Shown: positions 1-47,572 of the stretch, piece after piece | How the letters are laid out: every line of letters begins with the position of its first letter | Position numbering within the stretch: the first letter of the stretch is position 1 | Assembly (NCBI GenBank): GCA_035574275.1 | Contig: DATLYY010000021.1 | Span: forward strand, 1-47,572 | DNA from: Verrucomicrobiia bacterium | GTDB lineage: Bacteria > Zixibacteria > MSB-5A5 > DSPP01 | Length of the DNA stretch: 47,572 nucleotides | Direction of reading: 5' to 3' | Program-made: the position numbers and the translations under genes | Notes under the pieces: generated by a model | Databases searched by the model: none | The model's input: the letters and a program-made list of their open reading frames with translations, nothing else | Told to the model about the DNA's origin: nothing

Positions 1-1
1 C

Positions 2-925
2 GGCGAGTTCTACACGCCGCGACCTATCATTCGCCTCGTTATCAAAATCATTGACCCCAAGATTGGCGAAACCATTCTTGACCCCTTTATGGGATCAGGC
101 GGCTTTCTGGTTGAAGCTTTCCAGCACCTCAAAGCCAAACATCCTTCCGCAAAGGAATACGAAAGACTGCAGTCCGGTATCATTCAAGGACAGGAGAAAA
201 AACCGGTGCCGTTTCTTTTGGGCGTAATGAACTGTATTCTGCACGGCCTTTATGGGGCAAAGCTGACGCGCGGCAACACATTTTCCAAGAACATCCGCCA
301 GCTCGACCCGGCGGAACGGGTTGACGTGGTGCTCACCAATCCGCCCTTTGGCGGGGAGGAAGAAACCACGCTTTTGGAGAACTTTCCCTATCCCACCAGC
401 GCAACCCAGGTGCTTGCGGTGCAGCACATATTGCGGCGGCTAAAGCCCGGTGGTCGGTGTGGAATGGTCGTGGACGAGGGCTTTCTTTCCCGTATTAACG
501 AAAAGGCGTTCGTAAGCACCAAAAAAGACCTGTTGGAGGAAAACAATCTTTTTGCCGTGGTCTCGCTTCCACAAGGGGTATTTACCGGCGTTGGCACAGG
601 CGTCAAAACCAACCTTATCTTCTTCGAACGAGGCAAGCCGACCAAGGAGGTTTGGTACTATGAGCTAACCGGAAAATTTTCGAAAGGAAAACCAATTAGC
701 GATACGGCCTTGGAAGATAGCTGGAAAAAATATCAAAAGCGCGTTGCATCCGATTCCTCGTGGATCGTTCCAGCCGAGAATCTCAAATTCTTTGATCTCA
801 CTGCCAAAAACCCCAACGGAAAATCCGATCTGGCTCACAAGCCGCCTGCAGAGCTGGTTCGGGAAATCGAGGAAAAGGAGCGCAAGATTGGAAAACTTTT
901 GGAGGAGATTCGAGAGTTAGTATGA
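2..925 (+). CDS. hsdM: Type I restriction-modification DNA methyltransferase subunit HsdM (5' truncated by window edge)
   Basis: C-terminal part of an N6-adenine DNA methylase, the M subunit of a type I R-M complex. It transfers methyl from S-adenosylmethionine to adenine at the site chosen by HsdS. The reading frame is open from base 2, so the gene begins outside the window. Visible motifs are GEFYTPRP at residues 1-8 of the visible part (typical HsdM entry to the SAM domain), DPFMGSGGF (motif I, about residues 27-35) and LTNPPFGG (motif IV NPPF, about residue 113). The C-terminus is a charged helix (EIEEKERKIGKLLEEI), as expected for contact with HsdS. The stop overlaps the next gene's start (ATGA). 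hsdR is not in the window and may lie to the left. Confidence 0.95.
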   Translation, partial: GEFYTPRPIIRLVIKIIDPKIGETILDPFMGSGGFLVEAFQHLKAKHPSAKEYERLQSGIIQGQEKKPVPFLLGVMNCILHGLYGAKLTRGNTFSKNIRQLDPAERVDVVLTNPPFGGEEETTLLENFPYPTSATQVLAVQHILRRLKPGGRCGMVVDEGFLSRINEKAFVSTKKDLLEENNLFAVVSLPQGVFTGVGTGVKTNLIFFERGKPTKEVWYYELTGKFSKGKPISDTALEDSWKKYQKRVASDSSWIVPAENLKFFDLTAKNPNGKSDLAHKPPAELVREIEEKERKIGKLLEEIRELV

Positions 926-1509
926 CCGAAGAACAGTTAGCCCGATCGATGATTTCAAAATACCTTCCAAAAGAAAGCAGGGTATTCCGAAAGTTTTCAC
1001 ACAACACCAATTTAGACCGCGACTGGAATTATTACTGCGGCACCGACATCGATATTTTAGAAATCACAAAAGACAACCAAGTTATCGGGTATGAGCTTAA
1101 AGGATTTCGTAAAAATAAGGGAAAACAGGAGCCACCGGCTTTATATGAAGGGTTAGATCAGGCGTTGAACTACTTGAACCTGCCCTATGTGTTTGACGTT
1201 AACAACAAGATGCTATTTGAGGGCGGCGTCTTCGATCACGTTTACCTTGCCCACGCCCGGCAAAGCCCGACGTTTGAGAATTACGAACGCCGGGTATTTA
1301 ACGTCACACCAATAGGCTTTATCATTGCCACTCCAGATGGCCAATTTCATAAAGTTCAAGAGGCAAAGCTAAATCCAATTCAAGATGTGCATCTAAAAGA
1401 CCACTTCCTAAGGAATTTGGACAGTGTGAAGAAATTTAGCGTTGCAATTAATTCTGACGAAATCGAAAATGCTGCCACAGGTAGCTCTGTGGACAAAATA
1501 AGGCCATGA
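922..1509 (+). CDS. Uncharacterised protein with PD-(D/E)XK-like nuclease motif, inside hsd locus
   Basis: I do not recognise a named family. The 195-residue protein overlaps hsdM by 4 nt (ATGA) and the next gene by 4 nt, so it is translationally coupled within the R-M operon. Around residues 40-61 it reads GTDIDILEI...VIGYELKG, giving Asp42/Asp44 followed by Glu58-x-Lys60. That is the spacing of the D...ExK catalytic core of PD-(D/E)XK nucleases. About 20 residues later, YEGLDQALNYL resembles the Gln-containing helix after that core. No DNA-binding domain or signal peptide is obvious. It may be an accessory or alternative nuclease, or a defence gene carried with hsdMS. The fold assignment is inference from motif spacing only. 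Confidence 0.7.
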   Translation: MTEEQLARSMISKYLPKESRVFRKFSHNTNLDRDWNYYCGTDIDILEITKDNQVIGYELKGFRKNKGKQEPPALYEGLDQALNYLNLPYVFDVNNKMLFEGGVFDHVYLAHARQSPTFENYERRVFNVTPIGFIIATPDGQFHKVQEAKLNPIQDVHLKDHFLRNLDSVKKFSVAINSDEIENAATGSSVDKIRP

Positions 1510-2024
1510 ATTTTCTGGAACAGCTTGCCGCAGAGTGGTATGAATACAAGGGATATTTTGTCAGAACAAACATAAAATTCGGACCGTTGCGGGGAGGCGG
1601 ATACGCTGGTGAGATGGATGTCGTAGGATATAAACCGGAAGCGCAAGAATTAATACATATAGAAACGTCAGCCGACTCTTATTCCTGGGCAAGGAGAAAG
1701 CGAAATTTTGAACGGAAATTTACAGATGCAAGAAAGTATTATATGGAGATATTTCCTTTCAAACAGATGAGCATGAAACCGAGGCAGATTGCTTTGGTGG
1801 GCCTAAATCTTAACCCCTGCCCAGAAGTGAATTCTTGGAAATCATCGGCACCTTCCGGCTCTCCTTGGGAAGGAATCGGGATAGAAGTTCTGCACATTCC
1901 GGAGTTTTTGAGGCAAATCAATTCTGAACTGAGAAATAAAAATCCACGAAATGACGTGATTCCAGAAACGTATCCATTGTTACGAGCGATACAGCACTCC
2001 GCTTTCTACGATCGAAACAGATAG
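1506..2024 (+). CDS. Uncharacterised protein, degenerate nuclease-like fold, inside hsd locus
   Basis: This 172-residue protein begins at an ATG overlapping the previous stop (ATGA). Residues about 35-61 read GEMDVVGYKPEAQELIHIET then SADSYSW, like the E-x-D...(V/I)ExK core of restriction-like nucleases. The usual Lys is replaced, leaving E-T-S, so if the fold is right the catalytic triad is incomplete or altered. A basic stretch (ARRKRNFERKF) follows. I recall uncharacterised proteins with an 'HIExS...SW' signature near type I R-M genes, but cannot name the family. The sequence is AT-richer than the chromosomal part of the window, consistent with transfer. Function unknown; a DNA-interacting accessory to HsdMS is the simplest guess. 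Confidence 0.65.
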   Translation: MNFLEQLAAEWYEYKGYFVRTNIKFGPLRGGGYAGEMDVVGYKPEAQELIHIETSADSYSWARRKRNFERKFTDARKYYMEIFPFKQMSMKPRQIALVGLNLNPCPEVNSWKSSAPSGSPWEGIGIEVLHIPEFLRQINSELRNKNPRNDVIPETYPLLRAIQHSAFYDRNR

Positions 2025-2036
2025 GAAATAAATAGA

Positions 2037-3239
2037 ATGTCTTGGCCAACAAAAAAATTAGGAGAAATTGCAAAAGAAATAAGGTCTGGCTTCGCGTGTG
2101 CCAAGACAAAACGAGTCGAGGATGGTGTTATTCACTTGCGTACCAACAACATAAGTTTAGACGGGAGATTGGACTTGTCGACCATTACAAAAATACCGAA
2201 ACGATTTGTCGACGAAAAGGCAGATTCTTTAAAGAAAAACGACATCTTGTTTAACAACACAAATAGTGTCGAACTTGTAGGTAAAACCTTACTTGTCGAC
2301 AGTGACTTACCGTATGCATTTAGTAACCATTTGACGAGAATTCGTGTGGATGAAAAAGTCGCGATGCCAAAATATGTGGTTCTGATGTTTTGGAAATTCT
2401 GGCAAGAAGGCTTATTCGCCCGGCTCTGCACTCAATGGGTGAATCAGGCCGGTATCAATCAGACAAAATTAGAAGCTATTAAGATCCCGCTCCCGCCCCT
2501 CGACGAACAAAAGAGGATCATATCTAAAATCGAAAAACTTTTTGTGAAACTTGACGAGGCCGGCCGCCTACGCGCTGAAGCCCTCTCCGCCTCCGCTGCC
2601 CTTTTGCCCTCCGCCCTGCACGATGTGTTTGGCCGCGCCGGAAGAGAAGGTTGGGAGGAAATAAAACTTATCGATATTTGCGAAAAAACTAAGTTGGTCC
2701 AACCGGAGAAAATCAGTAAAGGCAGCTTCAACTATATTGATATAACCTCGGTAAGCGAGATGGACGGAATTGGTGCGATAACCGCGCGAGTTTTACCGGT
2801 AAAAGAGGCCCCTTCTCGTGCGCGCAAACTGGTTCGAGAAGGCGATACCATTTTTGCCACGACGCGACCGTACTTGAAACGCATAGCATTTATTCCAAAG
2901 GATTTGAGTAATTCGATCGCTTCTACAGGTTTTTGCGTGTTACGACCGAAAGAAGGAATTGCAGATTCCAGCTACGTTTTTCACATCGTTAATTCCGATA
3001 ATTTTGTTTCAAAAATTATTCCGCTACAGCGCGGTGCGTCCTATCCGGCCGTTTCTGATAAGGACGTTCTAAGCCAAACGATTCCTCTTCCGACTTTCGC
3101 CGAGCAGAGAAAGATAGTTGAGTATTTGGACGCACTCTCTGCCAAGACTCGAGAGCTCCAATCCCTGCAGGAGGCGACGGCAAACGAATTTGTGGTGCTG
3201 CGGCAGTCCATCCTCGCGCACGAACTTGGCTCATCGTAA
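2037..3239 (+). CDS. hsdS: Type I restriction-modification specificity subunit HsdS
   Basis: The target-recognition subunit of a type I R-M enzyme: it binds the bipartite DNA site and scaffolds HsdM and HsdR. The 400-residue protein shows the two-repeat layout. TRD1 (about residues 1-155) starts SWPTKKLGEIAKEI; the central conserved helix follows IPLPPLDEQKRIISKIEKLF (about 156-200). TRD2 (about 205-355) starts GWEEIKLIDICEK, and the second conserved helix follows IPLPTFAEQRKIVEYLD to the end. The paired LPPL/LPTFxEQ signatures are diagnostic. It begins 12 nt after the preceding gene, with AGGA about 11 nt upstream of the ATG. The first half is markedly AT-rich and the central helix more GC-rich, suggesting TRD swapping. 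No hsdR follows; the island ends about 240 bp later. Confidence 0.95.
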   Translation: MSWPTKKLGEIAKEIRSGFACAKTKRVEDGVIHLRTNNISLDGRLDLSTITKIPKRFVDEKADSLKKNDILFNNTNSVELVGKTLLVDSDLPYAFSNHLTRIRVDEKVAMPKYVVLMFWKFWQEGLFARLCTQWVNQAGINQTKLEAIKIPLPPLDEQKRIISKIEKLFVKLDEAGRLRAEALSASAALLPSALHDVFGRAGREGWEEIKLIDICEKTKLVQPEKISKGSFNYIDITSVSEMDGIGAITARVLPVKEAPSRARKLVREGDTIFATTRPYLKRIAFIPKDLSNSIASTGFCVLRPKEGIADSSYVFHIVNSDNFVSKIIPLQRGASYPAVSDKDVLSQTIPLPTFAEQRKIVEYLDALSAKTRELQSLQEATANEFVVLRQSILAHELGSS

Positions 3240-3398
3240 AGTGTGCGTTTCCACTTGACACCGCCATTTCTGCTAATTAATTGATCGAGCCGCCGGAGCT
3301 TTCGCACGAGCGGTAGAAACGGCAACCTATTGGACGGAAGAAAGGAGGGAGGAAAATAGGAGGGCGGTCCGAAGAACCAAGGAAACAAGAGCTAAAAA

Positions 3399-3492
3399 GG
3401 CCGCCTGATTCTTACACAAACCTGAAACTTCTAAATACCTAACTCGTTGTGCTGCAACACAATTGCTTCGCTGGCTGGCCGCCTGACTCTTA
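3399..3492 (+). repeat. Near-identical 16-nt direct repeat flanking 62 nt at island end
   Basis: The sequence ggccgcctgattctta (3399-3414) recurs as ggccgcctgactctta (3477-3492), 15 of 16 bases identical. The second copy runs into the anticodon arm of the tRNA-Lys remnant. The interval 3240-3482 between hsdS and the remnant holds no convincing gene: it has a purine-rich stretch near 3330-3360 and this repeat. The first copy may be an att-like half-site or a leftover of an earlier integration at the same tRNA; this is inference. Confidence 0.45.
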
Positions 3493-3528
3493 ATCAGCGG
3501 GTCGGAGGTTCGAGTCCTCCATGGCGCA
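3483..3528 (+). pseudogene. 3' fragment of tRNA-Lys(CUU), probable island attachment site
   Basis: A tRNA 3' part can be folded from the sequence. The anticodon stem is 3483-3486 with 3494-3497 and the 7-nt loop CTCTTAA (3487-3493) has anticodon CTT. The variable loop is 3499-3503. The T stem GGAGG/CCTCC (3504-3508 with 3516-3520) closes TTCGAGT. The acceptor 3' strand ATGGCGC (3521-3527) precedes discriminator A3528. Base 27 (C3482) does not pair with C43, and no D arm or complementary GCGCCAT lies upstream, so the 5' half is missing. Site-specific islands that insert into tRNA genes leave exactly such a fragment at the distal end. The orientation predicts the island to the left and an intact tRNA-Lys further left, outside the window. 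The next gene begins 6 nt later. Confidence 0.75.
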
Positions 3529-3534
3529 TTTAAT

Positions 3535-4344
3535 ATGCCCAAAAATTCATTGAAGCAATCTCCGCTTGAATTAGCCGAAAAAGCCGCGCTGAAAGCCAGG
3601 AAAGTTGCCCTCCGTTATTTCCGAAGGGGCGTTTCCGCTGAGAGAAAAGCCGACGGCTCGCCGGTCACCAAAGCCGACAAAGAAACGGAAGAAATCCTCA
3701 TTGAAACGTTGCAGAAAGGGATGCCCGGCTGTGGATTTTTAGGCGAAGAATTCGGCCAACAGGGTTCGAAAGAACGGCGCTGGATTATCGACCCCATCGA
3801 CGGTACCCGGAACTTCGTCCGGGGTATTCCTATCTGGGCACTTCTGATAGCTTTTGAGGAAAAAGGAGAAATCACTGCCGGAGTCGTACATAGTCCCGCC
3901 ACTGGCGAACTCTGGAGCGCCCGCAAGGGGGGCGGAGCGTATCGCAACGGCAAGCGTATTTCCGTATCGAACGCCGGCTCGCTGGACAAGTCCATATTTT
4001 TCCACAGCGGTTTAAGAAAAAGCAAAGAGGGTTTTTATTGGGACGGGCTGTTGCGGTTGGTCGAAAAAACTCCATACCAGCGCGGCCCGGGGGATTATCT
4101 CGGCTACATGCTCGTGGCGCAAGGGCAGGGGGAAATCTACCTTGAGGATGGTCTTGCCCCATGGGATATCGCCGCCAACAAAATCATCGTCGAGGAGGCG
4201 GGCGGCAAACTCACCGATCTTGAGGGACGCCCCACCATTTATTCCGGCTCGGCTTTGGCGACGAACGGCAAACTGCATGAACAGGTTTTGAAGATTCTTC
4301 ACGGTCGTGCGCAGGGGGGAGGTCTGGAACCAACGCCGGGCTAA
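3535..4344 (+). CDS. hisN: Inositol monophosphatase family phosphatase, histidinol-phosphatase (HisN)-like
   Basis: A 269-residue Mg2+-dependent phosphatase of the IMPase superfamily. Metal-binding motifs are GFLGEEFG (about residues 67-74), WIIDPIDGTRNF (about 82-93) and APWDIAA near residue 205. The segment GPGDYLGYMLVAQGQGEIY before the third motif, and EEAGGKLTD after it, match the HisN-type histidinol-phosphatase subfamily better than inositol phosphatase or CysQ. Its likely role is the penultimate step of histidine synthesis, but no other his gene is nearby, so substrate is uncertain. It starts six bases after the tRNA-Lys remnant without a clear Shine-Dalgarno, so before island insertion it probably sat directly behind an intact tRNA gene. 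Confidence 0.85.
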   Translation: MPKNSLKQSPLELAEKAALKARKVALRYFRRGVSAERKADGSPVTKADKETEEILIETLQKGMPGCGFLGEEFGQQGSKERRWIIDPIDGTRNFVRGIPIWALLIAFEEKGEITAGVVHSPATGELWSARKGGGAYRNGKRISVSNAGSLDKSIFFHSGLRKSKEGFYWDGLLRLVEKTPYQRGPGDYLGYMLVAQGQGEIYLEDGLAPWDIAANKIIVEEAGGKLTDLEGRPTIYSGSALATNGKLHEQVLKILHGRAQGGGLEPTPG

Positions 4345-4390
4345 AACCGTTAAATTAACAGTGGAAATTACGGCCCTTTTTGCCGTATAT

Positions 4391-4419
4391 TATACTGTCG
4401 GGCGGGCATGACCCCGCCC
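4391..4419 (+). promoter_or_regulatory. Possible ssrA promoter -10 box and 5' leader hairpin
   Basis: TATACT at 4391-4396 lies in a TA-rich stretch and is a good -10 box; the -35 region (TTACGG, 17 nt upstream) is poor. It is followed by a perfect 7-bp hairpin, GGGCGGG (4400-4406) with CCCGCCC (4413-4419), in what would be the 5' leader removed from the tmRNA precursor. There is no T run, so this is not a terminator. Confidence 0.35.
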
Positions 4420-4459
4420 ACCAGCATCCTGCCTTCCGGCTTCCCCGGGGCCAAATCTT

Positions 4460-4816
4460 GGGGGCGACCGGTTTCGACGAGGACAAGGAGAAAAAGCTGG
4501 CCTGTCGAGCTCCCTGCACGCTCGCTAATCTCGCGGGATACAATTCAAGTGCCAACGATCACGTTGCACTGGCTGCCTAATAAAATAGCGTAGCCCGTCC
4601 CTTTCCGGTTTGCCCTTTGGCTGGAGAGCTGACGTCGACTAAAAGGGCTGGGTTTTCGGGTGTTCGGGACCGGAGACCGAGGAGCTTTCTCGAACTGGTC
4701 CGCTCTTGAGCCCGCCCGAGGCATAAGTCCGGATGAATAAAAAAGAAGAAGGGCTATACAGGTAGAGGGCTTTTTTGAATTTCCTTCGGACGCGGGTTCG
4801 ATTCCCGCCGCCTCCA
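4460..4816 (+). ncRNA. ssrA: Transfer-messenger RNA (tmRNA, ssrA)
   Basis: The one-piece tmRNA rescues stalled ribosomes with SmpB and adds a degradation tag. The 5' end GGGGGCGACCGG followed by TTTCGACG is the canonical tmRNA start. The 3' end folds as a T arm (GCGGG-TTCGATT-CCCGC) and acceptor strand CGCCTCC plus A4816. It pairs with GGGGGCG at 4460-4466 over seven pairs with one G-U. CCA is not encoded. The tag frame ends in ALAA with tandem stops: GCC at 4551 begins ANDHVALAA, followed by TAA TAA at 4578-4583. The resume codon is inferred from alignment to the usual AND... tag start; it gives a short nine-residue tag. Length is about 357 nt, normal for the family. Confidence 0.95.
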
Positions 4817-4873
4817 CTTTAAAAACAGGGATTAGGGATCATTGATTAGTTAAAACCAAAACAAATTTCCGGC

Positions 4874-4902
4874 TTGACTTGGATGGAGAGGGAATCTATC
4901 CT
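4874..4902 (+). promoter_or_regulatory. Predicted sigma-70-type promoter
   Basis: TTGACT (4874-4879), 17-nt spacer, TATCCT (4897-4902). Transcription would start near 4909. That excludes the TTG at 4905 as the start of the following gene and supports the GTG at 4950. Confidence 0.6.
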
Positions 4903-4949
4903 TTTTGAGCCATGTCGCCGGATTCCAACTGGTTCAATTAAAGGAAGCG

Positions 4950-5507
4950 GTGAACGGACTGCCGGCTGAACCTATCGCGGAGTTGAAGACAGACCTTTTA
5001 ACTGTCGCGGCGATAGGAATCACCGTCTATTTGTTGTCCGCTTTCATCCACGAAGCGATCGGCCATGGTTTGACCGCATTTCTTGTCGGCGCAAAAGTGC
5101 TCCAGATTACGAACGCTTACGTCGAAACCGACCACACCGGCCTTTCCGCTTGGGCCGTGCGGGCCATTTCCGCCGGCGGCTGCGCCGCCAACTTCATCTT
5201 CGGCGCGGTTTTCCTCATCTGGCACCGCAAACTTCGGGGCGGCTCCGCCCACCTGCGCTATTTTCTCTGGCTTTTGGGAACCATCAATTTCCTCAAAGGT
5301 AGCGGTTATATGTTTGCTTTGTCTTTCGCTTCCTTTGGCGACTGGCATAATTTTTTGCACGGCTTGGAGCCGAAACTTCCTTGGCAAATCGGATTAACAT
5401 TGGTTGGCATAACCATTCATATGGCCACTTTTTTTACGCCGTCCGCACCATCGATGAATTTTTGGGCCCGACCAATCGTCGAAAACGGGCTTTGGCGCTT
5501 ACCTTGA
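4950..5507 (+). CDS. Membrane protein with HExxxH motif, N-terminal part (frameshifted)
   Basis: N-terminal portion of a multi-pass membrane protein I cannot name. The first membrane segment (TVAAIGITVYLLSAFIHEAI) runs into HEAIGHGL. This resembles the HExxH zinc motif of M50-type intramembrane metalloproteases but has one extra residue between Glu and the second His. Further segments follow (AVRAISAGGCAANFIFGAVF; YFLWLLGTINFLKGSGYMFA). The GTG at 4950 is preferred because AAGGAAG precedes it and the promoter lies at 4874-4902. The frame is lost at T7 (5429-5435): after MATFF it runs into an unrelated tail and stops at 5507, while homologous-looking sequence continues one frame back (next entry). 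One extra T gives a 273-residue protein. Sequencing error, pseudogene or -1 slippage are all possible. Confidence 0.6.
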   Translation: MNGLPAEPIAELKTDLLTVAAIGITVYLLSAFIHEAIGHGLTAFLVGAKVLQITNAYVETDHTGLSAWAVRAISAGGCAANFIFGAVFLIWHRKLRGGSAHLRYFLWLLGTINFLKGSGYMFALSFASFGDWHNFLHGLEPKLPWQIGLTLVGITIHMATFFTPSAPSMNFWARPIVENGLWRLP

Positions 5508-5770
5508 CGCCGTATCTGGTCGGCGGAACGGCAAACTCTCTGGCGGCGGCCATGGGCCCCGGTGGGATGAAAGCCATTCTTTTCTCCGCCGCCTTGGCCA
5601 CCTTCGGCGGCACCTGGCTTTTGGTCTGGGTTCCCGCGGCCGTCGGCACTCCACGCCAGACAACCCGTGAAAATCCGGTTACAGTCACCAGTAAGGTCGG
5701 TTGGATTTTGTTTGGACTGACCGGTCTGGGAGTCTACTTTTTTATTCTGGGGCCGGGTTTGATTCGGTAA
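5435..5770 (+). CDS. C-terminal part of the same frameshifted membrane protein
   Basis: Continues the preceding gene in the -1 frame from TAC at 5435 (YAVRTIDEFLGP...). It contains two hydrophobic spans (LTPYLVGGTANSLAAAMGPG to TWLLVWVPAAVG, and VGWILFGLTGLGVYFFILGP) and ends LIR. Sequence and hydrophobic pattern match a C-terminal membrane domain rather than an independent gene, and there is no start codon with a ribosome site near the junction. The reading frame stays open upstream to a TTG at 5381, but those residues are the shadow of the first part. The shift point T TTT TTT is also a canonical slippery heptamer in the upstream frame. Confidence 0.55.
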   Translation, partial: YAVRTIDEFLGPTNRRKRALALTLTPYLVGGTANSLAAAMGPGGMKAILFSAALATFGGTWLLVWVPAAVGTPRQTTRENPVTVTSKVGWILFGLTGLGVYFFILGPGLIR

Positions 5771-5780
5771 AATATCTTCG

Positions 5781-6359
5781 ATGGCCGCTAATAGGTTGAC
5801 TTTTTCCCGACTCGAAACCGACCGGCTGATTTTGCGGCGGTTCGCCGATTCCGACTTGCACGCTCTTTTTGCCTACCGTAACGACCCGGAAGTTGCCCGC
5901 TATCAAAACTGGAGCGTGACGGATGAATCGGGATTGCGGGTTTTTATTCAGAATCAACAATCCCTCCAACCGGGAACGCACGGAGAATGGTTCCAGTTGG
6001 CCATTGCCTTGAAATCGACCGACGAATTGGTCGGCGACTGCGTGTTGAGGACCGGTATGGAGGATAGCCGTCAGGGGGAAATTGGATTCACCCTTGCGCG
6101 CCGGCATCAGGGAAAAGGGTTTGCCTCCGAAGCCATCTCTGCGCTGCTGGAATACGCATTTGCTAAACTCGGCCTGCATCGGGTTGTCGCCATTACGGAT
6201 TGCGAAAACGCGGCCTCTATCCGCCTTTTGGAGCGGCTTGGAATGCGAAGAGAGGGACACTTTCTCCAAAGCATCAGTAACAGAGGGGAATGGCGGGATG
6301 AATATCAGTATGCTATCTTGCGCGATGAATGGATGCAAAAAAGAGAAAGAAAGACATAG
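5781..6359 (+). CDS. GNAT family N-acetyltransferase (RimJ/RimL-like)
   Basis: A 192-residue acetyl-CoA-dependent acyltransferase. The opening LETDRLILRRFADSDL is the standard start of the RimJ/RimL (Acetyltransf_3) group that acetylates protein N-termini or small molecules. The acetyl-CoA loop is RRHQGKGFASEA (about residues 108-119; R/QxxGxG/A). The C-terminal strand-helix is CENAASIRLLERLGMRREG. Its stop codon is immediately followed by the ATG of the phzF-like gene, so the two are co-transcribed with the small genes to 7718. The substrate cannot be predicted. Confidence 0.88.
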   Translation: MAANRLTFSRLETDRLILRRFADSDLHALFAYRNDPEVARYQNWSVTDESGLRVFIQNQQSLQPGTHGEWFQLAIALKSTDELVGDCVLRTGMEDSRQGEIGFTLARRHQGKGFASEAISALLEYAFAKLGLHRVVAITDCENAASIRLLERLGMRREGHFLQSISNRGEWRDEYQYAILRDEWMQKRERKT

Positions 6360-7154
6360 ATGGGACAAAAAATCTATCAAGTTGACTCTTTTACCGACCG
6401 CCCCTTCACCGGCAATCCGGCGGGTGTCTGTATTTTGCCGGAAGCAAGGAGCGAAAAATGGATGCAGGACGTGGCCCGGGAAATGAATCTGGCCGAAACG
6501 GCCTTTCTGGTCAAGCAATCCGACGGCTACAACCTGCGCTGGTTCACCCCCGCTGTCGAAGTTGACCTCTGCGGCCACGCCACCTTGGCCTCGGCCCATG
6601 TATTGTGGGAGACGGGGCAATTGCCGGTTAGGGAAGAGGCCCGTTTTCACACTAAAAGCGGGCTTTTAACCGCTAAACGAGCTGGCAAACTTATTGAAAT
6701 GAATTTTCCTGCCACACCCGCCGCAACGGTAGAAGCCCCGCCGGGATTGCTGCAAGCTCTGGGAGTTGATGCAAAATACGTAGGGAAAAGCCGGTTTGAT
6801 TATTTGATAGAAGTTGAGTCGGAAGCCATGGTCAAGGGTTTGAATCCCGATATCGGCCGGGTAAAGCAATTGCCCGTTCGGGGCGTTATTGTTACGGCTA
6901 AAGCAAAATCCGAGGGCTTTGATTTCGTCTCCCGCTTCTTCGCCCCGGCGGTGGGGGTGGACGAAGACCCAGTCACCGGCTCGGCCCACTGCACGCTGGC
7001 TCCTTTCTGGGCCGAACGATTGGGAAAGAAGGAACTGGTCGGTTATCAGGCCTCTAGCCGGGGCGGAACGGTTCGGGTGCGGGTGGATGGAGACCGGGTG
7101 CATCTGGGCGGGCGGGCGGTAACTGTTTTGGTGGCGGAACTGGTCAATGGCTAA
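6360..7154 (+). CDS. PhzF family isomerase/epimerase-like protein
   Basis: A 264-residue member of the PhzF family, which shares the two-domain fold of diaminopimelate epimerase but uses a glutamate. Visible signatures are YQVDSFTDRPFTGNPAGVC at the N-terminus, MNLAETAFL with the catalytic Glu (about residue 46), CGHATLASAHV (about 73-83), and DEDPVTGSAHCTLAPFW in the second domain. No phenazine genes are nearby, so this is one of the many stand-alone PhzF proteins of unknown substrate. It starts directly at the previous stop and overlaps the next gene by 8 nt. Confidence 0.9.
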   Translation: MGQKIYQVDSFTDRPFTGNPAGVCILPEARSEKWMQDVAREMNLAETAFLVKQSDGYNLRWFTPAVEVDLCGHATLASAHVLWETGQLPVREEARFHTKSGLLTAKRAGKLIEMNFPATPAATVEAPPGLLQALGVDAKYVGKSRFDYLIEVESEAMVKGLNPDIGRVKQLPVRGVIVTAKAKSEGFDFVSRFFAPAVGVDEDPVTGSAHCTLAPFWAERLGKKELVGYQASSRGGTVRVRVDGDRVHLGGRAVTVLVAELVNG

Positions 7155-7377
7155 ACCGCATGATGCCGCCGGTTCGGGAAGATTGATTTTCACAGCCGTT
7201 CTGCTTTTCCTATTTGCCGTGGCCGTCCTACAAAACACCCAGCCGGTTTCGCTCAAGTTTCTTTTCTGGGCGGTTTCGATGCCCCGTGCCATCCTGATTT
7301 TAATATCCGCCCTTTTTGGTCTGATTTTCGGCATTTTTCTTTCCGTCCGGGCCAAAAAAGGCAGGGCTGCAAAATGA
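7147..7377 (+). CDS. Small LapA-domain (DUF1049) membrane protein
   Basis: A 76-residue protein with two membrane segments: LIFTAVLLFLFAVAVLQN and AILILISALFGLIFGIFLSV. The pattern 'F...QN..PV.L.FLFW' followed by 'LI...FG...G' is characteristic of the LapA/DUF1049 family of inner-membrane proteins (LapA in E. coli acts with LapB in LPS assembly control). A short basic tail, RAKKGRAAK, faces the cytoplasm. It overlaps both neighbours (8 nt upstream, ATGA downstream). There is no LapB-like TPR protein beside it, so the role is by family only. Confidence 0.75.
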   Translation: MAKPHDAAGSGRLIFTAVLLFLFAVAVLQNTQPVSLKFLFWAVSMPRAILILISALFGLIFGIFLSVRAKKGRAAK

Positions 7378-7718
7378 GGGAAGAGAAATTCCGTATCTCC
7401 GTGGAGGAAGCGCTGGCCCGGTTGCCAACGCCGGAGGGAAAACTATTTGCGAATGTCTTTAAGCGAGGCGATTTGACTGTGGAAATTTATGCCCCGCACG
7501 GAGTCGATCCCCAACAGCCTCATACTCGGGATGAAATTTACTTCGTGGCCCACGGCGAAGGGCTCTATCTCTGCGGCGGAACCCGCCAGCCATTCGGCGC
7601 GGGGGATTTCCTATTCGCCCCGGCGGGAGTGGCCCACCGTTTCGAGGATTTTTCGGAGGATTTGGCGGTCTGGGTCATCTTCTTCGGCCCGGAGGGGGGC
7701 TATCCGCCCGAAAAATAA
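7374..7718 (+). CDS. Cupin domain protein
   Basis: A 114-residue single-domain cupin. The first cupin motif is seen at PHTRDEIYFVAHGEG and the second at PAGVAHRFEDF, with His/Glu ligands for a metal (His, Glu and His readable in these motifs). GAGDFLFAPAG is the usual turn between them. Such proteins bind small molecules or act as dioxygenases or isomerases; the substrate is unknown. The ATG overlaps the previous stop (ATGA), so it ends the small operon that begins with the GNAT gene. Confidence 0.85.
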   Translation: MREEKFRISVEEALARLPTPEGKLFANVFKRGDLTVEIYAPHGVDPQQPHTRDEIYFVAHGEGLYLCGGTRQPFGAGDFLFAPAGVAHRFEDFSEDLAVWVIFFGPEGGYPPEK

Positions 7719-7744
7719 AACGTTTCCCGTGGAACCGATTCAGT

Positions 7745-7785
7745 TATATTTGCGTATTAAGGTTGTGCGCGGAAGATGCCGCGCA
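7745..7785 (+). promoter_or_regulatory. Possible promoter and 5' UTR hairpin of the VOC gene
   Basis: A -10-like TATATT (7745-7750) has only a weak -35 (TTTCCC, 7723-7728). Downstream, TGCGCGG (7766-7772) pairs perfectly with CCGCGCA (7779-7785) around AAGATG, forming a hairpin about 20 nt before the ribosome site. Its function is unknown. Confidence 0.3.
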
Positions 7786-7816
7786 GGAAATTAACTTTCA
7801 AAGGTTGGGAGGTTTT

Positions 7817-8188
7817 ATGGATGCTCCGGTAGTGCATTTTGAAATTCCGGCGAATAATCCCGAAAAGCTTTCCGGTTTTTACACCGGCATCTTCGGCTGG
7901 AAAATCGAAAAAGTCCCCGGAATGGAGTACTGGTTCGTGACCACCAAGTCGGCCCAGGAAAAACCCGGCATCAACGGCGGGCTGATGAAAAAAATGAACC
8001 CGGGACACGTTCCCACCAATTACATCGATGTGGCTTCGGTGGAGGAGTGGAGCAAGAAGGTCGCGGCGGCCGGCGGACAAGTGATTATGCCGAAATCCCC
8101 TGTACCGCAGATGGGGTGGTTTGCGGTCTGCTTGGATCCCGAAGGAAACGTCTTCGGTCTCTGGCAGAACGACCCGAACGCGGGATAA
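7817..8188 (+). CDS. VOC family protein (glyoxalase/bleomycin-resistance fold)
   Basis: A 123-residue protein of the vicinal oxygen chelate superfamily. The opening APVVHFEIPANNPEKLSGFY then GIFGWKIE is typical of one VOC module. The second beta-alpha module ends LDPEGNVFGLWQNDP, matching the 'DPeGN.f.lwq' close of this subgroup. Only one copy of the domain is present, so it would act as a dimer. The start is set at 7817, four bases after GGGAGG (7807-7812); an in-frame start further upstream would lie in the 5' hairpin. A strong terminator follows 15 bases after the stop, so it is the last gene of its transcript. Confidence 0.88.
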   Translation: MDAPVVHFEIPANNPEKLSGFYTGIFGWKIEKVPGMEYWFVTTKSAQEKPGINGGLMKKMNPGHVPTNYIDVASVEEWSKKVAAAGGQVIMPKSPVPQMGWFAVCLDPEGNVFGLWQNDPNAG

Positions 8189-8202
8189 GCTACTTTTTAC
8201 CC

Positions 8203-8231
8203 AAGCCCCGGCCGAAAGCCGGGGCTTTTTT
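8203..8231 (+). terminator. Rho-independent terminator
   Basis: Ten-base stem AAGCCCCGGC (8203-8212) / GCCGGGGCTT (8218-8227) with loop CGAAA, followed by a T run to 8231. Confidence 0.92.
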
Positions 8232-8235
8232 ATGG

Positions 8236-8263
8236 TTGACATTAAACTCGTGAAAGCTACCTT
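8236..8263 (+). promoter_or_regulatory. Predicted promoter with near-leaderless start
   Basis: TTGACA (8236-8241), 16-nt spacer, TACCTT (8258-8263). The ATG at 8270 is only six bases beyond the -10 box, so the mRNA would be leaderless or nearly so; no Shine-Dalgarno is present. Confidence 0.6.
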
Positions 8264-8269
8264 TTGCCA

Positions 8270-9046
8270 ATGTTGAGGCGGTTTTCCCTTTTGATAGTCG
8301 GGTTTTTCTGGTTTTTTTCGCCGGTTGCCGAAGCCCGCTTTTTTCCCAAGTGGTTCGGCCGAATTTCCTCCGGCTACTCCTACTGGAAGCTGGAGGATTT
8401 GAACCAGCGGATACCCAACCGCAAGCCGTTTTTCGACCGGGCCGACAGCAATTACGTATTCAAAGACCTCCCCTCCAGCCATATCTCTTTCAATCTCGGG
8501 CTACAATTTGACGTCCTGCCCAAACTTACGCTGCTCGGAACGATTGAATATTTGCAAGCCACCCGCGTCAACGAAGCAGTCAACGACACGGTTCGGGTGC
8601 ATGCCCTGACCCGTCCGCGAGAAATAAATCTCGGATTGGATGCCTTCTGGCGGCTGGGCCCGCAGGAAAACATCCTCTTGGGAGTCGGCAGCGGATTCTC
8701 CTTCGCCCGTTTTCGGGACGACGTCAAAGTTTACGGACGCAACCCCGGCCAGCCCGATTCGCTCACCCGTTTTCTCTTGGAAAAATACAGTTCACTGGCA
8801 ATATACGGCGAGCTCCGCGCGATTTACATCCTCCCGTTTTCGCTTGTGAACGGTCAAAACTTCTTCGTCGAGGCGCTCGGGCGGTTGAATCCGATAGAGG
8901 CCTTCACGGGAAGCCGGAACGACGGCGGCACCACGCAAAACGAGGTAGAGGCCACATTCTTCCCGCCCGGCAGCAACACGGCCCAGCCGGTCAAGCTCGA
9001 TTTCTCCGGTTTCTACATCGGCTTCGGTTCCAACTTCCGGTTGTAA
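8270..9046 (+). CDS. Probable outer-membrane beta-barrel protein, uncharacterised
   Basis: A 258-residue secreted protein with a signal peptide (LRRFSLLIVGFFWFFSPVA then EA; cleavage probably after AEA, about residue 23). The mature part is rich in alternating strands such as ISSGYSYWKL, KLTLLGTIEYLQAT, REINLGLDAFW and NILLGVGSGFSF. It ends with an aromatic C-terminal strand, FSGFYIGFGSNFRL, the usual recognition signal for the outer-membrane insertion machinery. The size fits an 8-10-strand barrel. I do not recognise a family. The ATG at 8270 is preferred over the TTG at 8264 because the -10 box ends at 8263. It is the first gene after the terminator at 8203-8231. Confidence 0.75.
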   Translation: MLRRFSLLIVGFFWFFSPVAEARFFPKWFGRISSGYSYWKLEDLNQRIPNRKPFFDRADSNYVFKDLPSSHISFNLGLQFDVLPKLTLLGTIEYLQATRVNEAVNDTVRVHALTRPREINLGLDAFWRLGPQENILLGVGSGFSFARFRDDVKVYGRNPGQPDSLTRFLLEKYSSLAIYGELRAIYILPFSLVNGQNFFVEALGRLNPIEAFTGSRNDGGTTQNEVEATFFPPGSNTAQPVKLDFSGFYIGFGSNFRL

Positions 9047-9058
9047 GGTTTTCCCCGA

Positions 9059-10585
9059 ATGCCGCGGTTTGAACGTTTCCGGATTTGGGCCTCTGGCCAT
9101 CCGCTTGAACTTCTTCTAATCCTTGGGCTTTTTCTCCGTCTCTGGGCCGCCTTTTTCGCCCGCGGCTATATGGGGACGGACGATCATTTTCAGGTAATCG
9201 AAATCGCCGCCGACTGGCAGCGGGAAAATTTCGTCTTTCTGCCGGGTGATGTGCAATTCTATCGCTCCCTTTTCTACCCCGCGCTCAACTGGCTTTTGAT
9301 GGCTCTTCTGCATCAACTCGGCATTTACCATCCGGACGCCATAATGCTGGTCAACCGGCTCTTGCACGCCTTGTTTTCCCTTTGGACGATTGCCTTGACC
9401 TACAAGCTTGGCCTATTGCTGTTCGATCGCCGCGTCGCCTTCACCGCAGGGCTTTTGTCAGCCGCCTATTTCTTGATGCCCTACGTCTCGGTCCGCAACT
9501 TGATTGAATCCTTCTGCATTCCTTTCCTTCTGTGGGGGCTTTATGAAACCGTCAAAGCGGAAATGGGAAAGTCAAGAAACTCGAACCGCTCTTGGGCTTT
9601 GGCAGGTATTACTTTTGGATTGGCGTTTCTTGTCCGCTGGCAGGTGGCGGCGGCCATTTTGGGGGTTGGGCTTTATTTGATTTATCGCCAAGCATGGCGG
9701 GGGTTGGCTTTAATGACAACTTTTGGACTGATTCCAGTGCTGGCCGAGGCGGTTTGGGACTGGTGGGCGCACGGCGTTTTCTTTGGCTCCTTCCGGGTCT
9801 ATATCCAACACAATCTCGAGCACGCACGGGATTACATCGTAGGTCCCTGGTATCGCTATTTGCTTTTGCTTGTGGGTCTTTTCATCCCCCCCTTTTCGCT
9901 TTTTTTCCTGGCCGCCATTGTTCGCTGGGCCAAACGTTTCGGCGTATTGATTTGGGCCGCTTTGGCCTTTTTAATTATCCACTCCGCCGTTCCCGGTAAA
10001 CAAGAACGATTCATTCTCCCCATTTTTCCGCTTTTGGCTTTGATGGGAACGGCCGGGCTTTTTTTCTGGCAGGAAAACCGGTCATCTCTCACTTCCTGGA
10101 TTCGCTGGGGTTGGCGCTGGTTTTGGGCCGTGAACGCCGTATTGTTGATTCTGGCCACTTTCAATTACAGCCAGAAGGCCCGCATCGCCTCCTTTATCAG
10201 TCTCTATGAAAGTGGGGATGCCCGGGGTGTGGTGGTGGATTTCACCGAACGGGGCACGCTTCTTCCTCTGTATTATTTGGACGGCGCCGACCCATCCCGC
10301 CCCAAACCCGAGATATACCGGGCCTACACTTCGGCTGATTTCGATACCCTGCGTTTGCGGCATTCGGGAAGAATCGGTCCGCCGGTTGCCTCCCTTGATT
10401 ATGCTGTTATTTTTTCGCAGGGAAAACCGGTGATGCACCTGAAAATGATCAATGAGCATCTGGGACGAACGGAAGTACTTGCCCACATTTCCCCAAGTTT
10501 GGCCGATAGAATATTGCTCTGGCTCAACCCGAAATACAACCACTCCAAGGAGGCCTGGGTCTGCCGGCTGGAGGTGGAAAAGTGA
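9059..10585 (+). CDS. GT-C fold glycosyltransferase, GT22 (ALG/PIG mannosyltransferase)-like membrane protein
   Basis: A 508-residue polytopic membrane protein. The first helix (LELLLILGLFLRLWAAFFARG) is followed by the loop GTDDHFQVIEIA, corresponding to the acidic D-D/E catalytic loop of GT-C enzymes (GT22 members read 'pDEhFQ..e'). Late in the membrane part, HSAVPGKQERFILPIFPLL matches the 'H...K..RF.lPi.Pll' signature of the GT22/Alg9-type family. A soluble C-terminal domain of about 130 residues follows. It likely transfers a sugar from a polyprenyl-phosphate donor on the periplasmic face; acceptor and sugar are unknown. It starts 12 nt after the outer-membrane gene and is probably co-transcribed with it. 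Confidence 0.82.
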   Translation: MPRFERFRIWASGHPLELLLILGLFLRLWAAFFARGYMGTDDHFQVIEIAADWQRENFVFLPGDVQFYRSLFYPALNWLLMALLHQLGIYHPDAIMLVNRLLHALFSLWTIALTYKLGLLLFDRRVAFTAGLLSAAYFLMPYVSVRNLIESFCIPFLLWGLYETVKAEMGKSRNSNRSWALAGITFGLAFLVRWQVAAAILGVGLYLIYRQAWRGLALMTTFGLIPVLAEAVWDWWAHGVFFGSFRVYIQHNLEHARDYIVGPWYRYLLLLVGLFIPPFSLFFLAAIVRWAKRFGVLIWAALAFLIIHSAVPGKQERFILPIFPLLALMGTAGLFFWQENRSSLTSWIRWGWRWFWAVNAVLLILATFNYSQKARIASFISLYESGDARGVVVDFTERGTLLPLYYLDGADPSRPKPEIYRAYTSADFDTLRLRHSGRIGPPVASLDYAVIFSQGKPVMHLKMINEHLGRTEVLAHISPSLADRILLWLNPKYNHSKEAWVCRLEVEK

Positions 10586-10603
10586 GTCATATCGACTTTT
10601 TGC

Positions 10604-10631
10604 TTGACTTGGTATGGGGCCGGGCTATATT
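10604..10631 (+). promoter_or_regulatory. Promoter of the aromatic supraoperon
   Basis: TTGACT (10604-10609), 16-nt spacer, TATATT (10626-10631), close to the sigma-70 consensus. Transcription would start about 10638, just upstream of the leader peptide ribosome site. No other comparable promoter was seen before dapF. Confidence 0.75.
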
Positions 10632-10651
10632 AATTCGTAAGAGGTTAAAGA

Positions 10652-10726
10652 ATGAAAGCGCTATTCTGCTCGCCGGCTTGTTTGAATGGGGGTTGGTACT
10701 GGTATTCGAGCTTGCGGGCGGGTTAG
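10652..10726 (+). CDS. trpL: Aromatic/trp leader peptide (24 aa) with Trp-Tyr-Trp-Tyr
   Basis: A 24-codon open frame (ATG 10652, TAG 10724) with a purine-rich ribosome site, AAGAGG (10639-10644), seven bases before it. Codons 15-18 are Trp-Tyr-Trp-Tyr (TGG TAC TGG TAT, 10694-10705) inside GGWYWYSS. The peptide starts MKALFCSP and ends SLRAG. Two Trp and two Tyr in a row in 24 residues, right after a promoter and directly before a terminator/antiterminator, is the signature of a ribosome-stalling attenuator peptide. The alternating pattern suggests that lack of either charged tRNA-Trp or tRNA-Tyr stalls the ribosome, which fits an operon making both amino acids. It is too short for standard gene calling. 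The name trpL is by analogy in function, not homology. Confidence 0.8.
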   Translation: MKALFCSPACLNGGWYWYSSLRAG

Positions 10727-10773
10727 CTTTGTTTGTGCGTAAGCTTGGCCCCGCCCGAAAGCGGGGCTTTTTT
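10715..10773 (+). promoter_or_regulatory. Transcription attenuator: antiterminator and terminator
   Basis: The terminator is GCCCCGC (10748-10754) / GCGGGGC (10761-10767), loop CCGAAA, then six T (10768-10773), 17 nt before dapF. The competing antiterminator is CGGGCGGG (10715-10722), the end of the leader coding region, pairing perfectly over 8 bp with CCCGCCCG (10750-10757). The two structures share 10750-10754 and exclude each other. An upstream protector is also possible: GCTCGCC (10668-10674) with GGCGGGT (10717-10723). This stem encloses the Trp/Tyr codons and would free the terminator when translation does not stall. The layout equals the 1-2-3-4 arrangement of classical trp attenuators. 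Confidence 0.8.
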
Positions 10774-10790
10774 GTTGCTGGAAAACGAAT

Positions 10791-11612
10791 ATGAAGCTGA
10801 AATTTTACAAACTGGAAGCGGCCGGAAACGATTTTATCATCGTTTTAGAACGAAATTTGCCTAAAATGCCGCCGGTCGCTTTGGTAAAACGGCTCTGCCA
10901 TCGGCACACCGGCATCGGAGCGGACGGCCTGATTATCTTGGAAAAAGGGCGGGCCGCCAAGTGGCGGATGCGGATTTTCAACGCGGACGGCTCGGACGGC
11001 CAATTTTCCGGCAACGGCGCCCGCTGTTTGGCCCATCTCCTTTTCCGTTTGCGCTGGGTGGTCGGAAAACGGGCTGTCTTCGAGACCGTCCGGGGGGCGA
11101 CCGAAGTGGTGCGTACCCGCGGGGATTATTACCGTGTCGACATGGGTCGCCCCGTTTGGGACGGCGGTGCCATTCCGCTCAACTCGACCAAAAACGCTTT
11201 CATCAACCAGTCCATCGAGGCGGGCGGCCGGGTCTTTACCGGCACGGCCGTTTCCGTTGGGAATCCCCATCTGGTTTTGTTCGTCGATTCGATTCCTGTA
11301 AACTGGGCGGAATTGGGGGAGAAACTGGAACGCCACCGGCTTTTTCCCAAAGGGGCCAACATCGAATTTGTCCGCCCGCACGGCAAAAAACGGGCGACCG
11401 TGGCGGTCTGGGAGCGGGGTGTGGGGGAAACGTTGGCCTGCGGCACCGGCTCGGTGGCCGTGCTCGCCGCCGGCGTCATCACCGGGCGGCTGGCGCGCAA
11501 AGCCAAGATCCAAATGCCGGGAGGGGTTCTGAACGTGGAATGGGAGACAGATGGCCATCTTTATCTTTCCGGCCCGGTTCGCTATCTCTTTTCAGGAGAG
11601 TTTGAGTTGTGA
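10791..11612 (+). CDS. dapF: Diaminopimelate epimerase
   Basis: Cofactor-free epimerase converting LL- to meso-diaminopimelate for lysine and peptidoglycan. The 273-residue protein has KLEAAGNDFI at the N-terminus. The first catalytic Cys is in NADGSDGQFSGNGARC (about residues 62-77) and the second in GVGETLACGTGSVAV (about 205-220). Both active-site cysteines and the GNGARC and ACGTGS loops are intact, which separates it from the related PhzF protein at 6360. It is the first structural gene after the attenuator, 17 nt beyond the T run. Its stop overlaps the GTG of trpE, so lysine/cell-wall precursor synthesis is tied to aromatic control, an unusual placement. Confidence 0.96.
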   Translation: MKLKFYKLEAAGNDFIIVLERNLPKMPPVALVKRLCHRHTGIGADGLIILEKGRAAKWRMRIFNADGSDGQFSGNGARCLAHLLFRLRWVVGKRAVFETVRGATEVVRTRGDYYRVDMGRPVWDGGAIPLNSTKNAFINQSIEAGGRVFTGTAVSVGNPHLVLFVDSIPVNWAELGEKLERHRLFPKGANIEFVRPHGKKRATVAVWERGVGETLACGTGSVAVLAAGVITGRLARKAKIQMPGGVLNVEWETDGHLYLSGPVRYLFSGEFEL

Positions 11613-13087
11613 CCTCGTTTGAAGAGTTTGAGAAATTTGCTCGCGAGGGGAACATTCTTCCAGTCTGGGAAGAGGCGCCGGCCGATTTGCAAACGCCGGT
11701 TTCCGCTTTTCTGCGAATTTCCAAAGGAGCAAAGTTTGCCTTCCTGCTCGAGTCGGTCGAAGGAGGGGAAAAACTGGCCCGCTACTCTTTTCTGGGCGCC
11801 AACCCGAGGATGATTTTCAAAAGCAAGGGGAAGAATATTGAATTCATCTCGGATGGGAAGAGGAAGAAAAGCTTTACCGGGAATCCGTTGACCCAATTGG
11901 AGGATTTGTTTGCCAAGTACCGCGCACCGAGGGTGGAAGGTTTGCCCCGTTTTTGGGGAGGGGGCGTCGGCTACTTCGGGTATGACATCGTGCGGCATAT
12001 CGAGAAACTTCCCAACCGTTTGAAGGATGACCTGAAACAGCCCGATTCGTGGTTCGGCATCTATGACTTGATTCTTATCTTTGATCATTTGAAACATAAG
12101 ATTTTGATTGTCAAATCAGTCGATTTACATCTCCCCAAATTGCCACTGGACAAGCTGTATGCGGCGGCAGTTAAGGAGGTTTCGAAAGTAAAATCCCTGC
12201 TGGCAAAACCGCTCCGTTTCCCCCGTTTGAAAACCGGCAAAAAGAAGGGCGGCGAGGCGGTTTCCAACACATCCAAGGAACGGTTTTTGAAAACCGTGGA
12301 GAAAGCCAGGAAATACATCGTTGCCGGGGACGTTTTCCAAGTGGTGCTCTCCCGGCGATTCTCCGTTCCCCTGGCGGCTGATCCCTTCTCCGTTTATCGC
12401 GCTCTGCGTTCAGTCAATCCCTCGCCCTATCTCTATTTTCTTAAACTGGGGGATGTTTCCATTGCCGGCTCCTCCCCCGAAATGCTGGTACGGGTGGAGG
12501 AGGGGTTTGCCGAAACCCGCCCCATAGCCGGCACCCGCCCGCGGGGAAAGTGCGAAGAAGAGGATACCCAGCTGGCGCGCGAACTTCTGGCCGACGAAAA
12601 GGAGACCGCCGAGCACGTGATGTTAGTCGATTTGGGGCGCAACGACATCGGACGGGTCTCCGTCGGAGGGACGGTGGCGCTCACCGATCGTATGAAAGTC
12701 GAAAAATACTCCCACGTGATGCATATTGTCTCCGGGGTAAAAGGAAAATTGCGCCCCGGCGTCGGGCGCTTTGAAGTGCTGGCCTCCTGCTTCCCGGCTG
12801 GCACGGTAACCGGTGCTCCCAAGGTGCGGGCGATGGAAATCATCGAGGAACTGGAACCCTCCCGCCGGGGAATTTATGCCGGCGCCATCGGCTACTTTGA
12901 TTTTTCCGGCAACCTGGACAGCTGCATCGCCATCCGCACAGTCGTTTGCAACGGAAACCGGGCCTACGTGCAGGCCGGCGCGGGCATCGTGTACGACTCC
13001 GTTCCGGAACGGGAGTACGAAGAGACGGTCTCCAAAGCGGCCGGCGTGCTTCTGGCCGTCCAACGGGCCAACCAGGGGAAAATATGA
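11609..13087 (+). CDS. trpE: Anthranilate synthase component I
   Basis: Converts chorismate to anthranilate with ammonia from TrpG, the first committed step of tryptophan synthesis. At 492 residues the length is normal. The N-terminal regulatory part contains FAFLLESVEGGEKLARYSF; the LLES motif binds feedback tryptophan. The catalytic domain shows RPIAGTRPRG, DEKETAEHVMLVDLGRNDIG and FPAGTVTGAPKVRAMEII, all typical of chorismate-utilising enzymes. GTG start overlapping the dapF stop (GTGA). The tryptophan-binding motif suggests enzyme-level feedback in addition to attenuation. Confidence 0.97.
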   Translation: MTSFEEFEKFAREGNILPVWEEAPADLQTPVSAFLRISKGAKFAFLLESVEGGEKLARYSFLGANPRMIFKSKGKNIEFISDGKRKKSFTGNPLTQLEDLFAKYRAPRVEGLPRFWGGGVGYFGYDIVRHIEKLPNRLKDDLKQPDSWFGIYDLILIFDHLKHKILIVKSVDLHLPKLPLDKLYAAAVKEVSKVKSLLAKPLRFPRLKTGKKKGGEAVSNTSKERFLKTVEKARKYIVAGDVFQVVLSRRFSVPLAADPFSVYRALRSVNPSPYLYFLKLGDVSIAGSSPEMLVRVEEGFAETRPIAGTRPRGKCEEEDTQLARELLADEKETAEHVMLVDLGRNDIGRVSVGGTVALTDRMKVEKYSHVMHIVSGVKGKLRPGVGRFEVLASCFPAGTVTGAPKVRAMEIIEELEPSRRGIYAGAIGYFDFSGNLDSCIAIRTVVCNGNRAYVQAGAGIVYDSVPEREYEETVSKAAGVLLAVQRANQGKI

Positions 13088-13671
13088 TTTATCTTCTCGA
13101 TAATTATGATTCTTTCACCTATAACCTGTACCAGTATCTGGTGGAACTGAACGGCACGGTTCAAGTGGCGCGGAATGACAAAATTACGGTGACTGAAATC
13201 GAAAAACTTTTCCCCGGGGCCATTGTGATTTCGCCGGGCCCGAAAAGGCCGGAGGAGGCCGGAATTTCAGTCGAACTCGTCCAAAAATGGGGTCCCAAAA
13301 TCCCGATTCTGGGGGTTTGCCTGGGACACCAGGCCATCGCCGTTGCCTTCGGCGCACGGGTCGTCGGCGCCAAGCGGATTATGCACGGGAAGGTTTCGGC
13401 CATCCACCACGACGGCCAGACGATTTTCGAAGGGCTGGAAAATCCGTTCTTTGCCACCCGCTACCATTCGTTGGCCGTGGAGCCCTCAAGCGTGCCTCCG
13501 GAATTGGAGGTGACGGCCACCGCCGATGACGGCACGATAATGGGGCTGCGGCATCGGATTTATTGCATCGAAGGCGTTCAATTTCACCCGGAATCGTTTT
13601 TGACCTCCTGCGGAAAAAAACTTTTGGAAAATTTCGTAAAAATGGCGCGGACGGTTCAGGCCAATGTTTAA
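13084..13671 (+). CDS. trpG: Anthranilate synthase component II (glutamine amidotransferase)
   Basis: Class I glutaminase supplying ammonia to TrpE. At 195 residues, it begins MIYLLDNYDSFTYNLYQYL at the ATG overlapping the trpE stop (ATGA); an in-frame start further upstream would lie inside trpE and is not used. The nucleophile Cys is in GVCLGHQA (about residues 77-84) and the catalytic His-Glu pair in GVQFHPESF (about 171-179). The oxyanion segment SPGPKRPEEAG differs slightly from the common SPGPGxPxxAG. It is a stand-alone amidotransferase, not fused to TrpD. It may also serve aminodeoxychorismate synthase for folate, as in other bacteria with one copy. Confidence 0.96.
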   Translation: MIYLLDNYDSFTYNLYQYLVELNGTVQVARNDKITVTEIEKLFPGAIVISPGPKRPEEAGISVELVQKWGPKIPILGVCLGHQAIAVAFGARVVGAKRIMHGKVSAIHHDGQTIFEGLENPFFATRYHSLAVEPSSVPPELEVTATADDGTIMGLRHRIYCIEGVQFHPESFLTSCGKKLLENFVKMARTVQANV

Positions 13672-14674
13672 AATTTTTCTGCAAAAAGTGATGGCCGGCG
13701 AGCATTTGACTTTCTCCGAAGCCGGGCAGGCAATGGAGGAGATAATGTCCGGCGGCGCGCCTGCCGTGCAAATCGCCGCCTTCGCCACCGCCCTGCGTTT
13801 GCGGGGTGAAACGGTGGAGGAACTGGCCGGGTTCGTCACCGCAATGCGCCAGCGCTCCGTCAAGCTGGCCGTTTCCGACCCAAACGCCATTGACACCTGC
13901 GGCACGGGGGGGGATGGGGCCGGCACCTTCAACATCTCCACGGCGGCGGCTCTGATTGCCGCCGGCGCGGGAGCCACGGTCGTCAAACATGGCGGAAAAG
14001 GGATCTCTTCCGCCTGCGGTTCCGCGGATGTTTTCGCCGAACTCGGAGTTAAAATCGACGCGTCGCCGGAGGTGGTCGGGCAGTGTGTAGAGGAGGTTGG
14101 CATCGGGTTCTGCTTCGCCCCGGTTTTTCACCCCGGAATGAAAACCGCCGCGCCGGTGCGGCAGGAACTTGGCTTCCGCACCTTTTTCAATCTTTTGGGC
14201 CCGCTTGCCAATCCAGCCGGCGTCAAGCGCCAGCTTCTGGGGGTTTTTCATCCCAGCTGGACCGAAAAACTGGTCGCCGTTTTGCAGCTTCTGGGGAGCG
14301 AGCGTATTTTAAGCTTCTCAAACCGCGGGGGGATGGACGAGCTCTCCTTCGATTTCCCCTCGCAGGCAGTCGAGCTTTCGAGCGGTGCGGTGCGGGAATT
14401 TGTTCTGGAAACCTCCGGCTGGGGCTACCGCCCGGCCGGATTTCGGGAATTGGCGGGCGGAAACCCGGGCGAAAATGCGGCTATTATTCTTGCAATTTTG
14501 AACGGGGAGAAAAGTCCCCGCCGGGATGCTGCGGTTTTGAACGCTGCCGCCGCCCTGTATGTGGCTGGAAAAGCCGATACCGTTCGGGATGGGCTGCCTT
14601 TGGCCGAAGAGGCGATTGACTCCGGCAGGGCGAAGAAAAAATTGGAATTGTTGGTTGAAACGAGCACAAAATGA
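13664..14674 (+). CDS. trpD: Anthranilate phosphoribosyltransferase
   Basis: Joins anthranilate to PRPP. The 336-residue protein has the PRPP loop DTCGTGGDGAGTFNIST (about residues 79-95). The metal and anthranilate site is represented by GFCFAPVFHPGMK and APVRQELGFRTFFNLLGPLA. The strongly conserved KHGNR motif reads KHGGKGISSACGSADV here, so the Asn-Arg pair is Gly-Lys. The rest of the fold is standard, so I expect activity, but this change is noted as a finding. It overlaps trpG by 8 nt and trpC by 4 nt. Confidence 0.94.
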   Translation: MFKIFLQKVMAGEHLTFSEAGQAMEEIMSGGAPAVQIAAFATALRLRGETVEELAGFVTAMRQRSVKLAVSDPNAIDTCGTGGDGAGTFNISTAAALIAAGAGATVVKHGGKGISSACGSADVFAELGVKIDASPEVVGQCVEEVGIGFCFAPVFHPGMKTAAPVRQELGFRTFFNLLGPLANPAGVKRQLLGVFHPSWTEKLVAVLQLLGSERILSFSNRGGMDELSFDFPSQAVELSSGAVREFVLETSGWGYRPAGFRELAGGNPGENAAIILAILNGEKSPRRDAAVLNAAAALYVAGKADTVRDGLPLAEEAIDSGRAKKKLELLVETSTK

Positions 14675-15474
14675 TGATGAACACCCTGCAGCAGATTTTC
14701 GCTTACAAGAAAAAAGAGCTGGAAGAAACCAAGAAAAAGCTCCCGATGACGACCATGCTTCGGAGTTTGTCGGTCAATCCTCCCAAGTTTCTTTCGGCGC
14801 TTAGGAAGCCCGGCCCCGCAGTCATCGCCGAGTTCAAGCGGGCCTCCCCGTCGGCCGGGGTGATTTCTGCCAACGGCAGCGTGGAAAAAATCACCGCAGA
14901 TTACGCTTCCGCTGGCGCGGCGGCTCTCTCCGTTTTGACTGAAAAGCAGTTTTTCGGGGGTTCCGAGTCGGATTTGAAGGCGGCGAAAAAGACTTCCAAA
15001 TTGCCCATTTTGCGCAAGGATTTCATTTTTGACCAGTACCAGATTTTGGAGGCCAAAAGCTGGGGGGCGGATGCCGTGTTATTGATTGCCGCCATGCTGG
15101 CGGACGCCAAGCTCTCCATTCTATTGCAGGCCTGCCGCAAATGGGAGCTCGAAGCGGTGGTGGAGGTGCACACCAAAAGCGAGCTGGAACGGGCCCTGGC
15201 CTTCGGCGCCGATATCGTCGGCGTCAACAACCGGGATTTGAAAACGATGCGGGTGGACGTGAAAACCTCTTTTGAACTGGCGGAATGGATGGACGGACAC
15301 ACCACCTTCATCAGCGAGTCGGGCATCGACTCCCCCGAAACGGCTGTCCGGTTACATCGGGCCGGCTACAAGGGTTTTTTAATCGGCACCCATTTTATGC
15401 GCCAGCCCGAACCGGGGAAGGAATTGAAACGTTTTTTGACCGAACTGAAGAAACTGACCCATGTTAAAAGTTAA
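14671..15474 (+). CDS. trpC: Indole-3-glycerol phosphate synthase
   Basis: Closes the indole ring from carboxyphenylamino-deoxyribulose phosphate. The 267-residue TIM barrel has the signatures AVIAEFKRASPSAGVI (about residues 50-65), LTEKQFFGGS, LPILRKDFIFDQYQI and VGVNNRDLKTM, together covering the catalytic Lys and Glu residues. ESGI at the end of strand 8 binds phosphate. It is monofunctional, with trpF as a separate downstream gene. The start overlaps the trpD stop (ATGATG...); the first or second ATG could be used. Confidence 0.97.
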   Translation: MMMNTLQQIFAYKKKELEETKKKLPMTTMLRSLSVNPPKFLSALRKPGPAVIAEFKRASPSAGVISANGSVEKITADYASAGAAALSVLTEKQFFGGSESDLKAAKKTSKLPILRKDFIFDQYQILEAKSWGADAVLLIAAMLADAKLSILLQACRKWELEAVVEVHTKSELERALAFGADIVGVNNRDLKTMRVDVKTSFELAEWMDGHTTFISESGIDSPETAVRLHRAGYKGFLIGTHFMRQPEPGKELKRFLTELKKLTHVKS

Positions 15475-16090
15475 AATTTGCGGAATAACCAATCTGGAAG
15501 ACGCCCTTCTGGCCGAAAAGCTGGGAGCCGATATGTTGGGGTTTATCTTCCATGGTAAAAGCCCGCGTTTTGCCCACCCTGCCAAAGTTGCGCGAATTGT
15601 TGCGGCGCTTTCACCGCTCACTCGAAAAGTCGGAGTTTTCGTAAACGAACCGGTGGAAGAAGTGTTGCGAATGGCCGAAAAGCTGGAGTTCGATTTTGTG
15701 CAGTTGGCCGGCGAGGAAGGAGATGCCTATGTCAAGAAAATTCAAAAACAATTTCCGGTCATAAAGGCGTTTCGGATTGGAGAAGATTTTCGGCCCAAAG
15801 TTTTGCAAAAATCGCCGGCTTTGCTTACGCTGGCGGATGCCAAAGTGAACGGCTGCTACGGTGGGAGCGGAAAAAGCTTCGATTGGCGGAAATTGACGGC
15901 GTTGAAAGGGAACGCCCGGCTGGTTCTGGCCGGAGGCATCGGCGCGGAAAATCTACGGCAGGCATACGAGGTCTTGCAGCCGGCGGCGGTCGATTTGACC
16001 AGTTCGGTGGAAGAACGGCCGGGGAAAAAGGATGCGGCAAAGATGAAACGCTTTTTTGAGGTGGCGAATGAAATCCGCTTCGGCCGTTAA
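15461..16090 (+). CDS. trpF: Phosphoribosylanthranilate isomerase
   Basis: Amadori isomerase of tryptophan synthesis; 209 residues, a TIM barrel. [20 protein letters not shown] at the N-terminus carries the catalytic Cys, and [11 protein letters not shown] is the next conserved strand. The C-terminal part has GGSGKSFDW and [10 protein letters not shown], the phosphate-binding loops. It overlaps the end of trpC by 14 nt and trpB by 23 nt, the longest overlap in the operon. The end of the protein ([10 protein letters not shown]) is normal, so the overlap is genuine and not a mis-set stop. Confidence 0.95.
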
Positions 16091-17270
16091 AAACTACCGC
16101 CGGCCGGACGCCCGCGGCCATTTCGGCCCCTACGGAGGACGTTTTGTGCCGGAAACCTTGATGTCCGCGCTTTTTGAGCTGGAAAAGGAATACGCAAAGG
16201 CCAGAAACGATTCTCAATTTCAAGCTGAATGGAAGCGTGTGCTCACCGATTACGCCGGCCGCCCGTCGCCGTTGTTTTTTGCCGAGCGGGCCTCCAAAGA
16301 GCTGGGATTCCGGCTTTTCTTGAAGCGCGAGGATTTGAACCACACCGGTGCGCACAAAATCAACAACGTTTTGGGGCAGGTCTTGTTGGCTTTGCGGATG
16401 GGGAAGAAGCGCATCATTGCCGAAACCGGCGCCGGTCAGCACGGCTTGGCGACCGCCACGGTCTGCGCCAAATACGGTTTGGAATGCATTGTTTATATGG
16501 GGGAAGAGGATGTTCACCGTCAGTCCGCCAATGTTTACAAAATGCAACTGCTTGGTGCCAAAGTGGTTCCGGTTACTTCCGGCTCAAAAACCTTGAAGGA
16601 TGCCATCAACGAAACACTTCGTGATTGGGTTACGAATGTGCGCACGACGTTTTACGTCGTTGGCTCCGTGGTGGGGCCGCATCCCTACCCGATGATGGTG
16701 CGGGATTTTCAATCGATTATCGGGAAAGAAGCAAAATCACAGTTTTTTCAGCGGCAAAAACGGCTGCCGGACTATCTCGTTGCCTGCGTCGGCGGCGGCT
16801 CCAATGCCATCGGGCTTTTTTATCCCTTTCTGAAAACAAAAGTCGCAATGATTGGTGTCGAAGCAGCCGGCCTGGGCCTTTCCACCAATCGTCATTCGGC
16901 CACCCTGACCAAAGGCCGTCCCGGCGTTCTGCACGGAAGCAAAAGCTACCTCTTGCAGGATTCCAGCGGCCAAGTATCACCGCCCCATTCCATTTCCGCG
17001 GGACTCGATTACCCCGGCGTCGGGCCGGAACATTCCTTTTTGAAGGACTCCGGGCGGGTCGAGTATGTAGCTGTTACAGATAAAAAAGCGCTGGAAGGAT
17101 TTTGTTTCCTTTCCCAAACGGAAGGAATCATCCCGGCCTTGGAACCGGCCCACGCCATCGGCTATTTGCTGAAAGCCCGCCGACGCTTTGCCGGATGCTC
17201 CGTCATCTTCGGCCTTTCCGGACGGGGCGACAAGGATATGGGAATCATTCAGGAGCATTTGAAACTGTGA
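16068..17270 (+). CDS. trpB: Tryptophan synthase beta chain
   Basis: PLP enzyme joining indole and serine. The 400-residue protein has the PLP Lys in [13 protein letters not shown] (about residues 84-96), the ETGAGQHG loop, the phosphate-binding GGGSNAIG (about 233-240) and GVEAAG. ATG at 16068 is chosen with GAGGTGG just upstream; the earlier in-frame TTG (16056) adds only four residues. It is the common TrpB1 type, next to trpA with overlapping stop/start (GTGA), as needed for the alpha2beta2 complex and indole channelling. Confidence 0.97.
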
Positions 17271-18058
17271 ACCGCATCGCCTCTTTCTGGAAAAAAGGGA
17301 AAAAGGCCTTGGTGCCGTTCGTTACCGCCGGCTTTCCAAAAAGAGATTTTACTCCGGAAATCGTTTGGGGGCTGGCCGATTCCGGCGCCGATATGGTGGA
17401 ACTCGGAATCCCCTTTTCCGACCCCTTGGCGGACGGGCCGACCATTCAGGCCTCCTCACAAATCGCCTTGCAGCGGGGAGCCCGGCTTGTGGACATTTTC
17501 AGGATGGCGGAAAAAACCCGCGCCAAAATTGACATCCCCTTGCTTTTGATGGGCTACTACAATCCGCTTTTCGTCTATGGCTTGGATAAATTCTGTAAAG
17601 ACACTTCCAATGCCGGCGTGGATGGATTGATTGTCCCCGATCTGCCGATGGAAGAAGGGGCAGAACTTTCAAAAACCTGTCGAAGACAAAATCTGTCTTT
17701 GGTTTATTTGATTGCCCCCACCACGCCGCCGGAACGCATTTCGAAAATCGCTTCCGCCTCGTCCGATTTTTCCTACTGCGTTTCGGTAACCGGCGTCACC
17801 GGCGAACGAAAAAACATGAGCGCGGAACTGAAAGATTTTTTACTTTCCGTCCGGATGAGAACGAAGAAACCTTTTGTGGTCGGATTCGGCATCTCCACGC
17901 CGGAACAGGCGAGGCAAGTTGCGCCGCACGCAGACGGCGTGGCGGTCGGCAGCGCTTTGATTAAAATGTTCTTGGAGGAAAAAAACCAAAACACCGCTTT
18001 GCGCCGCGCCTGTTCACTGGTTGCCCAAATGGCCGGGAGTCTGAATGGAACTGGATGA
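17267..18058 (+). CDS. trpA: Tryptophan synthase alpha chain
   Basis: Cleaves indole-3-glycerol phosphate to indole, passed to TrpB. The 263-residue TIM barrel has the catalytic Glu in [19 protein letters not shown] (about residues 44-62), which also carries the second catalytic Asp. [12 protein letters not shown] and [13 protein letters not shown] are standard, and the phosphate site is [18 protein letters not shown] at 17267 overlaps the trpB stop; an open frame further upstream belongs to the trpB shadow. It overlaps the chorismate mutase gene by 14 nt. Confidence 0.96.
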
Positions 18059-18326
18059 ACTGCGCCGGCAAATCGACGTCGTCGACCTCCGGTTGGTCGA
18101 ACTGCTGAACGAGCGGGGGCGGCTGGTGGAAGCGGTCGGCAAGCTGAAAAGAAAACTGGGGATGGAAATCTACACGCCGGAACGGGAAAAGCAGATTTTG
18201 GAGCTGGCGGCGTCCGCCAACGGCGGCCCGTTTTCCCACGCCGCCATTTTGCGGCTTTTCGAGCGGATTCTGGATGAATCGCGCAGTTTGGAGCGAAAAA
18301 TAGCAGAAGGGGAGAAAGGCGCGTAA
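18045..18326 (+). CDS. Chorismate mutase, AroQ class (stand-alone)
   Basis: A 93-residue all-helical chorismate mutase converting chorismate to prephenate. [20 protein letters not shown] then [14 protein letters not shown] is the typical first helix, with Arg11-like and Lys39-like catalytic positions. [10 protein letters not shown] and [12 protein letters not shown] follow as helices 2 and 3. It is not fused to another domain, but its TAA overlaps the ATG of the DAHP synthase by one base. In Bacillus-like bacteria the same two domains are fused and the mutase senses prephenate, so an unfused regulatory pair is likely here. Confidence 0.9.
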
Positions 18327-19339
18327 TGGTCATCGTCATGCAGCCGGGGGCGCGGGAAGAACAGATTCAAGCGGCCATCGAACGGCTGGTGGAAAAAGGG
18401 TTCGACGTGCACCGCTCCACCGGCGTGGAACGCACGGTTCTGGGGGCCATCGGCAACAAGAACGGCATCGACATCCGCGACTTTGAGCTGCTTGAAGGCG
18501 TTCAGGAAGTCATCCGCATCACCGAGCCGTACAAGCTTGCGGGGAGAACCTTCCAGAAGGAAAACACGCAGGTCAAGATTGGCAGCGTGGTGTTCGGCGG
18601 GCCGGAAGTGGTGATTATGGCTGGCCCCTGCTCGGTGGAAAGCCGCGCGCAGATTAAAACAATTGCCAAACTGGTCAAGGAGGCCGGCGCCAAAGTGCTG
18701 CGCGGCGGCGCTTTCAAGCCGCGAACCTCCCCGTACTCGTTTCAAGGGCTGGGCGAAGAGGGACTGAAATATTTGCGGGAGGCGGCGGACGCCAATGGAC
18801 TTTTGACCGTTTCCGAAATTATGGACCGCATGGATATCCCGATTGCCATCCGCTATACCGACATTATCCAGATCGGTGCGCGCAACATGCAGAACTTCAC
18901 TTTGCTTAGGGAATTGGGAAACTTGAACAAGCCGATTTTGCTCAAGCGGGGAATGGCCGCCACCATCGACGAACTTTTAATGGCCGCCGAATACATCATG
19001 GCCGGCGGCAACCGGCAGGTAATTCTGTGCGAGCGGGGGATCCGCACCTTCGAAAACTCCACCCGCAACACACTCGATATTTCTGCCATTCCGGTGGTGA
19101 AGAAGAAATCCCACCTGCCCATTGTCGCCGACCCCTCCCACGGCACCGGCCTGCGCGACCACGTGGCGCCGATGGGGCGGGCGGCCGTTGCAGCGGGGGC
19201 GGACGGGCTTTTGATCGAAGTGCACCACGAGCCGGATAAGGCGCTCTCGGACGGCGCCCAGTCCCTCTATCCGGAGCAGTTTGCAGAGCTGGTGCGTGAG
19301 CTGCGCATAATGGCCCAGGCCATCGGGAGAAAGATTTAG
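18326..19339 (+). CDS. aroF: 3-deoxy-7-phosphoheptulonate (DAHP) synthase, type I-beta, copy 1
   Basis: First enzyme of the shikimate pathway, joining PEP and erythrose 4-phosphate. At 337 residues, residues 1-70 form the ferredoxin-like regulatory domain ([30 protein letters not shown]) known from the Thermotoga enzyme, where it binds Tyr/Phe. The barrel carries [62 protein letters not shown] and VADPSHGTG, with all metal and substrate motifs intact. It directly follows and overlaps chorismate mutase. A close paralogue is at 21869 in the same operon. Confidence 0.95.
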
Positions 19340-21036
19340 TGGAATCGTTCAAAACCGAAATCGCCAAAAAGCTGGCGGAGAAAACCGGACAGCGCTGGGA
19401 AGAGTTGGTGCGAGTCATCGAAGTGCCCCCCCAGGCAGAATTCGGTGATTTCGCCTTTCCCTGCCACGGTTTGGCCAAGGTGATGCGCAAAAATCCGGCG
19501 CAAATTGCCTCCGAGCTCGCCTCCTCGATAGTGCTTGGCAACGGGGTGAAAAAAGTGCAGGCGGTCGCCGGCTACGTCAACTTCTGGGTTGACCGGGCGC
19601 GGGCTTCCCAAGAGGTTTTGAGGAAAATCTTTGATGAGGGAACCGCCTACGGCTCCAGCAAACTGGGCGAAGGCAAAACGATTGTCATCGATTATTCCTC
19701 CCCCAATATCGCCAAGCATTTCGGCGTGGGGCACCTGCGCTCCACGGCCATCGGACACTCGCTCTATCGAATCTTCGGCAAGCTGGGTTACAAAACAGTC
19801 GGTATCAATCATCTCGGGGATTGGGGAACGCAGTTTGGCCAGTTGATTGCCGCCTTTAAAAAATGGGGAAGCGAGGAAAGGCTTTCAACAGACCCGATTA
19901 CCCATTTGTTCGAGCTGTACGTCCGTTTCAACAAGGAAGCCAAAGAGAATCCCCAAATGGCGGAGGAGGGGCGCTTTTGGTTCAAAAAATTGGAAGAGGG
20001 GGACGGAGAAACGCGCAAGCTTTGGCAGCACTTTAAGGATTTAAGTTTGAAGGAATTTGAATGGATTTTCGCCGCCTTGGGCATTACGTTCGACTACTAT
20101 TGGGGGGAAAGCTTCTACAACGACAAAATTGAAGGAGTAATCAAGCTTCTCGAGGAAAAAAAGCTTTCGCGCCATTCAGAAGGGGCCTTGGTGGTGGATT
20201 TGTCGGCGTACGAAATGCCGCCTTTGCTTCTGCGCAAAAAAGATGAGGCAACACTCTACTCCACCCGCGATCTGGCGGCGGCGATTTACCGCTGGGACAC
20301 GTTCCGGTTTGAAAAGTCACTCTACGTGGTCGGAGTGGCGCAAAGTTTGCATTTCAAGCAGTTGTTCAAGACGCTGGCGCTTATGGGATTTGACTGGGCC
20401 TCCCGCCTCGTGCACGTCGATTTTGGTTGGGTGAAGTTCGGCGACGCGGTGATGTCCACCCGGGAGGGGAACATTGTCTTTCTTAAGGAAGTGCTGGATA
20501 AAGGAATCGAACTGGCGGAAAAAACGATTCGGGAAAAAAATCCGGACCTGAAGGATATGGACAAAACCGCCCGGATGATCGCCGTCGGCGCCATTCTGTT
20601 CGCCGATTTGTCCGCCCGCCGCCACAAGGATATCACTTTTCGTTGGGAGGAGGTTTTGAATTTCGAGGGGGAAACGGGGCCGTATCTGCAATACACCCAC
20701 GCCCGGCTTGCTTCCCTTCTGCGCAAATACGGCAAACCGGTGAGCCGAGATGTAAATTTTGATTTGATTTCCTCCGAGTCGGTTTGGCCCGTGATTCGTC
20801 AACTTGGGAATTTTCCACCGACGATTTTGGCGGCGGCGGAGGCGTACGAACCCTCCTTTATCGCCACCTATCTCCTCGATTTGGCCAAGGCGTTCAACGC
20901 CTTCTATCAAACGGAGCGAATCTTGACCGGTGATGCCACCGCCACTGACGCTAAAATTGTGCTCTGTTCGTGTGTCAAATCCGTGCTTAAAGAGGGATTG
21001 TTTCTGCTCGGTATCGAATCGCCGGAGGAAATGTGA
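19339..21036 (+). CDS. argS: Arginyl-tRNA synthetase
   Basis: Class I aminoacyl-tRNA synthetase, 565 residues, normal length. The N-terminal Add1 domain (residues 1-105) starts ESFKTEIAKKLAEKTGQ. The HIGH-type motif is seen in SSPNIAKHFGVGHLRSTAIG, and the second signature is the usual ArgRS form without a full KMSKS (KFGDAVMSTREGN). The C-terminal DALR anticodon-binding domain includes LQYTHARLASLLRKYG. GTG start overlaps the previous TAG by one base. Its place between two DAHP synthase genes in an aromatic operon is unusual; it would put arginine tRNA charging under the aromatic attenuator unless internal promoters exist. Confidence 0.95.
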   Translation: MESFKTEIAKKLAEKTGQRWEELVRVIEVPPQAEFGDFAFPCHGLAKVMRKNPAQIASELASSIVLGNGVKKVQAVAGYVNFWVDRARASQEVLRKIFDEGTAYGSSKLGEGKTIVIDYSSPNIAKHFGVGHLRSTAIGHSLYRIFGKLGYKTVGINHLGDWGTQFGQLIAAFKKWGSEERLSTDPITHLFELYVRFNKEAKENPQMAEEGRFWFKKLEEGDGETRKLWQHFKDLSLKEFEWIFAALGITFDYYWGESFYNDKIEGVIKLLEEKKLSRHSEGALVVDLSAYEMPPLLLRKKDEATLYSTRDLAAAIYRWDTFRFEKSLYVVGVAQSLHFKQLFKTLALMGFDWASRLVHVDFGWVKFGDAVMSTREGNIVFLKEVLDKGIELAEKTIREKNPDLKDMDKTARMIAVGAILFADLSARRHKDITFRWEEVLNFEGETGPYLQYTHARLASLLRKYGKPVSRDVNFDLISSESVWPVIRQLGNFPPTILAAAEAYEPSFIATYLLDLAKAFNAFYQTERILTGDATATDAKIVLCSCVKSVLKEGLFLLGIESPEEM

Positions 21037-21866
21037 AGCCGTTTCGTCGGGTGGCCATCCTCGGCACGGGTCTTGTCGGCGGCTCAATCGGACTCGCCTT
21101 GCGGAAGAAGAAAGTTCTCCGCATCGGTTTCGACCGTCCAGAGGTTTTGCGAAAAGCTTTGAAGAAGAAGGCCATCGACCGCGGAGCAAAAAGTTTACAG
21201 GAAGCGGTGAAAGAGACTGATTTGGTAGTATTAGCAACACCCGTAGGAGAAATTCTTGGTTTGCTTCCCAAGCTCGCAGCGATGATTCCGGCCGAGACTT
21301 TAATCACGGATGTGGGCAGCACCAAAAAGGAAATTTGCAACTTAGCTTCGAAGGAGTTAAGGAATTTCATCGGCGGACATCCACTCGCAGGAAAGGCGGA
21401 AGGGGGAATCGAGAACGCCGAGACCGGACTGTTCACCGGAAAGAATTGGTTTTTGTGTCCGAATGGAAATTCAGTAGCGCTAACCCGACTGAAATCGTTC
21501 GTCCGGTTGCTTGGCGCCCGGCCAGTGATTGTCGAGCCAGAAAAGCACGACTGGCTGCTGGCCGCCACTTCCCACCTGCCGCAGTTGGTTTCGACACTTC
21601 TTGCGGCGACGATTGCGGAACTGTTGGAGAAAGAAACAAAACGAATGTCGGTTTTTGCCGGAGCGGGATTGCGCGACACCACCCGCTTGGCCCGCTCCCC
21701 CTTTTCCATATGGAGAGATGTTTTTTCGTCGAACCGGAGTGAACTTGGAAGAGCATTGGAACTGTTCGTCCAAAAAGCGGCCGAACTTGCCGACAATTTT
21801 CCGAATTTGGACGGTGTCAAACGGCAGTTTGAAATCGCCAACCGGGTGGGAAGGATGTTGCAGTAG
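21033..21866 (+). CDS. tyrA: Prephenate dehydrogenase
   Basis: Oxidatively decarboxylates prephenate (or arogenate) for tyrosine synthesis. At 277 residues, it has the NAD(P) Rossmann motif GTGLVGGSIGLAL (about residues 11-23), VGSTKKEI, and the substrate-site His in GGHPLAGKAEGG (about 112-123). The C-terminal helical dimerisation domain includes HDWLLAATSHLPQLVS and AGAGLRDTTRLA. There is no ACT domain, so feedback inhibition through one is not expected. GTG start overlaps the argS stop. It provides the tyrosine branch of the operon; no prephenate dehydratase for phenylalanine is in the window. Confidence 0.95.
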   Translation: MKPFRRVAILGTGLVGGSIGLALRKKKVLRIGFDRPEVLRKALKKKAIDRGAKSLQEAVKETDLVVLATPVGEILGLLPKLAAMIPAETLITDVGSTKKEICNLASKELRNFIGGHPLAGKAEGGIENAETGLFTGKNWFLCPNGNSVALTRLKSFVRLLGARPVIVEPEKHDWLLAATSHLPQLVSTLLAATIAELLEKETKRMSVFAGAGLRDTTRLARSPFSIWRDVFSSNRSELGRALELFVQKAAELADNFPNLDGVKRQFEIANRVGRMLQ

Positions 21867-21868
21867 AA

Positions 21869-22894
21869 ATGCTGGTCGTTCTTGAGAGAAACGCCACGCC
21901 GGAACAGGTGGAAGCGGTCTGCGCCGAAGTGCGCAAAATGGGGCTTACACCCCATGCCCTGCCCGGGGCCCAGCGGACCGTGGTCGGCATCACCGGCAAT
22001 CTCGGAATGGTCAACGCCGCCCGGCTGGAAGTACTTGCCGGGGTCATCGAGGTTATCCACGTCACTCAGCCGTTCAAGCTGGTCTCGCGGGAGTTCAGAA
22101 AAGAGGACACGATTGTCCGCGTGGGCCCGTCCGGAAATATCGTTGAAATCGGCGGGAAAAGAGTTTGCGTGATGGCCGGGCCGTGCGCGGTGGAAAGCAA
22201 GGAACAGGCCTTTGCCGTGGCGGAAAAGGTCAAAGCCTCCGGCGCCAAAATCTTTCGCGGCGGGGCCTTCAAGCCGCGCACCTCGCCGTACAGTTTTCAG
22301 GGTTTGGGGGAGGAGGGGTTGAAAATTCTGGCCGCCGTGCGGGAAAAATTCGGCTTGCTGGTGGTCACGGAGGCGATTGACACGGAAAGTTTGAGCCAGG
22401 TGGAAGAATATGCCGACGTTATCCAAATCGGGGCGCGCAACATGCAGAACTTTTCGCTTTTGAAACGGGTCGGCAAGTCCGCAAAGCCGGTTTTGCTCAA
22501 ACGGGGAATGTCCGCCACCTTGCAGGAACTGTTGATGGCCGCGGAGTACATCGTTTCCGAAGGCAATCCAAACGTGATTTTGTGCGAGCGGGGGGTGCGC
22601 ACCTTCGCCGACCACACCCGCAACACCCTCGATCTGTCCGCCATCCCGTTCGTGGAGCGCACCAGCCATTTGCCTATCATAGCCGATCCCTCCCACGGCA
22701 CGGGACGGCGGGAAAAGGTTTTGCCGATGTCCCGCGCGGCGGTGGCGGCCGGCGCGGACGGGCTTTTAATCGAAGTGCACCACAAACCGGAGGAGGCGCT
22801 TTCCGACGGGCAGGAATCGATTTATCCGGAACAGTTTGCCACCTTGATGAAGGAAATTTCAGCCATTGCCCAAGTGATTGGTCGGGAAGTGTGA
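21869..22894 (+). CDS. aroF: 3-deoxy-7-phosphoheptulonate (DAHP) synthase, type I-beta, copy 2
   Basis: Second DAHP synthase in the operon, 341 residues. The N-terminal ferredoxin-like domain is present (LVVLERNATPEQVEAVCAEV; QRTVVGITGN). Barrel motifs are [62 protein letters not shown] and [12 protein letters not shown]. The catalytic core closely resembles copy 1 and the N-terminal domains differ more, suggesting duplication followed by change in effector response. It follows tyrA by 2 nt, while copy 1 follows chorismate mutase, so each isozyme sits behind a different branch-point gene. Which amino acid inhibits which copy cannot be read from sequence. Confidence 0.95.
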   Translation: MLVVLERNATPEQVEAVCAEVRKMGLTPHALPGAQRTVVGITGNLGMVNAARLEVLAGVIEVIHVTQPFKLVSREFRKEDTIVRVGPSGNIVEIGGKRVCVMAGPCAVESKEQAFAVAEKVKASGAKIFRGGAFKPRTSPYSFQGLGEEGLKILAAVREKFGLLVVTEAIDTESLSQVEEYADVIQIGARNMQNFSLLKRVGKSAKPVLLKRGMSATLQELLMAAEYIVSEGNPNVILCERGVRTFADHTRNTLDLSAIPFVERTSHLPIIADPSHGTGRREKVLPMSRAAVAAGADGLLIEVHHKPEEALSDGQESIYPEQFATLMKEISAIAQVIGREV

Positions 22895-24261
22895 AAAAAA
22901 TCGTTTTGACCCGCAAGGCGGAAACCGGCCCGGAATTCAGAGTCGTCCGCCACGCCGGGTCGTTGAAAGGGGAACCAACTGTACCCGGCGACAAATCCAT
23001 CTCCCATCGGGCGGCGTTGCTCGCCGCCGCCGCTTCCGGCCGCTCGGAATTCTCCAACTTTTCACCCAGTTTGGATTGTTTAGCCACATTGACCTGTTTG
23101 GAATCTCTCGGGGTTGAAATCCGTAAAAAGGAGGATAAGCTTTCCGTCATCGGAAAACGATTCGGACAGTTTCGCGCCCCCGCCGAGCCCCTTTTCTGCA
23201 ACAACTCCGGCACCACCATGCGCCTATTGTGCGGGCTTTTGGCCGGATCGGATTTTGAAGTCACGCTGGACGGCGACGCCTCGTTGCGCGGCCGCCCGAT
23301 GGACCGGGTTTTAACCCCCCTTTCTAAAATGGGATTGAAAATCGTCAAAAACGGCCCGCCGCCCTTCACCATAGCGGGAGCGAAACTTTCCGGAATCGAA
23401 TACGCGTTGCCGGTCGCCTCGGCGCAGGTCAAATCGGCCATTTTGCTGGCCGGTTTGCAGGCCGAAGGAAAGACCGTCGTGGTGGAAAAGACCCCGACCC
23501 GCGACCACACGGAACGAATGCTTGCGGCCATGAAAGCTCCGATTGAAATTTCAGCGCCGGCTTTTGACCTTTCGACGCTTGAAGGGCGGTTGGCCAAGGA
23601 ACAAAAAGAAAGGCGGATTTCGGTCAGTCGGGCGGAGTCGCTTGCGCCGTTGACTTTGAAAATCCCCGGGGATCTGTCGAGCGCCGCCTTTCTGGTTGCC
23701 GCCGCCGTCTTGGTTCCGAAGTCAAAGATTACCGTTCGCGAAGTGGGGCTCAACCCGACCCGCACGGCCTTCTTGAACGTGCTAAAACGGATGGGAGCCG
23801 AACTGAACTGGAAAGTGGAGGAGGAAAAAACCGGCGAGCCGGTCGGCACGATAACCGCCCGACACAGCGGATTAAAGGGGACGAAAATTGCCGGGGAGAT
23901 GGTTCCCAACTTGATTGACGAGCTACCCTTACTGGCCTGTTTGGCCGCTACTGCTGAAGGAACCACGGTTATCCGCGATGCGGGTGAACTGCGCAAAAAG
24001 GAATCGGACCGGATTGCCGCCGTCACTTCCAATCTCCGCAAGATGGGTGTGAAAGTAGGGGAGCTGGAAGATGGCTGGGCGATCGAGGGGCCTGCCGAGC
24101 TTACTGGAACTGATATTGAAACATTCGGCGACCACCGGATTGCCATGGCCTTTTCCGTTCTCGGTCTTGCCGCTTCGGGCGAAACCTTGATTTCGCAGCC
24201 GGAGTGCGTGGAGGTTTCCTTCCCTGGATTCTTCGATGCGCTCGAGGGGCTGGCGAAATGA
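22891..24261 (+). CDS. aroA: 3-phosphoshikimate 1-carboxyvinyltransferase (EPSP synthase)
   Basis: Sixth shikimate step, transferring enolpyruvyl from PEP to shikimate-3-phosphate; 456 residues. Motifs are VPGDKSISHRA (about residues 31-41), CNNSGTTMRLLCGLL, RGRPMDRVLTPL, LPVASAQVKSAILLAGL, LIDELPLLA (catalytic Asp), KESDRI and FGDHRIAMAFSV. The NSGTTMRL wording resembles the Bacillus-type enzyme rather than the E. coli GNAGTAMRP form. GTG at 22891 overlaps the preceding stop; longer in-frame starts upstream fall within the DAHP synthase and are rejected. The stop overlaps aroE (ATGA). Confidence 0.96.
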   Translation: MKKIVLTRKAETGPEFRVVRHAGSLKGEPTVPGDKSISHRAALLAAAASGRSEFSNFSPSLDCLATLTCLESLGVEIRKKEDKLSVIGKRFGQFRAPAEPLFCNNSGTTMRLLCGLLAGSDFEVTLDGDASLRGRPMDRVLTPLSKMGLKIVKNGPPPFTIAGAKLSGIEYALPVASAQVKSAILLAGLQAEGKTVVVEKTPTRDHTERMLAAMKAPIEISAPAFDLSTLEGRLAKEQKERRISVSRAESLAPLTLKIPGDLSSAAFLVAAAVLVPKSKITVREVGLNPTRTAFLNVLKRMGAELNWKVEEEKTGEPVGTITARHSGLKGTKIAGEMVPNLIDELPLLACLAATAEGTTVIRDAGELRKKESDRIAAVTSNLRKMGVKVGELEDGWAIEGPAELTGTDIETFGDHRIAMAFSVLGLAASGETLISQPECVEVSFPGFFDALEGLAK

Positions 24262-25106
24262 AAAAGTCCAAGCATCCCGGATTGGCGGGCATCATCGGCC
24301 AGCCCTTGGACCATTCCCTTTCCCCGTTCATCCATAATTTGGGTTTTGCGGCCCGAAAGCTTCCCTACGTTTTCGTAAAAATCGAAATTCCGCCCGCCAG
24401 ACTTTCCCGCACCATCGGAGCTTTGGCCGATTTGGGATTCATCGGCGCCAACGTCACCATGCCGCATAAAGAGGCGGTGGTTGATCTGCTCGATGCACTC
24501 TCGCCGGAAGCGGAAGCGGTGGGGGCCGTCAATACGCTGGTGGTGAAGGGATCTTCGCTGAAAGGATACAATACGGACATCGACGGCTTTGCACGCTCCC
24601 TTGAATTGCGAATGCCGGAGCGCGACTTTCCAACGGCGGCGATTTTCGGCGCGGGCGGCGCGGCGGCCGCCGTGGCCTTCGCCCTTTTCAAACGTTTTGA
24701 AACCCGCAATTTCCATTTCATCTGCCGCAACTGGCGCAAGGCGAAAAAAAACCTTTCCGGGAAACCCTTCTTTGCGGAGCGGATGTGGGCCGACTTTGTG
24801 GACTGGGAGGACGCCGAGCGGGCTGTGCGGGCCTCGGATCTCATCGTCAACGCCACGCCGGTCGGGATGGACGGCAAGAAAAGCTTCCCCGTCTCCCCAC
24901 TTGCCTTCCGGCCCGGACAGGTTGCCTGCGATCTGATCTACAACCCCCCGCTCACCCCCTTTATGCGGCTGGCCAAAAAAGGGGGAGCCAAGGCCGTGGG
25001 CGGGCTGGAAATGCTGGTCCAACAGGCGGCGGTCTCCTTCAAACTCTGGACGGGGGAGGAACTGCCGGTGGAAAAGGTGCGCCGGGAACTTTTGGGTTCT
25101 TTTTAA
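24258..25106 (+). CDS. aroE: Shikimate dehydrogenase
   Basis: NADP-dependent reduction of 3-dehydroshikimate; 282 residues. Shikimate-binding IGQPLDHSLSPFIHNLGF, catalytic Lys in GANVTMPHKEAVVDLLD (about residues 75-90), GAVNTLV and catalytic Asp in GYNTDIDGF are all present. The NADP fold motif is IFGAGGAAAAVAFAL, and the C-terminal helix has GGLEMLVQQAA. The start is the ATG overlapping the aroA stop; the open frame further upstream is the aroA shadow. It is followed 7 nt later by the first Gate-domain gene. Confidence 0.96.
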   Translation: MKKSKHPGLAGIIGQPLDHSLSPFIHNLGFAARKLPYVFVKIEIPPARLSRTIGALADLGFIGANVTMPHKEAVVDLLDALSPEAEAVGAVNTLVVKGSSLKGYNTDIDGFARSLELRMPERDFPTAAIFGAGGAAAAVAFALFKRFETRNFHFICRNWRKAKKNLSGKPFFAERMWADFVDWEDAERAVRASDLIVNATPVGMDGKKSFPVSPLAFRPGQVACDLIYNPPLTPFMRLAKKGGAKAVGGLEMLVQQAAVSFKLWTGEELPVEKVRRELLGSF

Positions 25107-25113
25107 CCCCCCC

Positions 25114-25572
25114 ATGAAGATTTCCTATCCACCCGCTGCGCAGAGTTCCTTCTCCCTGCTGGATGTCATGCGGGAAGGGTTCAAACGGGGCATCGCCACC
25201 TTCTGGATGCTGGCCAAGGTGATGATTCCGGTTTTCATCGCCGTATACCTTTTGCGGCAGACCCCGGTCTTTGACCGGGTGGCTGGTTTTTTCCGGCCTT
25301 ACATGGGGATTTTGGGGCTCCCCGGGGATGCCGCCTTGGCCGTAATCGTAGGGAGTTTGGTCAATCTCTATTCCGCCGTGGCCGTTCTGGCCCCGTTGGA
25401 GCTTTCCTGGCAGCAGGTCACCGTGGCCGCCATCTTTCTGGGGGTTTCCCATTCCCACCCGATGGAGGCCGCCATTATGTACAAGATGAAGACCCGCTTT
25501 TTAACGCTCGTTTTCCTCCGCCTCGCGGTCGGTTTTCTCCTGGCCTGGGGGATGAAGCTGGTTTTATTATGA
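25114..25572 (+). CDS. Nucleoside-recognition (Gate) domain membrane protein A
   Basis: A 152-residue integral membrane protein with at least three hydrophobic spans: FWMLAKVMIPVFIAVYLL, AALAVIVGSLVNLYSAVAVL and LVFLRLAVGFLLAWGM. The arrangement, with V..GFFRPYMG.LGLPG.AA between spans, matches the Gate (nucleoside recognition) domain found in SpmA/SpmB and nucleoside transporters. Half-size Gate proteins usually work as pairs, and the next gene (overlap ATGA) is such a partner. Within the aromatic operon it lies between aroE and aroK. A role in moving a pathway intermediate or related solute across the membrane is possible but not shown. Confidence 0.7.
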   Translation: MKISYPPAAQSSFSLLDVMREGFKRGIATFWMLAKVMIPVFIAVYLLRQTPVFDRVAGFFRPYMGILGLPGDAALAVIVGSLVNLYSAVAVLAPLELSWQQVTVAAIFLGVSHSHPMEAAIMYKMKTRFLTLVFLRLAVGFLLAWGMKLVLL

Positions 25573-26033
25573 TGGGGAACTGGACTTCGGTGGTTGGAGG
25601 GATGGCCGGCGACCTTTTTTGGCTTTTGCTCAAGATTTTTTTCATCATTATCCCGCTGTTTGTTCTGCTTGAATACGCCCAGCGGCGCGGCATTTTGGAC
25701 TGGCTGGGGAAAAAGCTGGAGCGCTTCTTTGCCGTTTTGCATTTCAAGAAAACCTCCATCTTTCCGCTCATCGCCGGGCTTTGTTTCGGAATCAGCTACG
25801 GCGCGGGGGTGCTGCTCGACGAAGCCCGCCAGGGGCGGCTGGAGGGAAAACAGACCTTTCTCGTGGCCGCCTATCTGGGCATCTGCCACGCCGTTTTCGA
25901 GGACACGCTCCTTTTCGTCGCCGTCGGCGCTTCCGGGCTGCTTTTGGTCATCCCCCGATTGATTGCCGCCTCCCTCGTCGTCTATTTGCTGGGCTTTTTG
26001 CCCGAACGGTTCTATGGAAAAGTTAGAGGGTAA
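25569..26033 (+). CDS. Nucleoside-recognition (Gate) domain membrane protein B
   Basis: A 154-residue partner of the previous gene. Membrane spans are LFWLLLKIFFIIIPLFVLLE, FPLIAGLCFGISYGAGVLL and LLLVIPRLIAASLVVYLLGF. GISYGAGVLLDEARQGRL and AAYLGICHAVFEDTLLFVAVG are Gate-like: a polar loop, then a His/Glu-containing helix. HAVFED and, in the partner, SHSHPMEA could face each other as a charged pair inside a channel or sensor; that is inference. It overlaps the previous gene by 4 nt and aroK by 20 nt, so all three are co-translated. Confidence 0.7.
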   Translation: MMGNWTSVVGGMAGDLFWLLLKIFFIIIPLFVLLEYAQRRGILDWLGKKLERFFAVLHFKKTSIFPLIAGLCFGISYGAGVLLDEARQGRLEGKQTFLVAAYLGICHAVFEDTLLFVAVGASGLLLVIPRLIAASLVVYLLGFLPERFYGKVRG

Positions 26034-26562
26034 AAACATCTACCTCTGCGGGTTCATGGGTTCCGGCAAATCCTCCGTTGCCAAGCGGCTGGCGGCCCGG
26101 CTGGGCTGGAGCTACGTGGATATCGACCGGGAGGTGGAAAAGCTGGAAAACAAGAAAATCTCCGATATTTTCGCCGCCCGCGGCGAGGCCTACTTCCGTT
26201 CCCGCGAGGAGGAGATGATTGGCTGGGCCTCCCGCTCGGAGCGGAAAGTCGTTTCGCTGGGGGGGGGCGCTCTGCTTTCCGAAAAAAACCGCTCCAAGGT
26301 TTATGAAACCGGCGTTTTGATCTGGCTGTCCGCCTCCCCCGAAATGCTTTTGGAACGGCTTTCCAAAAGCTATCTTCGCCCCCTGGTGAAGCCGGAATGG
26401 GTGGAGAACGGCAAACCCTCGCAAATGTTTTTGAACTTTCTGGCCGAGCGGGAGAAGGAATACAAGAGGGCCCGCTTTGCCTTTGCCACCGACGGCAAAT
26501 CCTCCGAGCAGGCGGCGGATGAAGTGTACAGGCAGTTAAAGGAGCAGTTCGTTGACGCCTGA
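26014..26562 (+). CDS. aroK: Shikimate kinase
   Basis: ATP-dependent phosphorylation of shikimate; 182 residues. P-loop GFMGSGKSSVAKRLA (about residues 13-27), shikimate-binding DIDREVEK and YFRSREEEM (Asp and Arg), GGGALL, and the lid KSYLRPLVK are all in the family positions. The ATG at 26014 lies inside the end of the preceding Gate gene (20-nt overlap). Earlier in-frame starts would lengthen a protein that already has its P-loop at the normal place. A run of nine G (VSLGGGALL codons) is read in frame, showing that long homopolymers elsewhere in the assembly are intact. Confidence 0.96.
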   Translation: MEKLEGKNIYLCGFMGSGKSSVAKRLAARLGWSYVDIDREVEKLENKKISDIFAARGEAYFRSREEEMIGWASRSERKVVSLGGGALLSEKNRSKVYETGVLIWLSASPEMLLERLSKSYLRPLVKPEWVENGKPSQMFLNFLAEREKEYKRARFAFATDGKSSEQAADEVYRQLKEQFVDA

Positions 26563-27667
26563 ATTGGTGTTGAGAACGCCCACCGCCACCTGCCCGGTGT
26601 ATGTCGCCCGCGGCATTCGGCACCGGCTGGGGGATTTGATTGCCGGCTTGGGCGCCTTCGAGGCGATGGTCGTCATCACCGACCGCACGGTGGCCCGTTT
26701 TCACCTCAACCCCATTGAAAAAACGCTCCCCCAGCCCGCCCACATCATCGTAATCCCGGAAGGGGAGGGCTCCAAATCCTTGGGGGAATATGAACGGGTG
26801 ATGGGGGAGCTTTTGCAAAAAAAACTGGGGCGCGATTTCCTATTAATCGCTTTTGGCGGCGGCGTGGTGGGGGATTTGGCCGGCTACATCGCCGCCACCT
26901 ACAAGCGGGGCGTGCCGTATCTGCAATTGCCGACCACGCTATTGGCGCAGGTCGATTCCTCCGTCGGCGGCAAAGTTGGCATCAACCATCCTTTGGGAAA
27001 AAACCTTATCGGAGCGTTGTACCACCCCAAAGCCGTTGTCATCGACCCGGAGTTTTTGCTTACGCTTCCCCGGCGGGAAATCATCTCCGGCTTCGCCGAA
27101 GTGGTCAAATGCGCCTTTTTGATAAAAGATGGCTTTTTTGCCGATTTAAAGCTGCGGCTGCCCGGTTTTCTGGACGGCGACTGGAACGGTATCGAGGAAG
27201 TCATTTTGCGCGCCCTGTCGGTCAAGGCGGAACTGGTCGAAAAAGATGAGGAAGACCGCGGCGTGCGCCACTATTTGAATTTGGGGCACACCTTCGGCCA
27301 CGCCTTGGAGCAGGCCACCGGCTTTGGCGCCCTGCGCCACGGCGAAGCGGTGGTTCTGGGAATGGCGGCCGCCTTTCAGGCCTCGTTTCTTTCGGGCCGA
27401 ATGGGGAGGCCGGAGGTGGGGGAGGCCATTGGGCTGCTCGAAATTCTGGGGAATGAAATTTCAGTTCCACAAACCGATGTATCGTTGGTGATGAAGGGGA
27501 TGGAAGTGGACAAAAAACGGAAAAAAGACGCCTTGGTATTCGTTCTGCCCACATCTATTGGGGAAGTGGAAATCGTGGAAAATCTGGATGAAAAAATCAT
27601 CCGCGACAGTTTGGGCTTTGCCTTGAATTGGGTGGCCGAACTTAAAACCAAAAAGGTGGAAAAATGA
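26552..27667 (+). CDS. aroB: 3-dehydroquinate synthase
   Basis: Second shikimate step, a Zn/NAD-dependent cyclisation of DAHP; 371 residues. Signatures are FGGGVVGDLAGYIAATYKRG, QLPTTLLAQVDSSVGGKVG, NHPLGKNLIGALYHP, the Glu of GFAEVVKC, and the zinc histidines in NLGHTFGHALE and LRHGEAV. The start is TTG at 26552 with AAAGGAG (26538-26544) seven bases before it, which fixes this unusual start codon. It overlaps aroK by 11 nt and aroQ by 4 nt. Confidence 0.96.
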   Translation: MTPELVLRTPTATCPVYVARGIRHRLGDLIAGLGAFEAMVVITDRTVARFHLNPIEKTLPQPAHIIVIPEGEGSKSLGEYERVMGELLQKKLGRDFLLIAFGGGVVGDLAGYIAATYKRGVPYLQLPTTLLAQVDSSVGGKVGINHPLGKNLIGALYHPKAVVIDPEFLLTLPRREIISGFAEVVKCAFLIKDGFFADLKLRLPGFLDGDWNGIEEVILRALSVKAELVEKDEEDRGVRHYLNLGHTFGHALEQATGFGALRHGEAVVLGMAAAFQASFLSGRMGRPEVGEAIGLLEILGNEISVPQTDVSLVMKGMEVDKKRKKDALVFVLPTSIGEVEIVENLDEKIIRDSLGFALNWVAELKTKKVEK

Positions 27668-28107
27668 AAAAAATCCTTGTCGTGCACGGGCCGAACCTCG
27701 GTTTGCTTGGGGAACGGGAGCCGAAGGTTTACGGCAAAACAACGTTGCCTCAACTTAATTCAATGCTGGAAAAAGAGGCCGTGCGGCTGAAAGTTCAGTT
27801 GAAGATTTTTCAATCCAATTGGGAAGGGGCGATCATTGATTTTCTGACCAACGAGCGGAAATGGGCGGACGGGGTCATCATCAATCCCGGGGCCTTGACC
27901 CATTATTCCTTGGCCCTGCGGGATTGCCTTTCCGCCATTAATCTCCCCGCCATCGAAGTGCATCTCTCCAACATTGCCGCCCGGGAAGAATTCCGCCGCC
28001 ACTCCGTCACCGCCGCGGTCTGTTTGGGCCAAATCTCCGGCTTCGGCGTAAACAGCTACCTTATAGCGTTGCAGGTTTTGGCGGAAATGAAGAATAGGAA
28101 AGCGTAG
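27664..28107 (+). CDS. aroQ: 3-dehydroquinate dehydratase, type II
   Basis: Third shikimate step; 147 residues, the usual size of the dodecameric type II enzyme. VHGPNLGLLGEREPKVYG carries the catalytic Tyr (YG). NPGALTHYSLALRDCL and EVHLSNIAAREEFRRHS hold the substrate-binding Asn, His and Arg, and VCLGQISGFGV closes the fold. The start overlaps aroB (ATGA). It is the last gene of the supraoperon; the next gene is convergent, and a weak hairpin without T run follows at 28108-28126. Chorismate synthase (aroC) is not found after it. Confidence 0.96.
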   Translation: MKKILVVHGPNLGLLGEREPKVYGKTTLPQLNSMLEKEAVRLKVQLKIFQSNWEGAIIDFLTNERKWADGVIINPGALTHYSLALRDCLSAINLPAIEVHLSNIAAREEFRRHSVTAAVCLGQISGFGVNSYLIALQVLAEMKNRKA

Positions 28108-28126
28108 CGAAAGCCTTTTGGCTTCG
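28108..28126. other. Hairpin between convergent genes
   Basis: CGAAAGCC/GGCTTCG forms a 7-bp stem with one bulged A and a TTTT loop, between the stops of aroQ and the convergent gene. There is no adjoining T run in either direction, so a terminator role is uncertain. Confidence 0.3.
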
Positions 28127-28135
28127 ATGCCGGGA

Positions 28136-29302
28136 TTAGCGCAGCGCCTGTTTCAAATCGGCAATCAAATCCTCCGCATCCTCAATCCCGCAGGAAAGCC
28201 GAATCATCCCCTCGGAAACATCGGCCGCTTTCAGCTCCTTTTTGGAGAATTGAATGTGCGAAGTCAAAACCGGAATGTGCACGGTCGATTCCACACCTCC
28301 CAAGCTGGTGGCGTGCATAATCAGCTTCAACCGGTTGACCGTCCGCTTCACCTCTTTCAATCCCCCTTTGACCTCGAACGTAACCACCCCGCCAAAACCC
28401 TTCATCTGACTTTTGGCCAGTAGGTGCTGCGGGTGGGAGGGAAGGCCGAGATAAAAGACACGGCTTACTTTTGGATAGGTGGCTAAAAATTCGGCCACCT
28501 TTTGGGCGTTTTCGTTCTGTTTTTGGACCCGCACGGCCAGGGTTTTCATCCCGCGAATCAAAAGAAAAGCGGTCAGCGGCTCCAAGCAGCCCCCCAAAAG
28601 GCGGCGGTATAGTTCCATTTTTTTCATCAAATCCCTTGACCCGGCGGCAAACCCGGCCGTCACGTCCGAATGCCCCCCCAAATACTTGGTGGCGCTGTGC
28701 AAAATGACGTCAATGCCGAACCCGGACGGGTTCAGATTATAGGGCGAAGCGAAGGTGGCGTCCAAAGCCGTCGGCAGCCTGTGTCTTTTCGCAATGGCGG
28801 CGGCTTTTTTCAAATCAATGATGTAATTGTTCGGGTTCGTCGGCGATTCGAGATAAAGAAGGGCCGTTCTTTTGTTGATGGCTTTTTCCGCTTCCTCAAT
28901 TCGTGTGGTCGGAACAAACCGGGTCTTGATTCCCAGCTTAGGGAGAATTTGCGTCATAAACGCAAACGTCCCCCCATAAAGCGTGTTGGCGGAGACGATT
29001 TCTTGTCCAGTTTTTACGAAGGCCAAAATGGTCGAGCTGATGGCCGCCATTCCGGAGGAAAAAACGAGCGCTTTCTCGACATTTTCCAGCCGGGCCAGTT
29101 TCCGCTCGGCAATCTCTAATGTGGGATTGGTGTAGCGGGTATAGATGTAGGTGTGCGGGTCGCCCGCCAGATACTTCTCAAACTCGGCTACCGTTTTCCA
29201 TTGAAAATTGGTGGTCTGAAGAATCGCCGGGGCGACCGCGCCGGCCACTAATTTCCTCTCCTCCCCGGCGTGAGGGGCTTGGGTCTGGAATTTAGCCATC
29301 AT
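28136..29302 (-). CDS. PLP-dependent transsulfuration enzyme (cystathionine gamma-synthase/lyase family)
   Basis: A 388-residue member of the Cys/Met-metabolism PLP family. Motifs are YTRYTNPTLE (neighbour-subunit phosphate contact), FSSGMAAISS, TLYGGTFAF, YLESPTNPN, ALDATFASPYNLNP, the PLP Lys in HSATKYLGGHSDVTAG, and SLGGVEST near the end. These do not separate cystathionine gamma-synthase, beta- or gamma-lyase, and methionine gamma-lyase. It starts with tandem ATGs (29302 or 29299) and overlaps the upstream membrane gene by 11 nt, so it is the third gene of a minus-strand unit headed by the M1 peptidase. It converges on the aromatic operon. Confidence 0.92.
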   Translation of the reverse strand: MMAKFQTQAPHAGEERKLVAGAVAPAILQTTNFQWKTVAEFEKYLAGDPHTYIYTRYTNPTLEIAERKLARLENVEKALVFSSGMAAISSTILAFVKTGQEIVSANTLYGGTFAFMTQILPKLGIKTRFVPTTRIEEAEKAINKRTALLYLESPTNPNNYIIDLKKAAAIAKRHRLPTALDATFASPYNLNPSGFGIDVILHSATKYLGGHSDVTAGFAAGSRDLMKKMELYRRLLGGCLEPLTAFLLIRGMKTLAVRVQKQNENAQKVAEFLATYPKVSRVFYLGLPSHPQHLLAKSQMKGFGGVVTFEVKGGLKEVKRTVNRLKLIMHATSLGGVESTVHIPVLTSHIQFSKKELKAADVSEGMIRLSCGIEDAEDLIADLKQALR

Positions 29303-30239
29303 TCTTCGCGTCGAGCGAAGAGGCCGGGTCCATCACCGGGGTCTTTTCAACCTCCGGCAGGGTTGCTGGCTTGACCGGCAAAGGAGGTAGGGATTTCAAA
29401 ATTTCCAGTTCCGCTCCGAAGGCAAAAACCCGGTAGGCGGATTTAAGCAAACTGGCCAACTGCTGGCCGAAAATCCCCAGAAAGATGGTGGGCAGGGAAA
29501 GCCCCTTTTCGGCAATCAAGAGAACGGCGGAAAGGAAAAGCTGCCCGCCCAAAAGGATGAAGTAGCCCCCCGCCGTCAGCCGGAAGTTGCCTTTGACATA
29601 GCGGAAGGAATCGCGGAACGCTTCCATCGGTTTCCGCTCTTCCGTCACCAAAATCAGCTTGGCAAAATCGCCGGTCATGTTTACGAAAAAGAACGGCAGG
29701 GCGGCGATTGCGAAGATAATTGCCCCCCAGAAAATCCGGCCGAGATATTCGAAGGAATCCGGAATTAAGGCGGAGAACGCGGTGTTCAAGAGCAGACCAG
29801 CCACGACGGCGAAAATATAGAGGGCATAGAGCAGAAGCTGAAGGAGAAGCAGCGGCTTGAAAAAGCGGGCCGAGTCGGCGAAGAAGGTCCAGCCGGAGAC
29901 CTTGTACTGCCCGCCGCCGCGGGAATAATCGAGCGAGCGGAGCGCCCCCCCCAGAAAGAAAAGATAGCCGAGGATGACCAGGGGAAGGGCCACAAGGAAA
30001 CTGACCCCCAAGGTGGTCAAGCTTCCCGGCCGGGCCGCGAAGAACTCCGCCAGAAGATTCCAGTCGATTTTCCGCAAAAAGTTTTTGGCCTCGGACATCT
30101 GCGACAAAAAGCCAACCAGCGAAAACCCGACCGGCAGAACGACCAGAAGGGACATCAGAAGCTTGAAAAAGTAAAAACCGACCGCCAGCAGGAAATTTCG
30201 CCGCAAAAGAGGGAATCCCCGAAAAAGAAGGAGCCACAT
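29292..30239 (-). CDS. Polytopic membrane protein, uncharacterised
   Basis: A 315-residue protein with six or more hydrophobic spans: FLLAVGFYFFKLLMSLLVVL, FLVALPLVILGYLFFLGGAL, LLLLQLLLYALYIFAVVAGL, IFWGAIIFAIAALPFFFV, YFILLGGQLFLSAVLLIA and the PTIFLGIFGQQLASLL region. The loop ERKPMEAFRDSFRYVKGNF recalls 'glycerophosphoryl diester phosphodiesterase membrane domain' or DUF975-like proteins, but I cannot assign a family. A proline-rich C-terminal tail (LPPLPVKPATLP) is cytoplasmic or periplasmic. It sits 3 nt after the M1 peptidase stop and overlaps the PLP enzyme gene. Confidence 0.75.
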   Translation of the reverse strand: MWLLLFRGFPLLRRNFLLAVGFYFFKLLMSLLVVLPVGFSLVGFLSQMSEAKNFLRKIDWNLLAEFFAARPGSLTTLGVSFLVALPLVILGYLFFLGGALRSLDYSRGGGQYKVSGWTFFADSARFFKPLLLLQLLLYALYIFAVVAGLLLNTAFSALIPDSFEYLGRIFWGAIIFAIAALPFFFVNMTGDFAKLILVTEERKPMEAFRDSFRYVKGNFRLTAGGYFILLGGQLFLSAVLLIAEKGLSLPTIFLGIFGQQLASLLKSAYRVFAFGAELEILKSLPPLPVKPATLPEVEKTPVMDPASSLDAKNDG

Positions 30240-30242
30240 AAT

Positions 30243-32060
30243 TTATAGCGCCGTCAGCCAGCTGATTACCGATTCCATCCCGTAAACCTTTCGCAAAACC
30301 TGCGCCCAGCCCCCGGCTTTGTTGCCGGAGGCGGTCTTGAAGTTGTTCGTGTAATCGGTTTCCAGGGCCAGCTTCCGCCCGGGGTTAATCTCCACCGAGC
30401 GGATTTTAGCCGGGCCGGCAAGCTCCATCCGGACCGCCTTCGGTTCCCCCGTCCAGGTGGTCTCCTTGACGGAGCCGTTTTCAAACGTCACCTTCACGCC
30501 GACCGGAAAAGCGAAGTTCCCCCGGTTGAACAGTTCGAGCCGCCCCTTGAACACCTTGTCCTTTTCCTTTTTGGAGCCGAAATTTCCCACGGCAAAATCG
30601 CAGACCGGCGGCGGGCCGTAGAGCCATTTGGAAAGGGGGGTCAGAATGGAATCCGGCACGAACTCCTCCGCGGTCTTCAGGAAATCCTTGGCGGTGGGGT
30701 GTGTAAAGCGGTATTTGTCGTAGTACGTCTGCAGCATCACGTTCGTGCGCAACGTCCCGATGTGCCGTTCGATGGTGGCCAGCCAGAGGTAGGTTTTGGA
30801 ATAGACGTTGGAAAAATACTGCCGGGGGGAGAGAAATTCCCATGCCTTGGAAGTGAGGGAATCGTACATCCCGAAACGCTGCAGGGTCAAAGAATACAGG
30901 GTGGCGGGAGCCAGCTCGAACCCCAGCCGGGTGGCCCAGATGGGATGAACCGGATGGTATCGCTCCAGAATCTTGGCCGTCGTGTAGGTGGTGAACCCTT
31001 CATCCAGCCAGGGCTCCTCGAACTGGTTGGTCGCCACCAGTTGATACCAGTATTGGTGGCAGATTTCGTGGGAGATGATTTCACGGAAAAAAAGCTTTCC
31101 GATGACCGGCGGCAGCCGGGAAAAGCTGGCGGTGACAAACATCGGGAACTCCATCCCGCTTCCCGCTCCCACCGGTGCCTCCGCAATCACCAGCTTTTTG
31201 TACGGGTACGGCCCGTAGGTGCGCCCGGTGTAGCTCAGGGTGGATTCCGCAATTGAAAAAATTTCGGCAAGCTTGGCCTCGTTGCTTTTGGGGCCAAAGA
31301 AGGTGATAAGCACCCCCTGAAAGATGCGGGAGTAGCTTTTGGCCTTCGGCGCGGCCATGGCGGCAAAGTCCACCACGGTCTGCGCCTGAAATTGAAAGCT
31401 TTTCTTCTCCCCGATGACCGAGTCCCGCAAAGGATAGCCGGTCGCCTCGAAGCTGTACCCCTTGGGCAAGGTCACGGTCACGTCAAAGTCGGCAAAATTG
31501 GAATAAAATTCCGACATATAGTGGAAGGGGTACGCCTTAAACTCCCCGTCCGAATCCAGCTTGGCCAGAATCGGATACCACTGGGCAAAAATGAAGCTGC
31601 CGTCCTTGGTCCAGCCGATTCGCTCCACCGGCCGGGGAAAATGGGTTTTGAACTTCAACTCCACCGTTCCGGTCTGCCCGGAGCCGATGGAGGTCCGCAG
31701 GGGGAGGGTGTAGATGGTTTCTTTCAGGTTGCCGGTCAGATTGTTCCCGGCGCCGTCCGTGACTTTTTCCACGATAAGAAACCCGGAGTCCAGAAATTCC
31801 TTCGCCTCCCCCTTCAGTCCGCCCGATTCGCGCATAAAAGTGGTATTCGTGTTGCGAAAGGCGTTGGGATACAAGTTGAAGACCAGCCGGTCGAGCGCCT
31901 TGGGGGTGCGGTTTTCCAGCCGGACGACGCACGTTCCGGAAAACTCCTTCTTGGCCGTGTCCAGCTCCCCGGCAATCTGATAACTTAAAAACGGTTTGGG
32001 CAGCGTTTGCGAGAACGCCAGGGCGGGAATAAGAAAAATCCCCCACGCTATTTTTTTCAT
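30243..32060 (-). CDS. M1 family zinc aminopeptidase, secreted
   Basis: A 605-residue gluzincin peptidase with a signal peptide (MKKIAWGIFLIPALAFSQ). The exopeptidase loop GSGMEFPMF (family GxMEN-like) precedes the zinc site HEICHQYW; 18 residues on, WLDEGFTTYT supplies the third ligand Glu, the M1 pattern HExxH-x18-E. The N-terminal beta domain precedes this, and the C-terminal region is a beta sandwich ending in a hydrophobic tail. In the exopeptidase loop Phe replaces the usual Asn, as in some bacterial M1 outliers. The ATG at 32060 is chosen over TTG 32099, because the latter overlaps the predicted -35 box. It is the first gene of the unit M1-membrane protein-PLP enzyme. Confidence 0.9.
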   Translation of the reverse strand: MKKIAWGIFLIPALAFSQTLPKPFLSYQIAGELDTAKKEFSGTCVVRLENRTPKALDRLVFNLYPNAFRNTNTTFMRESGGLKGEAKEFLDSGFLIVEKVTDGAGNNLTGNLKETIYTLPLRTSIGSGQTGTVELKFKTHFPRPVERIGWTKDGSFIFAQWYPILAKLDSDGEFKAYPFHYMSEFYSNFADFDVTVTLPKGYSFEATGYPLRDSVIGEKKSFQFQAQTVVDFAAMAAPKAKSYSRIFQGVLITFFGPKSNEAKLAEIFSIAESTLSYTGRTYGPYPYKKLVIAEAPVGAGSGMEFPMFVTASFSRLPPVIGKLFFREIISHEICHQYWYQLVATNQFEEPWLDEGFTTYTTAKILERYHPVHPIWATRLGFELAPATLYSLTLQRFGMYDSLTSKAWEFLSPRQYFSNVYSKTYLWLATIERHIGTLRTNVMLQTYYDKYRFTHPTAKDFLKTAEEFVPDSILTPLSKWLYGPPPVCDFAVGNFGSKKEKDKVFKGRLELFNRGNFAFPVGVKVTFENGSVKETTWTGEPKAVRMELAGPAKIRSVEINPGRKLALETDYTNNFKTASGNKAGGWAQVLRKVYGMESVISWLTAL

Positions 32061-32070
32061 CTTGGCCGGG

Positions 32071-32099
32071 AAGATATATCGCTTCTTCACTTTTGCCAA
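32071..32099 (-). promoter_or_regulatory. Predicted promoter of the M1 peptidase unit
   Basis: On the minus strand TTGGCA (32099-32094), 17-nt spacer, TATCTT (32076-32071). The -10 box ends ten bases before ATG 32060, so the 5' UTR is at most a few bases; no Shine-Dalgarno is seen. Confidence 0.55.
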
Positions 32100-32145
32100 C
32101 CTTTTTTAAAAAGATTGAATTTTTTGGGTTAAAGATAGAGTTTTT

Positions 32146-32165
32146 CCCTCCCCGATAGGGGAGGG
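32146..32165. other. GC-rich 8-bp hairpin after the FAH gene
   Basis: CCCTCCCC (32146-32153) pairs with GGGGAGGG (32158-32165) around GATA. On the minus strand it follows the FAH stop but is trailed by A, not T; on the plus strand T residues precede it. It may mark a transcript 3' end without being a canonical terminator. Confidence 0.4.
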
Positions 32166-32167
32166 AT

Positions 32168-32935
32168 TTAGGCGGCCGCCACCTTATTCCTCAATACGCC
32201 TATTTTTTCAATCTCAATTTCGATGACATCCTCCGGCAGAACCGCTCCCACCCCGGAAGGGGTTCCGGTCGAAATCACGTCCCCGGGAAGGAGGGTCATC
32301 ACGCTGGAAATAAAACTGAACAGCTCAAAGGGATTCCAAATCATTTTGGAGGTGTCGCCGCTCTGGCGCACCAAGCCGTTCTGCCGGGTGGTAAGTTTCA
32401 AATGGCTCGGATCGATATCGGTCACAATCCAGGGCCCGACCGGGCAGAAGCTGTCGAACGACTTGGCGCGGCTCCACTGCACGTCCTTTTTCTGCAAATT
32501 GCGGGCGGTCACGTCGTTCAGGCAGGTGTAACCCAAAATGTACTTGGGAGCCTCCTCTTTGAAAACCTTGCGCGCTTTTTTGCCGACGACCACCGCCAGC
32601 TCCCCTTCAAAATGCACCTCCAGCCCGCCCCCCGGATGGCGAATCGGCTCCTCCGGCCCGATCAGGGCGGAAGGGGCCTTCAAGGCTATCACCGGTTCGT
32701 CAAACTCTTTGGTGGCGGAGGCCGATTCCTTGATGTGGTCCTTGTAATTCAGGCCGGTCAAAATGATTTTTGAGGGCTCCACCGGGCAGAGGAGTTTCAT
32801 TTCCCGAATCGGAAATTTTTTTCCGGAGGGTTTATCCGAAACCCAGGGGGGTGCGGCCAGCTCGAAGATGGTTTCACCCTCCAGCTTGCCGTATGATCTC
32901 GTCCCGTCCTTGTCAAAGGCCGCAAAAGTCGCCAT
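32168..32935 (-). CDS. Fumarylacetoacetate hydrolase family protein
   Basis: A 255-residue enzyme of the FAH superfamily (hydrolases, isomerases and decarboxylases of 2-oxo or 1,3-diketo acids). The metal site is visible: LEVHFEGELAVVVGKKAR (Glu-x-Glu) and GYTCLNDVTARNLQKKD (Asp). The substrate segment SRAKSFDSFCPVGPWIV and the end LPGDVISTGTPSGVG are typical. The N-terminal extension TFAAFDKDGTRSYGKLEG is the short cap of the stand-alone family. It starts one base after the HDAC gene stop, with AGGA upstream, so it is the last gene of the unit MATE-HDAC-FAH. The substrate is not predictable. Confidence 0.92.
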   Translation of the reverse strand: MATFAAFDKDGTRSYGKLEGETIFELAAPPWVSDKPSGKKFPIREMKLLCPVEPSKIILTGLNYKDHIKESASATKEFDEPVIALKAPSALIGPEEPIRHPGGGLEVHFEGELAVVVGKKARKVFKEEAPKYILGYTCLNDVTARNLQKKDVQWSRAKSFDSFCPVGPWIVTDIDPSHLKLTTRQNGLVRQSGDTSKMIWNPFELFSFISSVMTLLPGDVISTGTPSGVGAVLPEDVIEIEIEKIGVLRNKVAAA

Positions 32936-33874
32936 TTATTCCTCGCATAAAATTTTTATATGGTCGCAAACACAGCGCCCCAGCACTTCCAAGTCGTATC
33001 CTCCCTCCAAAACCGAAACCAGCCTCCCCCCGCATTCTTCTTCGGCCAGTTTTTTCACCAGCCGGGATGCCTCCTTGAACCCTTCGTCCGTCACGTTAAG
33101 CCCGGCCAGGGGGTCTTCGGCATGGGCGTCGAACCCGGCCGAGATTATAATAAATTCCGGCCGAAAATTTTGGGCCGCCGGAATTAATTTTTCCTCTATG
33201 CCGGACAAAAACTCCGCATCGCCGCTCCCGGCCGCAAGCGGAAAATTCAGCGTGGTTCCCTTGCCGGCCCCCGCTCCCGTTTCAAAGGCCGCCCCCGTGC
33301 CGGGATAGAAGGGGTGCTGATGAGAGCTGTAGTAAAACACTTTTGGGTCGCTGTAAAAAATATTTTGCGTACCATTGCCGTGGTGCACGTCCCAATCCAC
33401 AATCAAAACCCGTTCATAATTGAACGCCTCCGTCAAATGCGCGGCGGCCACAGCTACGTTGTTGACGAGGCAGAACCCCATCGCCCGGTCACGCTCGGCG
33501 TGATGGCCGGGCGGGCGGACGGCACAGAAGGCGTTTTTCAACTTCCCCTTGTCCACATCCTCGACCGCTTGGACGACCGCTCCCGCCGCCAATTTTGCGG
33601 CGTGCCAACTTTTGTTGCCGCCGACGGTGTCCGGGTCCAAGGCGAAAAACTTTTTTTCCTCGGTTTTGGCCAAAAAATTCAGATAGTCAATGCTGTGCAC
33701 GCGCGAAAGCGCTTCCAGGCGGGCCGGCCCGAAGCCGGGCCGGATTAACGTATCGAAAAGCTTTTCCTTCTTTAACTTTTCGAGAATGGCCGCCAGCCGT
33801 TCGGCTCTTTCCGGATGCCCCGCCCCGGTCTCATGCTTCAAAAAATCGGGGTGATAAAAAAAACCGGTCGCCAT
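32936..33874 (-). CDS. Histone deacetylase superfamily protein (acetoin utilisation/acetylpolyamine deacetylase-like)
   Basis: A 312-residue zinc-dependent deacetylase. Key motifs are HPERAERLAAI at the N-terminus, RPPGHHAERDRAMGFCLVNN with the paired catalytic histidines (about residues 118-135), the zinc ligands in VDWDVHHGNGTQ, SAGFDAHAEDPLAGL with the third ligand Asp, and the catalytic Tyr in EGGYD. Bacterial members act on acetylated small molecules such as polyamines, or on acetyl-lysine proteins; the class cannot be fixed here. It begins 2 nt after the MATE gene stop and ends directly before the FAH gene, so the three form one transcript. Confidence 0.93.
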   Translation of the reverse strand: MATGFFYHPDFLKHETGAGHPERAERLAAILEKLKKEKLFDTLIRPGFGPARLEALSRVHSIDYLNFLAKTEEKKFFALDPDTVGGNKSWHAAKLAAGAVVQAVEDVDKGKLKNAFCAVRPPGHHAERDRAMGFCLVNNVAVAAAHLTEAFNYERVLIVDWDVHHGNGTQNIFYSDPKVFYYSSHQHPFYPGTGAAFETGAGAGKGTTLNFPLAAGSGDAEFLSGIEEKLIPAAQNFRPEFIIISAGFDAHAEDPLAGLNVTDEGFKEASRLVKKLAEEECGGRLVSVLEGGYDLEVLGRCVCDHIKILCEE

Positions 33875-33875
33875 C

Positions 33876-35273
33876 TTACACCGCCGAGAGTCCGGCCACC
33901 TTCTTTTTCTTCCAGCCGCCGCGGGAAAACCAGAAAAGCATCGCCGCTCCCCGGACGGCCGTGGTCAACGTAAGCGCCCACCAAATGCCGGAAACCCCCC
34001 AACCGAGATTCTGGGCGAAAAAGTAAGCCAATGGAATTCGCGCGAGCGACCCCGGAACGGAGATCAGCATCGCCGGCAACGTATCGCCGGAGCCGGAAAA
34101 AGCCCCTTCCAGAACGATTTCAAACCCCATAAAAATCTGCGACAGGGCGATAATCCGCAGATAGGCCGCGGCCGCTTCAATCACCTGGGGGTCGGAGGAA
34201 AAAAGCCGCACGATGGGGTGGGGCAGGATTAAAAAAACCAGCATCAGCACGCCCGTTACGAGGGAGGCGTAATAGGTTGTCTTGTAGGCGGCCCGCTGGG
34301 CCCCCTCCGGGTCTTTGGCCCCCAAGTACTGTCCCACCAAAGTCGCCGCCGCCACCGAAAAGGCAAAGCAGGTCAAAAAGGAGATCGCTTCGATGCGGTT
34401 GCCAAAGCCGAGCGCCGCCAAGGCAAAAACCCCGAAGGAAGAGGCCAATTTGTCCAAAAAAAGATACACAATCGTAAAGGCGATGCCGGAAATTGAAATC
34501 GGCAGGCCGATTTTTACGATCTCCCCGATTGTTTTAAAGTCCGGTTTGATTCTGGCGTTAACCCCCGGCGCAAAGGGGGGCTTGCGGAGGTAAATCAGAA
34601 CGACAAAAGCGCAAAGCTCGGCAAAATAGGCTATTCCGGTGGAAAGCCCGGCGCCGCTTACCCCCAATTCCGGAAAGGGCCCCAAACCGAAAATCAAACA
34701 GGGGTTTAAGGCGATGTTGAAAACTAAGGCGGAACTGGTGACCATCATCGGCGTTTTGGCATCTCCCGAGGCACGGAAGATGGAAGCCACCGTTTCCGCC
34801 CCGAAAAGAAACGGGAGAAAAGCGGAAAGGGGGGCCAGATAACGGTAGCCCAGCTTGGCCACCTCCGGTTCGTTCCCCATCACCCGAAAAAAATACTCGC
34901 CAAAGAGGACCCCCCCGCTGCCGACCGCCGCGCCGAAGGTCAAAGCGAAGAAAAAGGCCTGGGTGGCGTAATGCCGGGCCTGCCCCGGCCGCCGCGCTCC
35001 CAGACCGCGGGCCACGGTGGCGATTACGCCGGAGATGACGATATTCAATAAGGAGAAGGCAAGCCAGAGGATGAACATCGAGGAGACCACCCCGGCGACC
35101 GGCTGAGTCCCCAGTTTGCCGACCCAGAAGACATTGGCCACGGTGTTGGCGGTCTCGAAGAGCATGGCCAGAAAAGCGGGCCAGAAAAGCCGCCAAATCT
35201 GGACCGAAAGCGGTCCGGAAAGGGGATGGGTCGGCTCGGTCGGCAGCGGGGGGGATTCGGGCAGGGTCGTCAT
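33876..35273 (-). CDS. MATE family efflux transporter
   Basis: A 465-residue inner-membrane antiporter with about 12 spans in two homologous halves. The opening IWRLFWPAFLAMLFETANTV and WVGKLGTQPVAGVV matches the first MATE half (P...L...... D/T..fvG.lG...vA...). The repeat in the second half is IVKIGLPISISGIAFTIVYL then FALAALGFGNRIE. NorM/VcmA-like exporters use Na+ or H+; the coupling residue cannot be assigned with confidence. The N-terminal tail is rich in proline (ESPPLPTEPTHPLSGP). First gene of the minus-strand unit with HDAC and FAH genes, divergent from the kinase. A promoter lies at 35322-35349. Confidence 0.93.
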   Translation of the reverse strand: MTTLPESPPLPTEPTHPLSGPLSVQIWRLFWPAFLAMLFETANTVANVFWVGKLGTQPVAGVVSSMFILWLAFSLLNIVISGVIATVARGLGARRPGQARHYATQAFFFALTFGAAVGSGGVLFGEYFFRVMGNEPEVAKLGYRYLAPLSAFLPFLFGAETVASIFRASGDAKTPMMVTSSALVFNIALNPCLIFGLGPFPELGVSGAGLSTGIAYFAELCAFVVLIYLRKPPFAPGVNARIKPDFKTIGEIVKIGLPISISGIAFTIVYLFLDKLASSFGVFALAALGFGNRIEAISFLTCFAFSVAAATLVGQYLGAKDPEGAQRAAYKTTYYASLVTGVLMLVFLILPHPIVRLFSSDPQVIEAAAAYLRIIALSQIFMGFEIVLEGAFSGSGDTLPAMLISVPGSLARIPLAYFFAQNLGWGVSGIWWALTLTTAVRGAAMLFWFSRGGWKKKKVAGLSAV

Positions 35274-35293
35274 TTTAGGTTTGCCTTTTCAAG

Positions 35294-35321
35294 TTGAACT
35301 TTTATTTTGGCAAAGTTTAAA
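35294..35321 (+). promoter_or_regulatory. Possible promoter of the kinase unit
   Basis: TTGAAC (35294-35299), 16-nt spacer, TTTAAA (35316-35321) in the AT-rich divergent intergenic region before the kinase ATG at 35359. The -10 match is weak. Confidence 0.35.
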
Positions 35322-35349
35322 AAGATAGGACGAAAAAAAATTTAAGCAA
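35322..35349 (-). promoter_or_regulatory. Possible promoter of the MATE unit
   Basis: On the minus strand TTGCTT (35349-35344), 16-nt spacer, TATCTT (35327-35322), 48 bases before the MATE start. It abuts the divergent kinase promoter, so the two may interfere with each other. Confidence 0.45.
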
Positions 35350-35358
35350 ACCTTTTAG

Positions 35359-36993
35359 ATGCCCAACGAACTGGAAGAAAAACCGGCCGAGCAGAGCCCC
35401 TACCGCCTGGTGGAGCTGGTCGGCTCCGGCGGAATGGCCAACGTCTACCGCGCCATTCAGATTTCCCTCGAGCGGGAAGTCGCCATCAAGCGGCTGCACC
35501 CCTACTTGATCCAGAACCAGACCTTTCTGGCCCGTTTCGAAAAGGAGGCCAAATCGGCCGCCTCGTTGCGCCACGAAAACCTTGTTTCCGTCATCGACTA
35601 CGGCCGGGACGCCGAGGGTTTTTTCATCGTGATGGAATACGTCCACGGCCGGACTTTGCGCGAGGTTTTGGAAAAGGGGAAAGTCCCCCTCGAGGTGGCC
35701 TTGATGGTGGCCCATAAGGTGGCTTCGGGGCTCGCCTTTTGCCACGAGTCAGGCGTGGTGCACCGGGACGTCAAGCCGGCCAACATCCTCCTCTCCGAAG
35801 AGGGGGAGGTGAAGCTGACCGACTTCGGCATCGCCAAGGCGCAGGACGCCTCCATCACCGTCACCGGCACCACCCTGGGTTCCCCCGCCTACATGGCCCC
35901 CGAACAGCTCCGCAGCATGGAAGTGGACCGGCGCGCGGATATTTTTTCCCTGGGGGTGGTCCTGTACGAAATGCTCTCCGGCAAAAAACCGTTCGACGGG
36001 GACAACTACTCCGCGGTCATCACCTCCATTCTGACCACCGAGGCCAAACCGCTCTGCGACCTTTCGCCGGAAATTCCGGTGCGCCTCTCCCTTTTGGTCG
36101 CCCAGATGCTGGAAAAGGACCCCGACCGCCGGGTTTCCAAAATGGAGGAGGCGGCCGAGCGGCTGGAAGAGTTGATGCGCTACTACGGCGTGCAGCGGCG
36201 CGGGCTTTTGGGGAAATTTCTGGCCTCCCCGGACCAGTTCACCCGCGAGGCGCAAAGCCAGAGGATAAAACGCCACCTCGATTCCGGCATTTACTATTTC
36301 CATCTGGGGCGGGGAAAAATGGCCGAGGCCCAGCGGGAATTCCGCGAGGCCTTGCGCTGGGATCGGGAAAACCCGCTGGCGCGCGAATACCTGGAGCGGA
36401 TGTCCGCCGAGCCGACCGAGTCTTTGGAGGCGGCCTGGGCCGTCGAGCAGGAGGCGTTGAATCGGAAGCTTTTCCCCTACGGGCTGGTTTTGCTTTTCGT
36501 CTTGGGGATTTTTCTGTACTTCGGCTTCGGCGTTCTGGAAACCGCCACCCGCCAGTTCAAGGTGGAAAAGGAGTTGAAGGAGAAGGAAAACCGGCTGGCG
36601 GCCATAAACGCCCGCCGCAAACCGATCAGCCCCTATGCCGCCGGGGGAGAAAACGCCGGATTTTATGGTCCGGAATTCAGCGGGGAGGAAACGGACGGGG
36701 ATGAAGAGGCGCTCTCCACCCGGCCCGTCCCCGGTTCCTGGGTGCAGTTGGGTCCCGTTCCCGCCGGGCAGGAGGCGTATCTGGTGGTTTCCGCCAAGCG
36801 CCGGGCCTACATCAAAATCAACGGCAAGCCGTACGGCAAAGTCCCGCCCCCCCGGGCCTTCAAAGTGGAGGGGGGGCGGCACACCATTATCTACACCTAT
36901 CCCGGCTACGAGACCAAAACCAAAAACGTGAAGATCAAACCGGGGGAATCGAAGCTGGTCAACGTCGATTTGCGGCGGGAGCGCACGCCGTAA
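35359..36993 (+). CDS. Membrane Ser/Thr protein kinase with PEGA domain
   Basis: A 544-residue Hanks-type kinase. The glycine loop VGSGGMANVYRA (about residues 23-34), VAIKRLHP (catalytic Lys), HRDVKPANILL, LTDFGIAKA and AYMAPEQL show an intact active site within residues 15-280. A TPR-like helical stretch (about 310-350) precedes one membrane span, YGLVLLFVLGIFLYFGF (about 374-390). Outside it are a linker with coiled-coil character and a C-terminal PEGA domain (YIKINGKPYGKVPPPRAFKV ... TIIYTYPGYETKT), thought to bind envelope surface structures. It heads the plus-strand unit with EamA, AlaX, lptD, so envelope sensing is a reasonable inference. Confidence 0.94.
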   Translation: MPNELEEKPAEQSPYRLVELVGSGGMANVYRAIQISLEREVAIKRLHPYLIQNQTFLARFEKEAKSAASLRHENLVSVIDYGRDAEGFFIVMEYVHGRTLREVLEKGKVPLEVALMVAHKVASGLAFCHESGVVHRDVKPANILLSEEGEVKLTDFGIAKAQDASITVTGTTLGSPAYMAPEQLRSMEVDRRADIFSLGVVLYEMLSGKKPFDGDNYSAVITSILTTEAKPLCDLSPEIPVRLSLLVAQMLEKDPDRRVSKMEEAAERLEELMRYYGVQRRGLLGKFLASPDQFTREAQSQRIKRHLDSGIYYFHLGRGKMAEAQREFREALRWDRENPLAREYLERMSAEPTESLEAAWAVEQEALNRKLFPYGLVLLFVLGIFLYFGFGVLETATRQFKVEKELKEKENRLAAINARRKPISPYAAGGENAGFYGPEFSGEETDGDEEALSTRPVPGSWVQLGPVPAGQEAYLVVSAKRRAYIKINGKPYGKVPPPRAFKVEGGRHTIIYTYPGYETKTKNVKIKPGESKLVNVDLRRERTP

Positions 36994-37536
36994 GTGGCCG
37001 CCTCCTCCGAACCGTTGACCTCGGGCTCCACTCCCTTGCCGGAGGGAAAAAAACAGCTCCGGGCGGATTTGGTCCTCGTTTTTATAACCCTGATTTGGGG
37101 CTCCACCTTCACCGTGGTCAAAGGGGCGCTTGCGGACACCACGCCGTTTTACTTCAACGCCATCCGCTTTTTGCTGGCCGCCCTGATTTTTCTGGCCCTT
37201 TTTTACAGAAAGATCTTTCCGCTCGATTTTCTCTCCCTCCGGGCCGGCGTGGCGGTCGGCATCTTTCTTTTTTTGGGTTTCGCCTTCCAGACCTACGGGC
37301 TGGCCTACACCTCCGCTTCCCGCTCCGCCTTCCTGACCAGCTTATTGGTTTTGTGGGTGCCGTTCATCTCCCTTTTCGTGGAAAAGGAGCGCCCGGCCTT
37401 CTCCCACTGGGCCGCCATCGGCGTGGCGATTGCGGGGATGTGGTTTTTGAACCGGCCGGAGACCGGGCAGTTGAACCGGGGGGACTGGCTCACCCTGGCG
37501 TGCGCTTTTTTTTTGCCCTGCAGGTCGTATTCCTAA
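36994..37536 (+). CDS. EamA/DMT family transporter, N-terminal part (frameshifted)
   Basis: N-terminal half of a drug/metabolite transporter. GTG start immediately after the kinase stop. Spans include LVLVFITLIWGSTFTVVKGA, PFYFNAIRFLLAALIFLALF, AGVAVGIFLFLGFAFQTYGL and ASRSAFLTSLLVLWVPFISL, matching the EamA repeat ('WGstf...k......P......R...a'). At T9 (37506-37514) the frame goes out: it reads CAFFLPCRSYS and stops. One more T restores CAFFFALQVVFLS and a 301-residue, ten-span protein, the normal EamA size. This is the second gene in the window broken in a T run in the same direction. Confidence 0.7.
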   Translation: MAASSEPLTSGSTPLPEGKKQLRADLVLVFITLIWGSTFTVVKGALADTTPFYFNAIRFLLAALIFLALFYRKIFPLDFLSLRAGVAVGIFLFLGFAFQTYGLAYTSASRSAFLTSLLVLWVPFISLFVEKERPAFSHWAAIGVAIAGMWFLNRPETGQLNRGDWLTLACAFFLPCRSYS

Positions 37537-37898
37537 GCCATTTTGCCCGCCGCTACTCGGCGGAAAAGCTCACCTTTCTTCAGCTTTTCACCTGTCTTTT
37601 TTTCTCGGTTCCCGGCGCCCTTTTGTTTGAGCCGGAAACGCCGGCCTTCACCCCCAATCTCATAACCTCCATTTTGGTCACCGCCGCTTTGGCCACCACG
37701 CTCACCTTTTATTTGCAGACCCGCTATCAAAAGGACACCAGCTCCACCCGCGCGGGGATTATTTACGCCCTGGAGCCGGTTTTTGCCGTCCTTTTTGCCT
37801 ATCTTATTCACGGCGAGGAGCTCTCCCGGCAGGACTGGATTGGCGGCGGGCTGATGCTGACCGCCATCTTGATTGCCGAGCTGGGAAAAAACCGATGA
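37512..37898 (+). CDS. EamA/DMT family transporter, C-terminal part of frameshifted gene
   Basis: Continues the preceding gene in the -1 frame: FALQVVFLSHFARRYSAEKL and three or four further spans (FTCLFFSVPGALLF, ITSILVTAALATTLTFYLQ, IIYALEPVFAVLFAYLIHGE, DWIGGGLMLTAILIAELGKN). The final EPVFA..fa.l..gE.l....wiGg.li..g motif is the classic end of the second EamA domain. There is no internal start with a ribosome site, so separate expression is unlikely. The stop overlaps the AlaX-like gene start (ATGA), showing this frame is the biologically maintained one. Confidence 0.7.
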   Translation, partial: FALQVVFLSHFARRYSAEKLTFLQLFTCLFFSVPGALLFEPETPAFTPNLITSILVTAALATTLTFYLQTRYQKDTSSTRAGIIYALEPVFAVLFAYLIHGEELSRQDWIGGGLMLTAILIAELGKNR

Positions 37899-39085
37899 CC
37901 AAACTTTTGTACTACGAGGACAAATGGCTTTTCGAGTTCTCCGCGTCGGTGATCGCCGCCGGGGAATTCAAGGGAAAACCGGCCGTGGAGCTGGACCAGA
38001 CCGCCTTCTACCCGGAGGGGGGAGGGCAGCCTGCGGATAGGGGTTTCGTCGGCGGGGTCGCCGTGCTCGACTGCCAGAAAACGGACGGCGCGGTCTGGCA
38101 CGTTCTGGAAAAGCCCCTTCCGGCGCAAATCGGCGCAACCGTTTCCGCACAAGTCGACGGCGAGCGGCGCTTCCACAACATGCAAAAGCACACCGGCCAG
38201 CATCTTCTGTCCGCCGTTTTTTTAAAAGAAGGGTGGCCGACCGTTTCCGTGCACTTTGGCGAAGAGGAATCGACCCTGGATTTGTCCGGGCGGGAGCTTG
38301 GTGCCGAAGTTTTGAGGAAGATCGAAGAGCGGGCTAACCGGCTCGTTTTCAAAAACGTCCCGGTCAAAATCTTCTGGGCAACGGAAGAAGAATTGCCTGC
38401 CCTGGGATTGCGCAAAACGCCGGAAGTTTTCGGAAAATACCGCATCGTCGAAATCGAGGGGGTGGACCGCTCCGCCTGCGGCGGCACCCATCTCGATTCC
38501 ACCGGCCAGATTGGGATGATTAAAATTCTTTCCACCGAAAAAGTGCGCGATACGCAACGGGTCTATTTCGCCTGCGGCTGGGGGGCGTATCGGCTTTTCG
38601 CCAAGAGTTACGAGGATTTGGCGGCTTTGGCCAAGAAGATGACCCGTGGAATCTTCGAGGTCGCCCCGGCGGTTTCCACATTAATAGAAGAAAGCCAGAA
38701 GTTGCGGCGGGAGGCCTCCTTTCTGCGCGAACAGCTCCTGCCGCAGAAAGCGGCCGAGCTTGAAAAAGAATTCGCCAACGCTGCTGGTTTTTCCTTTCTG
38801 GGTAAAATTTACGACCGGGAGGCCGAGGAGATGAAAAAGCTGGCACAACTTCTGGTTCAGAAGCCGGGCCGCGCCGTCTTTCTGGCCTCGAATGCGGGCA
38901 GTTGGGTTTTGGTAACCTCCCCCGACTTGGCCGTGGATCTGACGGTTTTGGTGAAGGAGATTCTTTTTCCGCTGGGAGCCAAGGGGGGCGGCAGCGGCAA
39001 CTTCCGGCAGGGAGGAGGGTTGAAAGATTTTGGCGCCGCCTGTTCGAAAGTCCTTGAATATTTGAAGAACAAACTTGGTGCATAA
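37895..39085 (+). CDS. AlaX-L-type alanyl-tRNA editing protein with DHHA1 domain
   Basis: A 396-residue stand-alone homologue of the alanyl-tRNA synthetase editing half, which deacylates mis-acylated Ser- or Gly-tRNA-Ala in trans. The N-terminal beta domain has AFYPEGGGQPADRG (about residues 37-50). Zinc ligands are the HxxxH of MQKHTGQHLLS (about 92-102) and Cys-His of ACGGTHLDSTG (about 194-204). The C-terminal third is a coiled coil followed by the DHHA1 domain with GAKGGGSGNFRQGGG. No aminoacylation domain is present. It overlaps the EamA gene (ATGA) and the lptD start. Long AlaX forms are common; tRNA specificity is not readable here. Confidence 0.92.
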   Translation: MTKLLYYEDKWLFEFSASVIAAGEFKGKPAVELDQTAFYPEGGGQPADRGFVGGVAVLDCQKTDGAVWHVLEKPLPAQIGATVSAQVDGERRFHNMQKHTGQHLLSAVFLKEGWPTVSVHFGEEESTLDLSGRELGAEVLRKIEERANRLVFKNVPVKIFWATEEELPALGLRKTPEVFGKYRIVEIEGVDRSACGGTHLDSTGQIGMIKILSTEKVRDTQRVYFACGWGAYRLFAKSYEDLAALAKKMTRGIFEVAPAVSTLIEESQKLRREASFLREQLLPQKAAELEKEFANAAGFSFLGKIYDREAEEMKKLAQLLVQKPGRAVFLASNAGSWVLVTSPDLAVDLTVLVKEILFPLGAKGGGSGNFRQGGGLKDFGAACSKVLEYLKNKLGA

Positions 39086-42000
39086 CATTCTTCGTTCTTT
39101 ACCGGCTGTCGGGGTTTTCCTTTTGTTGTTCCTTCCGTGTCAATCAGTTTTTGCCCAGCAAACCTCTTCCAAAAAAAGCGAACGGCTGGAGCTGCTTCCC
39201 GGCGCACGCAGTTTGTTCCACACCGAAGTGCGCGGGGAGGAGGTGACCTGGGTCGTCGGCAACGTACATTTCCGGCAGGGGGAGGGGGATTTCCGGGCCG
39301 ATTCCGCCCGCTGGCATCAAAAAGCCAACCGGGTGGTTCTGGCCGGGCGGGTCAAAATCCGCTACCCGGAATACGAGCTGCGCGCCGATTCCGTCCGCTA
39401 CGACGCCAAGACCAAAGAGGGGTGGGCTTACGGCAAAATCCGCTACGAGGATTTGAAGGAAAAAACGGTTCTGCTTGGAGAACGGGGGCGCTATGAGCGG
39501 GAAAAAAAATATTTACTTATTGACCAAAAGCCGGAAATGCAGCTTTTGCCGGCCGCCTCCGATACTTCCAAGCCGGAAACCACTTTCGTCTGGGCCAGGA
39601 AACTGGAATTTTACGGCGACGAGGAGAAGGGAGTTGGGACGGACTCGGTGCGCATCCGCCGGGGAAAGGTTTTTGCGTACTCGCAGAAGGCGGTCTTTTT
39701 GCGCAAAGAGGAGAAACTCGTTTTGACCGAAAAGCCGCGCGGCGGGGATGACAAATCAGAAGTCGCGGGCGAGCGGTTGACTTTGCATTTCAAGAATAAC
39801 CGCGTCCACCGGCTTTCGGCCGAAAAGAAAGCCCGCGCCCTCTATCGGGACTTGGCCGACACCACCCGTTCCGAGCTGGCCGCCGATTCCATCACCTTCC
39901 ATTTTGAAGGGGATGCTCCGGCTTTGATCCGCGCCCTGGGGCAGGCGTACATCTACTATAATCAGGCGGACGGCAAACTAAAAAACCACGCCTCCGGCGA
40001 TTCCGTTCATCTGCATTTGAAAGACCGAAGAGTTGAAAAGGTCTCCGTCCTCGGCGGCGGGCAGGGGACTTATTACGCCTTTCCGGAGAATAAACCGGGG
40101 GGGGATACCGTCTATTATCAGGCCGGGGAAATCGAATATCAAATCCCCCCCAATAAAATCTTTCTTTTAAGCCGGGCCGAAACCCGCTATCAAAATCTGA
40201 CTTTGGAAGCGGACTCGATGCTTTACGACGGGAAAGCCGAGCTCCTGTACGCCTCCGGCTTTGCGGATACGATGAAGAACGTGACCAAGCGGGTCTTGAA
40301 AGACGGCAAGGATGAGGTGGCCTACGACCGGCTGGCGTACGATTTTTCCACAAAGAAGGGAAAGATGAAAAGCTCCCGCACCCAGTTGGTGGAGGGGTAC
40401 TACCGGGGGGCGGACGTTTCCCGCGTCTCCGAGGAAGAGGTTTTCATCCGGAACGGCTGGTTCACCACCTGCGACGCCGAGCACCCCCATTACTACTTTT
40501 CGTCGGCCCATATGAAGCTCATCCACCGGAACCGGATGATTGCCAAGCCGGTGGTTCTGCGCATCGCCGGCGTCCCTTTGGCCGCCATCCCGTTTTACAT
40601 CTTCCCGTTAAAGCCGGGGCGGCATTCCGGCATTCTGAATTTGCGCATCGGCAGCTTCGGCAACGACCGGCGCGGCATCCACAACATCGGCTACTATTTC
40701 GCCTTGTCCGACTACTACGATTTGACCACCGCGGTGGACGTGGATGAAACGGGCGGGGATTTGAATTTGCTTTTCCGCTCCGGCGTCAACTACGCCTGGC
40801 GTTACCGGTTCAACGGGAGCTTGAGCGGTTCCTACGGGCGGGTCCGTTCCGTTTTCGCCATCGATTCCGCCGCCAATTTGTTGAAAAGCCGCTCCGACCG
40901 CTGGGATTTTCGCTTCAACCATTACCAGACCCTGTCCCCCACGGCCACCTTGTCCGGCTCCGGCAATTTCGTTTCCGACAAAAATTATTATCCGGACCAG
41001 TCCCTCGACCTCTCCACCCGTTTGAACCGGGTCTTGAACCCGCAGGTCAACTTCAGCAAAAATCTGGGTTGGGGGGGGCTTTCGATCGTCGCCCAGAAAA
41101 CCTTCAATCTCGACACGGACGAGCGCACCTCCTCCTTCCCCTCGGTATCGCTGACCAAGCCGGCCAAGCCGTTTTTCTCCCCGGGCCGGGGGAAAGGCCC
41201 GGCCTGGTACCATTCGATTTTCTACAGCTACAGCGGCAATTTTTTGAACTACTACAACCGGGTGCGCAACACGGATTCGACCACCACCGACCGGAAGCGG
41301 GCCACCGCCAACCATAGTTTCGGGCTTTCCGCCCCGCAGAAGATTTTCTGGCTGACCTTGTCCCCCAATTTCAGCTACACGGAGAACTGGTTTCACATTT
41401 ACCGGACGAACGGCTCGGAGGCGGCCGGGGTCTCTTCCGGCAGCTTCCGCCGGGGCTCCGGCTCGATGGGAATCTCTTCCACCACGAATCTCTACGGCAC
41501 GTTTCTTTTCCGGCTGGGAAGTTTGACCGGACTGCGCCACGTGTTGAGTCCATCTGTTTCCTACTCTTGGATTCCGAAGTCCACCCGCCATCAAAAGGAA
41601 GCCGCCTTTGTCGGGGTCGGCGTGCAGACCCGGACCGCACAGGTTTTGAATTTCTCCTTGTCCCAGCTTTTCCAGGCCAAATTTCAAGGGGAAAAAGGGG
41701 AACGGAAGCTGGATTTGTTCACTGCCAACATGAGCGCCAGTTACAATGCGGAAGCAAACTTCCGCCGCTGGTCGGAATTGGCCACGGCCGTTCGCACCTC
41801 GGCCGTCCCGAATTTCTCCGTCGACTTTTCGGCCCGCCACGATTTTTATGACACGCTCGGCAACGGGCTTGACCGCCCGCGGCTTTTGAATTTTTCGATA
41901 ACCTCCTCCTACAATTTCAACCGCACCTTCTCCTTCGGCCCGCCCTTGTCACCAAGTGAAGGTTTTGCTTCCTTGGCCGGATTGGGCGGGGATGACAATT

Positions 42001-42338
42001 TGCCCTTCAGTTTTTCCATCAGCCACACGATCACGCAAATAAAGCAGCCCCGCCCGGTCGCAACCACCCAGCAGGTAAATCTGAACGCCTCCGTCCGGCT
42101 GACCAAAACCTGGCAGATCTCCTATGCCCAGAGCTACGATTTGAGTTCCAAGGCCTCCAGCTATCAGGAGGTGGTTTTGAACAAAGACCTGCACTGCTGG
42201 CAGGGGTATTTTTCCTGGCGCCCCTCCGGCTTCCGCAAAGGATACTACTTCACCATCTCGGTCAAGGCCCTCCCCGAACTCAAAATCTCCAAGGAACCGG
42301 TCGGCCTCGGCACTTTCCTGCCCAGCACGTTTAGATAA
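39078..42338 (+). CDS. lptD: LPS-assembly protein LptD (OstA/Imp)-like
   Basis: Outer-membrane protein that inserts lipopolysaccharide into the outer leaflet. About 1086 residues, long for the family. The signal peptide (LPAVGVFLLLFLPCQSVFAQ) precedes an extended OstA/LptA-like beta-jellyroll region (about residues 30-450) with repeats of the type GNVHFRQGEGDFRADSARW and ADSVRYDAKTKEGWAYG. The LptD barrel follows, seen at AIPFYIFPLKPGRHSGIL then YYFALSDYYDLTTAVDVDE. Strand-rich sequence runs to the end (LGTFLPSTFR). No obvious paired Cys as in E. coli LptD is seen near the domain boundary. GTG at 39078 (or TTG 39075) overlaps the AlaX-like gene stop. It shows the host is diderm with LPS-type lipids. 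Confidence 0.88.
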   Translation: MHNILRSLPAVGVFLLLFLPCQSVFAQQTSSKKSERLELLPGARSLFHTEVRGEEVTWVVGNVHFRQGEGDFRADSARWHQKANRVVLAGRVKIRYPEYELRADSVRYDAKTKEGWAYGKIRYEDLKEKTVLLGERGRYEREKKYLLIDQKPEMQLLPAASDTSKPETTFVWARKLEFYGDEEKGVGTDSVRIRRGKVFAYSQKAVFLRKEEKLVLTEKPRGGDDKSEVAGERLTLHFKNNRVHRLSAEKKARALYRDLADTTRSELAADSITFHFEGDAPALIRALGQAYIYYNQADGKLKNHASGDSVHLHLKDRRVEKVSVLGGGQGTYYAFPENKPGGDTVYYQAGEIEYQIPPNKIFLLSRAETRYQNLTLEADSMLYDGKAELLYASGFADTMKNVTKRVLKDGKDEVAYDRLAYDFSTKKGKMKSSRTQLVEGYYRGADVSRVSEEEVFIRNGWFTTCDAEHPHYYFSSAHMKLIHRNRMIAKPVVLRIAGVPLAAIPFYIFPLKPGRHSGILNLRIGSFGNDRRGIHNIGYYFALSDYYDLTTAVDVDETGGDLNLLFRSGVNYAWRYRFNGSLSGSYGRVRSVFAIDSAANLLKSRSDRWDFRFNHYQTLSPTATLSGSGNFVSDKNYYPDQSLDLSTRLNRVLNPQVNFSKNLGWGGLSIVAQKTFNLDTDERTSSFPSVSLTKPAKPFFSPGRGKGPAWYHSIFYSYSGNFLNYYNRVRNTDSTTTDRKRATANHSFGLSAPQKIFWLTLSPNFSYTENWFHIYRTNGSEAAGVSSGSFRRGSGSMGISSTTNLYGTFLFRLGSLTGLRHVLSPSVSYSWIPKSTRHQKEAAFVGVGVQTRTAQVLNFSLSQLFQAKFQGEKGERKLDLFTANMSASYNAEANFRRWSELATAVRTSAVPNFSVDFSARHDFYDTLGNGLDRPRLLNFSITSSYNFNRTFSFGPPLSPSEGFASLAGLGGDDNLPFSFSISHTITQIKQPRPVATTQQVNLNASVRLTKTWQISYAQSYDLSSKASSYQEVVLNKDLHCWQGYFSWRPSGFRKGYYFTISVKALPELKISKEPVGLGTFLPSTFR

Positions 42339-42411
42339 TCCGGGCGCCGGTTCAAAAAAATCGCAACCCGAAACGGCCTCCGCCCGTAATAGATACCGCA
42401 ATGGGCTCTGG

Positions 42412-42439
42412 TTGCAGGTTCGTTTTGCGTTTTTATATT
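42412..42439 (+). promoter_or_regulatory. Predicted promoter of the DUF5916 gene
   Basis: TTGCAG (42412-42417), 16-nt spacer, TATATT (42434-42439), giving a 5' UTR of about 40 nt that contains the strong ribosome site AGGAGG (42473-42478). Confidence 0.5.
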
Positions 42440-42482
42440 GCCGATGCCGGGTAAAGGCGAAACCGGGGGTGCAGGAGGATTT

Positions 42483-45098
42483 ATGCGGGTCTCTATCTTT
42501 TTTTTGCTGGCTTCACCGGCGCTGCTTTTGGCGGCCGAGCCGGATTCCACGGAAAGAAAAGTCCCCGAACACAAGGCCGTCCGGGTCACCAACCCCATAA
42601 AACTGGACGGCATCCTCTCCGAGACGGAATGGCAGACCCCCCCTGTCACCGGATTTATCCAAAAAGACCCGAAGGAGGGGCAGCCCGCTTCCGATTCCAC
42701 CAAAGTCTGGTTCGCCTACGACGACGAGGCGCTTTTCATCGGCGCCCGGATGCACTGCCCCGATTCGCTCGGCATCCGCTCCCTGGTTTCCCGCCGGGAC
42801 CAGACCGGCAATTCGGAGCGGATCATCATCTCCTTGGACACCTATCTGGACCGCCGCACCGCCTACACCTTCGCCGTGGCGGCCTCCGGCACGCGGGCCG
42901 ACTACTACCACGCCACGGACGACGAATACAACCGGGATTATTCCTTCGACCCGGTCTGGGAGGCGAAAACGAGAATCGATTCGGCCGGCTGGACGGCGGA
43001 GATGCGCATTCCGCTTTCACAGCTGCGCTTCAACGCCAAGGATGTGCACACTTGGGGATTCAACATCAACCGCTGGGTTCCCACCCGCAACGAGGATGAC
43101 TATTACGTGTACATTCCGAAAAAAGAGACCGGCTGGTCCTCCCGCATGGCCCGCTTGAACGGCATCACCGGCATCAAGCCCGCCCGGCGGTTGGAAGTGA
43201 TTCCCTACGGCGCCTCGGACGCCACTTTCACCTACGGCCGGGACAAGAAAAACCCGTTCGACGACGGGGTGAACATGAAAGGGCGCACCGGGGCGGATAT
43301 CAAAATGGGTTTGGGGCCAAATCTGACTTTGGATGCCACTGTCAATCCCGACTTCGGGCAGGTGGAAGCCGACCCGGCCCGGGTGAACCTTTCCGCCTTC
43401 GAAATCATCTTTGACGAAAAGCGCCCCTTCTTTGTCGAGGGAAACCAGCTTTTGCGGGGGAACGGCCCGGCCTACTACTACTCCCGGCGGATCGGCGCGC
43501 CGCCGCGGGGTTCGGCTTCCGGCGATTACGTGGACCGTCCCAACACCTCCACCATTCTGGGGGCCGGCAAGCTGACCGGGCGGCTGGCCTCCGGACTTTC
43601 CATCGGGGCGTTGGCGGCGCTCACCGACGAGGAGTTTGCCGAAAGCTACGACACGGCAGGCGTTTCCTACAGCAAAACGCTGGTCGCCCCCCGCACCGGC
43701 TTTGGCGTGTTGCGTCTGCAGCAGGAGTTCGGCCCCTCCGCCTCTACGGCCGGGCTTTCGCTCACCGGCGTGGGGCGGGATTTGTCAAAAAGCCGGGAGC
43801 TCTGGCAGCTCCTGACCCACCAGGCGTATGCCGGCGGCGGAGATCTGAATTTGCGTTTCAAGGGAGGGGAATATGTGCTTTTGGGGACGTTCGGCTTCAG
43901 CCACATTAAAGGGGACTCGAACGCCCTCCAGCGGGTGCAAACCTCCAGCGCCCATTACTTCCAAAGGCCGGATGCGGACCACGTGGAATTCAAACCGGGG
44001 CGCACCTCCCTTTCCGGCTACCAGGGGTTTCTCCGCTTTTCAAAAAACAGCGGCAAGCACTGGCTTTGGGAAACGAGCATCGGGGCGGAATCCCCCGGCT
44101 TCGAATTGAACGACGCCGGCCGTTTGAATTCGGCGGACGACATCGACTTTTTCGGCGCTTTGAAATACCGGGAAAACCAGCCGGGGAAATATCTGCAAAA
44201 CTACAACCTCGCCTTCTACGCCGGGCGGGGGTGGAATTTCGGCGGCGCCCACCAGTACACCTTTTTCGATTTCGAAAACAACTTCACCTTCAAGAATTTC
44301 TGGGGACTTTTTCTCGGCTCCGAAATTTATCCCCGCTCCTTCAGCGACGACGTCACCCGCGGCGGCCCCATGATGAAAGACCCCTTCGGCTGGAACGTTG
44401 CCGCGCAGATTTCAAGCAATTTCGCCTCCAATACCAACTGGTATTTGTACGGGATGTATGACAAAAACGAAATCGGGCACTGGTATTACTATCTGGAAAG
44501 CAAACTGGGGGTGCGGACTTCGGGGCGGTGGGAGTTTTCCGTTCTGCCGTATTACGAACGGGGGCTTACGATTCGGCAGTATATCGCCACACTGGGCGGG
44601 GGGAGGCCGGAAACGTTCGGCAACCGCTACGTTTTTGCCTATCTCGACCAGAGCACTTTGGCGACGCAGTTTCGAATCAACTACGCCTTCACCCCGGATT
44701 TGACGCTTGAACTGTACGCCGAGCCGTTTGCGGCCTCCGGAAAATTTTACAACTTCGGGGAGCTGGAGGCGCCCAAGACGACCTTGCCCGCGCAGTATGG
44801 AACCAATGGCACCACCATTACTTACGACAGTTCTTCGCGGACGTACACGGTGACGGACGGCACGTCCAGCTTTACGCTCGACAATCCGGATTTCAACATT
44901 CTCTCCTTCCGCAGCAACGTGGTTTTGCGATGGGAGTGGCTGCGGGGGAGCACGATGTATTTTGTCTGGGCGCGGAATTTATCCGAGTTTGAAGCGCAGG
45001 GGCGGCACGTTCGCCCGAGCCGGCTTTGGGACGCCTTTACCACCGGCGGGGATGTTTTCGTCGCGTTAAAAATCAGCTACTGGATCCCGGTCAGTTAG
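42483..45098 (+). CDS. DUF5916 outer-membrane barrel protein with N-terminal CBM9-like domain
   Basis: An 871-residue exported protein. The start is ATG 42483, four bases after AGGAGG; a signal peptide follows (RVSIFFLLASPALLLAAE). Residues about 35-210 form a carbohydrate-binding-module-9-like beta sandwich: IKLDGILSETEWQTPP, VWFAYDDEALFIGARM, DPVWEAKTRIDSAGWTAEMR and IPLSQLRF. The remainder (PDFGQVEADPARVNLS, FFVEGNQLL, then repeated strands) is the DUF5916 barrel seen in many Bacteroidota and FCB bacteria, ending ALKISYWIPVS. Function is not established in the family; binding or passage of sugars or peptides across the outer membrane is inferred from the two domains. A strong terminator follows. 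Confidence 0.88.
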   Translation: MRVSIFFLLASPALLLAAEPDSTERKVPEHKAVRVTNPIKLDGILSETEWQTPPVTGFIQKDPKEGQPASDSTKVWFAYDDEALFIGARMHCPDSLGIRSLVSRRDQTGNSERIIISLDTYLDRRTAYTFAVAASGTRADYYHATDDEYNRDYSFDPVWEAKTRIDSAGWTAEMRIPLSQLRFNAKDVHTWGFNINRWVPTRNEDDYYVYIPKKETGWSSRMARLNGITGIKPARRLEVIPYGASDATFTYGRDKKNPFDDGVNMKGRTGADIKMGLGPNLTLDATVNPDFGQVEADPARVNLSAFEIIFDEKRPFFVEGNQLLRGNGPAYYYSRRIGAPPRGSASGDYVDRPNTSTILGAGKLTGRLASGLSIGALAALTDEEFAESYDTAGVSYSKTLVAPRTGFGVLRLQQEFGPSASTAGLSLTGVGRDLSKSRELWQLLTHQAYAGGGDLNLRFKGGEYVLLGTFGFSHIKGDSNALQRVQTSSAHYFQRPDADHVEFKPGRTSLSGYQGFLRFSKNSGKHWLWETSIGAESPGFELNDAGRLNSADDIDFFGALKYRENQPGKYLQNYNLAFYAGRGWNFGGAHQYTFFDFENNFTFKNFWGLFLGSEIYPRSFSDDVTRGGPMMKDPFGWNVAAQISSNFASNTNWYLYGMYDKNEIGHWYYYLESKLGVRTSGRWEFSVLPYYERGLTIRQYIATLGGGRPETFGNRYVFAYLDQSTLATQFRINYAFTPDLTLELYAEPFAASGKFYNFGELEAPKTTLPAQYGTNGTTITYDSSSRTYTVTDGTSSFTLDNPDFNILSFRSNVVLRWEWLRGSTMYFVWARNLSEFEAQGRHVRPSRLWDAFTTGGDVFVALKISYWIPVS

Positions 45099-45113
45099 GG
45101 GTTCCTTCCGCGC

Positions 45114-45147
45114 AAAAAGCCCTCCTTTTTGGAGGGCTTTTTGTTTT
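45114..45147. terminator. Strong, probably bidirectional terminator
   Basis: Twelve-base perfect stem AAAAAGCCCTCC (45114-45125) / GGAGGGCTTTTT (45131-45142), loop TTTTT, then TTTTTG-rich tail. The A tract on the other side allows termination from the right as well. Confidence 0.92.
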
Positions 45148-45165
45148 TCACCAATTCCTGCTTTC

Positions 45166-45232
45166 GTAGGGGCGAATCTTGCTTGCCCTGAGCGTAGCCG
45201 AATGGGTATTCGCCCGTTTCTTCTTGCCCTAC
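45166..45232. repeat. Nested palindromic element (REP/MITE-like)
   Basis: Outer inverted repeats GTAGGG (45166-45171) and CCCTAC (45227-45232) enclose GGGCGAAT (45170-45177) and ATTCGCCC (45208-45215). The core contains CCTGAGCGTAGCCGAA, which resembles a short word often seen in repetitive intergenic DNA of environmental bacteria. There is no open reading frame. Only one copy is in this window, so repeat status is inferred from structure. Confidence 0.5.
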
Positions 45233-45284
45233 AACGTCACCCGGGGCCTCGTGAAAAGAATCTAAACCACCGACAAAAAACCGC

Positions 45285-45313
45285 TTGACAGATTTGCAAG
45301 GGCGTTGTACATT
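45285..45313 (+). promoter_or_regulatory. Promoter of accessory GHKL cassette, near-leaderless
   Basis: Consensus TTGACA (45285-45290), 17-nt spacer, TACATT (45308-45313), with the first ATG at 45321, seven bases beyond the -10 box. It is one of the best -35 boxes in the window. Confidence 0.65.
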
Positions 45314-45320
45314 CCAAAAT

Positions 45321-45572
45321 ATGAAGCGTATTTACAATGGTGAAGAACAAAGTGTTAACCCTGAAACGGCCAGGGACCGTTTTAAGCGATTGGCTTCGCT
45401 TAGAACAAATGCTGTACTAAGAAGGCTAAAGGTTCTTGGCAACTGTGCAAATCGACATTACTACGATTACTCGGAGGAGGACATAAAAAAAATATTTTCG
45501 ATCATCGAAAAGCAGGTTCAAGAAGTAAAAACCCGATTCTATTTTCCCAAAGAAAAGGAATTCAAACTCTGA
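45321..45572 (+). CDS. Small uncharacterised protein, first gene of GHKL cassette
   Basis: An 83-residue protein I cannot assign. The ATG at 45321 is preferred; the earlier in-frame TTG (45285) is the -35 box itself. After a variable start it has RFKRLASLRTNAVLRRLKVL, then GNCANRHYYDYSEEDIKKIF and SIIEKQVQEVKTRFYF: two amphipathic helices around an N-x-x-N-x-x-x-Y-x-Y turn. Similar short proteins with 'Y.YSeEDi.KIF' ends occur, to my recollection, in mobile or defence loci. No DNA-binding motif is certain. The stop overlaps the next ATG by one base (TGATG), so it is translated with its neighbour. AT-rich, unlike the upstream genes. Confidence 0.7.
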   Translation: MKRIYNGEEQSVNPETARDRFKRLASLRTNAVLRRLKVLGNCANRHYYDYSEEDIKKIFSIIEKQVQEVKTRFYFPKEKEFKL

Positions 45573-46246
45573 TGACCAGTAAAATAAATTCAAAGCAAAC
45601 TGTCCAGGAAGAATTTGCACCTTCTACGTATTTGAAGATTGGTATGGATGACCTCGTTACAGCCGCTCTATACTTCCTTCAAAGATCCGAGAAAACCCCA
45701 ACATTTGAAAATCTTGTGGCGAAAGCGTACGAACTATTTCCCGAGCGTTTTGCGATGGTCGGGTATCCTCAATGGCCCGACTCAGCATTAATAAACAAAT
45801 CCTGGTTGAGGTGCAGAGCAGATAAGCAACTAATAACCGGTAGTGTAGCAACTGGATTTACTTTAACCCCCAAAGGAGAAAAAGTCGCAGAAAAAACGCT
45901 TTTAAGGTTGAATTTTGTTGAAATAAAAACAGCCACAAAAAAAGGCGACCGACGAAGTATTGCCGGGAGAGTCGTTTCAAGAGTAGAGAAAAGTATGGCA
46001 TATAAAAAATTCCTTGAAAATAATTCTATAGAAAATGTTACCGAATATGAGATGTGTGATTTGCTTTATGGTACACTTGAGAGTTCGCCGGAGACTTTAG
46101 CAAAAAATTATGAAACAGTTATTCAAAATCTCAATGATTTTCCGCGAAATGACCTGATCGAATTCTTGAAAGCTCTCCGTAATAAATTTCTTAATCGGTT
46201 CGTGGTTGCTAAAATGAGGGGTGGAATGTTACCCCAGAAGACGTAA
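45572..46246 (+). CDS. Uncharacterised protein with winged-helix-like N-terminus, GHKL cassette gene 2
   Basis: A 224-residue protein of no recognised family. Residues about 24-110 have the helix-strand pattern of a winged helix: LVTAALYFLQRSEKTPTFEN, LVAKAYELFPERF, then INKSWLRCRADKQLITGS then FTLTPKGEKVAEKTL, where FxLTxxGxxxA is typical of the wing of MarR/PadR-like folds. The second half is charged and helical (VSRVEKSMAYKKFLENNSIE; DLIEFLKALRNKFLNRFVV). It may recognise DNA or regulate the cassette. It begins at the overlapping stop/start of the small gene and ends 18 nt before the ATPase gene. Confidence 0.7.
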   Translation: MTSKINSKQTVQEEFAPSTYLKIGMDDLVTAALYFLQRSEKTPTFENLVAKAYELFPERFAMVGYPQWPDSALINKSWLRCRADKQLITGSVATGFTLTPKGEKVAEKTLLRLNFVEIKTATKKGDRRSIAGRVVSRVEKSMAYKKFLENNSIENVTEYEMCDLLYGTLESSPETLAKNYETVIQNLNDFPRNDLIEFLKALRNKFLNRFVVAKMRGGMLPQKT

Positions 46247-46264
46247 ACGCGAAAGGAGTTCAAA

Positions 46265-47452
46265 ATGGTTTTGGTTAAAAGGAAACTGCTGGCAGGCCGC
46301 AGAGCATTTGTAACCTTAGCTTCTCAATCAATAGGGAACGATCTATTAAAAGGGTTGGTGGAGATAATTACAAACGGTGACGACAGTTATTATCGACTCG
46401 AAAGTAAAGGAATACCGGGGTCGGGCAAAATTGAAATAGAAATTGACAGAAGACCGAAAAGCAAACAAACTCTAATCCGAATAAGAGATTTTGCCGAGGG
46501 TATCGACAATCAAAGAATGGACGAGTGTGTAGGCTACTACGGCGAGAACGTTAGCGGCGATACAGGAAGAGGGTTTTTTGGGATGGGATTAAAAGACACC
46601 ATCATCAATTTTGGGGAAGGAGAGATAAAATCAATAAAGGATGCAAAGTATTATCGGTGCAAACTTAAAGCAGATGATTTTACTCTTTACAATCCTACAA
46701 CTGCTGACAAAAGGATTCGGAAGGAGCTCTCTATTCCCAATAATGGAACAGTCGTGGAAATTCTCGTAACGAATCCGAGAGTGAGAATTCCATATTTTGA
46801 AAACCTCCGAGAAGATCTTCAAAATCATATTCTGCTTCGTTTAATAATGTCCGATACACATCGAACTATTGTATTAAGAGACTTGCGGAGCGGAAATGAG
46901 AGCACACTTTTTTATCAAGAACCGGAAATCGATGCAATTCTTTTCGACAAAGTCGTACCAATTCCGGAATTTCCAAACGCCCAAATCCAATTTACAGTTA
47001 AGAAAGCAAAAGGTTCCTTTCCACTAAGCCAGGAAGGTTCCTGCCGGACAGGGGGAATTCTTATTACTACACGTAGAACGGTCCATGAAGCAACGCTATT
47101 TGAATATGATTCGGATCCATTTGCTGCTAATTTATTTGGGGAATTAAGATGTGAATACATATATGAACTCCAACATTCCTCTGAGCCAGTTGTGGACAGG
47201 AATCGCGATGGTTTGATGAGAAACCATCCGTTCACAAAATGTTTGGTCAGGGAAGCAAAGAAAATTTTGAAAACCATAGTTGAAGAGGAAAAAGAAAAAG
47301 AAAAACAGAGAGAAAGAGAGCTTGAAAACGAAAATACCAGAAAACGATTTCAAGAAGCGGTAAAAGAACTGAACAAAATAGCAACTCTTGAATTAGAAAA
47401 GCTAAGTGGGCCGGGAACTGGCGGCACAGGACACTGTACTGCTCCCCTTTAG
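46265..47452 (+). CDS. GHKL (Bergerat-fold) ATPase, 3' end interrupted by IS3-family element
   Basis: An ATP-binding protein of the Hsp90/MutL/histidine-kinase fold. N box LVEIITNGDDSYYRL (Glu33, Asn37, Asp40), G1 box IRDFAEGID (Asp75...Gly79) and G2 box GRGFFGMGLKDTI (about residues 101-113) are all intact. The rest resembles MORC/Hsp90-like stand-alone ATPases, with a strongly charged coiled coil at about 345-385 (EEEKEKEKQRERELENENTR). A good ribosome site (AAAGGAG, 46252-46258) precedes the ATG by six bases. The native sequence runs to 47434; the last five codons (Cys-Thr-Ala-Pro-Leu) and stop are IS sequence, so the protein is truncated after a Gly-rich stretch and the 3' part would lie beyond the IS. 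AT-rich; probably a defence or mobile-element gene. Confidence 0.85.
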   Translation: MVLVKRKLLAGRRAFVTLASQSIGNDLLKGLVEIITNGDDSYYRLESKGIPGSGKIEIEIDRRPKSKQTLIRIRDFAEGIDNQRMDECVGYYGENVSGDTGRGFFGMGLKDTIINFGEGEIKSIKDAKYYRCKLKADDFTLYNPTTADKRIRKELSIPNNGTVVEILVTNPRVRIPYFENLREDLQNHILLRLIMSDTHRTIVLRDLRSGNESTLFYQEPEIDAILFDKVVPIPEFPNAQIQFTVKKAKGSFPLSQEGSCRTGGILITTRRTVHEATLFEYDSDPFAANLFGELRCEYIYELQHSSEPVVDRNRDGLMRNHPFTKCLVREAKKILKTIVEEEKEKEKQRERELENENTRKRFQEAVKELNKIATLELEKLSGPGTGGTGHCTAPL

Positions 47453-47572
47453 TCAAGCGGCCTGATATGGAGTCATCGGGCTGAGGTTATAGGTTTTCTC
47501 GAACCTGTTCGGCGGCTGGTAGCCCAGGGCCGAGTGCAGGTAGGTTTCGTTGTACGTTTCGATCCAGCCGTT
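47435..47572 (-). mobile_element. End of an IS3-family (IS150-like) insertion sequence
   Basis: TGTACTGCTCCCC at 47435-47447 matches the terminal inverted repeat type of the IS150 group of IS3 (TGTACTG.nCCC). It lies 18 bases from the transposase stop, the usual position of the right end. The rest of the element runs past the window edge, so the left end and target duplication are not visible. It interrupts the GHKL ATPase gene. Confidence 0.8.
47453..47572 (-). CDS. IS3-family transposase, C-terminal 39 residues (5' part beyond window)
   Basis: The minus strand from the window edge is open for 39 codons: NGWIETYNETYLHSALGYQP, then PNRFEKTYNLSPMTPYQAA, stop at 47455-47453. 'N.WIetYN...lHSALGY..P..f' is the C-terminal end of the IS3 orfB DDE transposase, just after the catalytic Glu. 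Only this end is visible, so whether the element is intact cannot be told. Confidence 0.9.
   Translation of the reverse strand, partial: NGWIETYNETYLHSALGYQPPNRFEKTYNLSPMTPYQAA

Follow-up and report, generated by a model that had tools for sequence, protein, structure and literature searches.

A probable ribosome-mediated attenuator with tryptophan and tyrosine control codons ahead of a 20-gene aromatic supraoperon, and candidate relatives in three phyla

We found that a large aromatic operon in the window (the whole stretch of DNA that was analysed, 47,572 nt) is preceded by a short leader ORF in which Trp and Tyr codons alternate. This element is very probably a ribosome-mediated attenuator of transcription, with a leader peptide that reads Trp and Tyr, two products of the supraoperon behind it. 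The evidence consists of the sequence parts of the leader, its folded alternatives, their conservation within the genus and a link between leader Tyr and tyrA across genomes. The leader parts and the operon described below are on the forward strand.

The predicted target of control is an operon at 10791–28107. It begins dapF-trpE-trpG-trpD-trpC-trpF-trpB-trpA-CM-aroF-argS and continues, after argS, with tyrA-aroF2-aroA-aroE-spmA-spmB-aroK-aroB-aroQ, where CM is chorismate mutase, aroF and aroF2 encode DAHP synthases and spmA and spmB encode two Gate-type membrane proteins, the Gate domain being detected in the first. A previous reading of this DNA from sequence only had counted 20 genes and the count is correct, as neighbours overlap or lie at most 7 nt apart (intergenic distances -14 to +7 nt). 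The gene of the Tyr branch is tyrA (21033–21866), which encodes a prephenate dehydrogenase (PDH_N 4e-29, PDH_C 1.2e-16). The operon also contains dapF (10791–11612), argS (19339–21036) and the spmA/spmB-like pair (25114–26033). Across the phylum dapF in first place and argS behind the trp genes recur, and the membrane-protein pair is found in part of the phylum.

Prephenate dehydratase (PF00800) was undetected in the genome of the window, G000 (99.9% complete), and in G001 of the same genus, and was found in 14 of 14 control genomes. Since no dehydratase is detectable, homology predicts Trp and Tyr as the operon's aromatic end products, although another dehydratase family is conceivable. The control run of the G000 leader likewise contains no Phe. 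Both genomes probably reflect either Phe auxotrophy or a dehydratase that went unrecognised.

The leader region contains the parts expected of an attenuator in order, and the promoter, 24-codon frame, antiterminator and terminator that the sequence-only reading had proposed are all present at the positions it gave. A sigma-70-like promoter, TTGACT-16-TATATT, lies at 10604–10631 and is the only such match between 10500 and 10900 (0.3 expected). It is followed by a Shine-Dalgarno sequence, AAGAGG (10639–10644), and by a leader ORF of 24 codons (10652–10726) that starts with ATG and encodes MKALFCSPACLNGGWYWYSSLRAG before its stop codon. Within this ORF the control codons TGG TAC TGG TAT (Trp-Tyr-Trp-Tyr, WYWY) occupy 10694–10705. 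Between the ORF and the first structural gene lies an intrinsic terminator (10747–10774) with a GC stem of 7–8 bp, formed by GCCCCGC (10748–10754) and GCGGGGC (10761–10767), and then T6. The sequence-only reading had named a strong promoter between 10773 and 10791, bypassing the terminator, as evidence that would speak against it; none was found, and the 17-nt gap between terminator and dapF is too short for one. At the gathering threshold, an Rfam search over the window matched the leader to no family, whether T-box, TRAP or any other leader described there. The search returned only a tmRNA, at 4460–4819, with the tag ANDHVALAA.

Upstream, at 10585, lies the end of a same-strand membrane-protein gene; the hairpin and T6 could be its terminator and the short ORF a product of chance. 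We regard this as highly improbable. The promoter stands between the membrane-protein gene and the leader ORF. When the leader region was dinucleotide-shuffled 20,000 times, an ORF starting with ATG and carrying four W/Y residues in a row arose in just 3 of the shuffled sequences, never together with a terminator. The WYWY leader is the sole short ORF of its kind in the whole window when both strands are checked. Furthermore, G001 keeps promoter, leader and terminator in the same order, and throughout the phylum dapF or trpE is repeatedly preceded by a Trp leader with a terminator.

Folding of the leader RNA gave a set of competing hairpins. Segment 2, CGGGCGGG (10715–10722), pairs with segment 3, CCCGCCCG (10750–10757), to form the antiterminator (10715–10757), which is extended by AGCTT (10725–10729) pairing with AAGCT (10741–10745). 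The 49-nt antiterminator fold has an energy of -24.6 kcal/mol (z -3.6) and none of 200 shuffles was equally good. Two hairpins had been overlooked by the earlier reader. One is a 1:2 hairpin (10668–10723), in which 10668–10677 pairs with 10714–10723 around an inner stem; it is also found in G001, and the whole leader folded untranslated adopts it together with the terminator. The other is a 10-bp hairpin (10707–10747) seen in a 76-nt fold, in which pairing of 10707–10716 with 10738–10747 excludes the antiterminator. This extra hairpin has a weaker counterpart in G001 that the stall computation does not favour there.

We then modelled ribosome stalls by deleting all RNA as far as 14 nt beyond the A-site codon, an assumed ribosome edge, and with this setting the probability of the 2:3 pairing in the full leader of G000 was 0.55 at W15, 0.86 at Y16, 0.91 at W17 and 0.29 at Y18. 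Beyond Y18 it fell to 0.15 and then to 0.00, and at the end of the ORF the 3:4 pairing had reached 1.00. The corresponding values in G001 were 0.96, 0.94, 0.99 and 0.17, followed by the terminator, which there too attained a probability of 1.00 for stalls close to the ORF's end. Stalls before W15 permit the extra hairpin and termination in G000 but not in G001. Thus, in the folding of these two genomes, antiterminator and terminator are mutually exclusive, with the antiterminator free at a control-codon stall and masked when the ribosome is at the stop codon. These results place the control codons where stalls matter, with at least one codon for each amino acid there. According to the model, a stall at Y18 alone would give only partial antitermination, leaving Y16 as the main codon for Tyr sensing.

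We infer sensing in vivo, termination and read-through themselves, and they would proceed as follows. When Trp-tRNA and Tyr-tRNA are both charged and plentiful, the ribosome would pass WYWY, reach the stop codon and cover segment 2; the 3:4 terminator would then form and most transcripts would end near 10773. When either tRNA is short, the ribosome would stall in the W-Y-W(-Y) run and leave segment 2 free to pair with segment 3. The terminator would not form and RNA polymerase would enter the 20 genes. If the leader is not translated, the 1:2 hairpin would sequester segment 2 and lead to termination.

Loss of the W/Y codons or of the pairings in relatives was the evidence that the sequence-only reading had named against itself. 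We found that G001, the sole other genome of the genus (TrpE 83% identical), retains both. Its leader, MKTLFRPQARLNRGWYWYSNLRAG, aligns with that of the window without indels, and the only control-codon change is synonymous, in the first Tyr (TAC to TAT). The promoter hexamers with their 16-nt spacing, the Shine-Dalgarno sequence and the arms of the antiterminator (segments 2 and 3) and terminator are also retained, the arms being identical. Over the whole ORF, seven codons differ in amino acid and two changes are silent.

All seven amino acid changes fall among the 20 codons outside WYWY, and this bears on another reading of the aromatic run, namely that the WYWY peptide is a nascent-peptide sensor that arrests the ribosome upon free aromatic amino acid. 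TnaC likewise has an aromatic run inside its leader peptide. However, beyond the run the peptide is unconserved even within the genus, the order and number of residues in the run vary freely across phyla, and its composition follows operon content. A TnaC-like sensor is accordingly very unlikely.

In more distant relatives the control run, leader stop and terminator share a similar layout. The alternative pairing, tested against shuffles, gave a combined p of about 1e-6 when the relatives were pooled, with a median single p of about 0.25–0.3, so the per-locus antiterminator test is weak for many individual relatives. In the truncated stalled RNA of G000 used for this test, the minimum free energy structure is the extra hairpin and not the antiterminator. 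One clade shows covariation between segments 2 and 3, as in GTAGTGGG/CCCACTAC, GCAGTGGG/CCCACTGC, ATAGTGGG/CCCACTAT and GAGGTGGG/CCCACCTC.

To compare leader composition with operon content, TrpE was searched in three phyla, those of the window, of KSB1 record L059 and of Latescibacterota record L052, and up to 20 kb was read around the matches; the relatives are MAGs. Leader ORFs were located via Trp clusters near terminators and afterwards listed by hand, and those of G206 and G207, both missed by the automatic filter, were chosen by eye. The two-phylum set contained 49 leaders, 21 of them before trp operons with tyrA and 28 before operons without it. Within three residues of a leader Trp, Tyr made up 27.7% of residues when tyrA was in the operon versus 4.3% when it was not; elsewhere in the same leaders the values were 2.5% and 3.3%. 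At least two Tyr near Trp were found in 19 of 21 leaders with tyrA versus 3 of 28 without (Fisher 2e-8). The association held in a PGLS on the TrpE tree with GC as covariate (p=1.1e-7), in which GC was not significant. Sister contrasts agreed with it, setting YSYYWWWY in G111 (tyrA in the operon) against HHWWWH in G109 (no tyrA), WGYWYW and WSYWYW in G218/G219 against WWRQWW in G212, and VYFWWY in G017 against NWSWW in G009. With the third phylum added (62 leaders) and 12 residues tested, Tyr gave the strongest association (p=1.7e-5); next came Asn, with a negative sign (p=8e-4), and Phe (p=0.002). Leader Tyr thus follows operon tyrA across three phyla, in support of the Trp and Tyr sensing first proposed from the window. 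Four tyrA-bearing operons of the window's phylum (G084, G092, G099, G101) had no leader that we could find. Leaders were richer in Asn when the trp operon lacked tyrA (8.6% versus 3.9%), the Asn often standing directly ahead of the Trp run, as in NWWW.

These data also bear on whether the two Trp codons alone do the sensing, with the Tyr codons as passengers such as tolerated aromatic neighbours. Trp is present in every leader of the trp-operon survey, but the leaders were sought by their Trp. Three operons without tyrA have at least two Tyr beside Trp: G041 and G104 (RYWWWY) and G142 (NWWWYY). On the other hand, Tyr is enriched solely in the control run, and solely where the operon bears tyrA. 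In the window the control codons are not solely Trp, since Trp and Tyr alternate, and Y16 lies between W15 and W17 at a position modelled as antiterminating. Leaders of separate tyrA operons, moreover, are rich in Tyr or in Phe and Tyr and lack Trp. Sensing of Trp alone is therefore unlikely in our judgement, though less remote than the two readings discussed above.

The separate operons were found by using genome-wide TyrA positions to look for tyrA lying apart from trp. Seven genomes have a separate aroF-tyrA operon with its own leader (L268 in G105, and L262, L263, L264, L267, L272 and L273). These leaders are MKFTYYIFNYFYYFTGRYGKD in G175, MFYFFYNYYFYFTCSGKG in G179, IFYFFYYYFLF in G182, FFYYFYFCF in G201, SRYYRYYYYYNRQ in G105, SFYYFYFRFP in G143 and SFYYFYFYP in G142, and their aromatic runs include YYRYYYYY and FYFFYNYYFYF as well as that of G143. 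All seven are Tyr- or Phe/Tyr-rich and Trp-free, and each has a terminator behind it. The trp leaders of the same genomes are Trp runs from which Tyr is mostly absent: WWWLW, WWWW, WWWW, WWWRW, WWWW, WWWY and WWWYY in G175, G179, G182, G201, G105, G143 and G142, respectively. G105 has no prephenate dehydratase, and the aromatic run of its tyrA leader is Tyr only. The leaders of separate aroF-tyrA operons are candidate Tyr-sensing ribosomal attenuators, and their discovery backs the Tyr-sensing interpretation. This double dissociation between trp and tyr leaders is the strongest evidence that the Tyr codons act as control codons.

Leaders with all three aromatic residues precede tyrA-bearing operons in the third phylum. 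At the Latescibacterota-type loci L244, L249, L255, L258, L260 and L096, mixed Trp/Tyr/Phe leaders, of which FFWRSFRYYRYYR, YWRGYFYRFSRFYWE and FWYFWRRFDGRYYYYRR are examples, stand before fused trp-tyrA-aro operons. These are candidate three-amino-acid attenuators. We considered whether the Phe codons track a pheA inside the trp operon and ruled this out, as our search of those operons yielded no pheA. The rise of Phe with tyrA perhaps reflects DAHP synthase and common-pathway genes. No Phe leaders were found upstream of stand-alone pheA genes. Two trp operons have two Trp-rich leader ORFs each, with a terminator of its own behind every one: GFYFGRYWWWHYTTGR and then SYSYYWWWYTT at -414 to -109 from trpE in G111 (L163), and HHWWWHKG and then VWSWWRND at -464 to -137 in G109 (L162). 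These pairs look like tandem attenuators.

Attenuators are a textbook case of control in which one amino acid is sensed through translation speed. The enterobacterial thr leader reads Thr and Ile, and the ilvGMEDA leader reads Ile, Val and Leu. The suggestion that the window's element forms a new class was too strong, since its mechanism would be that of classical ribosome-mediated attenuation and leaders for several amino acids are known (thr, ilv). By its sequence features the element belongs with the classical attenuators, and its novelty would lie in the Trp/Tyr (and Trp/Tyr/Phe) specificity. As is proposed for the window's leader, those of thr and ilvGMEDA read several amino acids of a pathway, but they serve the aspartate-family or branched-chain pathways and lack the Trp/Tyr combination. 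In the set surveyed here, by comparison, leader composition tracks the branch genes present in the operon. The E. coli pheA leader (pheL) is also a ribosome-mediated attenuator of an aromatic gene; it differs in reading Phe. The B. subtilis aromatic supraoperon is under TRAP, and some trp and tyr genes are under T-box control. There, as is proposed for the window, common-pathway genes, trp genes and tyrA form one transcription unit controlled at the level of RNA, but control is by the TRAP protein or a tRNA-binding RNA instead of a translated leader.

We know of no Tyr-sensing ribosome attenuator, and the open-access literature that we searched reported no ribosomal attenuator sensing Tyr or Trp and Tyr. 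The trp attenuators of enterobacteria (trpL) and Actinobacteria share with the window a leader ORF, Trp codons and, ahead of the trp genes, an antiterminator and a terminator that exclude each other. In Actinobacteria the trp leaders carry double or triple UGG (Corynebacterium, Streptomyces; PMC1262725). Both groups of leaders have repeated UGG only and sense Trp, whereas the window's leader alternates Trp and Tyr, and the window's operon, unlike the trpL-type operons compared, includes tyrA and the common-pathway genes as well. Known attenuated cases in E. coli and Salmonella are trp, his, leu, thr, ilv and pheA (PMC1183508, which models attenuation of trp and his quantitatively), and tyrosine genes are listed as T-box controlled (PMC1262725). 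According to a 2010 survey that extended them to Firmicutes (PMC2965389), leader-peptide systems had until then been known in Proteobacteria and Actinobacteria only.

Our data suggest that a modular leader code probably operates in at least three uncultured phyla. Runs of Trp would go with trp-only operons, runs of Tyr (or Tyr and Phe) with separate aroF-tyrA(-pheA) operons and mixed runs with fused supraoperons, codons being gained and lost with the branch genes. If true, this code would include the first ribosome-mediated attenuators sensing tyrosine, a kind that has been missing. It would extend leader-peptide attenuation to phyla for which we found no report in the open-access literature searched. 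Two or three aromatic end products appear to be integrated by a single leader, with codons that follow operon content in three phyla, and the fusion and fission of these operons may serve as a natural experiment on the rewiring of a regulatory sensor.

What the first reader, a model, noticed from the sequence alone, without database searches (positions are those of the whole stretch)
45321..47434. Three-gene GHKL ATPase cassette of unknown function, probable defence module
A small helical protein, a winged-helix-like protein and a Bergerat-fold ATPase share one near-leaderless promoter, with overlap or short gaps. They are AT-richer than the rest and lie next to a mobile element. Known defence systems use GHKL ATPases with a DNA- or RNA-acting partner, but I do not recognise this set.
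Basis: partly seen in the sequence, partly recalled or inferred. Interest (0 to 1): 0.62.

Follow-up and report, generated by a model that had tools for sequence, protein, structure and literature searches.

The report
Mobile winged-helix and MORC-like ATPase cassette

Summary
The three ORFs are real, AT-rich (39.7% GC against 55.5% for the rest; 0 of 433 same-size windows as low) and share one good promoter. The third is truncated after ~390 codons by an IS copy at the contig end. Full-length relatives are mostly ~590-800 aa GHKL ATPases. Of 80 fetched relatives, 42 have the winged-helix (wH) gene directly beside the ATPase gene, in bacteria and archaea, with no phylum clustering in the tree. 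AlphaFold/Foldseek: the ATPase has the HSP90/MORC fold, P0002 a winged helix. The 83-aa leader recurs upstream of wH in 5 of the 42. On plasmids its family precedes GHKL-type genes in 11 of 13 records, including PADLOC candidate PDC-M33 and a GajA-containing operon. Neighbours are enriched in DNA methyltransferases. By synteny, the host's other flank carries a defence-candidate HEPN gene and CapH/CapP-like regulators. In one locus the wH-ATPase pair interrupts a methyltransferase gene with a 13-bp repeat. Best reading: a laterally mobile genome-defence module, MORC-clamp-like, matching no PADLOC model, inactive here. Defence is inferred from context; nothing was tested functionally. It differs from MORC, CapK/CapS and PDC-M33 on tested features.

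The parts
45285..45313 (+). sigma-70-like promoter (TTGACA, 17 nt, TACATT)
   Evidence: 10 of 12 matches, joint best of 6 sites in 45000-47572 (3.7 expected by shuffling); consensus match only
45321..45572 (+). P0001, 83-aa small helical leader protein; family alignments A8 and A12; conserved C-terminal Phe-x-Leu-like tail (EFKL here)
   Evidence: homologues directly upstream of wH in 5 of 42 loci and upstream of GHKL-type genes in 11 of 13 plasmid records
45572..46246 (+). P0002, 224-aa winged-helix protein (wH at residues 17-119, then a helical C-terminal half 130-215)
   Evidence: partner adjacent to the ATPase gene in 42 of 80 loci
46265..47434 (+). P0003, N-terminal ~390 codons of a GHKL (Bergerat-fold) ATPase: GHKL and S5-like domains and start of the coiled coil; C-terminal Ig-like and helical domains missing
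   Evidence: fold of full-length relative L013
47435..47572 (-). end of an IS with IS3-type transposase reading (recalled from sequence, no family search made); cuts the ATPase gene; contig ends inside it
   Evidence: sequence; 11 matches in the own genome, all starting at query position 8-11 except the window's own

Best explanation
The cassette is a copy of a laterally mobile two- to three-gene genome-defence module. The core is a winged-helix protein plus a MORC/HSP90-like GHKL ATPase; an optional ~80-aa helical leader precedes them. Proposed mechanism (inferred): the winged-helix protein recognises or loads onto DNA and recruits the ATPase. The ATPase dimerises through its ATP-bound GHKL heads and its C-terminal helices into an ATP-gated clamp, and topologically holds or compacts invading DNA, as MORC proteins do, thereby blocking its transcription or replication. 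A subset of loci adds a DNA methyltransferase that could mark self DNA. The leader is most likely a regulator or adaptor common to several GHKL-type defence operons. Shown: gene set, pairing, fold, motif conservation, horizontal distribution, mobility in one locus, defence-type neighbours. Inferred: DNA clamp, recruitment by wH, anti-invader function. In this genome the ATPase is truncated after its S5-like domain and the module is probably dead.
For: wH adjacent to GHKL in 42 of 80 loci, spacing -107 to +41 nt in 38 of those 42 (the other 4: two reversed orders, two split ATPase genes). GHKL-motif residues E, N, D, G, G and T identical in 40 of 40. HSP90/MORC3/MORC2 fold; winged helix. No phylum clustering on the tree: 21 changes against 21.8 shuffled; archaea and bacteria mixed. 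Near neighbours (147 proteins): N6_N4_Mtase 6, N6_Mtase 2, PIN 5, Fic 2; the far set (147 sampled of 228) has none of these in its list down to 2 members; PADLOC MTase_II models reach 5 of 147 near and 1 of 147 far. Leader family precedes PDC-M33A (E 4e-82, 2e-108) and a GHKL+GajA (E 8e-221) operon on plasmids, and leader+GHKL+wH together on an Ensifer conjugative plasmid. Host island: HEPN_Swt1 = PDC-M34B E 7e-81, CapP-like peptidase, CapH-like HTH. MORC2 acts as an ATP-driven DNA clamp (PMC12216690, passages).
Against: No functional test. No PADLOC model matches P0001-P0003 or the relatives tested. Most of the 42 loci show no known defence gene next door; many lie alone inside housekeeping operons. 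No match in plasmid or phage collections for P0003 or for the L013 ATPase in plasmids. Contiguity of the window with contig C47 is inferred from a sister genome only. DNA binding by either protein is not shown. The C-terminal domain was not searched on its own.
Confidence: 0.45

Rival explanations
1. It is a regulator pair, not a defence effector: the GHKL protein senses DNA damage or stress and controls the winged-helix repressor, as CapK (GHKL kinase) controls CapS (STAS-wHTH repressor), tuning neighbouring genes.
For: GHKL+wH gene pair next to defence genes, as in CapK/CapS (PMC13373217: abstract and passages read); capK-capS also lies beside R-M systems in 88 of 443 cases there. The small leader resembles in size and position the 79-aa repressor RptR (PMC12255303, passages).
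Against: Architecture differs: no STAS domain; the ATPase carries an S5-like domain, a coiled coil, Ig-like strands and C-terminal helices typical of clamps, not of anti-sigma kinases; HSP90/MORC top fold hits. Most pairs have no constant downstream operon to regulate.
Confidence: 0.2
2. Restriction-modification accessory: the wH-ATPase pair is the restriction arm of a methylation-dependent system (paraMORC-like), the methyltransferase giving self-protection and an unlinked nuclease doing the cutting.
For: DNA methyltransferase within two genes (>=100 aa) in up to 8 of 147 near proteins of 42 loci; also next to L010 and L012 pairs and upstream in Ensifer. Iyer et al. 2008 (PMC2292703, parts 1-2 of 4 read) place MORC/paraMORC ATPases mainly in R-M operons.
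Against: About 80% of loci lack a neighbouring methyltransferase; no constant nuclease or helicase gene.
Confidence: 0.2
3. A selfish or passively mobilised gene pair: it inserts into operons and genes as a unit and persists without serving the host.
For: In L020 a 2,693-bp stretch holding only wH and ATPase interrupts a methyltransferase gene between two copies of a 13-bp repeat; the joined flanks give a 393-aa open frame. L048 has ~50-bp repeats around the pair. Co-directional insertion in atp, trp, suf, pdh operons.
Against: No transposase or recombinase in the unit; direct repeats stand out in only 3 of 42 loci (L020, L042, L048; the L042 one is a palindromic dispersed-type repeat); ATPase motifs are kept intact across phyla, implying selected function.
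Confidence: 0.1
4. An HSP90-like chaperone module for a host process unrelated to defence.
For: HSP90s are among the best fold matches; standalone relatives of the same length class without wH occur in Marinobacter, Thauera, Acetobacterium, Rhodococcus without a conserved neighbourhood.
Against: Patchy, laterally transferred (4 of 131 other genomes of the phylum have a match and one of these four is a decayed fragment), with a winged-helix partner and a defence-linked leader.
Confidence: 0.05

Closest known systems
paraMORC and prokaryotic MORC GHKL ATPases (Iyer, Abhiman, Aravind 2008, PMC2292703)
   Same: GHKL plus S5-like domain, own C-terminal extension, sporadic distribution across bacteria and archaea, some methyltransferase neighbours
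   Different: MORC-specific S5 motif absent in 40 of 40; no constant SFII helicase; constant winged-helix partner gene not described in the parts read
PDC-M33 (PADLOC candidate: GHKL-type protein, B, DUF6339)
   Same: Same family of ~80-aa leader protein as first gene; GHKL-like motifs by eye; methyltransferase/Vsr neighbours
   Different: No profile similarity between the ATPases; partner genes differ; no PDC-M33 model hits our proteins
CapK/CapS (Chambers et al. 2026, PMC13373217)
   Same: GHKL protein plus wHTH protein linked to defence loci
   Different: CapK is HTH-STAS-GHKL kinase and CapS STAS-wHTH; here no STAS, a large MORC/HSP90-like ATPase
Shedu with GHKL N-terminus, VcSduA / paraMORC3 (PMC12137116)
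   Same: GHKL ATPase in anti-phage defence, dimeric clamp-like model
   Different: VcSduA carries a DUF4263 nuclease; no nuclease family was detected here
MORC2/MORC3 (eukaryotic silencing ATPases)
   Same: Fold (5ix2, TM 0.55 to target); proposed clamp mechanism
   Different: No CW domain detected; ~13% identity; prokaryotic operon partner
RptR (79-aa repressor of R-M islands, PMC12255303)
   Same: Size and first-gene position of the leader protein
   Different: Homology not shown; profile and single-sequence searches of the PDB did not list it

Membership tests
GHKL superfamily | ATP-binding motifs (ExxxN, DxxxG, GxxGxG, GT) | tested here: met
   E42, N46, D84, G88, G120 and T181 (L013 numbering) in 40 of 40 aligned proteins including P0003; G118 in 39 of 40 and G180 in 36 of 40
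MORC (Iyer 2008) | GHKL followed by S5-fold domain | tested here: met
   model secondary structure after residue 220 and Foldseek overlap with MORC3 ATPase-CW over ~420 columns; S5 domain not searched alone
MORC (Iyer 2008) | GhXhhpXXRhl motif in S5 domain | tested here: not met
   regular expression found in 0 of 40 proteins
MORC/paraMORC R-M operons | SFII helicase neighbour in ~70% of operons | tested here: not met
   no helicase family in more than 2 of 147 near-neighbour proteins from 42 loci (list cut at 25 families)
paraMORC1-5 | sequence membership of one of the five families | not tested
   no member sequences were at hand
paraMORC3 / Shedu GHKL type | C-terminal PD-(D/E)xK nuclease (DUF4263) | tested here: inconclusive
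   no Pfam or PADLOC nuclease hit in the L013 ATPase; C-terminal domain not searched by fold alone; absent in the truncated window copy
CapK/CapS | STAS domains in both proteins; small GHKL kinase | tested here: not met
   no STAS hit in Pfam for P0002/P0003 or wH family; model of P0002 is wH plus helical half
PDC-M33 | match to PDC-M33A/B/C models | tested here: not met
   no hit for P0001-P0003, L013 pair, L084 leader or L137 pair; ATPase profiles do not align
HSP90/HtpG | HSP90 family sequence | tested here: not met
   only HATPase_c or HATPase_c_3 hits, no HSP90 family; recalled HtpG motif absent in the 80 loci's forward frames
anti-phage defence system | protects a host against phage or plasmid | not testable with these tools
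   context only
winged-helix DNA-binding proteins | wH fold | tested here: met
   VIA Z 10.8, rmsd 3.8, 89 aligned (SSV1 F93); Z 10.6, rmsd 2.4, 87 aligned (AF1382); DNA binding itself not tested

The most novel reading that the evidence does not exclude
A nuclease-free prokaryotic immunity in which a MORC-like ATP-gated clamp, loaded by a winged-helix partner and licensed by an ~80-aa leader common to several unrelated GHKL-type defence operons, silences invading DNA by topological capture; the two core genes themselves move as a discrete unit that can jump into operons and even into a methyltransferase gene.
Probability: 0.2. Interest if true: 0.75.

Novelty: new variant of a known kind. Interest (0 to 1): 0.5.

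Why it matters
If true, it gives a compact, transferable two- to three-gene system in which to test what prokaryotic MORC-like ATPases do. Iyer et al. predicted these ATPases to act in restriction systems in 2008, and nuclease-linked GHKL defence (VcSduA) is now shown (PMC12137116), but silencing by DNA capture without a nuclease has not appeared in the papers I searched. It would tie eukaryotic MORC silencing to prokaryotic immunity. The leader family offers a search handle for further GHKL-type defence operons.

Tried and rejected
HSP90/HtpG identity of the 32 non-wH loci: first suspected, rejected because a recalled HtpG motif is absent and their sequences show the same overall architecture as the wH-linked ATPases (read by eye).

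Single-query scans of genome contigs and viral contigs with P0003 found nothing; the genome-contig scan with alignment A4 worked. Plasmids and phages with P0003: none; L013 ATPase in plasmids: none; L137 ATPase: only itself in plasmids, none in phages.

The missing C-terminal half of the ATPase was sought in the own genome with a relative's C-terminal part (none) and by the full family profile (only the window copy); lost or in an assembly gap.

Homology of the ATPase to PDC-M33A: profile comparison negative, so the likeness rests on motif reading by eye. PDB search with the PDC-M33A profile: 0 hits. Leader-protein profile against the PDB: only helical noise. HepT-like hit of the leader (E 0.011, below cut-off) not pursued.

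Direct repeats as a general sign of transposition: outstanding in 3 of 42 loci only, one of them (L042) a palindromic repeat, so not generalised.

Papers: PMC2292703 parts 1-2 of 4 read; PMC13373217 abstract, outline and passages; PMC12137116, PMC8011034, PMC12458937, PMC12839542, PMC7159879, PMC3710099, PMC12255303, PMC13092281, PMC12409349, PMC12216690 passages only; all others seen as search listings and abstract beginnings.

Rows dropped before counts: the 80 loci are the best 80 of 170 relatives. ATPase alignment A9 has 39 of 42 wH-linked loci (L042 with masked residues, L027 and L041 split genes left out) plus P0003; wH alignment A10 has 41 of 42 (L024 left out) plus P0002. Neighbour proteins shorter than 100 aa were not scanned and longer ones were cut at 340 aa; the far set is 147 sampled of 228. 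Of the 13 plasmid records with the leader family, 11 were opened (H1-H3, H5, H6, H8-H13); H4 and H7 were counted with H3 and H6 because their table rows (coordinates, identity) are the same or nearly so. In Deinococcus, Arthrobacter and Agrobacterium the next gene was classed by a library search; in Priestia, Planococcus, Rhizobium and Dinoroseobacter by similarity to those; Ensifer by the A9 profile.
Full report
Observation. The finding holds at its coordinates. Three co-directional ORFs of 83, 224 and 395 aa overlap by one base or are 18 nt apart. They follow a promoter-like site at 45285-45313, and the first ATG lies about 8 nt after the -10-like hexamer. The block has 39.7% GC against 55.5% for the rest of the window; none of 433 windows of the same length is as low. 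From about 47435 on the sequence is repeated 11 times in the genome, mostly at contig ends; read by eye it is the end of an IS3-type element on the minus strand. The window is a complete contig of a 2.5-Mb, 79-contig genome. A relative in the same class as the own genome (G025) appears to be Zixibacteria bacterium RBG_16_53_22, since contig lengths agree, so the host is probably a member of that lineage (inference).

Full-length relatives. By single protein, 6 of the 193 other genomes searched have a match, one of them a fragment with stop codons; by profile, 11 of 385, three of them weak. A genome-contig scan with a five-row alignment gave 170 relatives; the best 80 were fetched. The window ATPase is about 390 of usually 590-800 residues. 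In 42 of the 80 loci a homologue of P0002 is adjacent to the ATPase gene: upstream in 40, downstream in 2. Spacing is -107 to +41 nt in the 38 loci with upstream wH and an unsplit ATPase gene. Two of the 42 have split ATPase genes (L027, L041), and two more are short (L058, L061). The other 38 loci comprise 6 mainly Rhodothermales-type proteins without a detectable wH and 32 others, mostly ~630-aa standalone relatives with no shared neighbours (six of the 32 showed no forward ATPase ORF after my overlap filter).

Fold. The L013 ATPase model (pLDDT 87.8, pTM 0.65) matches HSP90s (E about 1e-11) and MORC3 ATPase-CW (E 1.9e-11, TM to target 0.55): a GHKL head, an S5-like domain, two long helices, a strand-rich region and two C-terminal helices. 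The P0002 model (pLDDT 87.7) is a winged helix at residues 17-119 (VIA Z 10.8 to SSV1 F93, Z 10.6 to AF1382) plus a helical half without a tested match. GHKL key residues are identical in 40 of 40 sequences; the MORC-specific S5 motif of Iyer et al. is found in 0 of 40.

Distribution. In the tree of 40 ATPases, phylum labels need 21 changes (20 is the minimum for 21 groups; shuffled mean 21.8; as low in 40 of 200 shuffles). Bathyarchaeota, Nanoarchaeota and Nitrososphaerota sequences lie among bacterial ones. This fits repeated lateral transfer, though most groups have a single row and uncultured bins can hold foreign contigs. Many copies sit co-directionally inside housekeeping operons: between atpG and atpD (L015, L016), trpG and trpD (L013), after pdh genes (L061), after sufB (L023) (names by eye or from Pfam). 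The nearest upstream gene of at least 60 aa is co-directional in 32 of 39 loci that have one, the downstream in 30 of 40 (counted from its table; unfiltered ORFs).

Mobility. In L020 two copies of a 13-bp repeat 2,693 bp apart bracket exactly the wH-ATPase pair, and the flanks, joined in a script, form one 393-aa methyltransferase frame similar to those of L036, L012 and L010. About 0.006 such exact 13-mers are expected by chance in that search space for one locus, that is about 0.3 over 42 loci; the restored reading frame is the stronger part of the argument. L048 has an imperfect ~50-bp repeat around the pair. Of the other 40 loci only L042 has an outstanding repeat, and that one is palindromic. 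In the sister genome G001 the gene left of the cassette (81% DNA identity) has its last 65 bp duplicated around a roughly 0.9-kb single-gene insert, so the same gene end is a recurrent insertion site.

Defence context. (1) Near neighbours: of 147 proteins within two genes of the 42 pairs, Pfam finds N6_N4_Mtase 6, PIN 5, AAA_14 3, N6_Mtase 2, Fic 2; among 147 sampled farther genes none of these reaches the top list except DUF4143-type proteins at 2. PADLOC MTase_II models reach 5 near and 1 far. This is a moderate enrichment; most loci have no known defence gene beside the pair. (2) The leader: homologues directly precede wH in 5 of 42 loci (L027, L044, L073, L084; in L031 one 184-aa gene lies between) and keep a Phe-x-Leu-like C-terminus. 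Among 386 genomes the leader profile matches 7, the window genome included. In plasmids 13 records match P0001. The next large gene is GHKL-type in 11 of 13 records: PDC-M33A in Deinococcus and Arthrobacter (E 2e-108, 4e-82) with M33B/M33C, the same layout in two Priestia and one Planococcus, a HATPase_c_3-like gene (E 0.003, below cut-off) followed by GajA (E 8e-221) in Agrobacterium (two records), related genes in Dinoroseobacter (two) and Rhizobium (one), and our own type, leader + ATPase + wH, on an Ensifer conjugative plasmid (A9 E 1e-7, A10 E 4e-9). Neorhizobium and Vescimonas do not fit. C5 methyltransferase, Vsr, restriction endonuclease and Shedu genes flank several of these. The leader family is wider than this: weak relatives occur in 12 phage records, mostly of Synechococcus. 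(3) Own genome: the HAD gene that follows the insertion site in the sister genome lies on contig C47; beyond it towards the contig end are a patatin gene, a CapH-like HTH, a CapP-like peptidase and a HEPN_Swt1 protein that matches PDC-M34B (E 7e-81), the last three in ~39% GC DNA. If C21 and C47 adjoin, the cassette is part of an accessory island with defence candidates. This adjacency is inferred from synteny.

Mechanism. Most likely (0.45): an anti-invader module in which the winged-helix protein provides DNA contact and the ATPase acts as a MORC-like ATP-gated clamp. Eukaryotic MORC2 clamps and compacts DNA with ATP (PMC12216690, passages). Shown here are fold, motifs, pairing and context; DNA capture, loading by wH and the leader's role are inferred. 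Rivals: a CapK/CapS-like regulatory pair (0.2), a restriction-modification accessory (0.2), a selfish gene pair (0.1), an HSP90-like chaperone (0.05). The window copy lacks the C-terminal third or more of the ATPase, and no other copy of that part was detected in the genome, so it is probably inactive.

Known kinds. The closest are the paraMORC/MORC ATPases of R-M systems (PMC2292703). Tested defining features of MORC proper (S5 motif) and of its operons (helicase) are not met. CapK/CapS differs by STAS domains; PDC-M33 shares only the leader family and GHKL-like motifs, with no profile similarity between ATPases. No PADLOC model matches the set. I found no paper describing the wH-ATPase pair in seven searches; preprints and subscription journals are mostly not held. 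I therefore rate it a new variant of a known kind.

Noticed in passing
L116 2585-3629 (G001:C38): In the sister genome the 3' end (65 bp, 92% identical) of the gene left of the cassette is duplicated around a ~0.9-kb single-gene insert (protein without Pfam match): a recurrent insertion site at a gene end.
   Followed up: partly
G000:C47:35157-39152 (L118): AT-rich stretch with HEPN_Swt1 (PDC-M34B), CapP-like peptidase and CapH-like HTH, plus a patatin-like gene, probably the other side of the island cut by the IS.
   Followed up: partly
L037, L046, L047, L055-L057, L060, L062-L065, L067-L071, L075-L080, L083, L086, L088, L090-L092: ~630-aa standalone GHKL relatives with similar C-terminal sequence, without wH and without conserved neighbours, in Marinobacter, Thauera, Acetobacterium, Rhodococcus, Arthrobacter and others; function unknown.
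   Followed up: no
L010 7024-15579: Two wH-ATPase pairs of different subfamilies in one locus, separated by a dihydrolipoamide-dehydrogenase-like gene, with a DNA methyltransferase next to the second pair.
   Followed up: partly
L132-L136, L139, L147: The ~80-aa leader family also starts PDC-M33 operons and a GHKL+GajA+UvrD operon: a possible shared regulator or adaptor of GHKL-type defence operons.
   Followed up: partly
L007 (G045:C11): Decayed remnant of the ATPase with four in-frame stops.
   Followed up: no
L015, L016, L017, L019 downstream of the ATPase: Small acidic 70-90 aa proteins (cluster c7) directly after the ATPase gene in four Chloroflexota loci.
   Followed up: no
L043 6928-13643 and L051 11751-17488: Pairs lie beside DUF499/DUF3780/DUF1156-type and helicase-methyltransferase genes (read by eye, partly PADLOC), resembling BREX-related systems.
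   Followed up: no
window 1001-3000: A second GC drop (43-44%) at the other end of the window.
   Followed up: no
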